From: Coprococcus sp. OM04-5BH
Lineage (GTDB): Bacteria; Bacillota; Clostridia; Lachnospirales; Lachnospiraceae
Reading direction: 5' to 3'
NCBI RefSeq assembly: GCF_003482105.1
Contig: NZ_QULM01000001.1
Coordinates: 434,001 to 498,000, forward strand
Length of the DNA stretch: 64,000 nucleotides
The notes under the pieces were generated by a model that worked only from the letters and a program-made list of their open reading frames with translations, searched no databases and had not been told where the DNA came from. This document shows positions 1 through 64,000 of this stretch, one piece after another. Position numbers and translations under genes: made by a program. Position 1 is the stretch's first letter. Every line of letters begins with the position of its first letter.

Positions 1-81
1 TGCAAAAAATCCCATAATATAAGAAAATAAAAAAACAGAGGCAATTATAAGTGATCATGAAAGGTATATAAGGCATATATA

Positions 82-1356
82 TTGTACGATAACGAATTAG
101 ACGGAAAGAAAGAAAAAGTAATAGTGTTTGCCGTGGCAGTGGGTGACAGCGAGCTTCAGGATGTGGAAGCGTCCTTAGATGAAATGACGGAGCTGTTAAA
201 GACTGCGGGAGCAGAGACCTGTGGAAGGCTGATCCAGCCGAGAGAGTATCCGGATCACGGGCTGTATCTTGGAAAGGGTAAGATCGAGGAATTGAGAGAG
301 CTTATCTGTGAGACAGGAGCCACCGGCGTATGCTGTGATGATGAGCTTTCGCCGGCGCAGCTTATGAATCTGACAGATGCACTGGACATAAAGGTTATGG
401 ACAGAACAATGGTCATCCTTGATATATTTGCAGCTCATGCAGGAAGCTATGAGGGCAAATTACAGGTAGAGTTGGCACAGCTTAAGTTCAGAGCCACAAG
501 ACTTGTGGGAATGAGAAGCTCTCTTTCAAGGCTTGGCGGCGGAATAGGTACCAGAGGTCCCGGAGAGAAGAAGCTGGAGATAGACAGACGAGTTATAAGA
601 GACAGGATATCAAGACTTAAGGCGGAGCTTAGGGAAGTGGTATCCAGGCGTGACGAGCAGCGAAAGCAGAGAAGCCGTTCACACATTCCTGTTGTGAGCA
701 TCGTGGGATACACCAATGCAGGCAAGTCGACCCTCTTAAATTATGTAACAGGGGCAGGGGTTCTTGAGGAGGATAAGTTATTTGCAACTCTTGATCCCAC
801 AACCAGGAATTACGGTCTTAAGAGCGGACAGCAGATACTTCTCACGGATACGGTAGGTTTCATAAGAAAACTGCCTCATCATCTGGTTGAAGCCTTTAAA
901 TCAACCCTTGAGGAAGCGAAATACAGTGATATAATCCTTCATGTGGTGGACGCTTCCGATGAGAACAGGGATAAGAACATGGAGACCGTGTACGACACCC
1001 TGAGACAGCTTAAGATAGACGAGGAGACGGAGAAGACCATCATTACTGTTTTTAACAAGACAGATATGATAGAAAATAAGGATGAGCTGTACAGCATAAA
1101 GGACCTTATCTCTGACAGGACCGTGTATATATCGGCTAAGACAGGCTGGGGTGTGGAGGAGCTGTTTGATGTTATCGAGGAGATCCTCAGAAACAGCAAA
1201 TCCTACATAAGACACACATTTCCGTATACCGAGGCGGGAAAGCTGGGGATCATAAGGAAATACGGTGAGCTTATTACAGAAGAGTATCTTGAAGACGGAA
1301 TATTTGTTGAGGCCTATGTTCCAAAGGCAATTCTTGGACAACTGGGACTTGATTAA
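82..1356 (+). CDS. hflX: GTPase HflX
   Basis: Ribosome-associated GTPase of the OBG-HflX superfamily, known to split or rescue stalled 70S ribosomes under stress. An N-terminal HflX domain is followed by the family glycine-rich segment GIGTRGPGEKKLE (about residues 153-165), then the G domain with P-loop GYTNAGKST (about 209-217), a DTVGF G3 motif and NKTD G4 motif. The length of 424 aa is normal for the family. The start is TTG at 82, preceded by an AAGG at 70-73; the in-frame TGA at 58-60 excludes a longer N-terminus and no ATG is available. The product is confident, the exact start less so. The next gene begins 30 nt downstream and may be co-transcribed. Confidence 0.95.
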   Translation: MYDNELDGKKEKVIVFAVAVGDSELQDVEASLDEMTELLKTAGAETCGRLIQPREYPDHGLYLGKGKIEELRELICETGATGVCCDDELSPAQLMNLTDALDIKVMDRTMVILDIFAAHAGSYEGKLQVELAQLKFRATRLVGMRSSLSRLGGGIGTRGPGEKKLEIDRRVIRDRISRLKAELREVVSRRDEQRKQRSRSHIPVVSIVGYTNAGKSTLLNYVTGAGVLEEDKLFATLDPTTRNYGLKSGQQILLTDTVGFIRKLPHHLVEAFKSTLEEAKYSDIILHVVDASDENRDKNMETVYDTLRQLKIDEETEKTIITVFNKTDMIENKDELYSIKDLISDRTVYISAKTGWGVEELFDVIEEILRNSKSYIRHTFPYTEAGKLGIIRKYGELITEEYLEDGIFVEAYVPKAILGQLGLD

Positions 1357-1385
1357 GTATATGTATGTATTAAAGGAGGAGAAAA

Positions 1386-3695
1386 ATGGACGAAAACAAT
1401 ATGAATCAGTTTGATTCTTTCTCACAAGATCCGGTAAATGACGTGGCACCTGCAGACAATGTGACAGGCAGCGGGCAGGTTCAGAACACAGACACCGGAT
1501 TTAACGGCGGAGCAGCCCAGAATACAGATTTTGGATTTAATGGCGGGGCAGCCCGGAATACAGATTTTGGATTTGATGGCGGTATGGCACCACAGAATGA
1601 CAATTTCAATATCTATGGTGATGATATCTCAGGTGGATATGAGATCATGGAAAAGAAGAGCAAAAAGGGTCTCATTATCGGGATCTCAGTGGCAGCAGTG
1701 GTTGTTATCGCAGCACTTGTCACAGGCTTATATTTTATTCTTAGAAAGACACCTGAGGAAATAGTTAAGAATGCCATGAAGGATACATTTGCAGAGACCC
1801 GGGAAAAGGGATATTCCCTGTTGAATGATACTCTTGGATTGTCTGAGTTCTCCACAGAAAAGGCAGACTCAGAGGTAACCTTCACAGTGGATGAATGCAT
1901 TGTACCTGAGTATAAAGGTATAGGCATGACAGGCTATGCATCTGTTGACGCTACAGATGAGGATGACGTTAAGGCAGCCATGGGCGGAAGCCTTGAGATC
2001 GCCGGCGAGAGCCTGAGTACAGACATAAAGTTCGTAGATTCAGTGCTTTATTACACAATACCTGAATTGTCAGATAAGACCTTCAAGCTTACAGCAGATG
2101 ACCTTGTGGCTATCATACAGGACGCAGCTTCATCTTATGACGGAAGTGCAGTGACCGGATCAGATATTGATTATTCAGAGCTTTATAAGAAATTCAAAGA
2201 GGTTTCAGAGACCGCCGGGAAGAATTTCAATGACAAGATCACATATGAAAGAGTCGGCAGTGAGAGTATCACTCTTAACAACGGCAAGTCAGTAAAGACC
2301 AAGAAATATACAATGACAATTCCTAAGAACTCAATAAAGGAATATGTCAATGAGTACGTTACGGCAGTAGTTGATTATGCAGATGAAAATGTAACAGATG
2401 AGCAGTGGGATGAGCTTGGCATAACAAAGGAAAACTTTGAGCAGATTGCAAATATGGTTCCTGCATACTTCGGAATGTTGGTAACAAAGGATATTGTTGT
2501 TGATTACTATATTGCAGACGGCAAGATCGTAAAGCTTTCAAGCTCATATAAGGTATCAGGATTTACCCAGTTCCAGATCACACTTGACGTTGATTTCATG
2601 GGTGATAAGTTCGTGACAAATGATGTTCATGGAGAGCTTGCCATGAGTGCAGGTGGGGATGACAGTGAAAACTCAGTTACCTATATCTATGACAGAACCT
2701 CAGAAACAAAGGATGGAAAGTGGACAGTAAATGATAAGGCAACAATGGTTCTTGATGATGACCCGGATACAGAGGCTGAATCAATGTCATTTGAGTCTGA
2801 GCAGGTATTTGACAGCAGCACAAATGATTTAACCTATACAGGTAAGGTTACTTCAACTTCAACAGACGACGGGATCGTATTTGAACTGGACGGTAATTAC
2901 AGCGATATAAATAAGGGAAAGTCATACACATTCAACTTGAACAAATTCAGCATGACAGATGTCGATGGCGAGGTTGCTTTATCCGTATCAGGAACCAGCA
3001 AGGTGGGAGATCTCGGCAAGACCATTGAAGCTGATCCAAGTGCAGTGAAATTTGATCCTAATGAACTGGATAAGGGTAAGCTCGAGGACATAATTGACAA
3101 GTGGGATAAGGAGCTTGGTCTTTCAGCTCTTGATGTAGGTGTAGTTCAGGACGGACTCCTGGGGGATAGTGATCAGACGTCTTCTGATAATGAGGAAGAT
3201 ACAGCAGACGCAGAGATCAGCGATGAAGATTTTGATGATACAGAATATCAGGGGATAGCCATGAAGACATCATCCGGTTACACCATTGATATCAAGGAGC
3301 CGGGCGATTATTCAAGATCGTATGCCAGCGAATATACAATAGATCTGTATAATTATGATGCAGATCCGTCGGATATTTATTATAGCTGGGACACATACAG
3401 CAGTATTGAGGACGTCATGAAGACCGATCTGGATTCAAGGGTTGATATATATGGCAGTGACAGCGTTAAGGTAATCGAAACTGGATCTGTCGAGCTTGCA
3501 AATGGCAAGACTGCCCAGTACCAGATCACATCAATAGCAATGTATGGAAGCATGATATACTATTATGATTTCTATGTTAATCTTGAAGGCGATGAGTACT
3601 ATACAGTAACTGTAACAAGCTGGAAGAGTGCAGATCTTCTTCAGGATATAGTTGATAAGTTCATGTCGGATGACGTGGTTGTTATAAGCAAATAG
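1386..3695 (+). CDS. Membrane-anchored protein with N-terminal FGFNGG repeats, function unknown
   Basis: I do not recognise a family for this 769-aa protein. The first 80 residues are Asn/Gly/Asp-rich and contain three copies of a unit like NTDFGFNGGAA (about residues 37-68). After a basic KKSKKG stretch comes one transmembrane helix (about residues 97-118), so the long C-terminal part is probably outside the cell. That part is rich in Asp, Ser, Thr and Tyr, with an acidic linker (SSDNEEDTADAEISDEDFDDTE) near residue 600 and a small C-terminal domain. There is no catalytic motif I can name. The start is well supported by AAAGGAGG 7 nt before ATG. A surface or cell-envelope role is inference from topology only. 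Confidence 0.85.
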   Translation: MDENNMNQFDSFSQDPVNDVAPADNVTGSGQVQNTDTGFNGGAAQNTDFGFNGGAARNTDFGFDGGMAPQNDNFNIYGDDISGGYEIMEKKSKKGLIIGISVAAVVVIAALVTGLYFILRKTPEEIVKNAMKDTFAETREKGYSLLNDTLGLSEFSTEKADSEVTFTVDECIVPEYKGIGMTGYASVDATDEDDVKAAMGGSLEIAGESLSTDIKFVDSVLYYTIPELSDKTFKLTADDLVAIIQDAASSYDGSAVTGSDIDYSELYKKFKEVSETAGKNFNDKITYERVGSESITLNNGKSVKTKKYTMTIPKNSIKEYVNEYVTAVVDYADENVTDEQWDELGITKENFEQIANMVPAYFGMLVTKDIVVDYYIADGKIVKLSSSYKVSGFTQFQITLDVDFMGDKFVTNDVHGELAMSAGGDDSENSVTYIYDRTSETKDGKWTVNDKATMVLDDDPDTEAESMSFESEQVFDSSTNDLTYTGKVTSTSTDDGIVFELDGNYSDINKGKSYTFNLNKFSMTDVDGEVALSVSGTSKVGDLGKTIEADPSAVKFDPNELDKGKLEDIIDKWDKELGLSALDVGVVQDGLLGDSDQTSSDNEEDTADAEISDEDFDDTEYQGIAMKTSSGYTIDIKEPGDYSRSYASEYTIDLYNYDADPSDIYYSWDTYSSIEDVMKTDLDSRVDIYGSDSVKVIETGSVELANGKTAQYQITSIAMYGSMIYYYDFYVNLEGDEYYTVTVTSWKSADLLQDIVDKFMSDDVVVISK

Positions 3696-3737
3696 GCAGT
3701 GACCGGGGTTTGAAACCATATATAAAAAGAAAGCACC

Positions 3738-3767
3738 AAGTGTCGAAGGCACATTTAGAATGGCGAT
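3738..3767 (+). repeat. Structured repeat family, partial copy
   Basis: The block AAGTGTCGAAGGCACATTT followed by AGAATGGCGATACCAA matches the 62.34-kb copy (AAGTGTCGAAGACATATTT) with few changes. It can form a short stem closed by a GAA triloop (TGTC-GAA-GGCA, with one T-G wobble). GGCGATACCA also occurs at 34.56, 34.64, 34.81 and 53.69 kb. The copy lies in the leader of aroD, about 55 nt before its start. Confidence 0.6.
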
Positions 3768-3819
3768 ACCAAACAGGAAGATTTTAATGGGCTGATGTTC
3801 AATGAAAAGGAGAGAGAAG

Positions 3820-4590
3820 ATGAAGACAGTTAATGTAAAGAATGTAAGCATAGGCTCAGGAATGACAAAGGTATGTGTTCCTATGGTGGCGGCTACAGAT
3901 TATGATGTAAATACACAGATCCGTACAATAAAGAAATCCAAAACAGATATTATGGAGTTCCGTGCAGATTGTTATGATAACTGTTTTGATTATGCTTCTC
4001 TTGATAAGGTTCTTGAAAAGCTTGCTAAGGAATTTACAGAGATACCTATTGTGTTCACCTTCAGAACAAAGGGTGAGGGTGGCAGCATGGAGGCTACCAT
4101 ATCCATGTATAAGGAGCTTCTTAAACATGTCATTGATACAGGCTGCATAGATCTTCTGGACGTGGAATATTTCGCTGACATGGAATTTGTTCCTGAGATA
4201 ATCGAATATGCCCACGCAAATAATGTTTATGTGGTTGTGTCAAATCATGATTTCAAGACCACGATCCCTATGGAACGTATAGTTGACAGATTTAAGGATA
4301 TGATAAATACCGGAGCTGACATAGCAAAGATTGCCATGATGCCTGAGGATGGAAGCCAGGTTGTTGACATGATGCAGGCTGCCAAGGAGCTTCAGGAGTG
4401 TGGAAATGAAACTCCCCTCATAGTAATATCCATGGGAGCTCTTGGCGTTGAAACAAGAACTGCCGGGGAAATGTACGGAAATGCGGTATCATTCGCCACA
4501 GCGGGAATACCTTCCGCACCGGGGCAGATCGACGTGGAGGCACTAAGGAGCCAGCTTGAGATGATACATCATATTATCTGTGGAAGATAA
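3820..4590 (+). CDS. aroD: Type I 3-dehydroquinate dehydratase
   Basis: Converts 3-dehydroquinate to 3-dehydroshikimate in the shikimate pathway (aromatic amino acids and folate precursors). The 256-aa product has the type I hallmarks: an EFRADCYD strand near the N-terminus, VSNHDF carrying the catalytic His, DIAKIAMMP carrying the Schiff-base Lys, and the C-terminal ISMGALGVETR and SAPGQI substrate-binding motifs. An in-frame ATG exists at 3802, but AAAAGGAGAG lies directly after it and 6-10 nt before the ATG at 3820, so 3820 is the better start. It stands alone between the membrane-protein gene and a transporter, so no shikimate operon is visible here. Confidence 0.93.
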   Translation: MKTVNVKNVSIGSGMTKVCVPMVAATDYDVNTQIRTIKKSKTDIMEFRADCYDNCFDYASLDKVLEKLAKEFTEIPIVFTFRTKGEGGSMEATISMYKELLKHVIDTGCIDLLDVEYFADMEFVPEIIEYAHANNVYVVVSNHDFKTTIPMERIVDRFKDMINTGADIAKIAMMPEDGSQVVDMMQAAKELQECGNETPLIVISMGALGVETRTAGEMYGNAVSFATAGIPSAPGQIDVEALRSQLEMIHHIICGR

Positions 4591-4624
4591 ATGCTACAGG
4601 CTTCATTATTGTTATACACAGGAC

Positions 4625-4702
4625 GTAAGATCAGGGCTATATAGTCTTAGTAACATGCATTCGCTATGATTACTGCAGACTATATAGCCCTTTTGATCTT
4701 AC
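4625..4702. other. Large imperfect hairpin downstream of aroD
   Basis: The arms are 4625-4647 and 4677-4702. The right arm's reverse complement equals the left arm except for a 3-nt insertion, sharing GTAAGATC and GGGCTATATAGTCT. The loop contains a smaller TAGTAA/TTACTG pairing. It can act as a transcript end for aroD, but the T tract (TTTT at 4691-4694) is inside the right arm, so a standard intrinsic terminator is not certain. The rest of 4703-4969 shows no gene or clear signal. Confidence 0.6.
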
Positions 4703-4999
4703 TGGCGGTGATACAGGTTAAAAGTTTTTAATGGTATATAAGACTTAGGATTGCATAGTTATTGCAATTACTAAGGTTATGTATGGATCATTCGCCATTT
4801 AGTGTTGTAAATTCCCGGTTGATAAAGTTTGTAAGTGATATTGGTTATAATTAATCGAGGTGTGTCCCGAGGTTGAAGTGCGGGGGCATTTAATATATAA
4901 TTTTCAGTGGAGAAAAATGTAAAAGACATATTATCTTGCAGATAACACAGAAAATAAAATTCTATATGTGTGAGTGTGTCGGGATGTCAGATACGAATT

Positions 5000-5911
5000 A
5001 TGAATGTTAAAGGAAGTGGCGAAGTGGCGTCAAGGATACATATTAGAGATAAATACAAGGGAATACTGTTTATTATACTGGCGGGATTTTTCTTTTCACT
5101 CATGACCTTTTTTGTAAGGCTGTCAGGGGATCTTCCTACCATGCAGAAGGCATTCTTCAGGAATGCGGTGGCTGCGGTTGTGGCGGTTATCCTGCTTTTG
5201 CAGACGGAGGAGAAGTTCAAGATAAAGAAGACCAGCTGGCCGGGTATCGCCGCCAGAAGCATATGCGGAACCATAGGACTTATCTGTAATTTCTATGCAG
5301 TAGACAAGCTTAATATTGCCGATGCAAATATTTTAAACAAGCTGTCACCATTTTTTGCTATCATTGCGTCCTATTTTGTTCTTAAGGAAAAGGCAAATAA
5401 ATTCGAGTGGGGCACTGTGGTATTGGCATTTGTCGGTGCATTGTTTGTGGTGAAGCCTTCATTTCACATGGATTTTCTGTATGCCATGGTAGGTGTGGCA
5501 GGCGGTCTTGGAGCAGGTATCGCATATACATTTGTAAGGAAGCTTGGAAAGCAGGGAGAACGTGGACCGGTGATAGTCATGTGTTTTTCGGTATTTTCAT
5601 GTATTGTCACTCTGCCCTTTATTATTTTTGATCATAAGCCAATGACGGTCATGCAGATTGTATATCTGATTTGTGCAGGTATGGCTGCCGCCGGCGGACA
5701 GTTCAGCATAACTGCGGCCTACAAGCAGGCACCGGCTAAGGAGATCTCGGTATTTGACTACAGCCAGGTGATATTTGCAGCGTTGCTTGGATTTATATTC
5801 CTTGATCAGATACCGGATGTGTACAGCGTCATAGGTTATGTCATCATCATAGGAAGTGCCCTGGCGAAGTGGGCTTACAACCTTGAGCAGGATAAAAAAA
5901 GTGCTGCATAG
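5000..5911 (+). CDS. DMT-superfamily (EamA) transporter
   Basis: Inner-membrane permease of the drug/metabolite transporter superfamily. There are about ten hydrophobic segments in two EamA halves, for example ILFIILAGFFFSLMTFFV near the start, and the second half begins near FLYAMVGVAGGLGAGIAYTFV. It ends in a short basic tail (EQDKKSAA). The substrate cannot be read from the sequence. The start is ambiguous: GTG 4970 and ATG 5000 have no good ribosome site, whereas GTG 5024 has AAAGGAAG about 9 nt upstream; all are in frame and precede the first helix. About 303 aa from ATG 5000, normal for the family. It stands alone between the aroD hairpin and the oxidoreductase gene. Confidence 0.85.
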   Translation: MNVKGSGEVASRIHIRDKYKGILFIILAGFFFSLMTFFVRLSGDLPTMQKAFFRNAVAAVVAVILLLQTEEKFKIKKTSWPGIAARSICGTIGLICNFYAVDKLNIADANILNKLSPFFAIIASYFVLKEKANKFEWGTVVLAFVGALFVVKPSFHMDFLYAMVGVAGGLGAGIAYTFVRKLGKQGERGPVIVMCFSVFSCIVTLPFIIFDHKPMTVMQIVYLICAGMAAAGGQFSITAAYKQAPAKEISVFDYSQVIFAALLGFIFLDQIPDVYSVIGYVIIIGSALAKWAYNLEQDKKSAA

Positions 5912-6063
5912 CAAGTATGGTTTAAATGAATGGGGTTTAAATAAACATGGCTTGGTTGTTTGCAGTTTGATTGCTTGCAGTTTGATTGTTTGTGGCTTTA
6001 TTGTTAAAGATGATAATTGAAGATAATTCAAAAGAAAAATATGATTGCCGGGAGGAGATTTAT

Positions 6064-7038
6064 ATGTTTAAGATAGGTTTTTTAGGAGCGGGAACTATCG
6101 CGTCAAAGGTTGCGGAAACTATTATGAAGCTTGAGGATTTTCAGGTGTATGCGGTTGCCTCAAGAAGTGAAGAGCGTGCAGGAGAATTTGCAAAGAAATA
6201 TCATGCAGTGAAGATATATACCGATTATGTGGAATTGGCTTCCGACCCGGATGTGGATCTGATATACATATCCACACCTCACTCTCACCATGCGGAGCAC
6301 GCTAAGCTCTGTATAAACGGAGGCAAGCCGTGTCTGGTGGAGAAGGCATTTTCATATAACAGAGCCACTGCGAAGGAGGTTCTTGATCTTGCCCGGGAGA
6401 AGAAGGTGTTCTGCGGTGAAGCCCTGTGGTCAAGATACAACCCTTCATGGCTGCTCATAAAGCAGCTTATAGACCAGAGGTTCCTGGGCAAATTAACAAA
6501 TATAACTGTAAATATCGGGTACGACATAAAGAAAAACGAGAGGATAGTGGAGCCTGAGCTTGCAGGTGGTGCACTTCTTGATATAGGTATATATCCGCTG
6601 GCATTTGCCGGGTATATATGTGGTGAAAATGTTCCGCAGATAGTTTCGGCAGCAGGAAAATTTGCGACAGGAGTGGACGCATTTGATACTATGATCTGCA
6701 TGTTTAAGAATGGTGTGTCTGCCTATGCTACGGCAACTACGATGTACGGCACAGACCGCACTGCTACGCTGTTTTGCGAGTCGGGATATATAAAGGTGAC
6801 GGAGTTCACCTGCCCGGTGGCGATAGATGTGTACAGCAAGGATAACGAGCTGGTGCAGCATTTTGACGCGGCACCGAACCAGATATCCGGCTATGAGTAC
6901 GAGTTTAAGAGTGCCCAAGCTGCCATAGAGCATGGCTATATTGAGCCGGTTGAAATGCCTCACAAAGATACCCTTGAGCTTATGACTACCATGGATAAGC
7001 TTAGGGCAGCGTGGGGAATAAAGTATCCCATGGAGTAA
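6064..7038 (+). CDS. Gfo/Idh/MocA family NAD(P)-dependent oxidoreductase
   Basis: A 324-aa dehydrogenase with an N-terminal Rossmann fold (KIGFLGAGTIASKVAETI, GxGxxA-type nucleotide loop) and the conserved YISTPHSHHAEH and CLVEKAF motifs, in which the EK lysine is the family's catalytic position. The second half is the substrate-binding domain, with GGALLDIGIYPL. Members act on sugars, inositols or trans-dihydrodiols; I cannot assign a substrate. The ATG at 6064 follows GGGAGGAG by 6 nt; a longer in-frame ATG at 5986 lacks a ribosome site and would add an unrelated N-terminus. The upstream 5920-6000 stretch has short TTTGATTG/TTGCAG direct repeats of no evident function. Confidence 0.9.
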   Translation: MFKIGFLGAGTIASKVAETIMKLEDFQVYAVASRSEERAGEFAKKYHAVKIYTDYVELASDPDVDLIYISTPHSHHAEHAKLCINGGKPCLVEKAFSYNRATAKEVLDLAREKKVFCGEALWSRYNPSWLLIKQLIDQRFLGKLTNITVNIGYDIKKNERIVEPELAGGALLDIGIYPLAFAGYICGENVPQIVSAAGKFATGVDAFDTMICMFKNGVSAYATATTMYGTDRTATLFCESGYIKVTEFTCPVAIDVYSKDNELVQHFDAAPNQISGYEYEFKSAQAAIEHGYIEPVEMPHKDTLELMTTMDKLRAAWGIKYPME

Positions 7039-7161
7039 GCTGCTGTAAATTGGAGAGGATGAACATATGTAATGGTATGCCGTATTTGGATGTGAATGAT
7101 GAAATGAAAGTGTTAAATGCCCCATGAAAACAGGCTGTTGTTTAGTTGCGAAGGGATAGTT

Positions 7162-8718
7162 ATGAAGGAATACATAAATGAAGCATTAAAACAGTATACA
7201 GAAAATGGCAAATATCCGTGGCATATGCCGGGGCACAAAAGGAAGTCCATAGGTGATGATTTCTTCGACAACATGATGAGGAGGGACTTCACTGAGGCGA
7301 GAGGGCTTGATGACATGCACGATCCTGAGCTGTTCATGAAGGAGACCCTAAGGGAGTTGACGGAGCTTTATGGCACGAAGGCAACATACATGATGGTAAA
7401 TGGTTCCACCGGAGGTGTTCTTGCCGCCATATATGCCTGTACGAATTACGGGGATCATATAATAGTAGCAAGGAATTGCCACAAATCAGTATATAACGCC
7501 ATTACCATCAACGGACTTATACCTCATTATATAGTTTCTGATGTGGAAAGCCATGGCATATGCATGGCTGTAGATCCTGAGGCTGTTAAGGCGGAGGTGT
7601 CCGGACTGCTCAAAGCAGGTATTGTCCCTAAGGCAGTGGTGATAACCTCACCTACATATGAGGGAATTATTTCAGATATTTCCGCCATAAAAGCAGCCAT
7701 AAAGTCGGCTTGTGGACTGATGATGAAAACAATTCCGCCAAATTCGGAAAATGATAGTGAAGTTCCGGACATTCCTCTGATCGTTGATGGAGCCCATGGG
7801 GCACATCTTCCGTTCTATAATAGGTTCTGTAACAGGATTGATGAGTCGGACAGAGATAAAGAGGATGTATGTACTGATGTGGTTTCTGGAGATAAATTAG
7901 ATGTGGCTGGCAGAAATCAAGCGGATATATATATTGAAAGTACTCACAAGACACTGCCGGCACTTACACAGACCGGACTCATCCACGTAAATAATGAAAA
8001 ATATGTGGATAGGCTGGAGAAATATCTTAAGATATTCCAGAGCTCATCACCGTCATACTTATTTGTCCAGAGCATAGAAAAGGCGGTGGGCTATGCGCTT
8101 TGTAATCCGCAGATATGGGTACAGTACAGGGAGAATATCAAAGGGTTCCGGAATAAAATGTCAGGGCTTAAGAACCTGAAATTGTTTGAACCATTTGAAG
8201 GGATTTATGATGACACCAGACTGGTTATCTTCACAGACATGGGTGGCAGGAAGCTTGAGCAGATACTTGATGACAGATATGGACTTGTGGTGGAGATGGC
8301 AGCAGGCTCATATGTGATACTTATAACTTCGGTTATGGATGAAGAGAAGGATTTCGATAGATTATTTGCTGCGTTAAAGGAAATTGACCATGAAGAAAAG
8401 CCAGCAGGGGAAGAGGAAAAACCTGAGAGAAATAAAGTAAGAGACAAACTTTCTGTTCCTGATATGAAGTGGTCACCTTCTGAGGCGGAGAAATCTGCAG
8501 ATAATGCAGAGCTTGTAAGGCTTTCGGAGGCAGCGGGAATGATTGCCATGGAATATGTATTCTCTTATCCGCCGGGGATACCTGTGGTGGTGCCGGGAGA
8601 GGTGATATGTGAAGATGTAATATCCCGGATACAGGAAATGGTTGATGCAGGGTTAAATATGACCGGAGTACATTTCGCCGGGAAAGAGCCGGAGATATAC
8701 CTTAAATGTGTAAAGTAA
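7162..8718 (+). CDS. Orn/Lys/Arg decarboxylase family PLP enzyme
   Basis: Group III aminoacid decarboxylase of the short Gram-positive type (518 aa), which makes a polyamine or cadaverine/agmatine from ornithine, lysine or arginine. The N-terminus YPWHMPGHKRK, the VNGSTGG loop, the IVDGAHGAHL aspartate that contacts PLP nitrogen, and STHKTLPALTQTG with the Schiff-base lysine are all present. The C-terminal domain ends with the typical SYPPGIPVVVPGE. Substrate is not decidable. A hydrophilic insertion (about residues 236-258, rich in Asp/Glu/Arg) lies just before the PLP lysine motif, and a second charged one (about 405-455) in the C-terminal domain. ATG 7162 with GAAGGGA upstream is preferred over the in-frame ATG at 7117. 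Confidence 0.9.
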   Translation: MKEYINEALKQYTENGKYPWHMPGHKRKSIGDDFFDNMMRRDFTEARGLDDMHDPELFMKETLRELTELYGTKATYMMVNGSTGGVLAAIYACTNYGDHIIVARNCHKSVYNAITINGLIPHYIVSDVESHGICMAVDPEAVKAEVSGLLKAGIVPKAVVITSPTYEGIISDISAIKAAIKSACGLMMKTIPPNSENDSEVPDIPLIVDGAHGAHLPFYNRFCNRIDESDRDKEDVCTDVVSGDKLDVAGRNQADIYIESTHKTLPALTQTGLIHVNNEKYVDRLEKYLKIFQSSSPSYLFVQSIEKAVGYALCNPQIWVQYRENIKGFRNKMSGLKNLKLFEPFEGIYDDTRLVIFTDMGGRKLEQILDDRYGLVVEMAAGSYVILITSVMDEEKDFDRLFAALKEIDHEEKPAGEEEKPERNKVRDKLSVPDMKWSPSEAEKSADNAELVRLSEAAGMIAMEYVFSYPPGIPVVVPGEVICEDVISRIQEMVDAGLNMTGVHFAGKEPEIYLKCVK

Positions 8719-8789
8719 AGCCGGTAAAGGCATATTGGACGCTTAATAGGTTAATACTTATGTTGTCAGGTGCTGCGTGAAATGCAATG

Positions 8790-8854
8790 CATTTTAATGT
8801 TCACTATTATTGACTACAATCACGATAATGTATATAATAGTAAACATTAAAATG
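8790..8854. promoter_or_regulatory. hipBA promoter nested in a 21-bp inverted repeat (operator)
   Basis: Two 21-nt arms, 8790-8810 and 8834-8854, are reverse complements with a single mismatch. A sigma70-type promoter lies across them: -35 TTGACT at 8810-8815, 17-nt spacer, -10 TATAAT at 8833-8838. Each operator arm therefore touches one promoter element, so a HipB dimer pair on the arms should block RNA polymerase. Transcription would begin about 8845 and read into hipB. Confidence 0.85.
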
Positions 8855-8870
8855 ATAGAGGATGATATGA

Positions 8871-9191
8871 ATGAAGAAAGCAGTTTATAATATATTACCC
8901 GCAACAGAAGATATATTGAGGACAATGGGGGAGCAGATAAAACTGGCGAGGCTGAGACGGGATCTGTCCGCAGAGCTTGTGGCAGAGCGTGCGGGTATCA
9001 GCAGAACTTCATTATGGAAGGTTGAGTCGGGAAGCCCGGCAGTTGCAATCGGAATTTATGCCGCGGTTTTACATGCTCTGGGAGGTATGGACTCAGAATT
9101 ACTTCTTGTGGCTAAGGATGACGAAATGGGAAGACAAATGCAGGATCTTAAGCTTATGACCAGAAAGCGTGCAACAAGGAGGAAAGATTAA
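8871..9191 (+). CDS. hipB: HipB-type XRE-family antitoxin
   Basis: A 106-aa helix-turn-helix protein: LGEQ-like start of the HTH (MGEQIKLARLRRDLSAELVAERAGISRTSLWKVESG), about residues 22-75, followed by a short basic tail (RKRATRRKD). Immediately followed by hipA, with the stop TAA sharing its last base with the hipA ATG. This order and overlap is the classic HipBA arrangement, where HipB binds operators and neutralises HipA. It is preceded by a promoter embedded in a long inverted repeat, which fits autorepression. AGAGG lies about 9 nt before the ATG. High confidence for family, moderate for functional activity as a toxin-antitoxin pair. Confidence 0.9.
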   Translation: MKKAVYNILPATEDILRTMGEQIKLARLRRDLSAELVAERAGISRTSLWKVESGSPAVAIGIYAAVLHALGGMDSELLLVAKDDEMGRQMQDLKLMTRKRATRRKD

Positions 9192-10450
9192 TGGCGATAG
9201 ATGAAAAAATCATTTATGTATATGATGATTTTTCAGAAGATGATCCTGTTTTGATTGGAAAATTGTACGTTGGTGTCATAAAGGGTGGAGAAACTTATTC
9301 TTTTGAATATGACGCAGAATGGCTTGCTAAAAATAAAATGGGAACCAGTCTTGATCCACAGTTGCAACCGTTTGTGGGACGGCAATTTCCAATGGACAGG
9401 AAGATATTTGGAGTGTTTGCAGATGCTTCACCTGATAGGTGGGGACGTGTGCTTATGAATAAAAGGGAGCGTCTTATTGCGGGAAAAGAAGGAAGAAAGC
9501 CAAGAAAGCTGTATGACAGTGATTTTCTGCTTGGTGTGTATGATGAGACAAGAATGGGAGGAATTCGTTTTAAGCTCGATCCGGCTGGACCATTTCTCTC
9601 TGATGATAAAGAAAATTCAACACCACCCTGGGCACAGCTTAGAACATTGGAAGAAGCTTCAAGGAATTATGAAAATGACGAAAGTGGAATTGCAGACCAG
9701 TGGATCAACCAGCTGATAAAGCCGGGATCTTCTTTGGGCGGAGCCAGACCGAAGGCAACAGTTGTAGATGTTAAAGGTGGACTTTGGATAGCGAAGTTTC
9801 CATCGAAGAATGACGAAAGTGACACCGGAGCATGGGAAAAAGTGGTTCATGATCTGGCAGATTTATGTGGGTTGAATGTGCCGGAAGCCAAATTAGAAAA
9901 GTTCTCAAAACTAGGAAGTACATTTCTTGTAAGGCGTTTTGACAGGGATGGCAATAGGAGAATACATTTTGCCTCTGCGATGACATTGCTCGGGAAAACA
10001 GATGGTGCGTCTGCAGAGGATGGAACGAGTTATCTTGATATTGCTTCATTCATTAAGGCACATGGAGCAAACCCTAAGGCGGATTTATTGGAACTGTGGA
10101 AAAGGATAGTATTTAATATGGCTGTTACCAATACTGACGACCACCTTAGAAACCATGCATTTATATTTTCAAAAAATGGGTGGAAGCTATCTCCTCTGTA
10201 TGATGTAAATCCTGTTCCGTATGGAGACGAGTTGTCGCTTCTGGTAGATGATAATGACAATAGTATTTCTGCTCAGTTGGCTATTAATACAGCCGACCGC
10301 TTTGGTATTTCAAAAGATAATGCTGAGAAGCTGGCGGCGGAGATCATGACCACAGTCAGGGATAATTGGGAGAGACTGGCGAGGGAATATGGATTGTCCC
10401 GCGGACAGATAGAATATATGCGACCGGCATTTGATGAGTGCTATCATTAA
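9191..10450 (+). CDS. hipA: HipA-type serine/threonine kinase toxin
   Basis: A 419-aa HipA-family kinase. The N-terminal HipA_N/Couple_hipA region (about 1-150) contains GVFADASPDRWGR. The kinase core contains SSLGGARPKA (ATP-loop region with the autophosphorylation-type serine), WIAKFPS with the nucleotide-binding lysine, FLVRRFDR, NTDDHLRNHAF (catalytic Asp/Asn loop) and LSPLYDVNP (metal-binding Asp). All kinase motifs look intact, so the protein should be active. Known HipA toxins phosphorylate glutamyl-tRNA synthetase; related HipT/HipA7-like proteins use other tRNA synthetases, and the target here is unknown. It overlaps hipB by one base. Located in a core region with no adjacent mobile genes. 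Confidence 0.92.
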   Translation: MAIDEKIIYVYDDFSEDDPVLIGKLYVGVIKGGETYSFEYDAEWLAKNKMGTSLDPQLQPFVGRQFPMDRKIFGVFADASPDRWGRVLMNKRERLIAGKEGRKPRKLYDSDFLLGVYDETRMGGIRFKLDPAGPFLSDDKENSTPPWAQLRTLEEASRNYENDESGIADQWINQLIKPGSSLGGARPKATVVDVKGGLWIAKFPSKNDESDTGAWEKVVHDLADLCGLNVPEAKLEKFSKLGSTFLVRRFDRDGNRRIHFASAMTLLGKTDGASAEDGTSYLDIASFIKAHGANPKADLLELWKRIVFNMAVTNTDDHLRNHAFIFSKNGWKLSPLYDVNPVPYGDELSLLVDDNDNSISAQLAINTADRFGISKDNAEKLAAEIMTTVRDNWERLAREYGLSRGQIEYMRPAFDECYH

Positions 10451-10567
10451 TTCCCTCTCACTTACCACTGGTATTACACAGCAATATTTGTTACAATGAA
10501 ACGTAAACAATATTATGATAAGATATGGAGTGCATGTGCACATTCTAATTAGGAGAAATACACGGAC

Positions 10568-11203
10568 ATGACAGCAAAAAAGGGAATATTTATTACCATG
10601 GAGGGACCTGACGGAGCAGGCAAATCCACCCAGATAGATTTACTTAAGAAATACCTTGAAGATAAGGGATACAACATCCTCCTGACCAGAGACCCGGGGG
10701 GAAATGATATCAGTGAAGCCATAAGAGGGATCATATTAAACAAGGACTTCACAGAAATGGGATATATGACGGAGCTGTTGCTTTATGCGTCAGCCAGGGC
10801 ACAGCTTGTTAAGGAAAATATCAAGCCGGCACTTGAGGCGGGAACCGCAGTGATCGCAGACCGTTTTGTGGATTCATCTGCCGTATATCAGGGCATTGGA
10901 AGAGGCCTTGGAATAGATACAGTGTACAAGGTAAATGAATTTGCACTTCAGGGGATCATGCCGGATATGACTATCCTTATGGATCTTGACGCAGAAGTGG
11001 GCCTTGCCAGAAAGAAAAATCAGGCAGAGCTTGACAGAATGGAGAGAGAAAGCGTTGATTTTCATAAGAAAGTAGTGGCCGGATACAGAGATCTGGCAGA
11101 CAGATATCCGGAGAGGATACTCAAGGTGGACGCAGCTTTGCAGGTACAGGAAATTCATGATATAATAGTAGCTAATATCGAGAAGAAGCTGGGCTTAGAA
11201 TAG
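10568..11203 (+). CDS. tmk: Thymidylate kinase
   Basis: Phosphorylates dTMP to dTDP for DNA synthesis. The 211-aa protein has the P-loop EGPDGAGKST (about residues 12-21), the DPGG substrate motif (TRDPGGN), and DRFVDSSAVYQG, the family signature DR(Y/F)..S..AYQ. Length is typical. AGGAG lies about 12 nt before ATG 10568. It begins the classical Firmicutes cluster tmk-holB-ricT-methyltransferase-rsmI, in which genes are separated by fewer than 40 nt or overlap, so this is probably one transcript. Confidence 0.95.
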   Translation: MTAKKGIFITMEGPDGAGKSTQIDLLKKYLEDKGYNILLTRDPGGNDISEAIRGIILNKDFTEMGYMTELLLYASARAQLVKENIKPALEAGTAVIADRFVDSSAVYQGIGRGLGIDTVYKVNEFALQGIMPDMTILMDLDAEVGLARKKNQAELDRMERESVDFHKKVVAGYRDLADRYPERILKVDAALQVQEIHDIIVANIEKKLGLE

Positions 11204-11238
11204 CATACAGCGGATTTGAAAGAAAAGAGGTGTGTGCC

Positions 11239-12231
11239 ATGATAGATTTTACAGAGATAATAGGGCATGAGGACATAATCAAACATTTCAAGAAAAGTAT
11301 AGAGCTGGGGCAGGTTTCCCAGACATATATCATAAATGGTGAGAACGGAAGCGGAAAGAAGACTCTTACCAGAGCCCTTGCCAAGACTCTTCAGTGCGAA
11401 GAGGGTGGCACAGAGCCTTGCAACCATTGCAAATCATGTCTTCAGAGCGAGACGGGCAATCAGCCGGATGTGGTATGGATTACCCATGATAAGCCTAATT
11501 TTATATCCGTAGACGAGATAAGAGAGCAGCTTATCAATGATATTGATATAAAGCCGTACAGCAGCAGATACAAGATATATGTTATAAATGACGCTCATCT
11601 TATGAGACCTGAGGCACAGAATGCATTACTTAAGACCATAGAGGAACCGCCGGCATATGCCATAATAATCCTTCTTACAGAGAATATGGAGAAGCTGCTT
11701 CCGACCATAGTATCAAGATGTATAGTGCTGAACATAAAGCCTGTGCGTGAGAATGACATTATGGAATATCTGGAGACAGTGTTACACCTGGACAACGAAA
11801 GAGCAAGATTTTGCATGGATTTTGCCCAGGGCAATCTGGGAAAGGCAATAAGACTTGCCAGCAGCGAGGATTATAGGGAGATAAAGGAAGACGTTGTCCG
11901 TGTAATGAGAAAGCTTAACGATATGGCTGTGGACGACGTGATATTTGCCATAAAAAATATGAACCACAATAAGCTTAAGGTTGGAGATTACATAGATCTG
12001 ATGATGATGTGGTACAGGGATATCCTTATGCTCAAGGTAACAGGAAATCCAGGCAGACTTATGTTTAAGGAATATGTGGGTGATATCAAGAAGCAGTCAT
12101 CACATATCTCATATGAGGGCATTGAAAATGTAATAAAAGCCATGGACAAGGCAAAGATCAGACTTGAGGCAAATGTCAACTTTGATATAGCCATGGAACT
12201 TATGCTTCTTACAATGAAGGAGAACAAATAA
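11239..12231 (+). CDS. holB: DNA polymerase III subunit delta'
   Basis: Clamp-loader subunit (330 aa). N-terminal AAA+ fold starts with IIGHEDIIKHFKKSI and has a P-loop-like NGENGSGKKTLT, where the lysine pair is atypical, as is common in delta' subunits that do not hydrolyse ATP. Zinc-binding cysteines follow in CNHCKSC. VYVINDAHLMRPEAQNALLKTIEEPP is the Walker B/SRC-proximal block characteristic of delta'/gamma. An in-frame GTG lies at 11230, but AGAGG at 11226-11230 supports the ATG at 11239. The stop codon overlaps the next ATG by one base, so translation is coupled to ricT. Confidence 0.93.
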   Translation: MIDFTEIIGHEDIIKHFKKSIELGQVSQTYIINGENGSGKKTLTRALAKTLQCEEGGTEPCNHCKSCLQSETGNQPDVVWITHDKPNFISVDEIREQLINDIDIKPYSSRYKIYVINDAHLMRPEAQNALLKTIEEPPAYAIIILLTENMEKLLPTIVSRCIVLNIKPVRENDIMEYLETVLHLDNERARFCMDFAQGNLGKAIRLASSEDYREIKEDVVRVMRKLNDMAVDDVIFAIKNMNHNKLKVGDYIDLMMMWYRDILMLKVTGNPGRLMFKEYVGDIKKQSSHISYEGIENVIKAMDKAKIRLEANVNFDIAMELMLLTMKENK

Positions 12232-13139
12232 TGAAGGAAATAATAGGTGTACGTTTCAGACCTAACGGCAAGATATATTTCTTTGACCCTGAGGATAAGA
12301 AGGTTGAGGTGTCTGATTTCGTTATAGTTGAGACCGCAAGAGGTGTAGAATACGGAAAGGTTGTACTTGGGAGAAGAGAGCTTGATGAGACTAAGTTCTC
12401 TTCAAATATCAAGCCCGTAATAAGGATCGCTACACCTGAGGATAAGGTAAAGTACGAGGAAAACAAAGAAAAGAGAAAAAAGGCATTTAACATCTGCCTT
12501 GAGAAGATCGCCAAGCATAAGCTTAACATGAAGCTTATTGAGGCAGAATATACATTTGACAATAATAAGGTCCTTTTTTACTTTACAGCAGACGGCAGGA
12601 TTGACTTCCGAGAGCTGGTAAAGGATCTTGCGTCAGTATTCAAAACAAGAATAGAGCTTCGTCAGATCGGCGTCAGAGATGAGACCAAGATCGTGGGCGG
12701 AATAGGAATATGTGGAAGAGAACTCTGCTGTAACAAGCATTTGTCAGAGTTCGTGCCGGTATCTATCAAGATGGCAAAGGAGCAGAATCTGTCCTTAAAT
12801 CCTACCAAGATATCAGGTGTGTGCGGAAGACTCATGTGCTGCCTTAAGCACGAGCAGGATACCTACGAGTATCTGAACGGCAAGCTTCCTAATGTGGGTG
12901 ATACCGTAAGAACCATGGATGGAGTCAAGGGAGAGGTTCGCTCTGTAAATGTCCTGAGACAGAAGGTTGATGTCATAATCACTGATCAGGATGACAACAA
13001 GGAAGTAGTAACATATCCGATAGAGGAGCTTAAGTTCAAGCCTAGGAGAAAGAAGAACTCAGAGAGACTGAGCGATGCAGAGTATAAGGCTCTTGAGGCT
13101 CTTGAGGACAAGGGAGGAAAATCAAAGTTCGATGATTAA
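12231..13139 (+). CDS. ricT: PSP1-domain protein RicT (YaaT)
   Basis: Member of the RicAFT (YmcA-YlbF-YaaT) complex which in Bacillus works with RNase Y in mRNA maturation and affects competence and biofilm regulation. The 302-aa protein starts MKEIIGVRFRPNGKIYFFDP and carries the conserved PSP1 cysteines in GICGRELCCNKHL and GVCGRLMCCLKHE, which in the Bacillus protein contribute to Fe-S cluster binding. All cysteines are present. It overlaps holB by one base and the next gene by 8 bases, in the usual Firmicutes neighbourhood. Confidence 0.93.
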   Translation: MKEIIGVRFRPNGKIYFFDPEDKKVEVSDFVIVETARGVEYGKVVLGRRELDETKFSSNIKPVIRIATPEDKVKYEENKEKRKKAFNICLEKIAKHKLNMKLIEAEYTFDNNKVLFYFTADGRIDFRELVKDLASVFKTRIELRQIGVRDETKIVGGIGICGRELCCNKHLSEFVPVSIKMAKEQNLSLNPTKISGVCGRLMCCLKHEQDTYEYLNGKLPNVGDTVRTMDGVKGEVRSVNVLRQKVDVIITDQDDNKEVVTYPIEELKFKPRRKKNSERLSDAEYKALEALEDKGGKSKFDD

Positions 13140-13911
13140 TCTAAAGACCGACGAACGGATAGATGATCTGCAGTGCAACGGCTACAGGATAATACAGAAC
13201 GGAAAGATGTTCTGTTTCGGAATGGACGCAGTTTTACTTGCAAATTTTGTCAGACATAAGCCTGGTGCGAGATATATTGATCTGGGAACCGGAACAGGAG
13301 TTATACCGCTCCTTCTGGCGGCCAAGGACGGATATGCTCCGGGCAGTGATGGTACAGTTACAGGTGATCCTCGTTTTATCGGTGTTGAGATTCAGAAGGA
13401 ATGTGCGGAGATGGCGTCAAGAAGTGTACTTCTAAATGACGTGGCACATGTTGTCCGGATAGATAATGGAGATATAAAGGAGGTCGGCTGTAATTACAGC
13501 AAGGCCTCCTTTGACGTTGTAACATCAAATCCACCATATATAAAGGGAGATCATGGACTTGACAATCCCTATGAAGCAAAAAATATCGCAAGACATGAGG
13601 TACTGGTGACCCTTAAGGATGTTGTGGCGGCTGCGGCACATCTGCTTAAACCGGGTGGAAGCTTTTATATGGTGCATAAGCCATTCAGGCTTGCAGAGAT
13701 ATTTGCAGAGTTATCGGCGGCGAAGCTGGAGCCCAAGAGAATGCAGCTTGTACACCCGTATATAGACAAGGAACCTAATATGGTGCTTATAGAGGCGGTG
13801 AAAAACGGCGGTTCCATGATAAAGATCGCACCACCTATGATAGTGTATAACAGGGATGGCAGTTACACAGAGCAGCTGCTGGCCACATATGAGGGACAGG
13901 CGAAGCATTGA
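13132..13911 (+). CDS. tRNA1(Val) (adenine(37)-N6)-methyltransferase-like protein
   Basis: SAM-dependent N6-adenine methyltransferase of the TrmN6/YabB family (259 aa). Visible motifs: YIDLGTGTGVIPLLLA (SAM motif I), FIGVEIQKECAEMASR (motif II), and DVVTSNPPYIKGD, whose NPPY is the N6-adenine methyltransferase catalytic motif. The gene starts at ATG 13132 inside the last codons of ricT; GGGAGG sits 14 nt upstream inside ricT, so translational coupling is likely. In other genomes the order ricT, this gene, rsmI is conserved. Whether it modifies tRNA(Val) in this host is inference from family. Confidence 0.9.
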   Translation: MINLKTDERIDDLQCNGYRIIQNGKMFCFGMDAVLLANFVRHKPGARYIDLGTGTGVIPLLLAAKDGYAPGSDGTVTGDPRFIGVEIQKECAEMASRSVLLNDVAHVVRIDNGDIKEVGCNYSKASFDVVTSNPPYIKGDHGLDNPYEAKNIARHEVLVTLKDVVAAAAHLLKPGGSFYMVHKPFRLAEIFAELSAAKLEPKRMQLVHPYIDKEPNMVLIEAVKNGGSMIKIAPPMIVYNRDGSYTEQLLATYEGQAKH

Positions 13912-13987
13912 CCGGCTTTGTAAAAATGCCTGCAGAGCAGCCTTAACTATGAAGGCATGAAATTGATAAATATGGAGAATTAGAAGA

Positions 13988-14830
13988 ATGAGTGGAACAC
14001 TTTATCTGGTTGCTACGCCAATCGGAAATCTTGAGGACATGACCTATCGGGCAGTAAGGATACTTAATGAAGCAGACCTGATAGCTGCGGAGGATACCAG
14101 AAACAGCATAAAGCTTCTTAATCATTTTGAGATAAAGACACCAATGACCAGCTACCATGAGTTCAACAAATACGACAAAGCGGCATATCTGGTGGAGAAG
14201 CTGCTTGCCGGGGAGAATATTGCGGTCATAACAGACGCCGGAACACCGGGTATATCGGATCCCGGAGAAGAGCTGGTGAGACAGAGCCTTGAGGCGGGGA
14301 TCACGGTTACTTCTGTGCCGGGAGCCTGTGCGTGTATCACAGCACTTATAATATCCGGGCAGAAGACGAGAAGATTTGCCTTTGAGGCATTTCTCCCTTA
14401 TGACAAGAAGGAGAGGGAGAGGATACTTAAGGAGCTTCAGGACGAAACAAGGACAATGATAATATATGAGGCACCCCACAAATTAAAGAAGACCCTGGCG
14501 GATCTCTATGACGCTTTGGGTGACAGACGGATAACCTTATGCAGGGAGCTTACAAAGAAGCATGAGACCGTGGAGCCTACTACACTTGCAGAGGCAATAG
14601 ACTATTACAGGGAAAATGATCCAAGGGGTGAATATGTCATAGTAGTTGAAGGCATGGATCCGGAGGCACTTGCCGAAGCAGAAAAGAAGCAGTATGACGA
14701 AATCTCTGTGGTGGAGCATGTGAAGATGTATATGGATAAGGGTATGTCCAAGAAGGAGGCCATCAAGCAGGCTGCTGTGGACAGGGGCGTGCCAAAGCGG
14801 GATGTGTATAATGAGGTCATAGATATGTAG
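13988..14830 (+). CDS. rsmI: 16S rRNA (cytidine(1402)-2'-O)-methyltransferase
   Basis: Methylates the ribose of C1402 in the ribosomal decoding centre. The protein (280 aa) opens with GTLYLVATPIGNLEDMTYRA and has AEDTRNS, TDAGTPGISDPG and VTSVPGACA, all standard tetrapyrrole-methylase-fold motifs of RsmI. The C-terminal domain ends KEAIKQAAVDRGVPKRDVYNEVIDM, typical of the family. GGAG lies 11 nt upstream of ATG. It is the last gene of the tmk cluster. Confidence 0.95.
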   Translation: MSGTLYLVATPIGNLEDMTYRAVRILNEADLIAAEDTRNSIKLLNHFEIKTPMTSYHEFNKYDKAAYLVEKLLAGENIAVITDAGTPGISDPGEELVRQSLEAGITVTSVPGACACITALIISGQKTRRFAFEAFLPYDKKERERILKELQDETRTMIIYEAPHKLKKTLADLYDALGDRRITLCRELTKKHETVEPTTLAEAIDYYRENDPRGEYVIVVEGMDPEALAEAEKKQYDEISVVEHVKMYMDKGMSKKEAIKQAAVDRGVPKRDVYNEVIDM

Positions 14831-14908
14831 CTGAAGTTTTTATATCTATTACAAAGATATATCGCTTACATAACGAATATATAGTCAGACACGTAAATTT
14901 TTCTATTC

Positions 14909-15013
14909 GCTTTGCCTCGCTTATTAACCGGCAGCCGCCAAAACTCGCATGAATACAATGAATTGTATCCATGCTCAAACAGTTGGCTTGGTGCCGGTAG
15001 CTAAGGCAAAAGC
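14909..15013. other. Long multi-stem palindromic element between rsmI and a response regulator
   Basis: The 305-nt gap contains nested complementary blocks: GCTTTGCC (14909-14916) with GGCAAAAGC (15005-15013), CCGGCA (14928-14933) with TGCCGG (14992-14997), CCAA-AACT with AGTTGG, GCATG with CATGC, and an innermost ATACAA-TGAA-TTGTAT (14953-14968). Together they fold into one arm of about 50 nt per side. It could be a mobile palindromic repeat (MITE-like), a structured RNA, or a rsmI transcript end. No T tract follows. Confidence 0.6.
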
Positions 15014-15135
15014 TCATGACGAAAAATGTTACTATTGTCTGGACTTATATATTGTTATGAAAGCTTTTATAAGTTTTTGATAAAGTATAAGAAACTTTAG
15101 CTGTACGTTTAAGACGCAGATTGAAGGGGAGTTGT

Positions 15136-15819
15136 ATGGAGAAGAGGACAATATTGCTGGTGGAGGATGATTTCGCACTGGCTATGGGAACTGAATATGC
15201 TTTGTCTGCAGAGGGATATGAGGTAAGACATGCAGATACTATAAAGAAGGCAGGGGAGATGTTCTCTGATGACGTATCCCTTATCCTTCTTGATGTAATG
15301 CTGCCTGATGGAACAGGATACGACTTCTGCACGACTCTTCGTGGACAGGGTGTGAGAGTTCCCATAATATTTCTTACCGCCATGTCGGAGGAGGTCAATA
15401 TAGTTCAGGGACTGGAGCTTGGGGCGGATGATTATATAGCAAAGCCCTACAGAGTTAAGGAGCTTATGTCCAGGATCGCGGCAAACCTCAGACGCTACGA
15501 CATGACAAGAGAGAAGAAGCCGGCAGTTTACTATATAGGCAGACATAGATTTGCAGTGGACGAGTTCAGACTTTATCTTGGGGATGAACAGATAGAGTGC
15601 ACCAAGAGTGAGCTGAGACTCCTCAAGGAGCTGGTGTCAAATGAGGGCATTGTCCTCACCAGACGGGCACTTCTGGACAGACTGTATGATATAGACGGTG
15701 CATTTATAGATGATAATACCCTGTCGGTATACATGAAAAGACTCCGCACCAAGCTGGGAGAGGACGCAGCGTGTATAGAGACTGTCAGGGGTGTAGGCTA
15801 TAGGTTTGTGAAAGGGTGA
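15136..15819 (+). CDS. OmpR-family response regulator
   Basis: 227-aa two-component regulator: receiver domain (ILLVEDDFALAMG, phosphoacceptor in LILLDVMLPDG, conserved FLTA and K in YIAKPYRVKEL), then a winged-helix DNA-binding domain ending VRGVGYRFVKG. ATG 15136 follows GAAGGGGAG by 6 nt. Its probable cognate histidine kinase is at 16518, but two small toxin-antitoxin genes lie between them. The combination of OmpR regulator and the kinase's short N-terminal two-helix sensor resembles BceRS/VanRS-like cell-envelope sensors; the signal is unknown. Confidence 0.93.
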   Translation: MEKRTILLVEDDFALAMGTEYALSAEGYEVRHADTIKKAGEMFSDDVSLILLDVMLPDGTGYDFCTTLRGQGVRVPIIFLTAMSEEVNIVQGLELGADDYIAKPYRVKELMSRIAANLRRYDMTREKKPAVYYIGRHRFAVDEFRLYLGDEQIECTKSELRLLKELVSNEGIVLTRRALLDRLYDIDGAFIDDNTLSVYMKRLRTKLGEDAACIETVRGVGYRFVKG

Positions 15820-15825
15820 AGAGGT

Positions 15826-16116
15826 ATGCAGATCAATCTTCCAAATAGAGTTATAAGAGATATCAGAACATTTGCAGAGGATAATGCTGTAAAAAAAGTT
15901 GTACTTTTTGGTTCCAGAGCCAGGGGGGATAATGGAAATAGAAGTGATGTGGATATAGCGGTGTATGGGGGAGATTTTGACTCGTTTTATTGGGATATTA
16001 AAGAAAAAACACATTCTCTTCTGACCTTTGATATGGTTCAGATGGATACAAATGTTACTGAAGGATTAAAGAATGAAATAAAAAGAGATGGGGTGACTAT
16101 TTATGAAAAAGCTTGA
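15826..16116 (+). CDS. MNT-type nucleotidyltransferase (MntA-like antitoxin)
   Basis: 96-aa minimal nucleotidyltransferase. The motif VVLFGSRARGDNGNRSDVDIAV has the GSxARG loop and the paired DxD aspartates that bind metal and nucleotide, so catalysis looks intact. In MntA-HepT systems this enzyme AMPylates the HEPN partner and blocks its RNase activity. It overlaps the following HEPN-family gene by 14 nt, the expected order for the HI0073/HI0074-like pair. Starts 7 nt after the response regulator stop, with GAAGAGG as ribosome site overlapping that stop. Codons are more AT-rich (AAA, ATA, GAT) than the flanking genes, which hints at recent acquisition. Confidence 0.88.
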   Translation: MQINLPNRVIRDIRTFAEDNAVKKVVLFGSRARGDNGNRSDVDIAVYGGDFDSFYWDIKEKTHSLLTFDMVQMDTNVTEGLKNEIKRDGVTIYEKA

Positions 16117-16513
16117 GAATTTTTCAAATTGTCTAGCTGTATTAAAAAGTGCGGATTTTGAGCAGGCTAATGAAAACGATATATATAGAATGGGTGTTAT
16201 AGGTCAATTTAACCTTACATTTGAACTGGCATGGAAGGCTCTCCAGGCAGTGCTTAAACAACACGGAGTGGAGGAAGCAGAGACAGGTTCACCAAGGGAA
16301 ATCCTACAGCTCGGATATAAGGTGGGATTTGTAAATGATCAGGCTGCGTGGCTGCTTATGTTAAAGAAGCGTAACGTGTCGGTTCATATATACAATGAGG
16401 ATGAAATTGACGAACTGGTAATACTTATAAGGGATAGTTTTATTCCGGAATTTACTGCCCTTGAAGAGACACTAAGGGAAAAGGTGGCAGTAGAAGATAC
16501 ACCACAGGATTAA
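16103..16513 (+). CDS. HI0074-family HEPN-like protein (HepT-type toxin)
   Basis: 136-aa helical protein of the nucleotidyltransferase substrate-binding (HI0074) family. QFNLTFELAWKALQAVL is the family core, and KKRNVSVHIYNEDE carries R-x4-H-x-Y: the HEPN RNase pair plus the tyrosine which, in the HepT family, is AMPylated by the antitoxin. Its intact motif supports an active RNase toxin, though classic HI0074 proteins were first described only as nucleotidyltransferase partners. It lies 4 nt before the histidine kinase gene, with translation start overlapping the MNT gene. Confidence 0.88.
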   Translation: MKKLENFSNCLAVLKSADFEQANENDIYRMGVIGQFNLTFELAWKALQAVLKQHGVEEAETGSPREILQLGYKVGFVNDQAAWLLMLKKRNVSVHIYNEDEIDELVILIRDSFIPEFTALEETLREKVAVEDTPQD

Positions 16514-16517
16514 CCAT

Positions 16518-17549
16518 ATGAAGAGTTTATACGAAAGAAAACAATACATCATCGGAAGCGGGCTTATTTCCATAAGCCTTCTTTTAGTGTGCCTGATCGT
16601 AATGCGTATAGTGATCGGATATGGATGGGGGGAAACCCTTGAGGTGATGGCCGTTATATTGGTGGGACTTGCGGCTATAGTGATATTCGGGTACAGAATG
16701 CTTGACCGTGCCTACAACGACATGGAGAAAGTATCGGGAGAAATGATAGATGTGGTTGAGGGTGATGGTGAACTGGCAGAGGAAGAGTACTGTCAGGGCA
16801 CTACCGGAATACTCTACACCAATTTCTATAAGATGGTTTCCTATCTCAGAGAGAGCAAGCAGCGGGAAATGGATGAGAAAATATTCTTAAGGGACATAAT
16901 CTCGGATATATCCCACCAGTTGAAGACTCCACTGGCTTCCCTGAATGTATTTGTTGACTTGCTCCTTGATGACAAGGTTGCCGAACCTGAGAAGAGAAAG
17001 CAGATGCTTAAGGAGTCCAAGAACCAGCTCGACAGAATGGAATGGATGGTGCTGTCCCTCCTTAAGCTTGCCAGAATAGAGGCAGGGGCGATACAATTCG
17101 AGCGGACTCCGGGAAATGTGAAGCTTATATGTGATCAGGCGGCTGAAAGTGTAAGGTATCTTACAGATAAGCGGAACCAGAACGTAAATGTGATCTGTGA
17201 TGATGACGCAGAATTGGTGTGCGACGGAGAATGGCTTACAGAAGCATTGATCAATCTTCTTAAAAACGCCTCGGATTACTCTCCTGAGAATACAAGTATA
17301 ACTATTGAAGTGGAAAACAACGATCTTTTTACCAGAATACATGTTAAGGATCAGGGCATGGGTATTCCTGAGAAGGAGCTTGCAAATGTCTTTAAGCGTT
17401 TTTATCGTGTACATAAAGAAGTAAATCCAAACAGCGTAGGAATAGGGCTGTCCCTCACTAAATCTATAGTAGAGGGTATGGGTGGCAGCATATCCGTACG
17501 GAGCGTGGAAGGAGAGTATACCTGCTTCGCCCTGACATTTGTACGGTAA
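16518..17549 (+). CDS. Sensor histidine kinase
   Basis: 343-aa membrane kinase. Two helices near the N-terminus (about residues 12-31 and 41-60) have almost no extracytoplasmic loop, as in intramembrane-sensing kinases. Then the HisKA dimerisation box DISHQLKTPLASL with the phosphorylated His, and HATPase_c motifs: N box ALINLLKNASDYSP, G1 DQGMGIP, G2 VGIGLSLTKSIVEGMGG. Likely partner of the OmpR regulator at 15136. ATG 16518 lies 4 nt after the HEPN gene stop. No ABC transporter is adjacent, so the target genes are not evident. Confidence 0.92.
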   Translation: MKSLYERKQYIIGSGLISISLLLVCLIVMRIVIGYGWGETLEVMAVILVGLAAIVIFGYRMLDRAYNDMEKVSGEMIDVVEGDGELAEEEYCQGTTGILYTNFYKMVSYLRESKQREMDEKIFLRDIISDISHQLKTPLASLNVFVDLLLDDKVAEPEKRKQMLKESKNQLDRMEWMVLSLLKLARIEAGAIQFERTPGNVKLICDQAAESVRYLTDKRNQNVNVICDDDAELVCDGEWLTEALINLLKNASDYSPENTSITIEVENNDLFTRIHVKDQGMGIPEKELANVFKRFYRVHKEVNPNSVGIGLSLTKSIVEGMGGSISVRSVEGEYTCFALTFVR

Positions 17550-17622
17550 AAGGATAGATTAGAATAAATATTATATAGATTATGAACATTTGACTTAATC
17601 ATAGCAAAGAAAGACACACATC

Positions 17623-18618
17623 ATGACAAATAAAACATTATCACAAAATAACAGCCAACAGAAACAAAATATAGAAGAGAAAATGCAGAAGACAGTAGTC
17701 GTATGGCTTGGGGCGTTGGTGTGCTGCCTGCTGTGGGGAAGTGCATTTCCCTGTATAAAGCTTGGATATGGATTCTCAGAAATAGCCGCAGGTGACACCG
17801 CGTCACAGATATTATATGCAGGCATGAGATTTACCCTGGCTGGGGTTGCTGCCATAACCATAGGCAGCATAATGAAGAGAAAGTTCATATACCCTCAGGC
17901 AGAGGCTGTTCCTAAGGTGCTCAGCCTTTCATTGTTTCAGACAGTGTTACAGTATATGTTCTTCTACATAGGTCTTGCCCATACTACCGGTGTAAAAGCA
18001 TCCATAATAGAGGGAATGAACGTGTTTGTTGTGGTATTCGTATCGGGAGTGCTGCTTAAGATGGAGCATGTAGGAGCAGGGAAGATCATTGGATGTATCA
18101 TAGGATTTGCCGGGGTAGTACTGGTAAATATAACAGGCTCGGGAATAGATATGAACATGCACTTAAACGGAGAGGGCTTCATATTGCTGTCCACAGTAGC
18201 ATATGCATTTTCATCCGTGCTGTTAAAACGCTATTCAAAGAAATATGATCCGGTAATGTTAAGCGGATATCAGTTCATCATAGGTGGAGTGATAATGACC
18301 GCCGCCGGGCTTATCCTTGGAGGACACATTAAGCTTGCTGGTGCAGCTTCCGTGGCTATGCTTATTTATCTTGCTCTTGTATCGGCTGTTGCCTATTCTC
18401 TGTGGGGGATTCTGCTTAAGTATAATCCCGTATCTAAGGTGTCGGTATTCGGGTTTATGAATCCGGTCTTCGGGGTGCTGCTGTCGGCAGTTCTTTTAAG
18501 GGAAGACAGCTCCCTCGGTATCAACGCTATCATTGCACTTGTGCTTGTATGTGCAGGGATATATATAGTAAATAAAGCACCGGGCAAAAAGTTAAGGAAA
18601 ATAAGATCAGACAAATAA
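17623..18618 (+). CDS. DMT-superfamily (EamA) transporter
   Basis: 331-aa inner-membrane permease with ten predicted helices in two EamA repeats; the first starts VVWLGALVCCLLWGSAFPCIKLG, a classic EamA N-terminus, and the second begins near GEGFILLSTVAYAFSSVLLKRYS. The hydrophilic first 20 residues (TNKTLSQNNSQQKQN) are unusual, and an in-frame ATG at 17683 could be the true start; neither has a strong ribosome site (AAAGAAAG before the first, GAAGAG before the second). Substrate unknown. Followed immediately by a strong terminator that closes the core region before the island. Confidence 0.88.
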   Translation: MTNKTLSQNNSQQKQNIEEKMQKTVVVWLGALVCCLLWGSAFPCIKLGYGFSEIAAGDTASQILYAGMRFTLAGVAAITIGSIMKRKFIYPQAEAVPKVLSLSLFQTVLQYMFFYIGLAHTTGVKASIIEGMNVFVVVFVSGVLLKMEHVGAGKIIGCIIGFAGVVLVNITGSGIDMNMHLNGEGFILLSTVAYAFSSVLLKRYSKKYDPVMLSGYQFIIGGVIMTAAGLILGGHIKLAGAASVAMLIYLALVSAVAYSLWGILLKYNPVSKVSVFGFMNPVFGVLLSAVLLREDSSLGINAIIALVLVCAGIYIVNKAPGKKLRKIRSDK

Positions 18619-18631
18619 AAATCAGGCAAAT

Positions 18632-18663
18632 AAAAACCGGGGAAGTCTAAAACCCCGGTTTTT
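18632..18663 (+). terminator. Rho-independent terminator of the EamA gene
   Basis: Arms AAAAACCGGGG (18632-18642) and CCCCGGTTTTT (18653-18663) form an 11-bp stem with a 10-nt loop ending in a T run. It could work in both directions because of the A tract. Confidence 0.92.
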
Positions 18664-18670
18664 ATAAATA

Positions 18671-18937
18671 TCAATATTTGTTCAGCTTTGCAGGAGGGTG
18701 CATACGCTTCTTCGCGTCAAGTACAGGAATTACTAATGCCACTTCGAATAAATCCTTTTCACTAAACTGGAATACACCATGATTTGCCTCTACGATATTC
18801 AGCATAGTCAGGGCTATATAGACAATCACAAAGAAGGATACACCTCCGAACTCCAGAATATTCCTTAAATAATCTTATATGACACCAGCTACAAGTTCAC
18901 CGGTTTCACTGCACGATTTAAGTAATGCTTCAGTAAC
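18671..18937 (-). pseudogene. Decayed membrane-protein gene, C-terminal remnant
   Basis: Read on the minus strand, one frame runs from 18937 to a TGA at 18671-18673 and encodes an ALLKSCSETGELVAG segment, an in-frame TAA (about 18886), then a DYLRNILEFGG segment, a hydrophobic SFFVIVYIALTMLNIV helix, and a tail ending RMHPPAKLNKY. Apart from the one stop, composition is protein-like, so I read it as a broken gene, probably a small membrane protein of the adjacent mobile element. I do not recognise the family. Confidence 0.45.
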
Positions 18938-18953
18938 CTATAACATATTAAAA

Positions 18954-18989
18954 CAAAAAGGGCGCCGTTACTATTGCGATAGTAACGGC
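18954..18989 (-). terminator. Minus-strand terminator-like hairpin
   Basis: A perfect 11-bp stem (GCCGTTACTAT, 18964-18974, with ATAGTAACGGC, 18979-18989) and TGCG loop. On the minus strand it is followed by GCGCCC and a TTTTTGTTTT tract. It would stop leftward transcription from the polymerase fragment side. Confidence 0.65.
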
Positions 18990-19292
18990 ATTCTTGAACG
19001 GTCGATTAACGAAATAACAAGTTTATATATCTGACCGATTAATGATAGTTGTTTTTCTTTTGTGAAAGTGACAAATGACACATGGACAAGGAAAGTACAC
19101 CATCACTTTGTGAGTCGTACCATTGGATGTGTCAAGTATTGCATGAAAACTTGACATGCAACGTCAGCTTTTTGTCGCTGTGCAGCCCCCCTTATCTTAC
19201 AATTTTGTAAGAATAAATCTGCTTCCGGGTCACGGAGCCGTAAGATTAAGAGGGTAAACTCCAATGTATAAAGTTCAAGTAGCTTATATTGA
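18990..19292. other. Non-coding stretch downstream of truncated Y-family polymerase
   Basis: No convincing gene. It contains a 16-bp palindrome CTTACAA-TT-TTGTAAG (19196-19211), similar in form to a repressor half-site pair, and a TTGACA-like hexamer. An 81-residue open frame on the minus strand here lacks a recognisable protein pattern. The junction where the polymerase gene ends at 19293 marks a deletion or insertion boundary. Confidence 0.4.
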
Positions 19293-19808
19293 TTAAGAAA
19301 GTGTCCAATCCATTGCAATCTTAGCAAGATACAGATTGGTTCCCACACCTGCAGTTGCAGTGATGCCAGTTTCCTCCATGACTGCCTGCATAAGCTTTAC
19401 CGCCATTTCTTTTGCAGTGAGATGATAAAGCTGCAGATAGTTTGTCACATCAATAAAACACTCATCAACACTGTACACATGGATATCTTCTTTTGAGACA
19501 TACCGCAGATAGATTCCATAGATCTTTGCGGAATAATCCATGTACAACTGCATCCTCGGCATGGCTGTAATGTACTTCACACAATCCGGTATCTCATGGA
19601 TCCGGCACCGGTTCTTGATGCCAAGCGCCTTCATGGCCGGAGTGATTGCCAGGCAGATTGTTGACTTTGATCTGGTAGGATCTGCAACCACCAGGTTTGT
19701 TTTAAATGGATTCAGCCCACGTTCTACGCATTCTACAGAAGCATAAAAGGACTTCAAATCAATACAGATAATAGAAGTCTGATCCTGACTCACATTGCCA
19801 CCTCCCAT
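19293..19808 (-). pseudogene. Truncated Y-family DNA polymerase (UmuC/DinB-like)
   Basis: 171 residues from ATG 19808 cover only the palm/finger start of an ImpB/MucB/SamB-type translesion polymerase: IICIDLKSFYASVECVERG with the catalytic-site Asp, VADPTRSKSTICLAITPAMKALG, IHVYSVDECFIDVT with the acidic catalytic pair, and ATAGVGTNLYLAKIAMD. Full-length members have about 400-500 aa; here the frame ends with MDWTLS and a stop directly after IAMD, so the thumb, little finger and beta-clamp motif are missing. It is divergent from the XRE/ImmA genes and preceded by a near-consensus promoter. Likely non-functional. Alternative start GTG 19796 has GGAGGTGG upstream. Confidence 0.85.
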
Positions 19809-19887
19809 ACGTCTTTCCTCTTTTTGTAACATGTATCCCATTTTGACTATCAATGATTGTCTATCCTTCCTGTTTTCATTGAATTAC

Positions 19888-20036
19888 AGGAAATTCATTT
19901 CACATATCCATTGACAAAAGAGGAAATATTGTGTATCTTATAGGAAAGATGTTTCCCTTATCTGTGATTCACATTATAGGAGAGATATTTCCCTTTGTCA
20001 AGATTAATTTTTATTTTTAAGGAAACACATTTCCCG
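19888..20036. promoter_or_regulatory. Divergent promoter region with four 17-bp operator repeats
   Basis: Four related dyads fit AGGAAANATNTTTCCCT: 19888-19904 (weak), 19942-19958, 19978-19994 and 20020-20036. Two good promoters are interleaved: plus strand TTGACA 19911-19916, 17 nt, TATCTT 19934-19939; minus strand TTGACA (19996-20001), 17 nt, TATAAT (19973-19978). Operator 19978-19994 occupies the minus-promoter spacer exactly, and 19942-19958 covers the plus transcription start. The XRE protein next door is the likely ligand. Confidence 0.8.
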
Positions 20037-20094
20037 TTTTGCCTTGAAGCGGCTAATGAAACTTATAAGACAGGGCTTAGAAAGAGGTATGTTT

Positions 20095-20514
20095 ATGACA
20101 TTCGGTGAAAAAGTAAGATCATTAAGAAAAGAAAAAAAGATGAGTCAGCAGGAACTGGCCAGTATGGTTGGTGTTTCATATAGGACTATTCGATCCTGGG
20201 AAGTAGAAGGACGTTTTCCAAAACAAAATGTTCTGTATCAGAAACTGGCAGATGCATTACAGTGTGACGTTTCTTATCTCATGAGTGAGAATGAAGCTTT
20301 TATCACAGAAGCATCCGAACAGTTTGGTAACCGTGGTGCCAGACAGGCTCAGCAGATTCTGGAACAGGCTGCAGCTATGTTTGCCGGTGGATCACTGACA
20401 GACGAAGATAAAATAGCTTTTATGGATGAGATCCAGAGCCTTTATCTGGATTCCAAAAGACGTGCAAAGAAATTTACACCGAAAAAATATCTGAAAAACC
20501 AAGAGGAAAAATAA
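20095..20514 (+). CDS. XRE-family transcriptional regulator
   Basis: 139-aa repressor. HTH domain near the N-terminus: FGEKVRSLRKEKKMSQQELASMVGVSYRTIRSWEVEGRFP, about residues 2-45. The C-terminal half is helical and charged with no LexA-type Ser/Lys protease signature visible. AGAGG lies 7 nt before ATG 20095; longer in-frame starts (ATG 20044 or 20089) lack this support. It is followed by an ImmA/IrrE-type metallopeptidase, the pair known from ICEBs1 (ImmR/ImmA), where the peptidase cleaves the repressor upon DNA damage. Four palindromic operator-like sites lie upstream. Inferred role: maintenance repressor of the island, also controlling the divergent polymerase gene. Confidence 0.88.
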   Translation: MTFGEKVRSLRKEKKMSQQELASMVGVSYRTIRSWEVEGRFPKQNVLYQKLADALQCDVSYLMSENEAFITEASEQFGNRGARQAQQILEQAAAMFAGGSLTDEDKIAFMDEIQSLYLDSKRRAKKFTPKKYLKNQEEK

Positions 20515-20605
20515 TAGAAGGCGGGATTATTGTACACCTAATCTGTTACCTTATAGTTACAAGGATATTTCTGCCCTTTTATTTTTTACTTTTGAGGTGA
20601 TTTAT

Positions 20606-21121
20606 TTGAGAAACACTTACATATATACAGAAACAAAGAAATTAATCAAGAAATATGGAACCCGAGATCCATTTGAGATCATGGATCAGATGAACATTGT
20701 TGTCGGGGAAACTTCCAGATATAAGACACTGAAAGGATATTGTTTTATGAGCTGCAAGACGATCTATGTCATGATCAGTAGTTTCCTTTCAGAAGAAGAA
20801 AAGATGATTGTTGCCGCCCATGAATTAGGGCATATCATTCTGCATCGTTCCCAGCTGAAAATGGCTCCGATGCAAGATGATACCCTCTACAATATGACGG
20901 ATAATACAGAATACCAGGCCAATCTGTTTGCAGCCGATCTGCTGATTGATGATGAGGAAATCGAAGATATGGTTCAGAACGAGGACCTGGATTATTTTGG
21001 ACTCTGCAGTTCTTTGAATGCGACTCCGGAACTCATGAGCTTTAAACTATACAGCCTGACAAAACGAGGCCAGGCTTATCATATGCCGATGGAGATACAG
21101 AGTAATTTTCTGGCGAAATAA
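20606..21121 (+). CDS. ImmA/IrrE-family metallopeptidase
   Basis: 171-aa protein of the M78 (DUF955) family. AAHELGHIILH contains HExxH with the zinc-binding histidines and catalytic Glu, and ADLLIDDEE downstream fits the third acidic ligand region. In ICEBs1 such a peptidase cleaves the phage-like repressor; here the partner should be the XRE protein encoded just upstream. Start is set at TTG 20606 because GAGGTG ends 6 nt before it; GTG 20597 overlaps that ribosome site. The two genes are 91 nt apart with no terminator, so probably one operon. Confidence 0.9.
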   Translation: MRNTYIYTETKKLIKKYGTRDPFEIMDQMNIVVGETSRYKTLKGYCFMSCKTIYVMISSFLSEEEKMIVAAHELGHIILHRSQLKMAPMQDDTLYNMTDNTEYQANLFAADLLIDDEEIEDMVQNEDLDYFGLCSSLNATPELMSFKLYSLTKRGQAYHMPMEIQSNFLAK

Positions 21122-21186
21122 TAGCGGATAAGATTATTCTACAATAGAAAAACTATAGATTTATCTCACTGAAAGGAGGATCATTT

Positions 21187-21840
21187 ATGTCAAGACATCA
21201 TATAGAAAAGGTAACTTGTCCTTCCTGCCATCATGAGGGAGATTTTGAGCTCTGGGACAGTATTAATACTGCACTGGATCCTGAAATGAAAGAGAAGGTA
21301 CTTAATCAATCTATTTTCCTTTATACCTGCCCGAGCTGTGGAGAGACCTTTCGTTTAAACTACTCCACACTCTATCACCAGATGGAAGATCTTGTCATGA
21401 TTTATCTGGTTCCTGAATCAGAAGTAAAGAAGACATATGAAATATTTTATGAAAAAAATGCTTTGGCTGATTATCGTACCGAAAAGTACTTATACCGGAT
21501 TGTGACATCAGCAAATCAGCTCGTTGAAAAGATCCAGATCTTTGATGCAGGTAAAGATGACAGGGTAATGGAACTTGTTAAATTACTTGCGACAGATTCT
21601 ATTCTCAAAAATGATCCCGATATAGAATTTGATGAACTGCGCTTTGCTGTCGACGACGACGGAACAAATATTCTTGTAATCATTAATAAGGGTGAGATTA
21701 CTGGTGCAGTTGACATTGACAATATGTATGAATTTGCTTCTTCACACTGCAATGATTTCAAGGATCTCCGCGATGATGATGAAATAGTTATCAATAGGGA
21801 GTGGATCCTTAACAAACTTGCCGAAGCAGAAAACGAATAG
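21187..21840 (+). CDS. CpXC-domain protein
   Basis: 217-aa protein opening with a zinc-ribbon-like CpXC domain: CPSCHHEG (residues 11-18) and CPSCGETF (about 49-56), which hold two CxxC knuckles. The remainder is an acidic, mixed alpha/beta region ending VINREWILNKLAEAENE. The function of CpXC proteins is not established. AAAGGAGG lies 7 nt before ATG. Its position after the XRE/ImmA pair within the island suggests accessory cargo. Confidence 0.85.
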   Translation: MSRHHIEKVTCPSCHHEGDFELWDSINTALDPEMKEKVLNQSIFLYTCPSCGETFRLNYSTLYHQMEDLVMIYLVPESEVKKTYEIFYEKNALADYRTEKYLYRIVTSANQLVEKIQIFDAGKDDRVMELVKLLATDSILKNDPDIEFDELRFAVDDDGTNILVIINKGEITGAVDIDNMYEFASSHCNDFKDLRDDDEIVINREWILNKLAEAENE

Positions 21841-21874
21841 TATATTTGGTGGCTACACCCCCAAGCCCCTGTAG

Positions 21875-21925
21875 AATAAATAACGCCAGTACTGGATATC
21901 AAATCCCGCACCGGCGTTATTTATT
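21875..21925. terminator. Bidirectional terminator between CpXC and DUF6219-like genes
   Basis: AATAAATAACGCCAGT (21875-21890) and CACCGGCGTTATTTATT (21909-21925) form a 13-plus-bp stem with a 20-nt loop, with A/T flanks on both sides. Position between convergent genes fits a shared terminator. Confidence 0.8.
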
Positions 21926-21940
21926 AAAATATTTTGTTTT

Positions 21941-22150
21941 TTAATCTTCAACACTCTCTACTGAAACTTCTTTTTTCTTCCTACTTTTACCAGAAATCAT
22001 CTTGTGTCCTGTATAAATAGCCATAATCATGCAAAGCAAAGAACTTGCTGCAAAGTACTTATGGCCTTCTTTTGATCCCTTATAACCTGTATAAAAAGTT
22101 CCAAGCATTGTAATCAGTGCACCGATAGACCAATATTTATGTGATTTCAT
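21941..22150 (-). CDS. Small two-helix membrane protein (DUF6219-like)
   Basis: 69 aa, minus strand. Begins MKSHKYWSIGALITMLGTFYTGYKG with one helix, then a second (YFAASSLLCMIMAIYTGHKM), and a lysine/glutamate-rich tail. The pattern resembles small DUF6219-type proteins carried by Clostridia mobile elements, from memory. AGGAGG lies 6 nt before the ATG. Convergent with the CpXC gene through a shared terminator. Role unknown. Confidence 0.8.
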   Translation of the reverse strand: MKSHKYWSIGALITMLGTFYTGYKGSKEGHKYFAASSLLCMIMAIYTGHKMISGKSRKKKEVSVESVED

Positions 22151-22197
22151 TCAGATACCTCCTGCCGTTTTTCTTAATCATATACCTTTTAAAAGAT

Positions 22198-22604
22198 ATA
22201 TACAAACTGGTATTTTGAATCAATCGACAAGCAGCTCGGATCTTCCACTATAAATTCATACCTTCAGCAAATAGGATATGGCAATAAAAATATATCCGGA
22301 GATTTCTCTTCCTACTGGATGCAGTCATCCTTAAAGATTTCACCAGTAGAACAAGTTGAACTTTTGAAAAATTTATATCGAAACAACTTCAACTTTACTC
22401 CTGCTAATATTCATGCCGTCAAAAATTCCATCCATCTTACCGCCTCTGAAAATGGAGAATTTATGGAAAAACCGGAACCGGACGAGTGAACGGGCAGGAT
22501 ATAAATGGCTGGTTTATAGGTTTTATAGAAAGCCAAAATAATACATACTTTTTCTCCACAAATATTCAAAGCGAACAACGTGCAACTGGTAGTAAAGCAT
22601 CAGA
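22198..22604 (+). pseudogene. Class D beta-lactamase (or BlaR1-sensor-like) remnant, frameshifted
   Basis: One plus frame (22198 to about 22457) encodes NWYFESIDKQLGSS, IGYGNKNISGDFSSYW with the class D YGN and conserved Trp, and SSLKISPVEQVELLKNLY. After ENGEF the frame shifts by one base at about 22457-22464 and continues as YGKTGTGRVNGQDINGWF, containing the KTG active-site box, IGFIES, YFFSTNIQSEQRATGSKAS. A single T missing from a T run explains the shift. The N-terminal part with the STFK and SxV motifs is absent, and similarity stops near 22604 at the ABC gene end. Clearly non-functional. Confidence 0.8.
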
Positions 22605-22615
22605 TGGTGCTTTAT

Positions 22616-23491
22616 CTACTCGTATTGATTCGTCACATAAATATAAGCATCTTCCAACGTTGCAGGAATTGACATACACTCCAATTCTGGCTGTATTTCA
22701 GAAATCACTCTTAACTGCAATCCCCCCTCAACATACTGTTTAGATGTAATACGATACTTCTGTTCCACTTCTCTTGCTTTTCTCTCATCAGGTACTTTGC
22801 AAATCCAGATTTTCCCCTGTGCTTCTTCTGTCAAATTCTTCATAGAACCCGCATACAGAAATCGACCTTTATGCATAATTGCAAGCTGATTGCAGGTGGC
22901 AGCTAAGTCTTCTACCACATGAGTTGAAAACAAAACCGTTCTGTTTTCAGAAAAATCTACTAACAAATTGCGGATGCGAATACGTTCCTCCGGATCTAAA
23001 CCGGTAGTTGGCTCATCCACAATTAAAAATTCCGGTTCATTTAAAAGCGCCTGCACCAATCCTACCCGTCGCTTCATACCGCCTGATAACTGCTTCATTT
23101 TCTTCTTACGATGTTCTATAAGACTGGTCTTTTTCAAATAATAATCTATCCGCTTTCTACATTCTGCTTTCGGAACACCTGCCAGATCTCCCATATACTC
23201 CAAACACTCCTGAACCGTCAAATTAGGATACAGTTCAATTTCCTGTGGTAAATACCCTATCTTTCTTTGGATTTTTTCATAGTTTCCTTCGCTATACAAA
23301 ATTCCGTCTAATGCAACCATTCCGTTTGTAGGTTTAAGCACAGTGGTCAAAACTCTCATCAAAGTTGTCTTTCCCGCTCCATTTTCTCCCAATAGTCCAA
23401 ATATCCCATTTGGTATATCTAAATCTGCATGGTCGATTGCTGTGACACTATTCTTAAATCTTACCGTTAAATCCTCAATATGAATACTCAT
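22616..23491 (-). CDS. ABC transporter ATP-binding protein
   Basis: 291-aa ATPase of the ABC-2 exporter type (CcmA-like). Walker A LLGENGAGKTTLMR, Q loop GYLPQEIELYPNLTV, signature LSGGMKRRVGLVQAL, Walker B FLIVDEPTTGLDP and switch STHVVEDL are all intact. The C-terminal extension (about 220-291) is the usual extra domain. GAGAGGG precedes the ATG at 23491. It is the last gene of a minus-strand operon RR-HK-permease-permease-ATPase. Substrate unknown; such cassettes commonly serve antimicrobial-peptide response or export. Confidence 0.92.
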   Translation of the reverse strand: MSIHIEDLTVRFKNSVTAIDHADLDIPNGIFGLLGENGAGKTTLMRVLTTVLKPTNGMVALDGILYSEGNYEKIQRKIGYLPQEIELYPNLTVQECLEYMGDLAGVPKAECRKRIDYYLKKTSLIEHRKKKMKQLSGGMKRRVGLVQALLNEPEFLIVDEPTTGLDPEERIRIRNLLVDFSENRTVLFSTHVVEDLAATCNQLAIMHKGRFLYAGSMKNLTEEAQGKIWICKVPDERKAREVEQKYRITSKQYVEGGLQLRVISEIQPELECMSIPATLEDAYIYVTNQYE

Positions 23492-23495
23492 AAAT

Positions 23496-24155
23496 TTACC
23501 CTCTCTTTCTTACGATCTTCGGCAATGCCAGTAACAAAATCAGTCCGATACAAATACACAAGCCTTTCCCATACAGCCATGTAATATCGGCAGTATTTTC
23601 TATATCTCTAAAAGAATAAGAAAACAGATTCCATGCTCCAAAAAGTTTATCTCCACCTGTGGAATTTGTTGCTACCCATATCAAAAGACTGCTTCCAATT
23701 CCCATCCACATATTGCGAAAAAGCATAGACAATGTATTAGCCAATATTCCCCAAAAGAAAATAGTTACTACAATCGCCCCAAAACAGGTAATAAACTGAA
23801 GTATTTCACTTTCTGTTACTGGATGTGTAATTGGTTTCTGAAACGCAAAAAACAATCCATATCCAAGAACAGCGAGCAGCAGCAAAAAAGTTCCCTGTAT
23901 CATCAGTCTCTGTATAATAGAATAGATTCTCTTTTTTATCTGATACAGTCTCTGAACTTCGGAACGGTTGCTTGTAATTTCCTGCACATAAGTATCTGCA
24001 CAAAAAACAGCAGTCAATATCGCAAAAGGCGGCTCTATGGATAGTCCTATTTCATACGTGAAAACAACTGCACGAATCACACTTAAAATTACAACAAAGG
24101 ATACTGCATAAGCAATTTTATAAAATGGCAGAACAATCTTCATTTCCTTCTTCAT
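23496..24155 (-). CDS. ABC-2 type permease subunit
   Basis: 219-aa membrane protein with six predicted helices, for example IAYAVSFVVILSVIRAVVF, LLLLAVLGYGLFFAF and GLCICIGLILLLALPKIV. It lacks a recognised catalytic motif; its role as permease is inferred from topology and from lying between another permease and the ATPase gene, 4 nt before the ATPase ATG. The ATG directly follows the stop of the upstream permease gene; GGAGG lies 8 nt upstream within that gene. Confidence 0.8.
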   Translation of the reverse strand: MKKEMKIVLPFYKIAYAVSFVVILSVIRAVVFTYEIGLSIEPPFAILTAVFCADTYVQEITSNRSEVQRLYQIKKRIYSIIQRLMIQGTFLLLLAVLGYGLFFAFQKPITHPVTESEILQFITCFGAIVVTIFFWGILANTLSMLFRNMWMGIGSSLLIWVATNSTGGDKLFGAWNLFSYSFRDIENTADITWLYGKGLCICIGLILLLALPKIVRKRG

Positions 24156-25220
24156 TTATATTCGCCTCCGCTTCCAAATCTGTATCGAAATCAGTATAAT
24201 TACTACCGATACAATAATAAGAAAACTTTGATTTAAGAGCGCCATCGGGGGCGGTGTCGTATCAAAAAGCTGCCCCGGAAATCGTACCATGATTGCCAAA
24301 GGTTTGCCCCAATATCCGTAAACTCCCTCTGCATTAGTTCCGCCCAAATTGGAATACACCATATAAAGAATCAAAAGTGGTACACCCGGAAGTGGATTTT
24401 TAAATATGAGTGAAATCAATGTATATATACTCACAATCATCAGCATATTAGGCAATATATAAAGTACCGTAGAAGCCACAAAATCCCATAGTCGCACTTC
24501 AAATCCACTATCCTTTGTATAGATGCGGCACAATACCCAAAACAGTATATTCAAAATAGTTAGCACAAGCAAACAAATTGTAAATCCTGCACTCACTTTT
24601 CCCATTACATACTTCCCGGCAGTCACAGGCTTTGTATGCAACAATTCATAAGTATGCTTTTTTGTATCTTGTAAAAATAAAACCGCCAACATAATAATTG
24701 CAAAAAACACCATATACAGACCCGCAAAATCAGCAAATTTTCTTGCGTAATAAAAAGAAAATGTCTTATCTTCCAATTTTTTATCTAGATATGCGTTGAT
24801 TTCTTCTGCCGTTCCCTTATAATACGTACTGTCCTCGTATAAATACCTTGCCCCGTACCAGTCATATTCCTGCTCCAAATACGCATAGGCCTCTTTTAAA
24901 TTCATGCTTTCCAGCTTTTCAATGACATTCTGTGCTTCTGAATCCGTCAATCCAAACACATCCGTTAATTTTATTTTTACCTTTTCATGCCATACCTCTC
25001 TGTGCTTTTCAGGCGTGGCTGGAATATAGCCCTCATACACTTCTCCTTCAACCGAAGTGTTGGACTGATCATTGATGATTTCCTCCCCCGTTGTAAGATA
25101 ATGTGTGGTTAAATATGGACTTGTCGCATTAAACACACCATAAATCACAAGCAGAACACCTACCCAAAATAACGGTCGCTTTAGATAATTCCTAATCTCT
25201 CTTTTAAAAATAGCAATCAT
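24156..25220 (-). CDS. ABC-2 type permease with large extracellular loop
   Basis: 354-aa permease: one helix at residues about 16-34 (LFWVGVLLVIYGVFNAT), then a roughly 130-residue hydrophilic loop (about 40-170) with TGEEIINDQSNTSVEG and tyrosine-rich YLEQEYDWYGARYLYEDSTYY, then five more helices and a short KRRRI end. The layout (1 helix, large outside loop, 5 helices) is that of ABC-2 permeases. GGAGG lies 7 nt upstream of ATG 25220. Paired with the adjacent permease and ATPase genes. Confidence 0.85.
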   Translation of the reverse strand: MIAIFKREIRNYLKRPLFWVGVLLVIYGVFNATSPYLTTHYLTTGEEIINDQSNTSVEGEVYEGYIPATPEKHREVWHEKVKIKLTDVFGLTDSEAQNVIEKLESMNLKEAYAYLEQEYDWYGARYLYEDSTYYKGTAEEINAYLDKKLEDKTFSFYYARKFADFAGLYMVFFAIIMLAVLFLQDTKKHTYELLHTKPVTAGKYVMGKVSAGFTICLLVLTILNILFWVLCRIYTKDSGFEVRLWDFVASTVLYILPNMLMIVSIYTLISLIFKNPLPGVPLLILYMVYSNLGGTNAEGVYGYWGKPLAIMVRFPGQLFDTTPPPMALLNQSFLIIVSVVIILISIQIWKRRRI

Positions 25221-25303
25221 ACGTATTCCTCCTTTCCTTCGTTATAGACATCATAAAATATAAATCACAACAAAAAGACAACAGCATAAAAAAATCGGAC
25301 CGC

Positions 25304-26485
25304 TCATGCAATCCGATGAAATACTGCTGTTATTACAGCTCCACTCTGTTTTTCATTTTCTATCAGTAACTGACCACCATGCTTTTCACAATACAATCTG
25401 CTGATATACATGCCCATTCCTGAATGTTTCAAACTGTCTTTCACATTTTGCTGATAAAAAAGCTCTGTTGCCTTTTGCTTATCTATTGTAAATCCCACTC
25501 CATCATCCTTTATTCTGATCTGTAATTCAGAACAGGTAAGAAACACTTCCATTTCCACTTTTGTCTTGGCGTAACGAAAGGCATTTGACAAAAGGTTTTC
25601 TATAACCTCTAAAATCACTTCCTTATCTCCTGAAAATTTTTCTTCTGTTTCCGAACATTCTAATTCATATAGCTTTCCAAATTTTTTCCTAAACACGTTC
25701 ATCTCTGCCCGTACGTCTATTTCTACCTGTTTACTGGTAATTTCTTCTGCTACTAACTCCCTTGTATCTAAACTGCTCATCTTTCGCATAGTTTCCACAA
25801 AGATATCCATACGTTCAATCTGTTTTTTGCTTTCATTTACCATTTCTAAGGCTTGCTCCATATTTATCTCTTTCTTCGGAAGATATTCTGAAAGCATTTC
25901 CTGATACCCCTCCAGCACAGAGAGCGGAGAACGTATATCATGTGCAATGGCAGCCCGCAAAGCCTTTTCTTCCTCAAGCATTTTCCATAACTGTTGATTA
26001 TTCTCTGCCAGCTGTCCTCTCATTCGTTCAAACTCTTTGCACAATCCGCCCATCTCATCTTCATTTTCATAAGTGATATGGAAATCTAAATTATTTCGAC
26101 CAACTTGTCGGGAAGCCAGTTCTAATTCTTCGATAGGGCATTTCAGTTTATGCTTATAAAAAAGAAATACCGCTATAATACTCCCTGCAACAGATACGAT
26201 AAGCACTGTAAATGTCTGAAGAAAATCACATATTTCCGATACATGATAATCAAATTCTTTCATTTCATAAGAATGTGGTCTCGGAACATCTGGCAAATAC
26301 CTTCTACCATCCCCTTCAGCCATTTCAAAATATTCTTCTTGGTCTACATAATTCCACCAAATGTTGTTTTGTACTGTGCTTGCTATTCGCATAATTAGTG
26401 CTGAAAGATAAAAACTAATTATTAAACTAATTATCATATACAAAACAATGGTTTTCCTTAACGAAAGATTTTTTATTTTGCCCAT
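25304..26485 (-). CDS. Sensor histidine kinase of the ABC-2 cassette
   Basis: 393-aa kinase. Helices at about 12-32 and 92-112 flank an extracytoplasmic loop of about 60 residues (NNIWWNYVDQEEYFEM, RRYLPDVPRPHSYEM). A HAMP-like segment follows, then HisKA with AIAHDIRSPLSVLEGY, and HATPase_c with VIENLLSNAFRYAK, IKDDGVGFT and HSGMGMYISRLYCEKHGG. GGGAGGGG precedes the ATG. Overlaps the regulator gene by 13 nt. It probably detects a compound handled by the neighbouring ABC-2 exporter. The signal is unknown. Confidence 0.92.
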   Translation of the reverse strand: MGKIKNLSLRKTIVLYMIISLIISFYLSALIMRIASTVQNNIWWNYVDQEEYFEMAEGDGRRYLPDVPRPHSYEMKEFDYHVSEICDFLQTFTVLIVSVAGSIIAVFLFYKHKLKCPIEELELASRQVGRNNLDFHITYENEDEMGGLCKEFERMRGQLAENNQQLWKMLEEEKALRAAIAHDIRSPLSVLEGYQEMLSEYLPKKEINMEQALEMVNESKKQIERMDIFVETMRKMSSLDTRELVAEEITSKQVEIDVRAEMNVFRKKFGKLYELECSETEEKFSGDKEVILEVIENLLSNAFRYAKTKVEMEVFLTCSELQIRIKDDGVGFTIDKQKATELFYQQNVKDSLKHSGMGMYISRLYCEKHGGQLLIENEKQSGAVITAVFHRIA

Positions 26486-27147
26486 TTATATCCCCTCCCC
26501 CATACCGTTGCAATATATTCGTGTTCCGAATACATTTTCATTTTCTTGCGGATTCTGCGAATCAACTCCGTAACCACCCGGCTGTCCCCTTCTGCATCAT
26601 ATCCGCCAATCTTCTCATAGATTCGTTCTTTATCAAATACCATTTCAGGGTTCATAGACAAAAATTCTATGATCTCATACTCTAATTTCGTAAGCTCTAA
26701 AGCATTCCCTTTAATATGTACACATTTACTGGCATAGTCAATCACTAATTCTCCATAAAACCTTTGTTCTTTTTTCCTATGTAAACGTTCTTCACGTTTC
26801 AAATGGGCAATAATTCTAGCATCTAATTCTTTCAAACTGAATGGTTTTAAAACATAATCATCACCACCAGACAACAATCCCATTACTCGATCCTGTTCTT
26901 CTACTTTTGCAGTCAAAAAAATAATCGGACAGGAAACCATATCTCTGATTCTTCTGCACACTTCAATTCCGTCCATTCCCGGCATATTTACGTCCAATAA
27001 AATAATATCGGGATTTGCACTTATCTTTTCCATTGCTTCTATGCCATTTTCTGCAATCATTACCGTATAATTCTTCAATGTAAAGTATTGATTCAGCATT
27101 TTTAGCAATTCTCTATCATCATCAACCATTAAAATTTTATAGTTCAT
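26473..27147 (-). CDS. OmpR-family response regulator of the ABC-2 cassette
   Basis: 224-aa regulator from ATG 27147, preceded by AGAGGTG: receiver MNYKILMVDDDRELLK, phosphoacceptor Asp in DIILLDVNMPGMDG, FLTAKVEEQD and YVLKPFSLKEL, then a winged-helix domain ending ATVWGRGYKWAK. A longer frame starting at 27234 adds a region without ribosome site. First gene of the operon with the kinase, two permeases and ATPase on the minus strand. Likely controls this exporter operon. Confidence 0.93.
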   Translation of the reverse strand: MNYKILMVDDDRELLKMLNQYFTLKNYTVMIAENGIEAMEKISANPDIILLDVNMPGMDGIEVCRRIRDMVSCPIIFLTAKVEEQDRVMGLLSGGDDYVLKPFSLKELDARIIAHLKREERLHRKKEQRFYGELVIDYASKCVHIKGNALELTKLEYEIIEFLSMNPEMVFDKERIYEKIGGYDAEGDSRVVTELIRRIRKKMKMYSEHEYIATVWGRGYKWAK

Positions 27148-27278
27148 AAATTTCACCTCTGGCTCTAATGTTATCTTTTCCTTATAGTATAGCTTATAAA
27201 AAACAACAAATAAACAACAATTCCTAAAAGGCAACAGCCTTTCTAAACTGCCGCCTTTTCTCCTTCATTTTATTTCCA

Positions 27279-27452
27279 TTATTGATAAACCATCTCTGTA
27301 TCCACAATCTCCCTTGCACACGATTATATATTGTTCATTCTCGCTACCCATTCCATCTGATTTTCTGCCTTTAACTGTTCCGTGATCCCCTGTGCCTGTT
27401 TCATCTGCTCTACAATTCTTTCAAACCTTAAATACTTATAGTCATCTGTATC
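27279..27452 (-). pseudogene. TnpV C-terminal remnant
   Basis: On the minus strand: DDYKYLRFERIVEQMKQA, GITEQLKAENQMEWVARMNNI, then a frame break with TAA, then continuation REIVDTEMVYQ and stop. This ENQMEWV.RMNNI..RAREIV pattern matches the end of TnpV, a protein carried by Tn4451-like transposons, as I recall the family. The N-terminus is missing at 27452, where a different fragment begins. Mobile-element scar. Confidence 0.65.
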
Positions 27453-27562
27453 CAAACAAACAAGCCGAAGTCGCACAACAACTTGAAAATCTTATCAACG
27501 GAACAACAGTCCCAGATAGTAGCCAACTGGCAGATGTAGCCAATAAAAAGAAAAATCTCTGA
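27452..27562 (+). pseudogene. C-terminal gene fragment, family unknown
   Basis: Plus frame KQAEVAQQLENLINGTT, VPDSSQLADVANKKKNL, stop at 27560-27562. It is compositionally protein-like, but no start precedes it; the join with the TnpV remnant is at about 27452. Directly after the stop, AATCTCTG pairs with CAGAGAT at 27588, a possible transcript end. Confidence 0.4.
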
Positions 27563-27627
27563 AAAACCTTATCAAGGCTTTCCAGAGATGTAGTAACTAT
27601 TCATATTCAATGGATCTCTTTTTAAAT

Positions 27628-27762
27628 TTACCAGGAAGTCTTTTGTAAATCCTTTACCTCTTTTGATTCGTAATCATACTGGTACATATCTAAAATTTCA
27701 GCATCCATCATACTCCATGATCCATCTGTACTTTTTATATTTTTATAATACACATATGTCAG
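27628..27762 (-). pseudogene. Small coding remnant, MMDAEILDMYQYDYE
   Basis: Minus frame from about 27762 to a TAA at 27628-27630: YKNIKSTDGSWSMMDAEILD and MYQYDYESKEVKDLQKTSW. It overlaps the end of the next gene in another frame, has no ribosome site, and could be either a 27-aa peptide from the internal ATG or a fragment of a longer element protein. No family recognised. Confidence 0.35.
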
Positions 27763-28003
27763 CTATGGTTTTGCGTATAAGCTCTTCAAATTCAGTAATT
27801 TCTTCTTTTGGAACAACATCATACAGGGTTGGTGCCTGATGACTTAATTTTACTCCATTTTCATTTGCATCTTTAAGCAGATTCTTAACTTTTTCTCTTG
27901 AATTCTCCGGTACTTTCATGTACTTCCACATAAATGCTACCACATCAGATGGTGTGTCTTTTTTTAGTGGTGGTAACTGAATATAATCATTGTTTTCACT
28001 CAT
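27743..28003 (-). CDS. Conserved hypothetical of the replication/partition module
   Basis: 86-aa soluble protein (MSENNDYIQLPPLKKDTPSDVV, tail IRKTIADICVL). No recognised domain; mostly helical and acidic at the N-terminus. Two nearby ATGs, 28009 and 28003; the GAGGAG at 28013-28018 is 9 nt from 28003, so that is preferred. It is the last gene of the minus-strand parB-parA-parB-repA set and lies 14 nt after the small membrane protein gene. Confidence 0.75.
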   Translation of the reverse strand: MSENNDYIQLPPLKKDTPSDVVAFMWKYMKVPENSREKVKNLLKDANENGVKLSHQAPTLYDVVPKEEITEFEELIRKTIADICVL

Positions 28004-28016
28004 TTTCATATTCTCC

Positions 28017-28313
28017 TCACGATATAATAAAATCAATAATACGTTCTCTTGTCATGTCCAGTACAGTATCTACGAACACTCCTGCAAAAAGGATCAGATA
28101 CAGAATAACACTCAGCGAAAACAGGAATGCAACCTGTACCCAATCATGGTAACAGTATGCAGTCGCTATGATCAATAAAGTGAATATAAACCCAAGGATT
28201 CCTCTGACAACCGCATAAGTCTGTACTGTCATTTTTACTGCCAAGCCGATCACAAAAAGGATCAGCCATACCGGCAGTAATAATATCTTCCCAACAAGTT
28301 TTAAAATAAACAT
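28017..28313 (-). CDS. Small membrane protein of the replication module
   Basis: 98-aa protein with four hydrophobic stretches (LVGKILLLPVWLILFVIGLAV, GILGFIFTLLIIATAYCY, VAFLFSLSVILYLILFAGVFV). AGGAGG overlaps the repA stop region, 5 nt before ATG 28313; a GTG at 28319 is too close to the site. I recognise no family. Immediate position behind repA suggests it belongs to the plasmid-like module. Confidence 0.75.
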   Translation of the reverse strand: MFILKLVGKILLLPVWLILFVIGLAVKMTVQTYAVVRGILGFIFTLLIIATAYCYHDWVQVAFLFSLSVILYLILFAGVFVDTVLDMTRERIIDFIIS

Positions 28314-28322
28314 GTGCACCTC

Positions 28323-29318
28323 CTATCTTACCAGTCCTGGCATATCATGGTTCACCTCTGCCTGATAATACCCGTTCATCGTTGGTGCATTAAACAAAGC
28401 TGCTAATAAATATTTCTTGATGTTCTTCACCTTTGTGGTGTTACCACTCATACAGTGTAATACATACTCGATATGTGAATAGGTCAGCATCAGAAATTTT
28501 TTCTTCACCAGTGATGCCGGATACCAGTTGCTGGCAATCAAGATCTTGTCATTTTTACACATCACAGTCTCTACGATCAGGTTCACGATTTCATCTACCT
28601 GCCGCATATCGTCATGATGGGTTACTTCCAGTGATTCATAATCAATGGTCTCTTTGACAAGGTTTTCATAAGCCTGATAATCCTCAGAGCGATTATCGCT
28701 ATCAAATCTTTTCTCATCCACAGATATGATAGGATTAGATTTATTATCATTCATTTCAGTATCACTAAGATTAGTATTATTAGGGTTTGAAATGTAAACT
28801 TCTTGAAGTTTGTTTTCGGGACTTCTAGAAGTTTGATTTTGGGACTTCATGAAGTTTGAATTGTAAACTTCTGCGGGTTCCTCATTTTCCACAGAAGTTT
28901 GTTTTTTAAACTTCTTTAATTCCTCTTCAAATTTTTTCTCATCTGTTTTCTCAGGCATAAAGGTTTTCACGTAGATGACGTTCACCTTTCCAAATCCCTG
29001 TCTGCGTTTCTCAATCAGGCCAATCCCTGTTTCGTCATCCAGTTCTCTCATGGATTTGATGGCTTTATTTCTGCCACAGTTCAGTAATTCCATAATATCT
29101 TCGATGGAAAAGTAGATATATGCTCTATTTTTGTCGTCAAACCACTGATTCTTGATGGAAAGAGACATTCGATCCAACATCAGTCCATATAAAATTTTAG
29201 CATCGCTTGATAAATCTTTAAAGTAACTGTCTGTAAATAATGCTTTTGGTATGCGGTAGAAGCTGAACTGATCAGCTTCAGTACCGTAAAAATAATTAAA
29301 TGTCATTTTTTTCTCCAT
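28323..29318 (-). CDS. repA: RepA_N-type replication initiator
   Basis: 331-aa initiator. The N-terminal RepA_N domain is typical: DQFSFYRIPKALFTDSYFKDLS, AKILYGLMLDRMSLS, WFDDKNRAYIYFSIEDIMELLNCGRNKAIKSMRELD, GIGLIEKRRQGFGKVNVIYVK. A charged linker follows (about 120-205), encoded by DNA with palindromic AAACTTC repeats, then a C-terminal domain. RepA_N initiators drive theta replication of Gram-positive plasmids and some integrative elements, and their origin often lies in the repA linker. AGGAGG precedes ATG 29318. The gene appears intact. Part of parB-parA-parB-repA. Confidence 0.9.
   Translation of the reverse strand: MEKKMTFNYFYGTEADQFSFYRIPKALFTDSYFKDLSSDAKILYGLMLDRMSLSIKNQWFDDKNRAYIYFSIEDIMELLNCGRNKAIKSMRELDDETGIGLIEKRRQGFGKVNVIYVKTFMPEKTDEKKFEEELKKFKKQTSVENEEPAEVYNSNFMKSQNQTSRSPENKLQEVYISNPNNTNLSDTEMNDNKSNPIISVDEKRFDSDNRSEDYQAYENLVKETIDYESLEVTHHDDMRQVDEIVNLIVETVMCKNDKILIASNWYPASLVKKKFLMLTYSHIEYVLHCMSGNTTKVKNIKKYLLAALFNAPTMNGYYQAEVNHDMPGLVR
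28796..28914. repeat. Palindromic iterons inside repA (candidate replication origin)
   Basis: Three inverted repeats, AAACTTCTTGAAGTTT (28796-28811), ACTTCTAGAAGT (28821-28832) and ACTTCATGAAGT (28844-28855), are followed by three further AAACTTC/GAAGTTT half-sites to 28914. That is nine half-sites in 119 bp within the linker-coding part of repA. In pSK41- and pAD1-type RepA_N plasmids the origin lies at this place in the gene. Confidence 0.7.
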
Positions 29319-29396
29319 AATTTCCTCCTTTCATTTTCTGCTAAGAAGTCCTCTTTTTAAACTTCTTTGACTTTGTTTTCTTAGCTTTTTCTATCC

Positions 29397-30299
29397 TTAA
29401 CAGGACTGTTCCTGCATCCATTTTTCTAATAATGATTCAATCACCTGCTCCATATCTTTGGCTGTATAATCATCCGGAAAGTACTTTGTCAGTTTCTTTT
29501 CTGAGAAAGTAAGAGACCGGGATACTTTCTTTGCCATCACACAGTTATTGAAAATTGATAACATCTGGATCTGATTGATTGGTCCATCATTCAGCTGATT
29601 TCTGAGTGCTGCAATCTGTTTTGGCTTGATAAATCCGGTGTCGCTGATATATTCGTAAATCCATTCCTGTACTTCCTTGTCGATATAGGAGATATCGACA
29701 GCAACCGTGAATTGAAGCTTTTTGTTATCTACCAGATCAAGAAGTTCCGGAATTAATTCTGTCAGTCGGATATACCGCTGAACACTTCGTGCACTTTCTC
29801 CAACCTGTTCTCCTAATAACTGATCTGTTCTCGACTTCGTGCCACTTTGGCACAAAGTTAAATCTGTCCGACTCCCCTGTCTTTTCATTGCATCAAGTTT
29901 CATCTTATAAGCAAAGGCTTTCTCACTGGGCAACAGTTCCTCTCGCTGAATGTTAGCATCCACCATCGCCACAATGGCATCATCATCTGATAATTCTCTT
30001 ACGATTGCCGGAATAGTTGTGAGTCCTGCAAGCTGTGCTGCATGCATTCTTCTGTGACCGGATACCATTTCATATTCTTCATTTTCATCCATGCGAAGCA
30101 GTACCGGAGTCAGCACTCCATTAATCTTTACGCTTTCTACCAAGTCCTGCATCTTTTCATCATCCAGCACCTTGAACGGATGATTTTTAAATGGATGGAT
30201 CTTACTGATCTCTATCTCCATTGCAGATTCTTCATTTACCACACCAAGCAATTCATCAATACTAGCCAGTTTAATCTTTTCGCCACTTCTATTTTTCAT
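29397..30299 (-). CDS. ParB/RepB/Spo0J-family partition protein (second copy)
   Basis: 300-aa protein with N-terminal ParB nuclease/CTPase-like fold: EIEISKIHPFKNHPFKV, MVSGHRRMHAAQLAGL (GxxRxxA-type box), IPAIVRELSDDDAIVAMVDANIQREEL, SEKAFAYKMKLDAMKRQG. A helix-turn-helix (GESARSVQRYIRLTELIPELLDL) follows. Related to the parB at 31089 but not a duplicate in detail. The ATG at 30299 overlaps the end of parA by 11 nt. Likely binds a parS-type centromere for partition of the element, or acts as a regulator. Confidence 0.88.
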   Translation of the reverse strand: MKNRSGEKIKLASIDELLGVVNEESAMEIEISKIHPFKNHPFKVLDDEKMQDLVESVKINGVLTPVLLRMDENEEYEMVSGHRRMHAAQLAGLTTIPAIVRELSDDDAIVAMVDANIQREELLPSEKAFAYKMKLDAMKRQGSRTDLTLCQSGTKSRTDQLLGEQVGESARSVQRYIRLTELIPELLDLVDNKKLQFTVAVDISYIDKEVQEWIYEYISDTGFIKPKQIAALRNQLNDGPINQIQMLSIFNNCVMAKKVSRSLTFSEKKLTKYFPDDYTAKDMEQVIESLLEKWMQEQSC

Positions 30300-31074
30300 T
30301 ATTCAAAACCTCCTGTGTCAATTTCATATATGCCTCAGCAACTTTTCCTTTCGGACAGTGCATGTAGATACTTTTTCCCTCTGCACTGGTCTCAGCTGCT
30401 TTTACGGACATCGGAATCACATTTTCAAATACTTCTATCTGGCTTCCGTATGTTGTATGTACTCTCGATGCAATGTCCCTTGCGTAATTGGTTCTGAAAT
30501 CTACCATAGTCAACAGAATGCCCTCTATCGCCAGTTTCCGGTTCAGTCTTTTCTTTACTGTAAGAATGGTCTTGATCAGCTGCTGAAGTCCTTTAACAGG
30601 CAGATATGCAGCCTGCACAGGTATCAGAACAGAATCAGAAGAGACCAGTGCATTGATCGTCATCATACCAAGGCTCGGCATACAGTCGATCAGGATATAA
30701 TCGTATCGGCATCTTATCGCATCGATATATTCCTTCATGATCATTTCTCTGCTCATAACATTTCCCATCGTTACTTCCAATGCGGAAAGCTCAATATTTG
30801 CCGGAAGAAGATCTACATTTTCCTGGTGATGTAAGATCCCATCTTCTAAAGAGATTTCTTCTTCGTTGATGACATCCATCATGATCGTTGCCAGTGTGAT
30901 GCGAAGATCATCCGGTTCCTCATACCCAAGACTTGCTGTTAAACTTCCCTGTGGATCCGCGTCGATCAGCAACACTTTCTTTCCTTCTCTTGCCAGTCCA
31001 ATACCTACATTTACGGTTGTGGTGGTCTTGCCGACTCCACCTTTCTGGTTTACTACGGATATAACTTTACACAT
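30289..31074 (-). CDS. parA: ParA-family partition ATPase
   Basis: 261-aa Walker-type ATPase (MCKVISVVNQKGGVGKTTTTV, deviant Walker A with KGGVGKTT), DADPQGSLTASLG, DYILIDCMPSLGMMTINAL with Walker B Asp, and IPVQAAYLPVKGLQQLI. Similar in length to Soj and lacking an N-terminal HTH. Drives segregation of low-copy replicons with ParB. AGGAGG precedes ATG 31074; a longer frame to 31116 lacks this. Sits between two parB genes, 14 nt after the first and overlapping the second. Confidence 0.93.
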   Translation of the reverse strand: MCKVISVVNQKGGVGKTTTTVNVGIGLAREGKKVLLIDADPQGSLTASLGYEEPDDLRITLATIMMDVINEEEISLEDGILHHQENVDLLPANIELSALEVTMGNVMSREMIMKEYIDAIRCRYDYILIDCMPSLGMMTINALVSSDSVLIPVQAAYLPVKGLQQLIKTILTVKKRLNRKLAIEGILLTMVDFRTNYARDIASRVHTTYGSQIEVFENVIPMSVKAAETSAEGKSIYMHCPKGKVAEAYMKLTQEVLNNEK

Positions 31075-31088
31075 GATTTCTTCCTCCT

Positions 31089-31958
31089 TTAACTTTCCCA
31101 TGATTCTTTTTTCCATAATTTTAGCAGTGCCAGTATTTCCCGTTTCATCATTGCCGGTGTATAAGAATTTGGAAAATACTTGTGTAGCTGCTCATTGGTA
31201 AATGCTACTCTGGTGATCTCACCTTTTTTAACTTCACACATGATTTCTTCCATCTTTTCCAGCGATAACTGTTTTTCTTTACTCAGCTGCTTTATCCGCT
31301 GAGCCTGTGAGAGTGACGGAATCGCCTGTGCATAATCCATTGCTTTAAGCAGTTCTCTTTGTTCATTTTCTTTCAATGCAGCAATCTCTACTGCCGGACA
31401 AAAAGAAATAATCTCATCATCCAGTTTCTGCAACATTTCCGGTATAAGCTTTGTCAGTGATATATAACGCTGCACTTGTTTTGGGCTATCACCACAATCC
31501 TCACTGATAATATCTATCGATCGTTTTCTTGGTGTTTTGTGGTCAACTTGGCTCTTTTTTCGACCACTTTTTCTTTTTAGTACGTCATTCTTCAGTTTGT
31601 AAGCAAAAGCTTTTTCGCTGTAGCTGATCCGTTCTCTGTGAAGATTAGAATCCACCATACTTAAAATGGAATCATCTTCACTTAATACCCGGATAATCAC
31701 TGGTACTTTACGATATCCCAGTTTCTCCGCAGCATGTTTTCTTCTGTGGCCGGATATGATCTCATAGTAACCATCCGGTACTGGTCTGACGATCAGCGGA
31801 TTTAAAATGCCATACTTCTCAATGCTTTCCTGCAGAAGAAACATTTCCTTATCATCTTTTACTTGAAATGGATGTTCCTTAAAAGGGCGAAGACGCTCAA
31901 TCTCAATTTCTATGATTCTTTCTTCTTTTTCTCCTGATTGTCTGTTTGGCTCAGTCAT
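31089..31958 (-). CDS. ParB/RepB/Spo0J-family partition protein (first copy)
   Basis: 289-aa ParB-like protein: ERLRPFKEHPFQVKDDKEM, EIISGHRRKHAAEKLGY, VPVIIRVLSEDDSILSMVDSNLHRERISYSEKAFAYKLK and CGDSPKQVQRYISLTKLIPEML as HTH region. Shows clear similarity to the second parB but with a basic stretch (KRKSGRKKSQVDHKTPRKR). ATG 31958 follows GGAG; a longer open frame to 32054 has no ribosome site and covers a leader hairpin. First gene of the minus-strand operon, upstream of which lies a TTAGCT-rich cluster. Confidence 0.88.
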   Translation of the reverse strand: MTEPNRQSGEKEERIIEIEIERLRPFKEHPFQVKDDKEMFLLQESIEKYGILNPLIVRPVPDGYYEIISGHRRKHAAEKLGYRKVPVIIRVLSEDDSILSMVDSNLHRERISYSEKAFAYKLKNDVLKRKSGRKKSQVDHKTPRKRSIDIISEDCGDSPKQVQRYISLTKLIPEMLQKLDDEIISFCPAVEIAALKENEQRELLKAMDYAQAIPSLSQAQRIKQLSKEKQLSLEKMEEIMCEVKKGEITRVAFTNEQLHKYFPNSYTPAMMKREILALLKLWKKESWES

Positions 31959-32004
31959 CTTGACTCCTTTCCTCCAGGATTCAGGAACTAAAAAATGCCT
32001 GCCT

Positions 32005-32030
32005 GGAACTTTTATAGATAGTAAAGTTCC
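32005..32030 (-). other. Hairpin in the parB leader
   Basis: GGAACTTT (32005-32012) and AAAGTTCC (32023-32030) form an 8-bp stem with 10-nt loop, about 50 nt before the parB start. Could be a leader structure, an operator dyad, or nothing. Confidence 0.4.
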
Positions 32031-32052
32031 AAACAGACATTGCTGTTTGACC

Positions 32053-32359
32053 ATTAGCTGTAGCTAATAGAATTGAATACTGTTTCAGCTAATTTATGTT
32101 TGCAGGTTTGGGAGAGATTGTTCCTTTTCCCGCATTTTCTCTGATTTACATCCCCAAATAAGGGGTGACAACAGAGCGGAACCCAAATGTTAGCTGGACT
32201 TTCTAAAACCCATGTTTGCAAACCGGTAATTTTGATTAGCTGTCAGCTAACAAAAATCGGATTGCGTTAGCTGGAAATTGATCATTTTGAATGGAATTTT
32301 ATGTCACGAACGTGATTAGAAAATAACAAAAGCGTTCGTTGTCAGCTAATCCAGCTAAC
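32053..32359. repeat. Cluster of TTAGCT/AGCTAA motifs (candidate parS or iterons)
   Basis: Nine TTAGCT or AGCTAA hexamers occur in 307 nt. Two pairs form near-perfect palindromes: ATTAGCTGTAGCTAAT (32053-32068) and TTAGCTGTCAGCTAA (32236-32250); others at 32087, 32190, 32267, 32343 and 32353. By base counts about 0.15 would be expected by chance in a random sequence of this length. The position, upstream of parB/parA and next to tRNA-Arg, fits a centromere or replication-control site. The stretch has no gene. Confidence 0.65.
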
Positions 32360-32380
32360 ATTTTCGAACGCTTTGAAGCC

Positions 32381-32454
32381 CGTCCATAAGAGGATTTGAA
32401 CCTCCGACCCCTCGCTTAGGAGGCGAGTGCTCTATCCAGCTGAGCTATATGGAC
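32381..32454 (-). tRNA. tRNA-Arg (CCT anticodon)
   Basis: On the minus strand: acceptor stem GTCCATA with TATGGAC, D arm AGCTCAGCTGGATAGAGC, anticodon stem CTCGC/GCGAG with loop CTCCTAA (anticodon CCT), T arm GGAGGTTCAAATCCTC, discriminator G. CCA is not encoded. It is 74 nt long. Its 3' end faces the island, a classical integration site for tyrosine integrases. Downstream, an AAAGCGTTCG/CGAACGCTTT hairpin at about 32330-32374 with a T-rich tail is its probable terminator. Confidence 0.95.
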
Positions 32455-32514
32455 ACATGCCGCAACCCCTTGATTTTACTGGGTTTCTGGGATTTTTCCC
32501 TTCGGCCATATATA

Positions 32515-32543
32515 AGATTATCAACTCTTTTTCGAGTTGTCAA
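32515..32543 (-). promoter_or_regulatory. Promoter of tRNA-Arg
   Basis: Minus strand: -35 TTGACA (32538-32543), 17-nt spacer, -10 TAATCT (32515-32520). It would give a leader of about 55 nt before the tRNA 5' end. Confidence 0.7.
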
Positions 32544-32817
32544 TCTACAGATTTTTTCGATTTGGTAACATTAGAACGCTCCCCAATTTGGGGAATGCTT
32601 TGTTGTCACCCTTAGCATTTTTCAGAATAGATTCGAACTGAAAGTTGTTTTTCATTTTTTCCCTTTGGGGAATGCCTCGGCTTTCTCTTAGGAGACTGCC
32701 TAAGGGTATGGCAGAGGATCTTATGGTGGAGAGCGAGATATAAAGGAATAGCTATAAATTGCAGATATAAAATACAGACGGGTTATATAAGGACCATTAA
32801 GAAAGGTGGAAATAATC

Positions 32818-33483
32818 ATGGAAATAGTAAAGCTTGAGCATGTAACAAAAATATACGGAGAGGGCGACACAAGAGTATGGGGACTGGATGATGTGAGCCT
32901 TACCATAGACAAGGGTGAGATCGTATCCATCGTGGGAGCCTCAGGTTCAGGAAAGTCAACACTTCTGCATGTGATGGGAGGTGTGGACACACCTAACAGT
33001 GGAAATGTCATAGTTGACGGCAGAGACATAACAACTCTTTCAGATGAGGAGATGTCGGTGTTCAGAAGACGCAAGATAGGCTTTGTATTCCAGTCCTATC
33101 ACCTGATACCGGTTCTTACCGTGGAGGAGAATATCAACATGCCGATACTCTTAGATCACAGAAAACCGGACAGGGAGTACATAGATCATGTTATAGAGAT
33201 GTTGGGAATAAAGGACAGGAAGAAACATCTGCCAAGCCAGTTGTCCGGTGGACAGCAGCAGAGAGTTGCCATAGCCAGGGCACTTGCCAACAGACCTGCA
33301 CTTATACTTGCCGATGAGCCTACCGGAGCTCTCGACTCCAAGAATGGAAATGAGGTTATGACCTTGCTTCAGGATTCTGTAAGAAAGCTTGATCAGACTC
33401 TTGTGATCATAACTCACAACATTGACCTGGCAAGAGAGGCAGACAGGATAATTAAGATCGTTGACGGCAAGATAGTGGAATAG
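32818..33483 (+). CDS. MacB/LolD-type ABC transporter ATP-binding protein
   Basis: 221-aa ATPase: Walker [33 protein letters not shown] as the Q-loop block, signature [15 protein letters not shown], Walker [14 protein letters not shown], switch [15 protein letters not shown]. The LNxxGG-type MacB/LolD pattern is clear, so the partner is an FtsX-type permease rather than an ABC-2 one. ATG 32818 follows AAAGGTGG by 9 nt. It forms an operon with a CARDB-like protein (33534) and the MacB-like permease (34854), and lies directly upstream of the pilus locus. Confidence 0.93.
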
Positions 33484-33533
33484 AGAAACAATCAGAGCAT
33501 TTGTCTGATGTTCAAAGGGAGAGGAGATTGACC

Positions 33534-34523
33534 ATGAAAGGCTTATTCGGATTTCGTAAGCTGGATATGTATATAGGAAGAGTACATAAGAGAAGGCTGT
33601 GGAGCATTATCGCGTTATTTGCATGTGCAATATATGCTGTGGCAGGAGCTGTGGGCGGAACAACCTTTAAGACCTATGCGGCAGAGCCTAAGGTCATGGT
33701 GACAGACTATAGTATAAGCGGTGACAGTGTAACTGCCAGAGAGAACTTTGAATTGAGTGTGACCATCAAGAATACAGCCACAAAGGCAGTAAGCAATATG
33801 AAGGTATCTGTATACGCTGAAAATGGTGAGTTTATACCAGAGGAGGGTGCCGGAACAGTGTATATCAAGGAGCTTAAGGCTGACAGTGAGGAGACACTGA
33901 CATTTGCCATGAAGACCATAACAGGGCTGGAGGAGAAGACCTACAAGCTTATGGTGAAGAACGAGTATGAGGACAGATACAGCCAGGCGTACACAGTTAC
34001 TGATACTCTGTATATTCCGGTGGTGCTGACTCAGAGAGTGTCAGTTACCGACATGTATGTAAGTGGCGGTGCGGTTCTTGGAGAAGCTATAGAGATTACA
34101 GGAAGCATAAACAACCAGGGCACAGGCAAGCTCTACAATGTGTCTGTTGAGATAGAGAGTGATTATGTGGAGCCGCAGACCAGCTACGTGGGGAATATTG
34201 AACCGGGTAAGAGCGGTTCCGTTGATCTGATCTCAAAGGCGGTAAGATCAACTCCCGGCAACGCAGACGGAAATATTAAGATGAAGGTGTCCTATGAGGA
34301 TCAGCAGGGCAAGGTGAAGTATGAGGAACACCAGATATCCATACAGGTACAGGAGCCGGTGTACAGCAATGTGGAGAAGATAAAGGAGGAGCAGCCTAAG
34401 GTTGACAGCAGGGTAGTGACATGTGCAGCTTTGGGAGCTGTTGTGGTTGTAATCTTTATAGTTATGGGAGTTCGGAAACGTTTGAGGAAGAGGAGGAACC
34501 ATTATGACGAAGGCATAATTTAG
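33534..34523 (+). CDS. Membrane-anchored CARDB/NEW3-like protein
   Basis: 329-aa protein with an N-terminal helix (RLWSIIALFACAIYAVAGAVGG, about residues 20-42), a long extracytoplasmic part of two beta-rich repeats (MVTDYSISGDSVTARENFELSVTIKNT and VSVTDMYVSGGAVLGEAIEITGSINNQG, CARDB-like), and a C-terminal helix (VVTCAALGAVVVVIFIVMGV) with a basic tail. Such proteins are often encoded between MacB-like ATPase and permease genes as periplasm- or surface-side adaptors. The reading frame's last codons (from about 34488) are part of an 83-bp tandem repeat, so the natural C-terminus may have been altered. GGGAGAGGAG precedes ATG 33534. Confidence 0.85.
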   Translation: MKGLFGFRKLDMYIGRVHKRRLWSIIALFACAIYAVAGAVGGTTFKTYAAEPKVMVTDYSISGDSVTARENFELSVTIKNTATKAVSNMKVSVYAENGEFIPEEGAGTVYIKELKADSEETLTFAMKTITGLEEKTYKLMVKNEYEDRYSQAYTVTDTLYIPVVLTQRVSVTDMYVSGGAVLGEAIEITGSINNQGTGKLYNVSVEIESDYVEPQTSYVGNIEPGKSGSVDLISKAVRSTPGNADGNIKMKVSYEDQQGKVKYEEHQISIQVQEPVYSNVEKIKEEQPKVDSRVVTCAALGAVVVVIFIVMGVRKRLRKRRNHYDEGII

Positions 34524-34713
34524 CATGGTTCCGACGAAATGCCGCCGAACGAATGTGAGGGGGCGATACCAAGAGGAGGAACCATTATGACGAAGGCATA
34601 ATTTAGCATGGTTCCGACGAAATGCCGCCGAACGAATGTGAGGGGGCGATACCAAGAGGAGGAACCATTATGACGAAGGCATAATTTAGCATGGTTCCGA
34701 CGAAATGCCGCCG
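34488..34713 (+). repeat. 83-bp tandem repeat, about 2.7 copies
   Basis: Units begin at 34488, 34571 and 34654 with AAGAGGAGGAACCATTATGA and are identical over the compared length; the third breaks off at about 34713. The unit contains an 8-bp outer stem (GGAACCAT/ATGGTTCC), an inner stem closed by a GAA-containing loop (TTATG...CATAA), and ends with GGGGGCGATACCA. The first copy includes the stop codon and last codons of the CARDB-like gene. It belongs to the structured repeat family also seen at 3.74, 34.72, 53.45 and 62.34 kb. Confidence 0.9.
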
Positions 34714-34716
34714 AGA

Positions 34717-34817
34717 GATTGTGCCCCTGCGTTGAAAACGCATATTTGAATGGCACAATCGACTTGCCGCCGAGTGTAAACGAGGGGGCGACACCCTTAA
34801 TGTGAGGGGGCGATACC
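34717..34817 (+). repeat. Structured repeat family, stem-loop copy
   Basis: Outer stem GATTGTGCC (34717-34725) with GGCACAATC (34752-34760), inner stem TGCGTT (34728-34733) with AACGCA (34737-34742) closed by GAA, then ATATTTGAATGG in the 3' linker. Afterwards TTGCCGCCGAG and two blocks of GAGGGGGCGAYACC (ending about 34817). The permease gene begins 36 nt further. Confidence 0.75.
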
Positions 34818-34853
34818 AATACCGGTATGATGGGGATAAGGAAGGGAGATTTC

Positions 34854-36134
34854 ATGAACTGGAAGATACATCTTTGTTTTATGAATATGAAGAGGCGTAA
34901 GGTAAGGACAGTTCTTACGGTACTTGGAGCTGCCATAGGCGTTGTATCTCTTGTATCCCTTCTTGCCATAGGAATTGGTGTCAAGAAGGAGCTGATAGGT
35001 TCAATGCTTGCCAGCGAGTCTGTCAATAAGATAACCATAACCGGTGAGAATTACGGCAGGAATAAAGAGAAAATGCTTACGGATTCCACCATAGAAAGGA
35101 TATCGGAATTCAGCAATGTGGCGGATTGCTATGGCTGTTACGAGGCATTTGTCAATATGGAGTACGGCAGGTATGTGTACTGGGGTTATGTAACAGGAAT
35201 ACCGGAGGAGAAGCTAGATGCCCTTAAGCTTAAGAGTGGGGATATTGCTGGCAGTGCCTCAGGCGTTAAGCCGGATCTGATATTCGGCGGCAATATGGCT
35301 TCAATGTTTTTTGATCAGAATACAGGAGAGACATTTGCCGATATAGAGGGAAAGAAGGCAGATGCATTTATCGGGGAGAGGTTGAAGACTGTATTAGTGG
35401 ATTCTGAGGAGAATGTGAGTGCAAGGCTTAAAGTGGCGGCAGTTACAGATGGCGGAGATTATGATGAAAGTTCTCAGCAGATATACTGTAATATCGATAC
35501 TTTAATAAGGATGTTAAAGAGGAACAGCAGCGATGGCAAGATTGCCGGACAGCCTGTGGACGCCGACGGCAATGCTTACAAGGATTTCATATACAGCAGT
35601 GCAGTGGTCACAGTTGACAGTATTGATAACGTGGACGCTGTGGTGAAGCGGCTTCAGGATATGGGCTTCCAGACACAGAACTCCAAGGAATATCTGGACA
35701 TGATAAAGAAGAATGTGAAGATGACACAGATATTGCTGGGTGTGGTTGGGATGATTGCTCTTGTGGTTGCAGTCATCGGTATAAGTAATACCATGACTAC
35801 ATCAGTATTCGACAGGGTAAATGAGATCGGTATATTGAAGGTCCTTGGCTGTGATCCTGATGAACTGAGACAGGTATTCCTTTTTGAAGCGGGGCTTTTA
35901 GGACTTCTTGGAGGAGTGGCAGGAGTGTTGGTATCCGTCTTCGTCAAGACTCTCATAAATAAGGTGGCGGTGTGGGCGTTCTCCGTATCTGCCGGTGTGG
36001 ATATTGCTGTTATGCCATGGTGGCTGTGGCTTGGTGCCATTGCCGGATCGGCAGTTCTCGGTATACTTGCCGGGTATTTTCCTGCCAGGTGGGCGTCAAG
36101 ACTTAAGCCTATTGACGCAGTGGGAAGAATTTAG
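34854..36134 (+). CDS. MacB-like ABC permease (FtsX family)
   Basis: 426-aa permease: N-terminal helix after RRKVRTVLTVLGAAIGVVSLVSLLAIG, then a large extracytoplasmic MacB_PCD-like domain (about residues 50-290, SESVNKITITGEN, YWGYVTGIPEEKL), and three C-terminal FtsX helices (ILLGVVGMIALVVAVIGISNTMTTSVFDRVNEIGILKVLGC). NEIGILKVLGC is the family's signature region. ATG 34854 follows GAAGGGAG. Exports an unknown substrate, perhaps a peptide or lipoprotein, or acts as a mechanotransmitter. Partner of the ATPase at 32818. Confidence 0.9.
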   Translation: MNWKIHLCFMNMKRRKVRTVLTVLGAAIGVVSLVSLLAIGIGVKKELIGSMLASESVNKITITGENYGRNKEKMLTDSTIERISEFSNVADCYGCYEAFVNMEYGRYVYWGYVTGIPEEKLDALKLKSGDIAGSASGVKPDLIFGGNMASMFFDQNTGETFADIEGKKADAFIGERLKTVLVDSEENVSARLKVAAVTDGGDYDESSQQIYCNIDTLIRMLKRNSSDGKIAGQPVDADGNAYKDFIYSSAVVTVDSIDNVDAVVKRLQDMGFQTQNSKEYLDMIKKNVKMTQILLGVVGMIALVVAVIGISNTMTTSVFDRVNEIGILKVLGCDPDELRQVFLFEAGLLGLLGGVAGVLVSVFVKTLINKVAVWAFSVSAGVDIAVMPWWLWLGAIAGSAVLGILAGYFPARWASRLKPIDAVGRI

Positions 36135-36175
36135 AAAAAATTTACAAAAAGAAATATGCAATTTGTCGGAGAAAA

Positions 36176-36204
36176 TTGACGAAAAAAATGTTTTGAAGTA
36201 TACT
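36176..36204 (+). promoter_or_regulatory. Strong promoter before the giant prepilin gene
   Basis: TTGACG (36176-36181), 17-nt spacer, TATACT (36199-36204), giving a start near 36211 and a 60-nt leader. It follows the permease stop by 42 nt with no terminator in between. Confidence 0.8.
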
Positions 36205-36274
36205 TGTCATAATTGTAAGAACATGGATAAGTGCGCCTTTTTCCAGGAAAACAATACATTATCATGGTGATGAT

Positions 36275-39200
36275 ATGGCAGGTAAAAGCAATATAAAAAA
36301 GGAAAAACAGCATAAAAAAACCAAAGATAACAGGGGTTTCACTCTTGTGGAGCTCATAGTTACCCTCGTGGTGCTCATGATACTTCTTTCAGTGTCTGTT
36401 GTAGGAATAATGGCATGGACAGAATGGACAGAGTTTAAGAAGCAGAATGAGTATGCCCAGACCATATTCGTGAATGCACAAAATCAGATGACGGAATACA
36501 GTGTGGGAGGAAAGCTTCCGGTCATAAAGGATGCTTTAAGCAGCAGCGACGGAAGTCTCAGCACAGAGCTTACGGCAGATAAGCTGAGATCCATGAAGGA
36601 TGAAGAGGGCAGTAACTACAATCCCGATACAATCTGGAAGACAGTGGCAACAGACGGTGAGGAATACAAAGGCACCATCTGTTATTTGTCGTGCAATAAA
36701 GGGGATTATAAGATATACATGGCAGATAAGGACAAAGCTGCCATTGACAGAAGACTTCCTGAGCACACACAGCTCCTCTTTGAAATGCTTGAGAATTATG
36801 TATATGATACTTCTATATTGAATGCGGCTATAAGTGTGGAATTTTCTGTTGATGACGGACAGATATTTGCAGTTTCATACAGCAACAGGAATAATAAGTT
36901 TACTTATGACATCAGCGACTCTGGAGGCGCCGTAAGCATATGCGACAGGACACAGAAGGCGAGAAAGGAAAGGATGATCGGCTTCTATGGTGTGGATACC
37001 ATGTCAAAGGCTGCAAATGGCAGAGGGGAGAAGCCGTCTATAACAGATCTGAAACTCAATAACGGGGAGACCCTCAATCTTTCATTTAAACTAAAAAAAT
37101 CGGATACAGCCATTCAGAGACTGAATTATGACGTGGGTCTTTATGACGCAGAAAGCGGCAGGAAGCGGTTGGCATTTGTCCTTGATGGCTCCAAATTAAA
37201 GAATCATGAACATGCTGATGTGGTATCATGCAAAATAGCAAAGTATGATGAGGATGGAAATGAGACATTACTAGGAACCTTCGACATTCTTGCATGGGTG
37301 AACAGTGACAGGACTGTGAACATAGTCCTTGATGGGGCAGATATACAGGCTACGACTCTGCTTTATAAGAAAGATATGGCGAAGCTCGGCACAGTGTCTG
37401 CAGGTGATACGGAATTTGCAGGAACAATGAGCTTTATGAGGTTCGGTCTGGATGCTGACAGCATATATTGTACCGTCCGGGGTTCGGGAGCAGGCTATAA
37501 GACCACAGCCATAAGACAGAGCAACACAGAATGTCCGATGTTTGCTGCTGTTACAAGGGATGAAGAAAGCGGAGATACCGCCATAGATGTAAGCAACGGC
37601 AGGCATCTCTATAACATAAGATATATAGAGGATTACAGAGATCTTGAGTACACAGGTGCCTATACATTCAATATTAAGAAGGATATTGACTGGGAGGCAT
37701 TTGCTGCGGCAGGATATCTGAAGAATTCCGGAGGCTCCGGAGAGGTGGCGGACAGTGAATTCCCATCCTTCAGAAATCTCTTTACTGATGATGTGATAGA
37801 TGGAAATGACCATGTGATAACAGGTCTTACCATCAAAGAAAGCTCCAATGCTTTATACGGAATATACGAGGGACAGGATGTTAAGCCTGCAGGATTATTT
37901 GTGACCAATAACGGCACGATAGAAAGCCTTAAGCTTGATAAGATAAAGGTTGAAGGAACTGACAGCGTAGGTGCCTTCTGCGGTATAAACGCAGGAACTC
38001 TTAAGAAGCTTGAGACGGTTAATACAGATGATGAGAGTCTCATATCCGGTGAGACTAATGTGGCAGGTATAACCGGAAGCCAGAGAACAAAGGCGGGAGA
38101 AGACCGGGACCATATAGTGGTCATAAAGGATCTCACAAACAGGGCATCCGTCCGTGGAAAGACTTATGTGGGCGGTATCGTGGGACAGATATTCCTTGAG
38201 AAGGATGATTACAGCAGAACGGTTATTAAGTACTGCAGAAATTATGGTGCAGTATATTCAGATACAAATGTGAGAAATGTAAGCAGACCTTACGATGCTT
38301 CATACATAGGCGGTATAACGGGATGTGCATATAATGAGACTGAGACACCGGATAATCTTATCATCTACAACTGCATAAGCTCACCACAATACAAAGATAT
38401 CACCACTGCCGGATTTGCCGCAGGGACAGGTATTAAGGGTAAGCTGTACGGCTGTTATGTGGGTGGCATCGTGGGATACAATTATTACGGTGCTGTTGTG
38501 GGCTGTAGTACCGAGGCTGAGGAGGATAAGCCGGGCTTTGTATTTGGATACAAATATGTAGGCGGTATCATTGGTCTGAACCATGGTGTGGCAGGCGGTG
38601 CAGGTGAAAACGGCACAGATGCGGATATAAAGATTAATCTGCCGCATGATGACGAGGATGCAGATGAATTTATTGTGAGATCAGGTGTAAATGAGGCGAA
38701 TGTAGCAGGCTATAGTTATGTGGGCGGTATCGCAGGCAGTAACTCAGAAACAAAGAGCGGAAGTACAACTATAGAGAATGGATTAAGAGTGCCGATCTCA
38801 GCGGTGGATCTTAATAATAAGCTGTCGAGATGGACTAACAGCGGTATTGTAATGGCGTCTGACGGATATACAGGTGGCATAGCAGGATTTAATACAGGCT
38901 GGATATTCGGCTGCGGTCTCCATATGGATGAGACTGAGCAGATAAAGGAAAATGATGTCCTGACAGATATCCATCATGTGGGTGGTATAGCGGGATATAA
39001 CAATGGCGTAATTGGAAACACTGACAGGACAGTGAATACCTCAGGCAGTAACAGCAGCAGAAAGACAGGTACAGGTGCAGCCCATGGTGTGATCACAGTG
39101 ACGGCTTATGTGACCGGCGGCAGTTATGTGGGCGGTATCACAGGCTTTAACGATAAAGATGCCATAATAGAGGACTATGCCCTTGATGGCGGCTATGTGT

Positions 39201-42031
39201 ATGCAGCAGGAGATTTCGCCGGTGGATATGTGGGACTTAATCTTTCCACGGAGTTTATTACCACAGGAAATGACGGAACTGTATCGGGAACCTGGAAGGT
39301 TACGGATGGAGACATCACCGGACGATATTTTGTCGGTGCCATTATGGGAGGCAATATATTAAGTGCAGATACGGATATCAGTACAGCTATAAATTATGGC
39401 AATATGTCAGGGAATGTGGTGGCTGATGCATTTGCCGGGGGCATTGCAGGATACATACTTATTACAGACGGTACATATGGCAACTCTCTTGGCATAAGGG
39501 AGAACATGAGTGAGACAGAGAAGACAGAAACTGTCCAGTGGAAGGTAGAGAGTGCCGTGGATGCAGATGATCTTGCGGCTACCGTAAGAAAGCTTGACAC
39601 CGTTTCATATCCGGGGGCAGCAGAATTTACCGTAAGTGGAGTTTCAGGTACTACAGTAACAGCCTCAGAGGGATTGAAGCTTAAGGGTGGTGTATATCTC
39701 GGCGGTGTGCTGGGATATGTCACAGCAAACACAGAGATACATATTGCAAATGTAACCAATAGGGCGTCTGTGGAAGCGGAAGCCGCAGTTGTGAACAACA
39801 GCGAACAGACAGTAAAGGGAACAGTGAGAAAGGATAAGGATGGCAGGGAATATACTTATTCCTACGCCGGGGGCATCATAGGAAAGGTAAGCAGGAATGT
39901 GACTCTTGAAGCCTGCAGTAATGCAGATGATGTGGAGATCCTTTCAAAGGGAACCTATACAGGTGGACTTGCTGAGATAAATGAAGGCGGGATACTTAAC
40001 TGTACAGTTCCTTCTGTAGATGGAGGAGCGTCAAGCTACATAGGCGGTATATGTGGTCTCAATAAGGCTTCGGGAACCATAAAGGGTACAATTGTGTCAG
40101 ATGCAACTATTAAGGGAACATCCTATGTAGGTGGTATCGTATCGGAGAACTTCGGCAGCCTGGAATTTGATAAGAATGTAGGCAGCATTACTGTTGAAGC
40201 TTCAGGGGATCTTGTTGGAGGCATAGCCGGATACAATGCAGGAAGTATCAAAAACACCGCAAGCTCAGGTAATGTTGAGATAAAGGGAACTATAAAGGGA
40301 AGAAAGAATGTAGGCGGAGTTACAGGCTATATGGAGCTTACCGGTGGTATAAGCGGATTTACCAATTCGGCGGAAATCACGGCGGAAAACACTAATGCCG
40401 GCGGAATAACAGGTACATATAACAATAACAAAACCTCAACATCTGCCATATCAGATTGTATCAACAACGGGCAGATCACCTCTGCCGGTGCAGCTGCCGG
40501 AATTGTGGCGGTTGTAAGCGATAAGCTGATAGCTTTAAAAAATTCAATCAACTTCGGTTATGTGAAGGGCAGTGTCAGCGGCGGTATGGTTGCTCTGTGT
40601 GACAGTGCAGTGTCAGGCTCCATGGACTTTGAGGGCTGTATAAATCATGGAAGGATATACGGCAGCAGCTATTCAGGAGGTATGATAGCTTCCTATAAGG
40701 ATTGCTCCTCTAATATAGAGACAAATATAAATGACTGTGTGAACACAGGTATAGTAAACGGAGCGGGAATAATAGATAATGCTTATGGAAAGGTATATGT
40801 AGAGCTGTGCAGAAACTATGGTGTGTCCTGTAAGGCAGGAATTGCAGGGAAAGAAGTTACAGGTATCAGGTCATGCTTTGACGCCGGCAGCTCGGGAGTG
40901 CCTACGGGTAAGGCGTCTTCTTACTCAGGCAACAACTTTTTTGTGACCGCATTGGATACCTCGGCAGTTGAGACTAACGGAGCAAGGCTTCTCCGTGTGG
41001 AGCAGTTTTATGATTCTGCCTCAGCCCGGAGATACAATTTATATAACGGAACAAATAAAACCAATATGGTGAATCTTAAGTTTAACGCCATATCAGATGA
41101 ATTCAGGTGGTATGACAGCAAAACAGATATACCTAAGGCGATACTTAATACCAGGTCTGCTACTATGAATGAGTACCGTATGAACACCTACCTGGAATGG
41201 GATAAGGGTATAGTAACTTATCTGAGATCGGAGCCGGAGGATATGACACTTCCTGCACCGGAGGTAACACTTCGTATGATAGAAGGTGGATATCTGGTGG
41301 CTGTACTTGAGAATGCTTATGACTATGCCGATATAGAAAGCTGTAGTATAAATGTGAAGCTTGGTACAGGTGAGGAACTTATAATAGATGGCAAGACGGG
41401 GTACAGTACAGCTCTTGTGAAGTGCGGCACCACAGGAAATGTCACCATAAGTTCATATGCCTATGCCGACGGATACTCACAGTCTGATACAGTTACCAGG
41501 GAAGCTCTGCTTGTGGCAGCAGGTGATATGGACAAGGTATTTACATCAGAGAATATAGGCTTTGAAGGAGGTAATAAGGACTTCTGCTACAAAGTCAGAA
41601 ATACAAATAACAGTGACAGCGGAATGTATGTGACTTCAATTCTGTCAGTTTATGACGAGGAGCTTGGATTTGAGGTTGGATACAGTGCTGGTGCTGTAGG
41701 GATTGCAGGACATAGTGCCGCATATTCCTACATAAGAAATCTTTCTGAAGATATAGACGAAGATGCCGGTATTACAATAGCCTCATATCTTTCATCAGGT
41801 GCTGGAGGCTATACCTCTTATGAGTATGTGGTTGCAGATGAGCTGACGGCAGATGAGGTGAAGCGGCTTAAGGATGCCAACTGTTACAGAGCTGTGGGCG
41901 GAAACATAAAGAAGCAGACCAGGGAAGTGTATTCGGCAGCTTCCGAAAGTATGGTTCCGGGATACATGGTTATTGTAAATGATGATGGAACATATAGGGT
42001 TGTATATAATGTCTGGAGGGCCGGCTCATGA
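36275..42031 (+). CDS. Giant prepilin-like GLUG-repeat surface protein
   Basis: 1918-aa protein. A class III (type IV prepilin) signal lies near the N-terminus: basic leader, cleavage site after G21 before F22-TLVELIV with Glu at mature position +5, and a hydrophobic helix to about residue 48. After a head domain (about 50-500) come about 20 repeats of GLUG type, each near V/I-G-G-I-x-G-Y/F-N (VGGIVGYNYYGAVVG, VGGIAGYNNGVIG, VGGIAGYNAGSI, AGGITGTYNNNKT), spaced 40-90 residues up to about 1500, which suggests a beta-helical stalk. A C-terminal domain follows (about 1540-1918). Ordinary type IV pilins have 130-250 aa, so this is an unusually large pilin-like adhesin. The stop overlaps the next gene's start (ATGA). 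No strong ribosome site; GGTGAT precedes the ATG. Confidence 0.9.
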   Translation: MAGKSNIKKEKQHKKTKDNRGFTLVELIVTLVVLMILLSVSVVGIMAWTEWTEFKKQNEYAQTIFVNAQNQMTEYSVGGKLPVIKDALSSSDGSLSTELTADKLRSMKDEEGSNYNPDTIWKTVATDGEEYKGTICYLSCNKGDYKIYMADKDKAAIDRRLPEHTQLLFEMLENYVYDTSILNAAISVEFSVDDGQIFAVSYSNRNNKFTYDISDSGGAVSICDRTQKARKERMIGFYGVDTMSKAANGRGEKPSITDLKLNNGETLNLSFKLKKSDTAIQRLNYDVGLYDAESGRKRLAFVLDGSKLKNHEHADVVSCKIAKYDEDGNETLLGTFDILAWVNSDRTVNIVLDGADIQATTLLYKKDMAKLGTVSAGDTEFAGTMSFMRFGLDADSIYCTVRGSGAGYKTTAIRQSNTECPMFAAVTRDEESGDTAIDVSNGRHLYNIRYIEDYRDLEYTGAYTFNIKKDIDWEAFAAAGYLKNSGGSGEVADSEFPSFRNLFTDDVIDGNDHVITGLTIKESSNALYGIYEGQDVKPAGLFVTNNGTIESLKLDKIKVEGTDSVGAFCGINAGTLKKLETVNTDDESLISGETNVAGITGSQRTKAGEDRDHIVVIKDLTNRASVRGKTYVGGIVGQIFLEKDDYSRTVIKYCRNYGAVYSDTNVRNVSRPYDASYIGGITGCAYNETETPDNLIIYNCISSPQYKDITTAGFAAGTGIKGKLYGCYVGGIVGYNYYGAVVGCSTEAEEDKPGFVFGYKYVGGIIGLNHGVAGGAGENGTDADIKINLPHDDEDADEFIVRSGVNEANVAGYSYVGGIAGSNSETKSGSTTIENGLRVPISAVDLNNKLSRWTNSGIVMASDGYTGGIAGFNTGWIFGCGLHMDETEQIKENDVLTDIHHVGGIAGYNNGVIGNTDRTVNTSGSNSSRKTGTGAAHGVITVTAYVTGGSYVGGITGFNDKDAIIEDYALDGGYVYAAGDFAGGYVGLNLSTEFITTGNDGTVSGTWKVTDGDITGRYFVGAIMGGNILSADTDISTAINYGNMSGNVVADAFAGGIAGYILITDGTYGNSLGIRENMSETEKTETVQWKVESAVDADDLAATVRKLDTVSYPGAAEFTVSGVSGTTVTASEGLKLKGGVYLGGVLGYVTANTEIHIANVTNRASVEAEAAVVNNSEQTVKGTVRKDKDGREYTYSYAGGIIGKVSRNVTLEACSNADDVEILSKGTYTGGLAEINEGGILNCTVPSVDGGASSYIGGICGLNKASGTIKGTIVSDATIKGTSYVGGIVSENFGSLEFDKNVGSITVEASGDLVGGIAGYNAGSIKNTASSGNVEIKGTIKGRKNVGGVTGYMELTGGISGFTNSAEITAENTNAGGITGTYNNNKTSTSAISDCINNGQITSAGAAAGIVAVVSDKLIALKNSINFGYVKGSVSGGMVALCDSAVSGSMDFEGCINHGRIYGSSYSGGMIASYKDCSSNIETNINDCVNTGIVNGAGIIDNAYGKVYVELCRNYGVSCKAGIAGKEVTGIRSCFDAGSSGVPTGKASSYSGNNFFVTALDTSAVETNGARLLRVEQFYDSASARRYNLYNGTNKTNMVNLKFNAISDEFRWYDSKTDIPKAILNTRSATMNEYRMNTYLEWDKGIVTYLRSEPEDMTLPAPEVTLRMIEGGYLVAVLENAYDYADIESCSINVKLGTGEELIIDGKTGYSTALVKCGTTGNVTISSYAYADGYSQSDTVTREALLVAAGDMDKVFTSENIGFEGGNKDFCYKVRNTNNSDSGMYVTSILSVYDEELGFEVGYSAGAVGIAGHSAAYSYIRNLSEDIDEDAGITIASYLSSGAGGYTSYEYVVADELTADEVKRLKDANCYRAVGGNIKKQTREVYSAASESMVPGYMVIVNDDGTYRVVYNVWRAGS

Positions 42032-42735
42032 GATTAAAGAAGGACAATAAGGGCGCAGCCATGATAGTTGCACTGGTGGTGATGACGGTGCTTATGGTGT
42101 TCTGTCTCTCGCTGCTTCTGGTGGTGTATTCACTATATACCTCCACCTTGAAGAAAAATTCGGCACTCCAATGTAAGGAGGCCTGTAAGACCATGAGCTT
42201 TGAGCTTCAATCGGAGCTTACGGAGCCGGAATATGCGGATTATGAAAGTCAGCGTGCTGCCAAAGAAGGTGTAACAGATACAGGTGGGGATTCCCTCTGG
42301 TTCTACATACGTTACAACATATGGCAGGACTCGTGGCCTTACTACAGCAGTACCGAGAAGGGGCATGGAAAGGATAAGGCTTACAGATATTTCACCATTG
42401 CCCCGTCGGAGGATGTGGCAGGAATGGTTGAGGACATAAAGGTGTGCATTTACTGGGAGAAAGGTGATGGAGATCCTGATGTCTCCGGACAGGAGAATGA
42501 TGGTATTAATATCCCGGGTCAGAGGATAGACACTATTCTTCATGTTATAGTTACCTGCAGCAAGAACAAACAGTCCTATTCCATAGAGACGGAGTATGCT
42601 CTTATGGCAGGAGAATATGCAGACATTACAGACAAAACAGAAGAGGACATCATGTTAAATAATGGAGTAAATCCCTACAATAACAGCATATATAAATTCG
42701 AAAAGTGGCAGTGGGTATTTTCCGAAAGAGAATAA
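42028..42735 (+). CDS. Pilus accessory protein, PilX-like
   Basis: 235-aa protein. N-terminus KKDNKGAAMIVALVVMTVLMVFCLSLLLVVYSLYTS is an anchor helix preceded by a basic segment; it lacks the Glu+5 of true pilins and resembles the PilX/PulK-type N-termini (MIVALVVMTVL). The soluble part has aromatic and acidic segments (SLWFYIRYNIWQDSWPYYSS). Its ATG shares ATGA with the stop of the giant pilin gene, so they are translationally coupled. Role as a minor pilus component is inferred from locus and topology. Confidence 0.8.
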   Translation: MRLKKDNKGAAMIVALVVMTVLMVFCLSLLLVVYSLYTSTLKKNSALQCKEACKTMSFELQSELTEPEYADYESQRAAKEGVTDTGGDSLWFYIRYNIWQDSWPYYSSTEKGHGKDKAYRYFTIAPSEDVAGMVEDIKVCIYWEKGDGDPDVSGQENDGINIPGQRIDTILHVIVTCSKNKQSYSIETEYALMAGEYADITDKTEEDIMLNNGVNPYNNSIYKFEKWQWVFSERE

Positions 42736-42784
42736 GAGCTGCCGGGGAAATTTAATATAAGACATATTAAGGTATACAGGAAGC

Positions 42785-43210
42785 ATGATCGTGAATTTGC
42801 AGAGAAAAAAGGTTGTGATGAGATTGTCGAAAAATAAAAAAATAAATTTGAGAGCTCCCGGCAGACCATTTGATAACAGGGGAACCACTATAGTGGAGAT
42901 TATAATTGCATTTACAATGGTGGGAATTGTAATGACGGCGTTTACCGGAGTGATAATGTTGTCTTATAATTTCCTTGCGAAGTCAGAGCAGATGGTAGAG
43001 GCACAGGAAGTCTTTAGTGAACAGTTTTATACCGGACAGATCACTGCAGCGAACAGAGATGATATAAACTACACCATGACTGCGGATGATGACAATAGTA
43101 CCAGGATAGGGCTTGGACGGGCAGATACAAGGATATTCCACAACGATGAAATGGATATAAATGTCATCAGGTTTACGGATCAGGTACCGTCGGCTACAGT
43201 TGGTGACTGA
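42785..43210 (+). CDS. Minor type IV prepilin
   Basis: 141-aa prepilin: DNRGTTIVEIIIAFTMVGIVMTAFTGVIML. The cleavage glycine is about residue 33, and mature position +5 is Glu (T-T-I-V-E). The leader is longer than that of pilA. Short head domain with MTADDDNSTRIGLGRADTR. ATG 42785 has AGGA 5 nt upstream; the in-frame ATG 42821 with AAGG-TTGTG upstream is an alternative that gives a normal-length leader. One of several minor pilins in the cluster. Confidence 0.82.
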   Translation: MIVNLQRKKVVMRLSKNKKINLRAPGRPFDNRGTTIVEIIIAFTMVGIVMTAFTGVIMLSYNFLAKSEQMVEAQEVFSEQFYTGQITAANRDDINYTMTADDDNSTRIGLGRADTRIFHNDEMDINVIRFTDQVPSATVGD

Positions 43211-43251
43211 TCATAGGTTGTGAAATTTAGTTAGTATTTGCGGAGAAATTT

Positions 43252-43905
43252 ATGGGATATAGAATTGGCAGAAAGCAAAGACAACTGAATAAGGACACCG
43301 GCTTTACTTTGGTGGAATTGATTGTGTGTTTTGCACTTCTTGGTATATTTATGGTGTGTGCCATGCTTATCATTTCGTCGGTCATGGGCATATACTACCA
43401 TGCCAAGGGCGTTGACACCGGAAGGCAGGTGGCAGACATGGTGGCTACCAAGGTGGTTGGCGAGATTGAGGGAGCCGTTACCGGTGCAGATGTGAATGAT
43501 ACCGAGGTGAGTGGTATTGGAAGTACTGTGGATAGCCGTATCACCGGAGGCGCCATGGAATATATGGCAATAGGAGATGATGGCTCATATATTGATTTCT
43601 ATGACAGGACAGGAAGCCATGTGAAGATAAGTGTTGTGGACGATTATCTTGATATTTACTACTATCCTGTGGTGGTTGATGGGGGCACCGGGACGAAGCC
43701 CGGCAGAGGTGTTGACTGGACCTTTGACCCTAAGACCTATCAGGGCTACAAGGTAAGCAGCATGACATTCACCCATGTGGGCGGCAATATCATCAGGCTT
43801 GAGCTTGTTATTCATAGTGACAAGTACGGTGATTACACCGGCACCCAGTACATAGAGTGTTATAATTTCACGGACGCTGATGTTTCGGGAATTGTCCGGA
43901 AGTAA
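43252..43905 (+). CDS. Minor type IV prepilin
   Basis: 217-aa prepilin with KDTGFTLVELIVCFALLGIFMVCAMLIISS: cleavage after G17, then F-T-L-V-E with Glu +5. Head domain about 170 residues, including GGAMEYMAIGDDGSYIDFYD and GYKVSSMTFTHVGGNIIRLELVIHSD. Length fits a PilV/FimU-type minor pilin. Possible start ATG 43252 with GGAG upstream. Confidence 0.88.
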   Translation: MGYRIGRKQRQLNKDTGFTLVELIVCFALLGIFMVCAMLIISSVMGIYYHAKGVDTGRQVADMVATKVVGEIEGAVTGADVNDTEVSGIGSTVDSRITGGAMEYMAIGDDGSYIDFYDRTGSHVKISVVDDYLDIYYYPVVVDGGTGTKPGRGVDWTFDPKTYQGYKVSSMTFTHVGGNIIRLELVIHSDKYGDYTGTQYIECYNFTDADVSGIVRK

Positions 43906-44018
43906 AATATATTATAAGTATATGAGACCCTAATCAGATTTGAGCAGGAGGGGTTATTGGATCTGAGGAATACAAATGATACAATAAGCAGGATCAAGGA
44001 TTACATTGGAGATGAAAT

Positions 44019-44462
44019 ATGGGAGTTGCAGAGACAACACTAAAAAACCGAAGACGGGGACGGCTTAAGGTGGTACTCATTGTATTGCTGGTGCTGCTGG
44101 TATTTGGTACGCCTGTCATCATATATTTCAGGATATCTGCAGATGGGAGGATTGCCCTGAGGGAAGCCAAGAACATCAAGCTTTCCTTTCAGATGATATC
44201 CATTGAATATTATGCCATGGGAGACAGTATCTATGATAATACCAGGGCGAGTGGCATGGGTTAAGGAGTCCGGGAGAGGATTGATGAAATCCTGGAACTT
44301 AAGGGAAGCATAAAGATCACGTCGTATGACATCGGTAACAGGGTGGTAACAGGGTTTATATACACAACAGGATCATTCCAGGTAATATATACCTATGATA
44401 AGAACACCGGCGGAAGTTACCGGGTAAATTATATATTCAAGCTGTTTGATTTTGGGGAGTAA
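44019..44462 (+). pseudogene. Pilus-locus membrane protein interrupted by an in-frame TAA
   Basis: An 81-aa frame (RRRGRLKVVLIVLLVLLVFGTPVIIYF is one helix near residues 12-37, then IALREAKNIKLSFQMISIEYY) stops at TAA 44262-44264. The same frame continues directly as GVRERIDEILELKGSIKITS, VVTGFIYTTGSFQVIYTYD, YRVNYIFKLFDFGE to a TAA at 44460-44462, with no frame change: 147 codons with one stop at codon 82. The likely original is a small pilin-like/assembly protein. Either a nonsense mutation, a sequencing error, or read-through. Ribosome site GGAG precedes the ATG 44019. Confidence 0.75.
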
Positions 44463-44499
44463 ACAGAAAACCATAAAATGACAAGATAAGGAGAGTTAT

Positions 44500-45300
44500 A
44501 TGAACTGGCTTACAATTTCAATTTATTTATCAAAGGGACTTATATATCTGGTGTTTTTCCTGATAGGTATCACTGTATTTTCATTTGCAAATGTTGTGAT
44601 ATATCGTCTTCCGGAGAAGAAGGGTTTCACGAAGGGCTCATCAATGTGCCGTTCCTGCGGACACAAGCTGGCAGTGAAGGATCTTATACCGATATTCTCG
44701 TGGATCAGACTTAAAGGTAAATGCAGATATTGCGGGGAGAAGATATCCGTAAGATATCCGTTGGTTGAGTTATTCGGCGGTATATGTGCAGTGGGACTTA
44801 CAGCATATTACGGAATAACATTAAAGGCGCTGACCATATTCCTGTTATTTACGGTATTTACCATTATAACTCTCATAGATTACGATACCATGGAGATACC
44901 ACCGGTGCTGAATGTTGCAGTATTGATCCTTGGCATCATATCAATATGGACCGTAGGGGGCGTCAGTATCCTTGATCGTATAATAGGAATGTTCTGTATA
45001 AGCCTTCCGTTGTTCCTGATAGTGCTCATTATCCCTGAGGGCTTCGGCGGTGGAGACATCAAGCTTATGTTCGCGGCAGGCTTCTTCCTTGGCTGGAAGA
45101 TGACAGTTATGGGCTTCTTCATAGGTCTGGTTGCCGGTGGAATATACGGAGTGATCCTTATGGCAAGAAGAAAGAAGGGCAAGAAGGATCATTTCGCATT
45201 CGGTCCTTTCCTGTGTGCCGGCATGGCCATATCTATATTTGTGGGAACACAGTTACTGGACAAATACATAGATTTTATCAAGGCGGCATTCTACCAGTAA
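44500..45300 (+). CDS. pilD: Type IV prepilin peptidase (A24)
   Basis: 266-aa inner-membrane aspartic protease that cleaves prepilins and N-methylates the new N-terminus. The cytoplasmic N-terminal segment has the zinc tetrad CRSCGHKL and CRYCGEKISVRYPLVE. Catalytic Asp residues lie in LIDYDTMEIP and FGGGDIKLMFAAG (the GxGD motif). Eight predicted helices. AGGAG precedes ATG 44500. All pilin genes in this locus should be its substrates, including the giant GLUG protein. Confidence 0.95.
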   Translation: MNWLTISIYLSKGLIYLVFFLIGITVFSFANVVIYRLPEKKGFTKGSSMCRSCGHKLAVKDLIPIFSWIRLKGKCRYCGEKISVRYPLVELFGGICAVGLTAYYGITLKALTIFLLFTVFTIITLIDYDTMEIPPVLNVAVLILGIISIWTVGGVSILDRIIGMFCISLPLFLIVLIIPEGFGGGDIKLMFAAGFFLGWKMTVMGFFIGLVAGGIYGVILMARRKKGKKDHFAFGPFLCAGMAISIFVGTQLLDKYIDFIKAAFYQ

Positions 45301-45397
45301 AGTATACATGGGCGGAATGGTGATCTGTAAAATGGTCAGAGGTAATAACAGTAAAGGATAACAATGATCAGGTATAATATAACAAAGGAGAAATATA

Positions 45398-46600
45398 TTG
45401 GACAGCTACAGATATAAGGCAAGAAACGCCGGCGGACGAGCCTTTAAGGGTGTCATGCAGGCCGTTGATGAGAACGATCTTCACGAAAAACTGAAAAAGG
45501 ATGAGCTGTTCCTTGTAAGTGCGGAGCTGATAAAGGGAAAGACTTCCTCGAGAAAGCTGAAATCCGACAAGGTTGCGGAATTCGCAAGGAATATAGGTGA
45601 GCTGGTTGCCTCCGGCGTGTCATTGGTGAGAGCTCTTAAGATCATATCAGAGGATGAATCCATATCACCTAAGGAAAGGACTATATATGCAAATGTTTTA
45701 AGGCTGGTGCGTTCAGGTATACCGTTGTCCGATGCGCTTATTGAGCAGGGGGGCGTGTTCCCAACCTTATTTGTCAACATGATAAAAAGCTCGGAATCCA
45801 GTGGTAATCTGGATCGGGTGGCACTGCAGATGGCTGATTATTACGAGAAGGATTATAAGCTCAGCCAGAAGCTGTCCAGTGCGTTTACCTACCCTAAGAT
45901 ACTGTGCGTGTTGATAGTTCTGGTGCTCATAATCATAATGGGTTTTGTTATACCTCAGTTTGAGTCATTATTTGCACAGATGGAGACACTCCCGGCAGCC
46001 ACCAGGATATTGCTGGCAATAAGCGGTTTTGTGTCAAAGAAGTGGTACATACTTATATTTGCAGTGATAGTCGGTGTTATGGCAATAAGGCTTATCGTAG
46101 TCATACCGGCGGTGGCCTATGTGCTTCATAAGCTAAAGCTTAAGCTGCCCGTGTTCGGCAAATTAAACAAGGTCATATATACGGCGAGATTTGCCAGAAC
46201 CCTGTCGTCTCTGTATTCTGCAGGTATCCCTATAGTTACGGCACTGGGAATAGCCAGGGAGACCATCGGCAACAGGTATATAGAGAAGCAGTTCGACAAT
46301 GTTATCGCTATGGTAAGGGCAGGTGCCAACCTGAGTGACGCCATAAACAGTGTTGACGGTTTCGTGAAGAAGCTTACTTCATCAATACTTGTGGGTGAGG
46401 AGACCGGTTCCTTAGATACCATGCTTAAGTCAACGGCGGACCAGATGTCCTATGATTCTGAGATAGCTATGAACAAGCTGGTTGCAATGGTGGAGCCTGC
46501 CATGATAGTAGTTATGGCAGTTACAGTTGGATTTATCATGATAGCTATTATCCAGCCGATCTACGGTTCATACCAGGCAATAGCCAATAGTTATCAGTAA
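45398..46600 (+). CDS. pilC: Type IV pilus inner-membrane platform protein
   Basis: 400-aa GspF/PilC family platform protein. Two T2SSF domains: first GELVASGVSLVRALKII (about residues 65-185), second FARTLSSLYSAGIPIVTALGIA and GEETGSLDTMLKSTA (about 260-390). Three transmembrane regions (LCVLIVLVLIIIMGFVIP; WYILIFAVIVGVMAIRLIVVIPAVAYVL; MIVVMAVTVGFIMIAIIQPIYG). Couples motor ATPases to pilin assembly. Starts with TTG 45398, preceded by AAAGGAG; the length is normal. Confidence 0.94.
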   Translation: MDSYRYKARNAGGRAFKGVMQAVDENDLHEKLKKDELFLVSAELIKGKTSSRKLKSDKVAEFARNIGELVASGVSLVRALKIISEDESISPKERTIYANVLRLVRSGIPLSDALIEQGGVFPTLFVNMIKSSESSGNLDRVALQMADYYEKDYKLSQKLSSAFTYPKILCVLIVLVLIIIMGFVIPQFESLFAQMETLPAATRILLAISGFVSKKWYILIFAVIVGVMAIRLIVVIPAVAYVLHKLKLKLPVFGKLNKVIYTARFARTLSSLYSAGIPIVTALGIARETIGNRYIEKQFDNVIAMVRAGANLSDAINSVDGFVKKLTSSILVGEETGSLDTMLKSTADQMSYDSEIAMNKLVAMVEPAMIVVMAVTVGFIMIAIIQPIYGSYQAIANSYQ

Positions 46601-46615
46601 GGCGGTGAGAGACAA

Positions 46616-48112
46616 ATGAGTACAGTAGTATATTTATCAAATCAGAGTATACAGATTATAACCGGTACAAGGGGAAGCAAGAAGATAACAATAAATGACT
46701 GCTGCATCCTGGACGCACCGGAGGGCAGTATCATAAACGGTACGGTGACGGATATTAATTCTCTCGCTGACTGCCTTAAGGAATTCTGGCAGGCCAATTC
46801 TTTAAATGCAAATGATGTGTATCTGGTAGTAAACAGTAACAAGATAATAAGTAAGAACCTTGATGTTCCTGCAATGTCAGAGAGAAAGGAGCGGGATTTC
46901 ATCAGAAGGGAATTCGCCGATATAGAAGCAGGAACAGAGCGAGTGTACGGAAGCATAAGCTTCAAGCCGGACAGCAAGATGACCATTGTTCCAATGAACA
47001 AGCTGTATGTGGAGAGTGCCACCAAGGAATTCGTGGAGACATATATTGAACTGTTCAAGCTGGCAGGTATAGGCCTTAAGGGAATGTATTCCGGCGAGGG
47101 TGCACTGATATCCCTGACGGCATCAACTATAGCCACCACAAGAAAGACGTTTGTCATGGAGGTCGCCGACAACATGAACCTTACCACCATACTCTGGGTA
47201 AATGGCAGGTTCTATTACTATAACAGTACCAGATGCTTCAGCGTTCCGGGAACCGAGAGCTATGCCCTTGATGTGGGCAAATCCGTCAGCCAGATCATCC
47301 AGTTCATGCAGGCAAATCAGATCGAGTATGAGCTGGAGGAGATAGTTCTTGCAGGTATAAGCTCTGGAAATGTTCCATTATACAGAAATGCCATTGAGAG
47401 TCATGGAATAAATACGCCGGTGTCGGTATTTGCAGATACAAAGAGGATAAAATGCAACGGAAATTATGACATCCAGAGGACCATACAGGCAGTGTCGGGA
47501 TTGGGCTGTGTCCAGAAGAGACAGAACTTCCTTGTATATTATTCAGGCATGCACAAGGCAAGGAAAGAAACTGACGCAGGAACCATGAAGAAGATTGGTG
47601 CAGTTGCTGCGGTTACGGCAGTTATGCTGCTTGGCTTTGGAGGGACATTTGCATATAAGGTGATGAGAAATAACAAGCTCACGGAGCTTAAGGATTATAA
47701 TGAGTCACCGGCGGTCATAAGTCAGGCCAGCATGTACGATGCACTCCTTGCCAGAAATACATATATCTCCGGACAGTATTATGCCATCAACGAGATCTCG
47801 GACAATCTGGATACTTATCCATACTGTAGTGCAGAGGTAAGGAACATCATAGGCACATGTGCAAAGGGATATGCCGATGTTGATATTGAGTCCTTTAATT
47901 CCGATACAGGAGTTGTAACCATGGTTGCAAAGGCTGAAAATGTTGACCTTATAAACCAGTTCATTAAGCGTCTTACGGATGAAGATATATTTAACAACAT
48001 AGATTATACCGGATATGCTTTTGAAGAGGACACGGAACTCTGGAACATACATGTTATGTGCATACTTTCGGAATCCGCAGGAAAGCAGGGAGGTGAAGCA
48101 GATGCAGACTAA
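46616..48112 (+). CDS. pilM: PilM-PilN fusion-like pilus alignment protein
   Basis: 498-aa protein. The first 320 residues have the actin-like PilM fold pattern (STVVYLSNQSIQIITG, FKLAGIGLKGMYSGEG, GKSVSQIIQFMQ, IVLAGISSGN). A transmembrane helix follows (about 328-346, IGAVAAVTAVMLLGFGGTF), then a roughly 150-residue extracytoplasmic part reminiscent of PilN. In most systems PilM and PilN are separate proteins, so this is a natural fusion of cytoplasmic and membrane alignment subunits. Overlaps pilO by 11 nt. PilM function fits locus; the PilN assignment is by topology only. Confidence 0.85.
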   Translation: MSTVVYLSNQSIQIITGTRGSKKITINDCCILDAPEGSIINGTVTDINSLADCLKEFWQANSLNANDVYLVVNSNKIISKNLDVPAMSERKERDFIRREFADIEAGTERVYGSISFKPDSKMTIVPMNKLYVESATKEFVETYIELFKLAGIGLKGMYSGEGALISLTASTIATTRKTFVMEVADNMNLTTILWVNGRFYYYNSTRCFSVPGTESYALDVGKSVSQIIQFMQANQIEYELEEIVLAGISSGNVPLYRNAIESHGINTPVSVFADTKRIKCNGNYDIQRTIQAVSGLGCVQKRQNFLVYYSGMHKARKETDAGTMKKIGAVAAVTAVMLLGFGGTFAYKVMRNNKLTELKDYNESPAVISQASMYDALLARNTYISGQYYAINEISDNLDTYPYCSAEVRNIIGTCAKGYADVDIESFNSDTGVVTMVAKAENVDLINQFIKRLTDEDIFNNIDYTGYAFEEDTELWNIHVMCILSESAGKQGGEADAD

Positions 48113-48911
48113 GATGACAGAAAGAGACAAGAAACTGCTATTTGCCCTGGTAATCATAGTGATAGTGTTTGTTATCGGATATCTCGGCATATATCCGCTG
48201 GTCAAAAGTGTCAGGGAAATAAACAAGGAAATAGAGGAACAGGAGGCTCTTCAGTCTGAAAATGAGATTAAGCTTACTAATCTGACTATTATTCAGGTGG
48301 ATAATGAAAAGATGGAAGAGGACATAATCGAGAAGCGTAAGGATTTCTATCCGGTGATGGCAGCGTCTGACATAGACAAGCTGCTGACAGGAAAGGCTCT
48401 TTCCTACAATCTTTATTCCTATGATCTTGATATAGATGTAAATGACACGGTGGTGAGTCTGGTGCCTTACCAGTATTCTGATAGGGGTGAAGATGATGAC
48501 ACCGATGCGTCTGAAGATGACCAGGAAGATGCAGTGGATGCGGTAGATTATTTGGACAATACATATTCAAGCGGTTCAAATTCAAGCGGATCAAGCTCAG
48601 GCGGATCAACGGATACGGGAGATGCTTCGTCAGACTCGGATGGTACAACTACGGATATGTCAGCGGTTGGAATATATGTGGCATATGTGAATATGCGTCT
48701 CGGAGGAAACAGGGCAGATCTTGAGAAATTTCTTGATGATATGGTAGCCAGCGGAGAGAAGGTACGAGTTGTATCATATTCCTGGACAGAGGGAAGACAG
48801 CTTGATTATAACAATGACGGAACCTACAATCTTGTTACCGAGAAGGTACTTGATATCAGCCTAGAGCTGTATATGAGCGATCCCGGGGATGAGGTAGAGG
48901 GAACTGAGTAG
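48102..48911 (+). CDS. pilO: PilO-like pilus alignment protein
   Basis: 269-aa protein with a cytoplasmic N-terminus, one helix (LLFALVIIVIVFVIGYLGIYPLVKSV, about residues 11-34), a coiled-coil (INKEIEEQEALQSENEIKLTNL) and a periplasm-side domain as in PilO/GspM. A Ser/Gly/Asp-rich linker (about 150-185, SSGSNSSGSSSGGSTDTGD) separates two parts of that domain; such linkers are not standard in PilO. GGGAGG lies 8 nt before ATG 48102 within the pilM end. PilO family is assigned by position and topology. Confidence 0.8.
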   Translation: MQTKMTERDKKLLFALVIIVIVFVIGYLGIYPLVKSVREINKEIEEQEALQSENEIKLTNLTIIQVDNEKMEEDIIEKRKDFYPVMAASDIDKLLTGKALSYNLYSYDLDIDVNDTVVSLVPYQYSDRGEDDDTDASEDDQEDAVDAVDYLDNTYSSGSNSSGSSSGGSTDTGDASSDSDGTTTDMSAVGIYVAYVNMRLGGNRADLEKFLDDMVASGEKVRVVSYSWTEGRQLDYNNDGTYNLVTEKVLDISLELYMSDPGDEVEGTE

Positions 48912-49028
48912 GGAAGATATTTGCAGAAAATAGGTTGATAAGTCAAGAAATAAAATGGCTTGTGGCGGAATGTGGATTGTAAGATCACGCATTTGCAGAA
49001 ATTGTGTGAGAAGGGCGAAGATTTTGAT

Positions 49029-50708
49029 ATGGAGATGAACCGGAATATACGAATAGGCGAAGTTCTTGTGGAATTCGGCTATGTAAATGATTATCAGATA
49101 GCCCAGGCGATGGAGTACAAGCAGGCGAACAAGGGCGTTCGTCTCGGCGATGCACTCATACAGCTTGGATATATTACAGAAAAACAAATGCTTGAGGCTC
49201 TTGCCAAGAGACTTGGATATGGCGTGGCAAATGTCTCAGATCTGTCCATAGATGTTGACGCTGTGGAAATGGTTCCTGAGGCGCTGGCAGAGAAATATTG
49301 CATGCTTGGATATGGGGTAAAGGATGGAAGATATCTTATATTGGTAAATGATCCAATGAACTTCTATGGAATTGAAGATATCAGGCAGATCGTGGGAATG
49401 GATCTTCAGATATCCCTTTGCGAGGAGGCGCCTCTTGCCTCGGCGATCCAGTATTATTATTCTGAGGTGTCGGCGAGAAAGGCAGCGGTTAAGGCGTCCC
49501 AGAACAGTATCGAAGAGGAAAACATAGTAGATATAAATGTTGAGGATGGCGACGATGATACACCTATCATAAACCTTCTTAACAGTATTATTCTGAGAGC
49601 CTATAATTCAGGGGTTTCAGATATACACATTGAACCCTTTGAGCACCAGACCACTGTGCGAATGAGAGTTGATGGCGTCATTATGGAGTTCATGACCATA
49701 CAGAAGAATATCCACAATTCCCTTATTGCCAGAGTTAAGATCCTTGCGGATCTGGATATTGCCGAGCGAAGGATACCCCAGGATGGACATTTCAGAACAA
49801 GTGTAGACGGAAATAATCTTAATATAAGAGTTTCGGTGGTGCCTACGGTATTTGGCGAGAAGGCAGTTCTGCGACTTCTTGCGGGAACAGGAAAGATTGA
49901 TTATCCGGCGTCCTTTGGCATGAACGAGAAATCATTTGCACTGGTAAGCGAAATGTTAAATTCTCCAAGTGGAATTATCTACATAACAGGCCCCACAGGC
50001 TCAGGAAAATCCACAACTCTTTATATGATGCTTGAGTCCCTGTCAAAGAGGCAGGTGAACATATCAACCATCGAGGATCCTGTGGAGAAAAACCTTCCGA
50101 AGCTCAGCCAGATACAGGTAAATAATACCGCAGGACTTACATTTGAAGTAGGGCTTAGGGCATTGCTCAGGCAGGATCCGGACATAATAATGGTTGGTGA
50201 GACGAGAGATGCCGAAACAGCGGCTATCTCCGTAAGAGCCGCTATCACCGGACATCTGGTTCTGTCAACCCTTCACACAAATGATGCAGCTTCATCCATC
50301 GCCCGTCTTGAGGATATGGGCGTTGAGCCGTACATGATCGCAAGCTCGCTGGTGGGTATCGTGGCACAGCGACTGGTAAGAAAGGTATGTCCTTTCTGCG
50401 CGGTATCTGAGGAAATGACGTCAAAAGAAGAATACATAGCAGGAAGGAAGCTCCCGCATGTTATGCACGCCAAGGGCTGCAGGCAGTGCAATGAGTCCGG
50501 ATACAAGGGACGAATATCAATTCATGAGATCCTTCCTATAGACAAGCAGATAAAGAAAATGGTAACAAATGGTGCCAGTGTTGAGGAAATAAAGACTTAT
50601 GCCATAGATAACCTTGGCATGAAGACCTTGAAGCAGAGTGCCCTTGAGCTGGTAGAGCAGGGTGTTACTACTGTGGAGGAAATGGCGAAGGCAGCATATT
50701 ATGATTAG
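49029..50708 (+). CDS. pilB: Type IV pilus extension ATPase
   Basis: 559-aa hexameric motor that powers pilus assembly. N-terminal T2SSE_N domain (RIGEVLVEFGYVNDYQIAQAM), then the ATPase core with Walker A GPTGSGKSTTLY (about residues 321-332), Asp box DIHIEPFEHQTTVRMRVDG, Walker B DPDIIMVGETRDAETA, and the zinc tetrad CPFCAVSEE and CRQCNESGY. Length and order are typical. Two in-frame ATGs, 49029 and 49035; AGAAGGG is 13 nt before the first. A longer start at 48960 lacks support. No HDOD or MshEN extras visible beyond the N domain. Confidence 0.95.
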   Translation: MEMNRNIRIGEVLVEFGYVNDYQIAQAMEYKQANKGVRLGDALIQLGYITEKQMLEALAKRLGYGVANVSDLSIDVDAVEMVPEALAEKYCMLGYGVKDGRYLILVNDPMNFYGIEDIRQIVGMDLQISLCEEAPLASAIQYYYSEVSARKAAVKASQNSIEEENIVDINVEDGDDDTPIINLLNSIILRAYNSGVSDIHIEPFEHQTTVRMRVDGVIMEFMTIQKNIHNSLIARVKILADLDIAERRIPQDGHFRTSVDGNNLNIRVSVVPTVFGEKAVLRLLAGTGKIDYPASFGMNEKSFALVSEMLNSPSGIIYITGPTGSGKSTTLYMMLESLSKRQVNISTIEDPVEKNLPKLSQIQVNNTAGLTFEVGLRALLRQDPDIIMVGETRDAETAAISVRAAITGHLVLSTLHTNDAASSIARLEDMGVEPYMIASSLVGIVAQRLVRKVCPFCAVSEEMTSKEEYIAGRKLPHVMHAKGCRQCNESGYKGRISIHEILPIDKQIKKMVTNGASVEEIKTYAIDNLGMKTLKQSALELVEQGVTTVEEMAKAAYYD

Positions 50709-50793
50709 AAGGTTTGTGGGTTATAAGATTTATGGGCTGAAGCTTTTCGATTTTAGCGGTGACGAAAACGGCAAGAAATCATAAGGAGCAAGA

Positions 50794-51258
50794 ATGAAAA
50801 TTCTGGTAAGTGCCTGCTTATTGGGCGAAAATTGCAAGTACAATGGCGGTAACAATTACAATAAAATAGTTTGTGAGCTGGCGAAGGAACACCAAATGTT
50901 CCCGGTGTGCCCGGAAGTCTTAGGTGGTCTGTCTACACCCCGTTGTCCATCGGAAATCGTAAATGGAGTTGTGATGAACAAAGAAGGTATAAACGTGGAC
51001 AGAGAATTTCACTCCGGTGCAGAAAAAGCTCTTGCCATTGCGAAGGAAAATCAGGTTGATCTTGCAATATTGCAATCCCGTAGTCCCAGTTGTGGGGTGA
51101 AAGAGATTTACGATGGTACATTCTCCGGGACGAAGATTTCCGGACAGGGGATATTTGCCAGGATGTTGAGAGAAGAGGGTATCCGGACTGTCGATGTAGA
51201 GGACTTGGGAGAACAATTTTCTTCCATTACTATTATCCTGGAAGCAGATCACATTTGA
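50794..51258 (+). CDS. DUF523-family protein
   Basis: 154-aa protein of the DUF523 family (YbbK-like): ILVSACLLGENCKYNGGNN, FPVCPEVLGGLSTPRCPSEIV, ILQSRSPSCGVKEIYDGTFSG, and a C-terminal VEDLGEQF segment. Several conserved cysteines (in ACLLGENC, PVCPE, PRCPSE, SPSCG) suggest metal or Fe-S chemistry, but the function is unknown. AAGGAG precedes ATG. It is inserted between pilB and pilT; this gene normally has no link to pili, so it may be a neutral passenger. Confidence 0.88.
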   Translation: MKILVSACLLGENCKYNGGNNYNKIVCELAKEHQMFPVCPEVLGGLSTPRCPSEIVNGVVMNKEGINVDREFHSGAEKALAIAKENQVDLAILQSRSPSCGVKEIYDGTFSGTKISGQGIFARMLREEGIRTVDVEDLGEQFSSITIILEADHI

Positions 51259-51370
51259 AGCAGGAATTGTACAGGCTGGAGGGTATGTCTGCAAGAAAAA
51301 CCATACGGAGGCAGGGTCTTCTGGTTCTATAAAATTTAAGAAATACCAATAATTATCATGGAGGGATTAT

Positions 51371-52417
51371 ATGAAGATTGATGGACTTATTTTAGACGCC
51401 AGGGCAAATAAATGCTCGGACATACATATATCTGTGGGTATGCCTCTTATGTACAGGGTAAATGGACGGCTTATGGAAATTCCTGTTCCTTATTCGGACG
51501 AAGACATTGAGGACATGCTGGTGGATATGATGGATGATAAGCAGCTTGCTGACATTAAAGCCGGCAAGGATGTGGATTTTGCTGTCCGCACGTCAGACGG
51601 CAACAGGCAGAGGGTAAATATATTCAGGCAGCAGGGCAGGCTTGCGGCAACTATAAGATTGTTAAACAGCACTATACCTGAATTGTCCATGCTGGGACTT
51701 CCGCCGGTTCTGAATACTCTGGCTGAGAAGCCGAGAGGACTGATACTGGTTACAGGGCCTACAGGATCAGGTAAGTCAACAACCCTGGCTTCAATGATAG
51801 ATCATATCAATTCCACAAGACCGGATCACATCATCACCATTGAGGATCCTATCGAGTATACCTATGAGAAGAAAATGGCACTTATCCACCAGAGAGAAGT
51901 GGGCAGGGATGTGGAGAGCTTCGCTGCTGCATTAAGGAGTGCACTTCGTGAGGATCCCGACATAATCCTGGTGGGAGAAATGCGTGACTACGAGACCATA
52001 TCGGCAGCCCTCACGGCGGCAGAAACCGGACATCTTGTAATGTCTACCCTCCATACCACAGGTGCAGCCCAGACCATAGACAGAATTATCGACGCCTGTC
52101 CCGGATATATACAGAACCAGATCAGAACCCAGCTTGCCAGCGTGTTAAATGGTGTGGTTACCCAGTGCCTTATGCCAAATGCAACAGGTACCGGCAGAGT
52201 TCCGGGAACCGAGATCCTTGTGGGAACAGACGCTGTGTCAAACCTTATAAGAGAGAACAAATGTCACCAGCTTTCAACCGCAATGCAGGCAGGTGCCAGA
52301 GTGGGTATGCATACCCTGAATACAGATCTGTGTCGTCTTGTAAGTGCAGGAAAGATCACCATGGATTCCGCAAGGAAGTATACAAATGATCTTAAGGATC
52401 TGGAGCAGTTTTTCTAA
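51371..52417 (+). CDS. pilT: Type IV pilus retraction ATPase
   Basis: 348-aa retraction motor. Opening KCSDIHISVGMPLMYRVNGR is typical PilT N-domain. Walker A GPTGSGKSTTLASM, Asp-box/His-box region, Walker B REDPDIILVGEMRDYETI, and AAETGHLVMSTLHTTGAAQTIDRIID are intact. No zinc tetrad, which separates it from PilB. GGAGG lies 8 nt before ATG. Presence suggests dynamic (twitching or DNA-uptake) pili. The AT-rich stretch 52418-52741 after it holds only weak hairpins (ATACTC/GAGTAT at 52437-52459) and no gene. Confidence 0.95.
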   Translation: MKIDGLILDARANKCSDIHISVGMPLMYRVNGRLMEIPVPYSDEDIEDMLVDMMDDKQLADIKAGKDVDFAVRTSDGNRQRVNIFRQQGRLAATIRLLNSTIPELSMLGLPPVLNTLAEKPRGLILVTGPTGSGKSTTLASMIDHINSTRPDHIITIEDPIEYTYEKKMALIHQREVGRDVESFAAALRSALREDPDIILVGEMRDYETISAALTAAETGHLVMSTLHTTGAAQTIDRIIDACPGYIQNQIRTQLASVLNGVVTQCLMPNATGTGRVPGTEILVGTDAVSNLIRENKCHQLSTAMQAGARVGMHTLNTDLCRLVSAGKITMDSARKYTNDLKDLEQFF

Positions 52418-52741
52418 TAAAAGGACTGAAGATCCATACTCTGTACACTGTATGAGTATATGGTAAAAATGACGATTTTTCAGAGCCCCAAATAGCGAAA
52501 ACACAATAAATATCCGGCGAAAATTTCAAGAAATCAAAATGTTTTTTTCATGAAGAGCCGGTCACAAGACAGAAAATGAAGAAAAAATTTAATTTCACGT
52601 CGTTTTCTGCTGAAAAAATGTCATTTTCAGCTTTTAAAGCCAGCACAAAGTGAACATATATATTAAAATATGTCAATGATGCTTGTTGTGCAATATTCAC
52701 AAATGAAATTGTGAAACATTTCACGACAAAGGAAAAATTTC

Positions 52742-52909
52742 TTGATTTTGCACGTCGAAATTGGTAGAATTACAGTGTACTTGATGAACGAAAGATACTA
52801 TCCCGGAAGGGCAGGAACGATCCGGAATGAGACCGGAGACCGTGGCTGCTACGGTTATAGCGGCACAATAAGAGAAAAAATAATCACACACATCTAGGAG
52901 GAAATTATT
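52742..52909 (+). promoter_or_regulatory. pilA promoter and structured 5' leader
   Basis: -35 TTGATT (52742-52747), 17-nt spacer, -10 TAGAAT (52765-52770), giving an RNA start near 52777. The 133-nt leader carries several hairpins: TCCC-GGAA-GGG, CCGG-AATGAGA-CCGG, CCGT-GGCTGCT-ACGG, with an alternative stem GCTGCT/AGCGGC that excludes the last one. The AGGAGG site of pilA follows at about 52896. The pattern suggests a riboswitch or regulatory leader, but it does not match the c-di-GMP-I, c-di-GMP-II or other consensus I know. Confidence 0.6.
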
Positions 52910-53356
52910 ATGAAGAGAATGAGGAAGGATAACAAAGGTTTTACACTTGTTGAGTTGATAGTTGTACTTGTAATTTTAGCAATTCTTGCAGCAATTCTTG
53001 TACCTGCATTACTTGGTTACATCGACAAGGCAAAAGAAAAGCAGATCGTATTAAATGCAAAGAGCTGCTACACAGCTGCGCAGGCCAAGTATTCAGAGCT
53101 TTATGCTAAGGATGCTACAACAGTTTCTCAGACGGATATGGACGAGATCTGGGCAATGGCAGATGTTAAGGATCTTGATACACTTGAAGTAGGAACAGCA
53201 AAAGCATTTGCATCAAAGGATCATGACTCATACACAGTAAGCTACATACATTACAAGGATAAGGATGGAGAGATCTGGTTATCAGATGGTTCATGGACGA
53301 CAACAGAGCCGACAACAAAGCCAGCTAACGTACAGGCAATTACAAAGAGTAAATAA
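52910..53356 (+). CDS. pilA: Major type IV pilin
   Basis: 148-aa prepilin with a short basic leader (MKRMRKDNKG), cleavage after G10, then FTLVELIVVLVILAILAAILVPALLGY with Glu +5. Head domain about 110 residues, ending EPTTKPANVQAITKSK, a Thr/Lys-rich tail. Short size and high-quality AGGAGG ribosome site, own promoter and own terminator indicate the major pilin, expressed separately from the assembly operon. Good candidate for regulation by the leader upstream. Confidence 0.93.
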   Translation: MKRMRKDNKGFTLVELIVVLVILAILAAILVPALLGYIDKAKEKQIVLNAKSCYTAAQAKYSELYAKDATTVSQTDMDEIWAMADVKDLDTLEVGTAKAFASKDHDSYTVSYIHYKDKDGEIWLSDGSWTTTEPTTKPANVQAITKSK

Positions 53357-53401
53357 GGTTTTTGATTTTTAATTAGTCTCATTTTTCTCTTAAATCATAT
53401 G

Positions 53402-53444
53402 GACAGTCACCGGGATGGATTATTTCGTCCGGTGGCTGTCTTTT
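53402..53444 (+). terminator. pilA terminator
   Basis: GACAGTCACCGG (53402-53413) with CCGGTGGCTGTC (53429-53440), a long stem with 1 mismatch and 15-nt loop, followed by TTTT. The structured repeat begins 9 nt later. Confidence 0.92.
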
Positions 53445-53449
53445 GTTAT

Positions 53450-53516
53450 GTAATGATGTCTATGACATCGTTACGTTGCAGCAACCCTTGCCGTAGGCAA
53501 TTTCAATGGTTGCTGC
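53450..53516 (+). repeat. Structured repeat family, copy with two hairpins
   Basis: Hairpin A: GTAATGATGTC (53450-53460) with GACATCGTTAC (53464-53474), one T-G wobble. Hairpin B: GCAGCAACC (53478-53486) with GGTTGCTGC (53508-53516), containing TTGCC-GTA-GGCAA as inner stem and TTTCAATGG trailing it. The same design occurs at 62335-62422, also directly after a terminator. The remaining 53517-53732 holds GGCGATACCATGATGTTCAAT (53692 on), similar to the aroD leader; no gene. Confidence 0.8.
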
Positions 53517-53732
53517 TCGATGTTTTATCGTTGCTTTATCATCAGTGCGGCTAATATTAACTTTCTTATTGTAATCTGGCAAAAGCTAATATATAATTTA
53601 GTCTGATTGGGCTTTTGATTAATATTATTAAATTTATATTGGTACCGGATAGAAATTATTGAGCGGAGAATCATTAAGTGAGAGGTAGCATTGGGCGATA
53701 CCATGATGTTCAATAGGAACGAGGAGACAAAT

Positions 53733-55208
53733 ATGAGGAAAATAGGATTTGACAATGAAAAATATCTGTCTATGCAGTCTGAGCATATCAGGGAGAGGAT
53801 AGGACAGTTCGGCGACAAGCTGTATCTTGAGTTTGGCGGAAAGCTATTTGATGATTATCATGCGTCAAGAGTACTTCCGGGATTCGCCCCTGACAGTAAG
53901 CTTCAGATGCTTCTCCAGCTTGCAGATCAGGCAGAGATGATCATTTCCATTAATGCCGCAGATATAGATAAGAATAAGATAAGACACGATCTGGGTATAA
54001 CCTACGATCAGGACGTAATAAGACTTATAGGTGTGTACCGGGAGAAGGGGCTTTACGTGAGCAGCGTTGTTATTACAAGATACGCAGGCCAGAAGTCCGC
54101 AGACGCATTCCAGAAGAAGCTGGAAAATATCGGTATAAAGGTGTACCACCACTATTCAATAGAAGGCTATCCTAACAACGTAGCCACAATAGTCAGTGAT
54201 GAGGGCTATGGCAAGAATGATTATGTGGAGACCACAAGACCACTGGTTATCGTTACTGCACCGGGACCCGGAAGCGGTAAGATGGCAACCTGTCTGTCAC
54301 AGCTCTACCATGAGAACAAGCGTGGAGTTAAGGCAGGATATGCCAAGTTCGAGACCTTCCCAATATGGAATATTCCCCTTAAGCACCCTGTAAATCTCGC
54401 CTATGAGGCAGCTACAGCAGACCTTAATGATGTGAATATGATCGATCCCTTCCATCTTGAGGCGTATGGAGAGACAACAGTTAATTACAACAGAGATGTG
54501 GAGATATATCCTGTACTTGCTGCAATGTTTGAGGCTATATACGGTTCGTGCCCATATGCGTCGCCTACAGATATGGGTGTAAATATGGCAGGAAACTGTA
54601 TCGTTGATGACGAGGCGTGCCAGGAGGCTTCAAGACAGGAGATCATCAGAAGATACTATCAGTCATTGAACAGAATGGTCCTTGATGAGGCAACAAAGGA
54701 TGAGGTATATAAGCAGGAGCTTCTTATGAAGCAGGCTAAGATCACTGTGAATGACAGAAAGGTTGTGCCTGTTGCCATGGCTCTGGCTGAGGAGACCGGT
54801 GCGGCGGCAGCGGCTCTTGAGCTTGAGGACGGCAGGATAATCACTGGCTCAACAAGTGACCTGCTTGGACCTGCGTCAGCCGTACTGCTTAACGCCATAA
54901 AGGTTCTCGGAGATATAGACAAGAGTATACATCTTATTTCCAGAAATTATATTGAACCGATACAGCGTCTTAAGACAAACTATCTTGGAAGCAAAAATCC
55001 AAGACTTCATACAGATGAGGTGCTTATTGCCCTTTCAATGTGTGCTGTATCAGATCCAAATGCAAAGCTTGCCCTTGAACAGCTTCCGAAGCTTGCAGGC
55101 TGCCAGCTTCATACGACAGCAATGCTTTCATCTGTTGATATGAACACCTTCAACAAGCTGGGTATACAGTTCACAAATGAAGCCGTGTACGAGAAGCGTG
55201 ACGAGTAG
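53733..55208 (+). CDS. DUF1846-family protein
   Basis: 491-aa protein of the DUF1846 family, widespread in Firmicutes, whose function is not known to me. Diagnostic segments: IGFDNEKYLSMQSEHIRERI, LYLEFGGKLFDDYHASRVLPGF, VVITRYAGQ, TAPGPGSGKMATCLSQLYHE (a P-loop-like GPGSGKMAT), AYEAATADLNDVNMIDPFHLEAYG. Nearly universal members have about 490-510 aa. ATG 53733 follows GAGGAG by 7 nt; the longer frame from 53691 uses the repeat-derived ATGs and is less likely. Confidence 0.9.
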   Translation: MRKIGFDNEKYLSMQSEHIRERIGQFGDKLYLEFGGKLFDDYHASRVLPGFAPDSKLQMLLQLADQAEMIISINAADIDKNKIRHDLGITYDQDVIRLIGVYREKGLYVSSVVITRYAGQKSADAFQKKLENIGIKVYHHYSIEGYPNNVATIVSDEGYGKNDYVETTRPLVIVTAPGPGSGKMATCLSQLYHENKRGVKAGYAKFETFPIWNIPLKHPVNLAYEAATADLNDVNMIDPFHLEAYGETTVNYNRDVEIYPVLAAMFEAIYGSCPYASPTDMGVNMAGNCIVDDEACQEASRQEIIRRYYQSLNRMVLDEATKDEVYKQELLMKQAKITVNDRKVVPVAMALAEETGAAAAALELEDGRIITGSTSDLLGPASAVLLNAIKVLGDIDKSIHLISRNYIEPIQRLKTNYLGSKNPRLHTDEVLIALSMCAVSDPNAKLALEQLPKLAGCQLHTTAMLSSVDMNTFNKLGIQFTNEAVYEKRDE

Positions 55209-55255
55209 ATCAGACTTGGAATGATCATCATAAAAAAGAGATATATCAGAATATA

Positions 55256-55341
55256 AAAAAGACCATGGAGTGGATAGTATCTGCAATATGTATCGGGAAT
55301 TTTGTATACATATCGGGAAGAAATCTGTTTCATGGTCTTTT
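55256..55341 (+). terminator. Terminator-like long hairpin after the DUF1846 gene
   Basis: AAAAAGACCATG (55256-55267) pairs with CATGGTCTTTT (55331-55341). The 63-nt loop contains two TATCGGGAA copies (TGTATCGGGAATTTT and CATATCGGGAAG). T-rich after the right arm. Confidence 0.7.
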
Positions 55342-55351
55342 AAATTTTCTC

Positions 55352-55380
55352 TTGTTAAAATCCCAATAAAAGTTTATACT
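55352..55380 (+). promoter_or_regulatory. Promoter of the acyl-CoA synthetase gene
   Basis: TTGTTA (55352-55357), 17-nt spacer, TATACT (55375-55380), or a shifted TATAAT 4 nt later. The leader of about 190 nt to the ATG at 55576 holds no further feature I can name. Confidence 0.7.
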
Positions 55381-55575
55381 ATAATTTAGTGCAATTTAAA
55401 GCGTTGAAGTGACGTAACTACAAAGCAGAAAATCATTTGCAGAATGAAGAGGATAAACACCTGACATGATAAAAATATGCTCAGATGTCTGGGATGATCT
55501 TTCAAAGAAATTGGATAATTGATACTATGCGGGATTAACCGGTCAATAAAGAAATAAAGAGAAGGAGTTTTAGAA

Positions 55576-57210
55576 ATGCCAATCACACAATATTTAGAGA
55601 GAAATGCCAGGGAGTATGGGGATGATGTTGCTCTGGTAGAGATAAATCCTGATGTTCAGGAAACAAGAAGGGTAACATGGAGAGAGTATGAGCTTATTGA
55701 GTCAAACCCAACTTGCTGTTACAGAAGAGAGATCACATGGAGCGTCTTTAATGAGAAGGCCAACAGATTTGCAAATTTACTGGTTGCAAGGGGCATACAG
55801 AAGGGGGACAAGGTAGGAATACTTATGATGAACTCCCTTGAGTGGCTTCCGATATACTTCGGTATACTTAAGACAGGAGCACTGGCAGTGCCGTTTAACT
55901 TCAGATATGACGCAGAGGAGATAAAGTATTGCGTAGAACTTGCTGACGTTGATGTTCTGGTATTCGGACCGGAATTTATAGGTCGTATAGAGACAGTTGT
56001 GGATGAGATCGCAGAGAAGAGGATATTGTTCTATGTGGGTGGAAACTGTCCTACATTTGCAGAGGATTATGATAAGCTGGCGTCAAACTGTTCAAGTATA
56101 TTCGCAGACAGGGGAATAAAGGATACAGATGACGCGGCCATATACTTCTCATCAGGTACAACAGGATTCCCTAAGGCCATACTCCACAATCATGAGAGCC
56201 TTATGCATGCGGCACTGGTTGAGAGCAAGCACCACGGTCAGACAAAGGATGACGTGTTCCTGTGCATACCGCCACTTTACCATACAGGTGCCAAAATGCA
56301 CTGGTTCGGAAGCCTTATAACAGGCGGCAAGGCAGTACTCCTTAAGGGCGTAAATGCCAAGACCATCCTCCAGACTGTAAGCGACGAGCAGTGTACCATC
56401 GTATGGCTTCTGGTGCCATGGGCTCAGGACATTCTGGTGGCTATCGAGAGAGGAGAGGTTAATCTCGCCGATTACAAGCTTGATCAGTGGAGACTTATGC
56501 ACATAGGTGCGCAGCCTGTTCCTCAGAGTCTTATAAAGAAATGGAAGGAAATATTCCCTCATCACCAGTACGATACCAACTACGGACTTTCAGAATCCAT
56601 AGGACCTGGTGCAGTACATCTTGGTGTGGAAAATATACATAAAGTAGGTGCAATAGGTGTTCCGGGATATGGATGGCAGGCTGATATTGTTGATGAAAAC
56701 GGTAAATCCGTTAAGCGAGGCGATGTTGGTGAGCTTATCCTTAAGGGACCGGGTGTTATGACCTGCTACTACAAAAATCCTGAGGCAACAGCAGAATGTC
56801 TCAAGGACGGCTGGCTGTACACAGGAGATATGGCTATGGAGGATGAGGACGGATTCATCTACCTTGTAGACAGGAAGAAGGACGTCATCATAAGCGGTGG
56901 CGAGAATATCTACCCTGTACAGATCGAGAATTTCTTAAGCAAATATCCTAAGATCATGGATGTGGCTGTTATCGGTCTTGCTGATTCAAGACTTGGTGAG
57001 ATAACAGCAGCTATTATCGAGGTGAAGGAAGGTATGGAGTGCACCGAGGAGGAGATAAATGACTTCTGTAAGGAGCTTCCGAGATACAAGAGACCTAAGA
57101 AGATAATATTTGCTAAGGTGCCAAGAAACGCAACAGGAAAAATTGAGAAACCAAAGCTTCGTAAGATTTATAAGAGTGAAAATCTTGTGGCAGCGGAAAA
57201 TAATGCATAA
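55576..57210 (+). CDS. Acyl-CoA synthetase (AMP-dependent synthetase/ligase)
   Basis: 544-aa class I adenylate-forming enzyme: activates a carboxylate to acyl-AMP then acyl-CoA. Motifs: FSSGTTGFPKAILHNH (P-loop, about residues 190-205), TNYGLSESIGPG (A5-like), GWLYTGDMAMEDEDGFIYLVDRKKDVIISGGENIYP (A7/A8) and catalytic Lys in KVPRNATGKIEKPKL. Substrate (fatty or short-chain acid) is not decidable. AAGGAG lies 10 nt before ATG. Downstream lysA-like gene is 124 nt away. Residue NPTCCYRREITWS near the N-terminus looks like an internal extension present in related Lachnospiraceae enzymes. Confidence 0.9.
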   Translation: MPITQYLERNAREYGDDVALVEINPDVQETRRVTWREYELIESNPTCCYRREITWSVFNEKANRFANLLVARGIQKGDKVGILMMNSLEWLPIYFGILKTGALAVPFNFRYDAEEIKYCVELADVDVLVFGPEFIGRIETVVDEIAEKRILFYVGGNCPTFAEDYDKLASNCSSIFADRGIKDTDDAAIYFSSGTTGFPKAILHNHESLMHAALVESKHHGQTKDDVFLCIPPLYHTGAKMHWFGSLITGGKAVLLKGVNAKTILQTVSDEQCTIVWLLVPWAQDILVAIERGEVNLADYKLDQWRLMHIGAQPVPQSLIKKWKEIFPHHQYDTNYGLSESIGPGAVHLGVENIHKVGAIGVPGYGWQADIVDENGKSVKRGDVGELILKGPGVMTCYYKNPEATAECLKDGWLYTGDMAMEDEDGFIYLVDRKKDVIISGGENIYPVQIENFLSKYPKIMDVAVIGLADSRLGEITAAIIEVKEGMECTEEEINDFCKELPRYKRPKKIIFAKVPRNATGKIEKPKLRKIYKSENLVAAENNA

Positions 57211-57333
57211 ATATCCAGTAAATCAACAAAAATATTCAAAAACCAGTTTCTGGATTGTTTACAAATGGGAATCTGTGTGTTTAAATGATAACTTGAAAGA
57301 GACAAGTAAAGATAAAGACGAGGTAGATTATAA

Positions 57334-58590
57334 ATGAAGACACCATTTTTAACAAAAGAAAAAGCAGAAGAGATAATTGCCCAATATCCTACACCATTTC
57401 ACATTTATGATGAAAAGGGAATAAGAGAAAATGCGAGAAATCTTTACAAGGCATTTTCATGGAACAAGGGCTTCAAGGAATATTTCGCAGTTAAGGCAAC
57501 TCCAAATCCAACTATCCTTAAGATCCTTAAGGAAGAGGGCTGCGGTACAGACTGTTCATCACTGACAGAGCTTATGATGTCAGAGAAGATGGGCTTCTCA
57601 GGCGACGAGATCATGTTCTCATCAAACGATACACCTGCAGAGGAGTTTAAGTATGCCAGAAAGCTTAATGCTACAATAAATCTCGATGATTTTACACATA
57701 TAGATTTCCTGGAGAAGACCTGCGGTATACCTGAGAAGATCTCATGCAGATTTAATCCGGGCGGCAAGTTCGCCATTGCCACAACCATAATGGACAATCC
57801 TGGGGATGCCAAGTATGGTATGACCAAGGATCAGATCATAGAGGCATACAGGGTATTAAAGAGCAAGGGAGTTAAGAGATTCGGTATGCATGCATTCCTT
57901 GCCAGCAATACCGTGACAAATGAATATTATCCTACACTTGCCAAGATTCTTTTTGAGGTGGCAGTTGAGATCAAGGAGAAGACCGGGGTTGAGCTTTCGT
58001 TTATCAACCTTTCAGGCGGAATCGGAATACCTTACACACCTGATAAGGAGCCAAATGATATATTTGTCATCGGCGAGGGCGTTAAGAAGGTTTATGATGA
58101 AGTGCTTGTACCTGCAGGTCTTGGAAATGTAGCAATATTCACAGAGCTTGGAAGATACATGCTTGCACCTTACGGACATCTTGTGACAACAGCAATACAT
58201 GAGAAGCATACACACAAGGAGTATATCGGTGTTGACGCATGTGCGGTCAACCTTATGAGACCTGCCATGTATGGTGCATATCATCATATAACTGTACTTG
58301 GAAAGGAAAATGATCCTTGTGACCATATGTATGATGTGACAGGTTCCCTTTGCGAGAACAACGACAAATTTGCCATAGACAGAATGTTACCGAAGATCGA
58401 TATGGGAGACATTCTTGTAATACATGATACAGGTGCTCATGGATTTGCCATGGGATACAATTACAACGGTAAGCTTAAGTCGGCAGAAATTCTGCTCAGA
58501 GAGGACGGAAGCGTGAAGCTCATCCGTCGTGCAGAGACACCGGAGGATTACTTTGCAACACTTGAAGGCTTCTGGAATGTAGAAGTGTAA
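57334..58590 (+). CDS. lysA: Diaminopimelate-decarboxylase-like enzyme
   Basis: 418-aa PLP-dependent alanine-racemase-fold decarboxylase. PLP lysine in YFAVKATPNP (about residue 54), specificity-helix region ISCRFNPGGKFAI, INLSGGIGIPYTP and GRYMLAPYGHLVT. The C-terminal domain has the CENNDKFAIDRMLP (CE-ND) stretch with catalytic Cys, and ends in VIHDTGAHGFAMGYNYNGK. These fit LysA, last step of lysine synthesis from meso-diaminopimelate. Related group members decarboxylate arginine or carboxynorspermidine, but the GYNYNGK end is LysA-type. No promoter is clear; likely follows the upstream gene. Confidence 0.9.
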   Translation: MKTPFLTKEKAEEIIAQYPTPFHIYDEKGIRENARNLYKAFSWNKGFKEYFAVKATPNPTILKILKEEGCGTDCSSLTELMMSEKMGFSGDEIMFSSNDTPAEEFKYARKLNATINLDDFTHIDFLEKTCGIPEKISCRFNPGGKFAIATTIMDNPGDAKYGMTKDQIIEAYRVLKSKGVKRFGMHAFLASNTVTNEYYPTLAKILFEVAVEIKEKTGVELSFINLSGGIGIPYTPDKEPNDIFVIGEGVKKVYDEVLVPAGLGNVAIFTELGRYMLAPYGHLVTTAIHEKHTHKEYIGVDACAVNLMRPAMYGAYHHITVLGKENDPCDHMYDVTGSLCENNDKFAIDRMLPKIDMGDILVIHDTGAHGFAMGYNYNGKLKSAEILLREDGSVKLIRRAETPEDYFATLEGFWNVEV

Positions 58591-58627
58591 GACCTGTGAT
58601 CAGAGTTTATTGATCAGAATTAATAAA

Positions 58628-58670
58628 GGGAGTTCATGAGATGAAAATTCATGAACTCCCTATTTTTTTA
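58628..58670. terminator. Terminator between lysA-like and cyclophilin genes
   Basis: GGGAGTTCATGA (58628-58639) with TCATGAACTCCC (58649-58660), loop 9 nt, then TATTTTTTTA. Convergent genes, so it may serve both. Confidence 0.93.
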
Positions 58671-58715
58671 TATAGTTATTTTCAAATAATGATTTATAGG
58701 TTATAATTAACCTGA

Positions 58716-59234
58716 TTATGCGTGGACAGGTTCCGGATAATCTACACCCATAGTATCAACAGTTACTGTTTTCATTATCTGAGGTTTAACCGGACGGTCA
58801 CCCCATGATGTTTCAACGGTAGCGATCTTATCTACAATATCCATACCTTCGATGACCTTGCCGAATGCGGCATATGCACCATCTAAGTGTGGAGCTGCCT
58901 TGTGCATGATGAAGAACTGTGAACCTGCAGAATCAGGCATCATGGCACGAGCCATTGAAAGGACGCCCGGTGTGTGCGCAAGATTGTTTTCAAAACCATT
59001 CTGTGCGAATTCACCCTTTATCTGATAGCCCGGACCACCTGTTCCTGTGCCTTCAGGACATCCGCCCTGGATCATGAAACCATTGATGATCCTGTGGAAT
59101 GTAAGCCCGTTGTAGTAACCTTTTTTAACCAGAGAGATGAAGTTGTTTACTGTGTTTGGAGCTATCTCAGGATAAAGCTCAGCCTTCATAACATCTCCAT
59201 TTTCCATTGTGATAGTAACGATTGGATTTGCCAA
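58716..59234 (-). CDS. Peptidyl-prolyl cis-trans isomerase (cyclophilin)
   Basis: 172-aa cyclophilin: MKAELYPEIAPNTVNNFISLVKKGYYNGLTFHRIINGFMIQGGCPEGTGTGGPGY, GVLSMARAMMPDSAGSQFFIMHKAAPHLDGAYAAFGKV. The FHRII, QGG, SQFFI and HLDG active-site motifs are intact. No signal peptide, so cytosolic. Start by TTG 59234 because AAAGGG is about 9 nt upstream; GTG 59243 overlaps the site. Confidence 0.93.
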   Translation of the reverse strand: MANPIVTITMENGDVMKAELYPEIAPNTVNNFISLVKKGYYNGLTFHRIINGFMIQGGCPEGTGTGGPGYQIKGEFAQNGFENNLAHTPGVLSMARAMMPDSAGSQFFIMHKAAPHLDGAYAAFGKVIEGMDIVDKIATVETSWGDRPVKPQIMKTVTVDTMGVDYPEPVHA

Positions 59235-59342
59235 ATTAATCACCCTTTCTATAATTGATTGTTGTGACTAATCATATCATTACTTTTAAGAACAGGCAAA
59301 TAAAAAATATATTAAACAAATATCTTATAAGGAGCAGATGAC

Positions 59343-60407
59343 ATGACGAGAAAAGATAAAAAGAAAATATACAAAGGAGTGAAGCTGATAATTGCCCTTG
59401 TGGCAGTGCTTCTTTTGATTTCAGTTCTCGGAGGCACTGTGAAGAACAACTACAGTGAATTCATGAAGGAATATAAAGGAACCGAGCATGTGGCAGGTAC
59501 GGATGTACAGGTTGAGATCCCTAAGGGAGCAAGCTCAGCCAAGGTAGCTTCTATACTTCACAAAGCAGGACTTATAAAGTATGAGTATGCATTTGTTCTG
59601 AGAATAAAGGGAACGGAGTATAAAGACAAGCTTCAGCCGGGCACATTTACTCTTAATACCGGTATGAGTACTCTGGAGATGATAGAGCAGCTCTGCTACG
59701 TTGAACCAACACCGGAGCCTATTGCCAAGCTTACTGTTCCGGAGGGGTATACAATAGAAATGATAGCTGCCAAGTGTGAGGAAGAGGGCATATTCACAGC
59801 CCAGGAGTTCCTGGATGAGGTGGCAAGCGGAAAGCATGGCATTTCATATACCAAAGATCATGAGACCGGAGACTATGAGCTTCAGGGCTTCCTGTTCCCG
59901 GCTACTTATGATATCTACGAAGATACAACACCTGGAGATCTCATTGACAAGATGCTTGCCAAGTTCGAGGAGGTTTACGCAGGTCTTGATAAGTCAAGGA
60001 TTGCAGAACTCGGATATTCAGATTATGAGATTATAACAATGGCATCCATAGTTGAGCGTGAGGCAAAGCTCAGCGAAGAGCGTTCTATAATCGCGGGAGT
60101 TATATACAATCGTTTAAATGCAGAAATGATGCTTCAGATGTGTCCTACAGTATTATATCCGCTGACGAAGGGTATATATGACAAGTCGGAAGTTACATAT
60201 GATGATCTTGAACTTGTATCACCATATAATACATACAATAACTATGGTCTTCCTATAGGACCTATATGTAATCCCGGTGAGGCATCCATTGAGGCGGTTC
60301 TCTATCCTGATGATAACAATTACCTGTATTATCATGTGAATGAAGAAGCCGATGACGGAAGCCACATTTTCTCCGAAGATTATGATGGGCATATAAATAC
60401 ACAGTAG
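59343..60407 (+). CDS. mltG: Endolytic murein transglycosylase
   Basis: 354-aa membrane-bound lytic transglycosylase that terminates glycan strand elongation. N-terminal anchor helix (LIIALVAVLLLISVLGG), LysM-like YceG subdomain with EIPKGASSAKVASILHKAGLIKY, and the YceG core with FLFPATYDI, ASIVEREAKLSEER containing the catalytic Glu (about residue 238), and NAEMMLQMCPTVLYPLTKG, NTYNNYGLPIGPICNPGEASI. AAGGAG precedes ATG. Standalone between the cyclophilin and a promoter. Confidence 0.95.
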   Translation: MTRKDKKKIYKGVKLIIALVAVLLLISVLGGTVKNNYSEFMKEYKGTEHVAGTDVQVEIPKGASSAKVASILHKAGLIKYEYAFVLRIKGTEYKDKLQPGTFTLNTGMSTLEMIEQLCYVEPTPEPIAKLTVPEGYTIEMIAAKCEEEGIFTAQEFLDEVASGKHGISYTKDHETGDYELQGFLFPATYDIYEDTTPGDLIDKMLAKFEEVYAGLDKSRIAELGYSDYEIITMASIVEREAKLSEERSIIAGVIYNRLNAEMMLQMCPTVLYPLTKGIYDKSEVTYDDLELVSPYNTYNNYGLPIGPICNPGEASIEAVLYPDDNNYLYYHVNEEADDGSHIFSEDYDGHINTQ

Positions 60408-60476
60408 TTGTATGGACAAGATATAACAAATTGCTGAAAATATGCCGTATATTCTTTATTCTTTTATATAAAATGC

Positions 60477-60505
60477 TTGCGGTAAATGATAAAATTATAT
60501 ATAAT
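60477..60505 (+). promoter_or_regulatory. Promoter upstream of the FHA gene
   Basis: TTGCGG (60477-60482), 17 nt, TATAAT (60500-60505). Weak -35, perfect -10. Leader of about 70 nt. Confidence 0.6.
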
Positions 60506-60580
60506 TATAGAGTATGTATGCAAAATGCGGGATTGTGTACCGCGCCTTGCATGTTCGCAGTGCGATAGGAGGAATATTTG

Positions 60581-62275
60581 ATGAGGAAAGTGAATTTCAA
60601 GGTAAGAAATATTGGCTCTGAGAAGTACTTATCATATGTATTGGATGACGATTGCGATTTCGATGAAGAGCTTTTGGATTACCTCGAAGACAATAAGATT
60701 GGGGAACTTATAGATATTATATATGAGGAGGACGATGAGAACGATTACTTCACATATAACATTACTGATAGAGTCACTGTAGATACCCTTTTTAAGGATA
60801 AGGTTAATGCAGAGAAATTATTAGGAGTTATAAGAGGTATTGCAACCAGTATTGTGAACCTCAGAGATCTGGGTATACCAATATCATACATTATACTTCA
60901 CAGAGGCTTTACATATGTAAACCCTGTTACATATGACGTTAAGCTCATATGTCTGCCGATTGAGTCGGGTGCCAGCATGAATGCAGAGTTCAGACATTTT
61001 GCCAAGAATCTTATAGTGAATGCCCAGTATGATACAACAGAGGACTGTAATTACATTGCGAAGGTTCTTAATCTGTTAAATGTGGAGAAGTTCACCATAA
61101 GAGCATTCGCCGGTGAACTTACAGAGCTTATGGAATCCGCAGGAATGGATGTTGAGGAAGCGTTTGTGGATCTTGACGGCGGAATAGAAGTTTCACAGTC
61201 AGCGAATGCGGTTGTCGATGAGGGAAACGGAATCGACGATCTTCCGGAATTTAAGGACGTTGCATTTGATGAGGAAGATGATGATGGGCTCGATATGTAT
61301 GAGGAAGAGCCGACGGAGGCGAATACCATATTCAAGGATCTTGATCTTGACGCTGAGGAGCCTTACGACGGCGAGACAGAGACCCTTACATCAGGGGAGT
61401 CTGTGGCAGCCGGTGTGGGTTCGGTCAACATGGATGCCTTTGACGACAGTGCCCTTGAGGAGCTTAAGATAGATGATACCCTTGAGGAATATCCGGATGA
61501 TGAAGTGGCATCGGAGGAAGAGGCGGCAGCAGAGCCTGAGCTTGATCTTGAGGATATAATACCTGAGATTAAACCGGTTAAGATACAGCCTAAGGTTGAG
61601 GAGATTGCCCATACAGCAGAGGGTGTTACAGAGGTTGCACCTGTAGCGGAAACGGAGGACAAACCGGTTCTCATTGATACAACAGAGATAGATGATCTTA
61701 TAGATCATCCTCCTGTTATGAAGAGTATCAAGATAAACAGAGCTAAGATCATTCAGAGAGCAGTAAACGAGATTGAGGATGATAAGATAGAAAATCCTAC
61801 AGAGAACATTATTGCTTCAGGACTTGATGCGGATGCCGAGCCTGAGACTAATATGGATCCTGCAACAATTCCGGAAGCAGGAAATGATGATGAGACAGGT
61901 TCTACTGTTGAGCTTACAGCGGGAATGAACGTTGTGCCGGATACAGAGGAGGATAATAAGGCGTCAAATGCACCAAAGGCTATGCCGTATATAGTGAGGG
62001 TTAATACCGGAGAAAGAGTTATGATCAATAAGGCGGTATTTAAGATTGGCAAGGCAAATCGAGGGGTTGATTTTACCATCAGCGGTAATGGTGCGGTAAG
62101 CAGAGTGCATGCCATAATATATCAGAGAGAGGATGGATGTTATCTGAAAGACAACAAGACCACCAACTCAACATATGTAAATGGACAGAAGCTTGCGGAG
62201 AACCAGGAGGTACTTCTTAAGAACGACTCAGAAATAGTTCTTGGAGATGAAGATTTTATTTTTAAATTAAGTTAA
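60581..62275 (+). CDS. DUF6382/FHA-domain protein
   Basis: 564-aa cytosolic protein. The N-terminal 190 residues (KVNFKVRNIGSEKYLSYVL, GIATSIVNLRDLGIPISYIILHRGFTYVNP) form a DUF6382-type domain as in the next gene. A long, very acidic linker (about 215-450, rich in Asp, Glu, Pro) follows, then an FHA domain (about 475-564: GERVMINKAVFKIGKANRGVDFTISGNGAVSRVHAIIYQREDG, NSTYVNGQKL). FHA domains bind phosphothreonine, which suggests action in a Ser/Thr kinase pathway; the kinase is not in this window. Start ATG 60581, after AGGAGG at 60568-60573. Confidence 0.88.
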   Translation: MRKVNFKVRNIGSEKYLSYVLDDDCDFDEELLDYLEDNKIGELIDIIYEEDDENDYFTYNITDRVTVDTLFKDKVNAEKLLGVIRGIATSIVNLRDLGIPISYIILHRGFTYVNPVTYDVKLICLPIESGASMNAEFRHFAKNLIVNAQYDTTEDCNYIAKVLNLLNVEKFTIRAFAGELTELMESAGMDVEEAFVDLDGGIEVSQSANAVVDEGNGIDDLPEFKDVAFDEEDDDGLDMYEEEPTEANTIFKDLDLDAEEPYDGETETLTSGESVAAGVGSVNMDAFDDSALEELKIDDTLEEYPDDEVASEEEAAAEPELDLEDIIPEIKPVKIQPKVEEIAHTAEGVTEVAPVAETEDKPVLIDTTEIDDLIDHPPVMKSIKINRAKIIQRAVNEIEDDKIENPTENIIASGLDADAEPETNMDPATIPEAGNDDETGSTVELTAGMNVVPDTEEDNKASNAPKAMPYIVRVNTGERVMINKAVFKIGKANRGVDFTISGNGAVSRVHAIIYQREDGCYLKDNKTTNSTYVNGQKLAENQEVLLKNDSEIVLGDEDFIFKLS

Positions 62276-62305
62276 TAACCAAGACCCTCTGATATGGAGG
62301 GAAGG

Positions 62306-62328
62306 AGCAGGTAGCAATACCTGCTTTT
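62306..62328 (+). terminator. Terminator after the FHA gene
   Basis: AGCAGGTA (62306-62313) with TACCTGCT (62318-62325) and GCAA loop, followed by TTTT. The structured repeat begins 7 nt after. Confidence 0.85.
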
Positions 62329-62334
62329 GGTTAT

Positions 62335-62422
62335 GTAGTGATGTCCGTGACATCGTTACGCTGCAGCAATCCTTGTCGTAGGAAGCGTCAAGTGTCGAAG
62401 ACATATTTGTAATGGTTGCTGC
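62335..62422 (+). repeat. Structured repeat family, copy with two hairpins
   Basis: Hairpin A: GTAGTGATGTC (62335-62345) with GACATCGTTAC (62349-62359). Hairpin B: GCAGCAATCC (62363-62372) with GGTTGCTGC (62414-62422). The inner stem TGTC-GAA-GACA (62393-62403), with ATATTTGTAATGG after it, matches the 3.74-kb copy. Compared with the 53.45-kb copy, hairpin A carries A-to-G change that keeps a G-T pair, which supports conservation as RNA. Confidence 0.8.
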
Positions 62423-62507
62423 TCGATGGTGTTATTATACTGCACGCTGATTTGATGTTCTTTTTTAACATAAATCGGCTGATGATCAATAAGGGGAGGA
62501 TTACGGA

Positions 62508-64000
62508 ATGAAAAAAGACAGACTTGTTTCAAGAGTTGAAGACGGAAAGCATAGCCTTAAGTATAATCTTGATGTGGAGGATGCGGTTGATACCAGAGTA
62601 TACGATATGAGTACAACAGGAAAGCTGCCTCATATGTTCCCATGCCACATGGAAGAGGACGGGGGAGCAAGAATATTCACATATAAGATAGGTGATAAGG
62701 TGCCTGTTCAGGAGTTCTTGAAAAAAGAGGTGAATAAGCCACAGATGCTGACACTTCTCTATAACCTTCTGGCGGGACTGGAAGATTTCGGACTGAACAT
62801 GGTATCTCTCAGTTATGTGGCCAAGGATGTACAATACATATATGTCACACCTGAAAATCAGGAGGTTTCGTTCGTGGTGGTGCCTGTAAATAAGGAAACT
62901 ACGGATCTCAATGAAGTCAGACAACTGATAAAGGACATTATTGCAGGTGCAAGATACTTCGAGATGGACAGGGACAACTATGTTGCAAAGCTCATAAGCT
63001 TTTTAAACAGACCGGGAACATTTTCTCTTGGAGACATGAAGAAGTATGTTGAACAGATGCTTCTTGAGATAGGAATAGATATAGCTGCTATAAATAAAAA
63101 TAAGCAGGAACAGATCAAGGCTGCAGAAAAGGCAAATGCAGATGCAGGCAAAGTAAGCAGGCTTGGCGTAATGATGAACAATGCGAGGATGAATGAAAAT
63201 GTTCAGGCACCGATGCCACAGGGACAGCCGGCACCGATGCCGCAGGGACAGCCGGGCTTCGGTCAGGCACCAATGCCGGGCTTCGGCCAGTTCGGTCAGC
63301 CGGCACCAATGCCACAGAACCAGAACAGACCGGTACAGAATGGACAGGCGAATTTTGGACAGTCGGCACCGATGCCGCAGGGACGGCCGGCCCCGATGCC
63401 ACAGGGACAGCCGGGCTTCGGCCAGGCACCAATGCCGGGCTTCGGCCAGTTCAGTCAGCCGGCACCAATGCCACAGAACCAGAACAGACCGGCAAACTTT
63501 GGACAGCCGGCACCGAGGCCACAGGGACAGCCGGGCTTTGGCCAGGCACCAATGCCGGGCTTCGGACAGTTCGGTCAGGCACCAATGCCGGATTTCAGTC
63601 ATTTTGGACAGCCGGCTCCGGGATTTAATAACTTCGGCCAGGCACCGGAAGAACCATCAATGCCGGCCGCACCAAAAGCACCTGAGGTACCGCCGATACC
63701 TGAAGTACCGCCGATACCTGAAGTACCGCCGATACCTGAAGCACCTCAGACACCGGAAATATCATCAATGCCGGAATTTGATGATGACCAGAAGACAATA
63801 TCAGCAGATGATATTGAAGATCTGATAAATATACCGACACCAAAGAGCCCTGAAGTGCCACCAGTGCCGGAAGCACCAAAGGCACCTGAAGTACCACCGA
63901 TGCCGGCCGTACCAAAGGCACCTGAAGTACCGCCGATGCCGGAAGCACCAAAGGCACCTGAAGTACCGCCGATGCCGGAAGCACCAAAGGCACCTGAAGT
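62508..64000 (+). CDS. DUF6382-like protein with proline-rich repeats, partial (runs off the end)
   Basis: Open from ATG 62508 (AAGGGGAGG upstream, 7-11 nt) to the window edge, 497 codons without stop. The N-terminal part (about 1-195) resembles the preceding gene's domain: VEDGKHSLKYNLDVEDAV, LYNLLAGLEDFGLNMVSLSYVAKDVQYIYVTPENQEVSFVVVPVN, LIKDIIAGARYFEMD. From about residue 235, Pro/Gln/Gly/Phe repeats: units of QPAPMPQGQPGFGQAPMPGF (three rounds), then VPPIPE, and from 63840 on the 12-residue unit PKAPEVPPMPEA repeating to the edge. The extended proline-rich arm may continue into an FHA domain, as in the sister gene, but that is not visible here. Confidence 0.85.
   Translation, partial: MKKDRLVSRVEDGKHSLKYNLDVEDAVDTRVYDMSTTGKLPHMFPCHMEEDGGARIFTYKIGDKVPVQEFLKKEVNKPQMLTLLYNLLAGLEDFGLNMVSLSYVAKDVQYIYVTPENQEVSFVVVPVNKETTDLNEVRQLIKDIIAGARYFEMDRDNYVAKLISFLNRPGTFSLGDMKKYVEQMLLEIGIDIAAINKNKQEQIKAAEKANADAGKVSRLGVMMNNARMNENVQAPMPQGQPAPMPQGQPGFGQAPMPGFGQFGQPAPMPQNQNRPVQNGQANFGQSAPMPQGRPAPMPQGQPGFGQAPMPGFGQFSQPAPMPQNQNRPANFGQPAPRPQGQPGFGQAPMPGFGQFGQAPMPDFSHFGQPAPGFNNFGQAPEEPSMPAAPKAPEVPPIPEVPPIPEVPPIPEAPQTPEISSMPEFDDDQKTISADDIEDLINIPTPKSPEVPPVPEAPKAPEVPPMPAVPKAPEVPPMPEAPKAPEVPPMPEAPKAPE

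Follow-up and report, generated by a model that had tools for sequence, protein, structure and literature searches.

A giant modular prepilin with a predicted β-helix rod heads a type IV pilus operon in Coprococcus and may serve as a tip adhesin

The type IV pilus (T4P) operon of Coprococcus sp. OM04-5BH begins with a gene for a 1918-residue prepilin, about ten times the usual size of a pilus subunit, in which an ordinary pilin is fused to a rod-shaped β-helix and a variable end (Table 1). We consider it probable (roughly 0.6) that this giant modular minor pilin starts the pilus within a tip complex and presents its variable end, carried on the rod, to surfaces. Many relatives share the giant pilin, probably to hold a sticky tip at the end of a retractable hair. 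To our knowledge, the ways in which commensal Clostridia attach to mucus, fibre or one another are poorly established; if our reading is true, the type IV pili of these bacteria carry a built-in giant tip adhesin.

Table 1 Features of the giant prepilin gene and of the pilus cluster, in window coordinates
Feature	Coordinates	Strand	Basis or remark
Giant modular prepilin, 1918 aa	36275..42031	+	one open frame, ATG start
Leader peptide, residues 1-21, cleavage expected after G21	36275..36337	+	PF07963 at residues 17-40
Pilin module, residues 22-242: long helix 24-78 and β-sheet	36338..37000	+	model 1; short forms; profile A2
Ig-like β-sandwich, residues 253-423	37031..37543	+	
GLUG-type β-helix rod, residues about 435-1473	37577..40693	+	
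C-terminal region, residues 1474-1918: conserved least of all parts, without a confidently predicted fold	40694..42028	+	
PilX/GspK-type minor pilin without Glu5, ATGA-coupled	42028..42735	+	no curated family match
PilV/ComGE (I-type) minor pilin	42785..43210	+	NF041013 E 1e-4, below cut-off
PilW-like (J-type by position) minor pilin	43252..43905	+	PF07963 E 7.7e-6; conserved position
PilD prepilin peptidase	44500..45300	+	PF06750 E 3.7e-31, PF01478 E 6.3e-16
PilC platform protein	45398..46600	+	PF00482 E 7.3e-53
PilM	46616..48112	+	TIGR01175 E 4.1e-9, below cut-off
PilN/PilO-like protein	48015..48911	+	PF04612 E 0.0055, below cut-off; position
PilB extension ATPase with MshEN domain	48960..50708	+	PF00437 E 2.3e-125, PF05157 E 5.4e-10
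PilT-type retraction ATPase	51371..52417	+	sequence, named by recall
Probable major pilin PilA	52910..53356	+	prepilin motif GFTLVELIVV, short size, position

All coordinates refer to the window, the 64,000-nucleotide stretch of DNA that was analysed. A first reading of its letters (the original prediction) had proposed a 1918-residue prepilin translationally coupled to the next gene, and the gene is indeed a single intact open frame from ATG to TGA whose stop codon (42029-42031) overlaps the following ATG (42028). The prepilin signal is recognized by the Pfam N_methyl model (PF07963; residues 17-40, E 7.4e-7, 28.9 bits where the cut-off is 21.2), and the cleavage site lies where it had been placed, between G21 and F22TLVE, with E26 as Glu+5. 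G21-F22-T23, E26 and V29 are invariant in alignments A4 (23 rows) and A5 (19 rows). The giant thus combines a class III signal peptide with a PilD cleavage site and the Glu5 of mature type IV pilins. A promoter-like site lies at 36176-36204, within the 140-base gap 5′ of the gene; such sites are no commoner in the region than in shuffles (40 found, mean 42.9).

Structure prediction places a graft boundary behind a complete pilin. Model 1 (residues 1-760; mean pLDDT 85.2, pTM 0.66) shows a helix at 24-78, strands at 135-221 and a pilin sheet to about residue 240, followed by an Ig-like sandwich at 253-423 and then the β-helix. The predicted helix α1 of about 50 residues with its β-sheet head is the fold of a type IV pilin, and a profile of this module (A2) matches PilE1 of Streptococcus sanguinis (E 2e-8). 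The extra non-T4P domains after residue 242 or so, together with the short counterparts described below, mark the protein as a modular pilin. In model 2 (residues 741-1918; mean pLDDT 61.8, lowered by the C-terminal part) the β-helix runs on as far as residue 1473 or so; its pLDDT is mostly 70-97 but lower in places, residues 776-801 for example. The β-helix proposed for residues 500-1550 is predicted over about 435-1473. By the usual geometry of such helices, these roughly 1000 residues would make a rod of perhaps 15-20 nm. The last 445 residues, the putative binding end, have no confident fold (pLDDT under 50), a point against the adhesin reading. With Foldseek by itself, neither model matched a PDB entry at E ≤ 0.001, the nearest being 7uvk for model 1 (E 1.5e-3); that the predicted rod has the same fold as the GLUG-type β-helix of IgA1 proteases rests on a VIA second look and a profile match.

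The repeats of the rod, VGGIxGxN-like units, were counted with the loose pattern [VITAL]GG[..][..][GSAE], which matches the giant 21 times; all but one of these matches fall in residues 632-1375. Shuffling the residues 500 times gave 0.97 matches on average and never more than 5. Because the matches at 773 and 1356 are oddly near others, we count 18-20 real units. The predicted number of about 20 repeats is borne out, whereas the GLUG model PF07581 itself has no match in the giant at E ≤ 1 in the Pfam scan. Two relatives lie on either side of the PF07581 cut-off: the whole L006 protein exceeds it, and L001 falls just short. Of the 31 genomes in which a frame reaches 1400 aa or more, 24 have a match over the PF07581 cut-off somewhere, and in 19 one lies within the frame of the giant pilin itself, giant and PF07581 frames being paired by contig and frame length; G001, the genome of L006, gave no match in this 31-genome search. 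The InterPro entry IPR011493 is, we assume, GLUG as well.

In the text of PMC8179133, pilins pairing IPR012902 with IPR011493, probably of the same architecture as the giant, are named and taken as predicted M26 peptidases. A pilus-borne enzyme, either such an IgA1-type peptidase or a polysaccharide-active β-helix enzyme, is nevertheless very unlikely here. The active site of IgA1 protease is described as a HEMTH motif with a downstream Glu (PMC7695701), and the part of the protease that resembles the giant is its N-terminal β-helix, not that site. HExxH occurs in two of 98 giant sequences, at unrelated positions, and in the 1918-residue giant there is neither an HExxH motif nor an M26 Pfam match, so that the peptidase candidate is unsupported; a genome search with PF07580 (0 of 31) says nothing by itself, its control also having matched nowhere. 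The giant likewise differs from the metallo-IgA1 proteases of S. pneumoniae and G. haemolysans and from 3n6z of Bacteroides ovatus in having a prepilin signal and pilin module in place of their N-terminal parts. If our reading of the giant is true, the peptidase prediction of PMC8179133 for this architecture should be understood as a structural rod instead, the shared part being the non-catalytic β-helix.

The genes downstream encode PilX-like, PilV/ComGE-like, PilW-like, PilD, PilC, PilM, PilO-like, PilB, PilT and PilA proteins; 36.3-53.4 kb is a complete T4P cluster, including a small conserved gene between the PilW-like gene and pilD. The giant thus lies next to T4P assembly machinery (PilD, PilC, PilM and PilB), as expected of a type IV pilin. 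The PilX-like protein of the window has no NCBIfam match. From their sequences we take the last two genes of the cluster to be the PilT-type retraction ATPase, which served as our pilT query, and PilA, the probable major pilin. PilB carries an N-terminal MshEN (c-di-GMP-binding) domain (NF053729 over cut-off), and pilus extension may therefore answer to c-di-GMP; no c-di-GMP riboswitch 5′ of the giant gene is among the Rfam matches of the 64-kb window. The small gene (44019-44459; about 140-190 aa in relatives, near pilW, pilD and pilC) is cut by an in-frame TAA at 44262-44264, past which the similarity continues in the same frame, a real interruption or a sequence error. Upstream of the cluster, two GA-cis RNAs (RF02987) stand in tandem at 34488-34574 and 34713-34799 (92.5 and 72.1 bits), where a CARDB-domain gene ends and ahead of a gene for a MacB/FtsX-type permease.

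The arrangement recurs in other genomes. Among loci L001-L085, 43 giants could be read in context, 39 with room downstream, and in 35 of these 39 a minor-pilin gene follows within 3 kb: PilX-like in 33, overlapping or within 150 nt, and PilV-like in L079 and L082. The remaining four (the first copy of L009, L013, L068 and L080) have no minor-pilin gene next; these counts are not independent, some loci being the same place reached by two routes (L002/L073, L009/L080). All 39 PilX-like proteins lack Glu5 (L034 doubtful), and 45 of 47 giant-slot proteins have it, the other two being apparently frames cut at the 5′ end: the first copy of L009 and, as we infer, L054, which is likewise cut and without the motif. 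PMC10191384 describes PilHIJK as a tip complex capped by a subunit without Glu5; in S. sanguinis, PilABC, two of them modular pilins, take the place of PilHIJK. As the giant's PilX-like neighbour is of this Glu5-lacking type, the analogy with a tip adhesin is sound. By elimination, the giant would hold the H-type (FimU/GspH) place. The curated H families match it far below cut-off (TIGR01708, GspH, E 0.022; NF007800, E 2.3e-6), and the fit of the ComGF and ComGE models is about as good; the best of these matches (NF007800, followed by ComGF and ComGE) are driven by the N-terminus. The PilV- and PilW-like minor pilins are enlarged in L085, L002, L004, L008 and L072, where they have 310-629 aa (141 and 217 in the window), and may carry further cargo.

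On this basis we propose the following course. The prepilin signal would insert the giant into the membrane, where the neighbouring PilD would cleave and methylate it. PilC, PilM, PilO and PilB would then assemble it through helix α1, laid down first with the other minor pilins in a pilus-starting complex of the giant in the H-type place, the Glu5-lacking PilX-like cap and the PilV- and PilW-like proteins. The Ig-like linker and the rigid rod of about 1000 residues would hold the variable C-terminal end beyond the pilus tip for binding to a host, food or neighbour surface, and PilT-driven retraction would pull the cell in. How the cell would export a subunit of 1900 to 7700 residues, fold it and bring it through peptidoglycan to begin a filament would then be a mechanical question of its own; we know of no tested precedent for the folding and extrusion of a 1900-residue subunit, which counts against the proposal.

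A C-terminal membrane helix is absent from all 98 giant sequences, and no sortase motif is conserved among them (one lies near the end only in P0013, a record labelled partial). The 1918-residue giant, too, lacks the LPxTG-type motif and C-terminal membrane helix of sortase-anchored adhesins, so that α1 is the only visible anchor. This also suits a different view, in which the prepilin signal is a membrane anchor only and the giant stays in the envelope, outside the pilus, as a wall-crossing adhesin: the rod alone could span a monoderm wall, and tandem giant copies occur together in L009/L080. We regard it as distinctly less probable, since Glu5 and the entire pilin module are retained, the giant sits inside a minor-pilin operon, and its slot is filled by short pilins elsewhere.

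These short pilins occupy the position directly before the PilX-like gene in L020 (213 aa), L021 (237), L023 (200), L096 (213) and L098 (198) and are 27-37% identical to the start of the giant. In alignment they end on the giant at residues of about 241 (L020), 243 (L023), 253-254 (L021 and L098) and 216 (L096). The end points near 241-254 agree with the predicted fold, in which the pilin sheet stops at about 240 and the Ig-like sandwich starts at 253; by these alignments, residues 22-242 correspond to the whole short pilin of other genomes. A PilC tree leaves the short forms in an unsettled fork, compatible with either the short or the giant form as ancestor, and 125 of 500 shuffles cluster them at least as tightly. 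Short forms in two of 35 giant-module genomes (G158 and G178) indicate that the cargo is not essential to the system. Genomes with a short pilin in the slot retain the machinery genes and lack the rod, which weighs against the view that the giant is a wall-spacing or pilus-priming scaffold whose rod guides the pilus through peptidoglycan as it grows and has no particular binding partner. The rod is conserved better than the C-terminus, and a 7662-aa relative ending in NlpC/P60 and cell-wall hydrolase domains hints at wall work; yet the cargo varies, as with PF00754 in homologues P0006 and P0007, and we hold such a scaffold to be improbable. Should the tip-adhesin reading be true, relatives with the short and with the giant pilin in this slot would let one machine be compared in nature with its cargo and without it.

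Conservation falls along the protein. Across 28 relatives (24-43% overall identity), identity is 41-66% for residues 22-80 and 0-31% for residues 1661-1918, a segment in which two of the 28 rows are unaligned and coverage is often low; even two close relatives go from 88-93% at the α1 region to 82-83% at the C-terminus. A region search with residues 1600-1918 returned three near-identical proteins and nothing else. Conservation at the base with divergence at the outer end fits an exposed, ligand-facing tip, and also a simple lack of constraint.

The closest described counterparts, as presented in PMC8179133 and PMC9934059, are the modular pilins PilB (vWA) and PilC (lectin) of S. sanguinis, whose adhesive modules are modelled at the tip. 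Like the giant, they are proteins of a monoderm T4P with an N-terminal pilin module and a non-pilin module grafted at its C-terminal end, and they are minor pilins; they carry a single globular domain, whereas the giant's cargo comprises a β-helix of about 1000 residues plus Ig-like and C-terminal parts. The most extreme multi-domain pilin, by domain number, in the main text of PMC8179133 has 860 aa, against 1918 here. ComZ of Thermus thermophilus is also a minor pilin with a β-solenoid, described there as lying inside the pilin β-sheet; the giant's follows a complete pilin module. In diderm T4aP, the PilY1/PilC tip adhesins that accompany PilHIJK place a large effector at the minor-pilin tip complex, as we propose for the giant, but as a separate non-pilin protein (PMC10191384), whereas the giant's effector is fused to the minor pilin. 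PF05567 (PilY1) has no match in the giant in the Pfam scan, and its absence from all 31 giant-bearing genomes is uninformative, the control having failed to match too.

Of the original prediction of a PilD-processed, pilus-linked or pilus-tip adhesin, the sequence supports a prepilin of the PilD type that carries a very large secreted module and is encoded in a pilus operon beside a PilX-like neighbour; a wholly undescribed variant is not supported, since modular pilins are known and the IPR012902-IPR011493 pairing was named in 2021 (PMC8179133). In the literature covered, mostly titles and abstracts, that paper alone names the architecture. Within the same scope we found no account of this pilin size class, of short forms in the same slot, of the rod reading, or of the giant's regular occurrence in pilus operons across Lachnospiraceae and related bacteria.

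A search with the N-terminal region (residues 10-480) found at least 48 homologous proteins of 1116-3340 aa, a lower bound because only the 7990 candidates sharing most words were scored. The size is thus exceptional next to ordinary pilins, as had been claimed, but not within the family (median 2276.5 aa for the 48). PF07963 is in the precomputed domains of 40 of them, and together with PF07581 in five (P0009, P0010, P0011, P0019 and P0029); with the 19 of 31 genomes above, the joining of a prepilin signal to GLUG recurs in many other genomes, and its absence there would have refuted the original prediction. Full-length homologues from other sources are 98, 90 and 88% identical over the searched region, the first with 748 member sequences. 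That an assembly error joined a pilin gene to one for a surface protein, as only the unusual size suggests, is refuted for 36.3-42.0 kb by independent genomes: the 48 homologues come from other sources, and frames of at least 1400 aa occur in 31 of 35 genomes. Viral contigs held no relative at tblastn E ≤ 1e-3 (34 pattern stretches), so that we set aside a viral origin; PHROGs matches are weak and N-terminal, except one mid-protein at E 0.26.

A genome-contig scan with the single giant protein (45 pattern stretches) found nothing, while one with alignment A1 gave at least 65 loci; among the 65 listed, only some hold a giant, the weakest match the prepilin motif alone, and 41 have Lachnospiraceae in their titles. 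We further sampled 397 genomes from the family of G001 (Eubacterium sp. MSJ-21), 35 of which match the N-terminal profile A4 (E ≤ 1e-20), a lower bound given that the giant of G231 is missed at that threshold. The longest frame among them has 7664 residues. Four fall short of 1400 aa in their best frame: that of G319 (634 aa) continues past the contig end, G158 and G178 have short forms, and that of G400 (340 aa) contains a stop. PilM matches at E ≤ 1e-15 in 97 of 397 genomes, the same sample as far as listed, and strongly (E ≤ 1e-40, a cut set by eye in a gap of the list) in 40. Giant modules and T4P machinery co-occur: 30 of the 35 giant-module genomes have a strong PilM (Fisher p 2e-31, kinship uncorrected), and its absence from the other five counts against the giant-pilus reading. 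Ten genomes have a strong PilM and no A4 match: seven with short prepilins only (G025, G039, G052, G155, G259, G348 and G367; 11.6-19.5 kb read), G231 with its missed giant, G334, whose contig ends near the slot, and the fragmentary G220.

More tentatively, we picture a clade of gut and rumen Clostridia whose tip-complex pilins routinely exceed 1400 and reach about 7700 residues, perhaps among the largest known. Each would form a rigid β-helix spear tens of nanometres long with interchangeable tips (adhesive, carbohydrate-binding or, in one genome, peptidoglycan-hydrolase), for a spear-and-winch attachment to fibre, mucus or neighbours.

Further large prepilins occur at other loci. The 7662-aa prepilin (L066/L067, contig C19 of G185; NLPC_P60 and Hydrolase_2, cell wall hydrolase, at the C-terminus) is near pilT and pilB, and the two tandem giants of L009/L080 (G190) have about 3200 aa each. 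A second large prepilin (858-2082 aa) precedes the giant in L007, L011, L012, L014, L016, L017, L018 and L019, with one small pilin in between in L011 and L014; of these, the two scanned (L019 and L011) have DUF285 repeats in six stretches, L011 also a BspA-type LRR_5. Giant prepilin-like frames of 2090-3002 aa that are weakly similar to the 1918-aa protein stand beside T4P genes in L024, L025, L026, L027, L035, L036, L042 and L053; of the two scanned, that of L024 has N_methyl and no further domain, and that of L042 five stretches of Flg_new (Listeria-Bacteroides) repeats.
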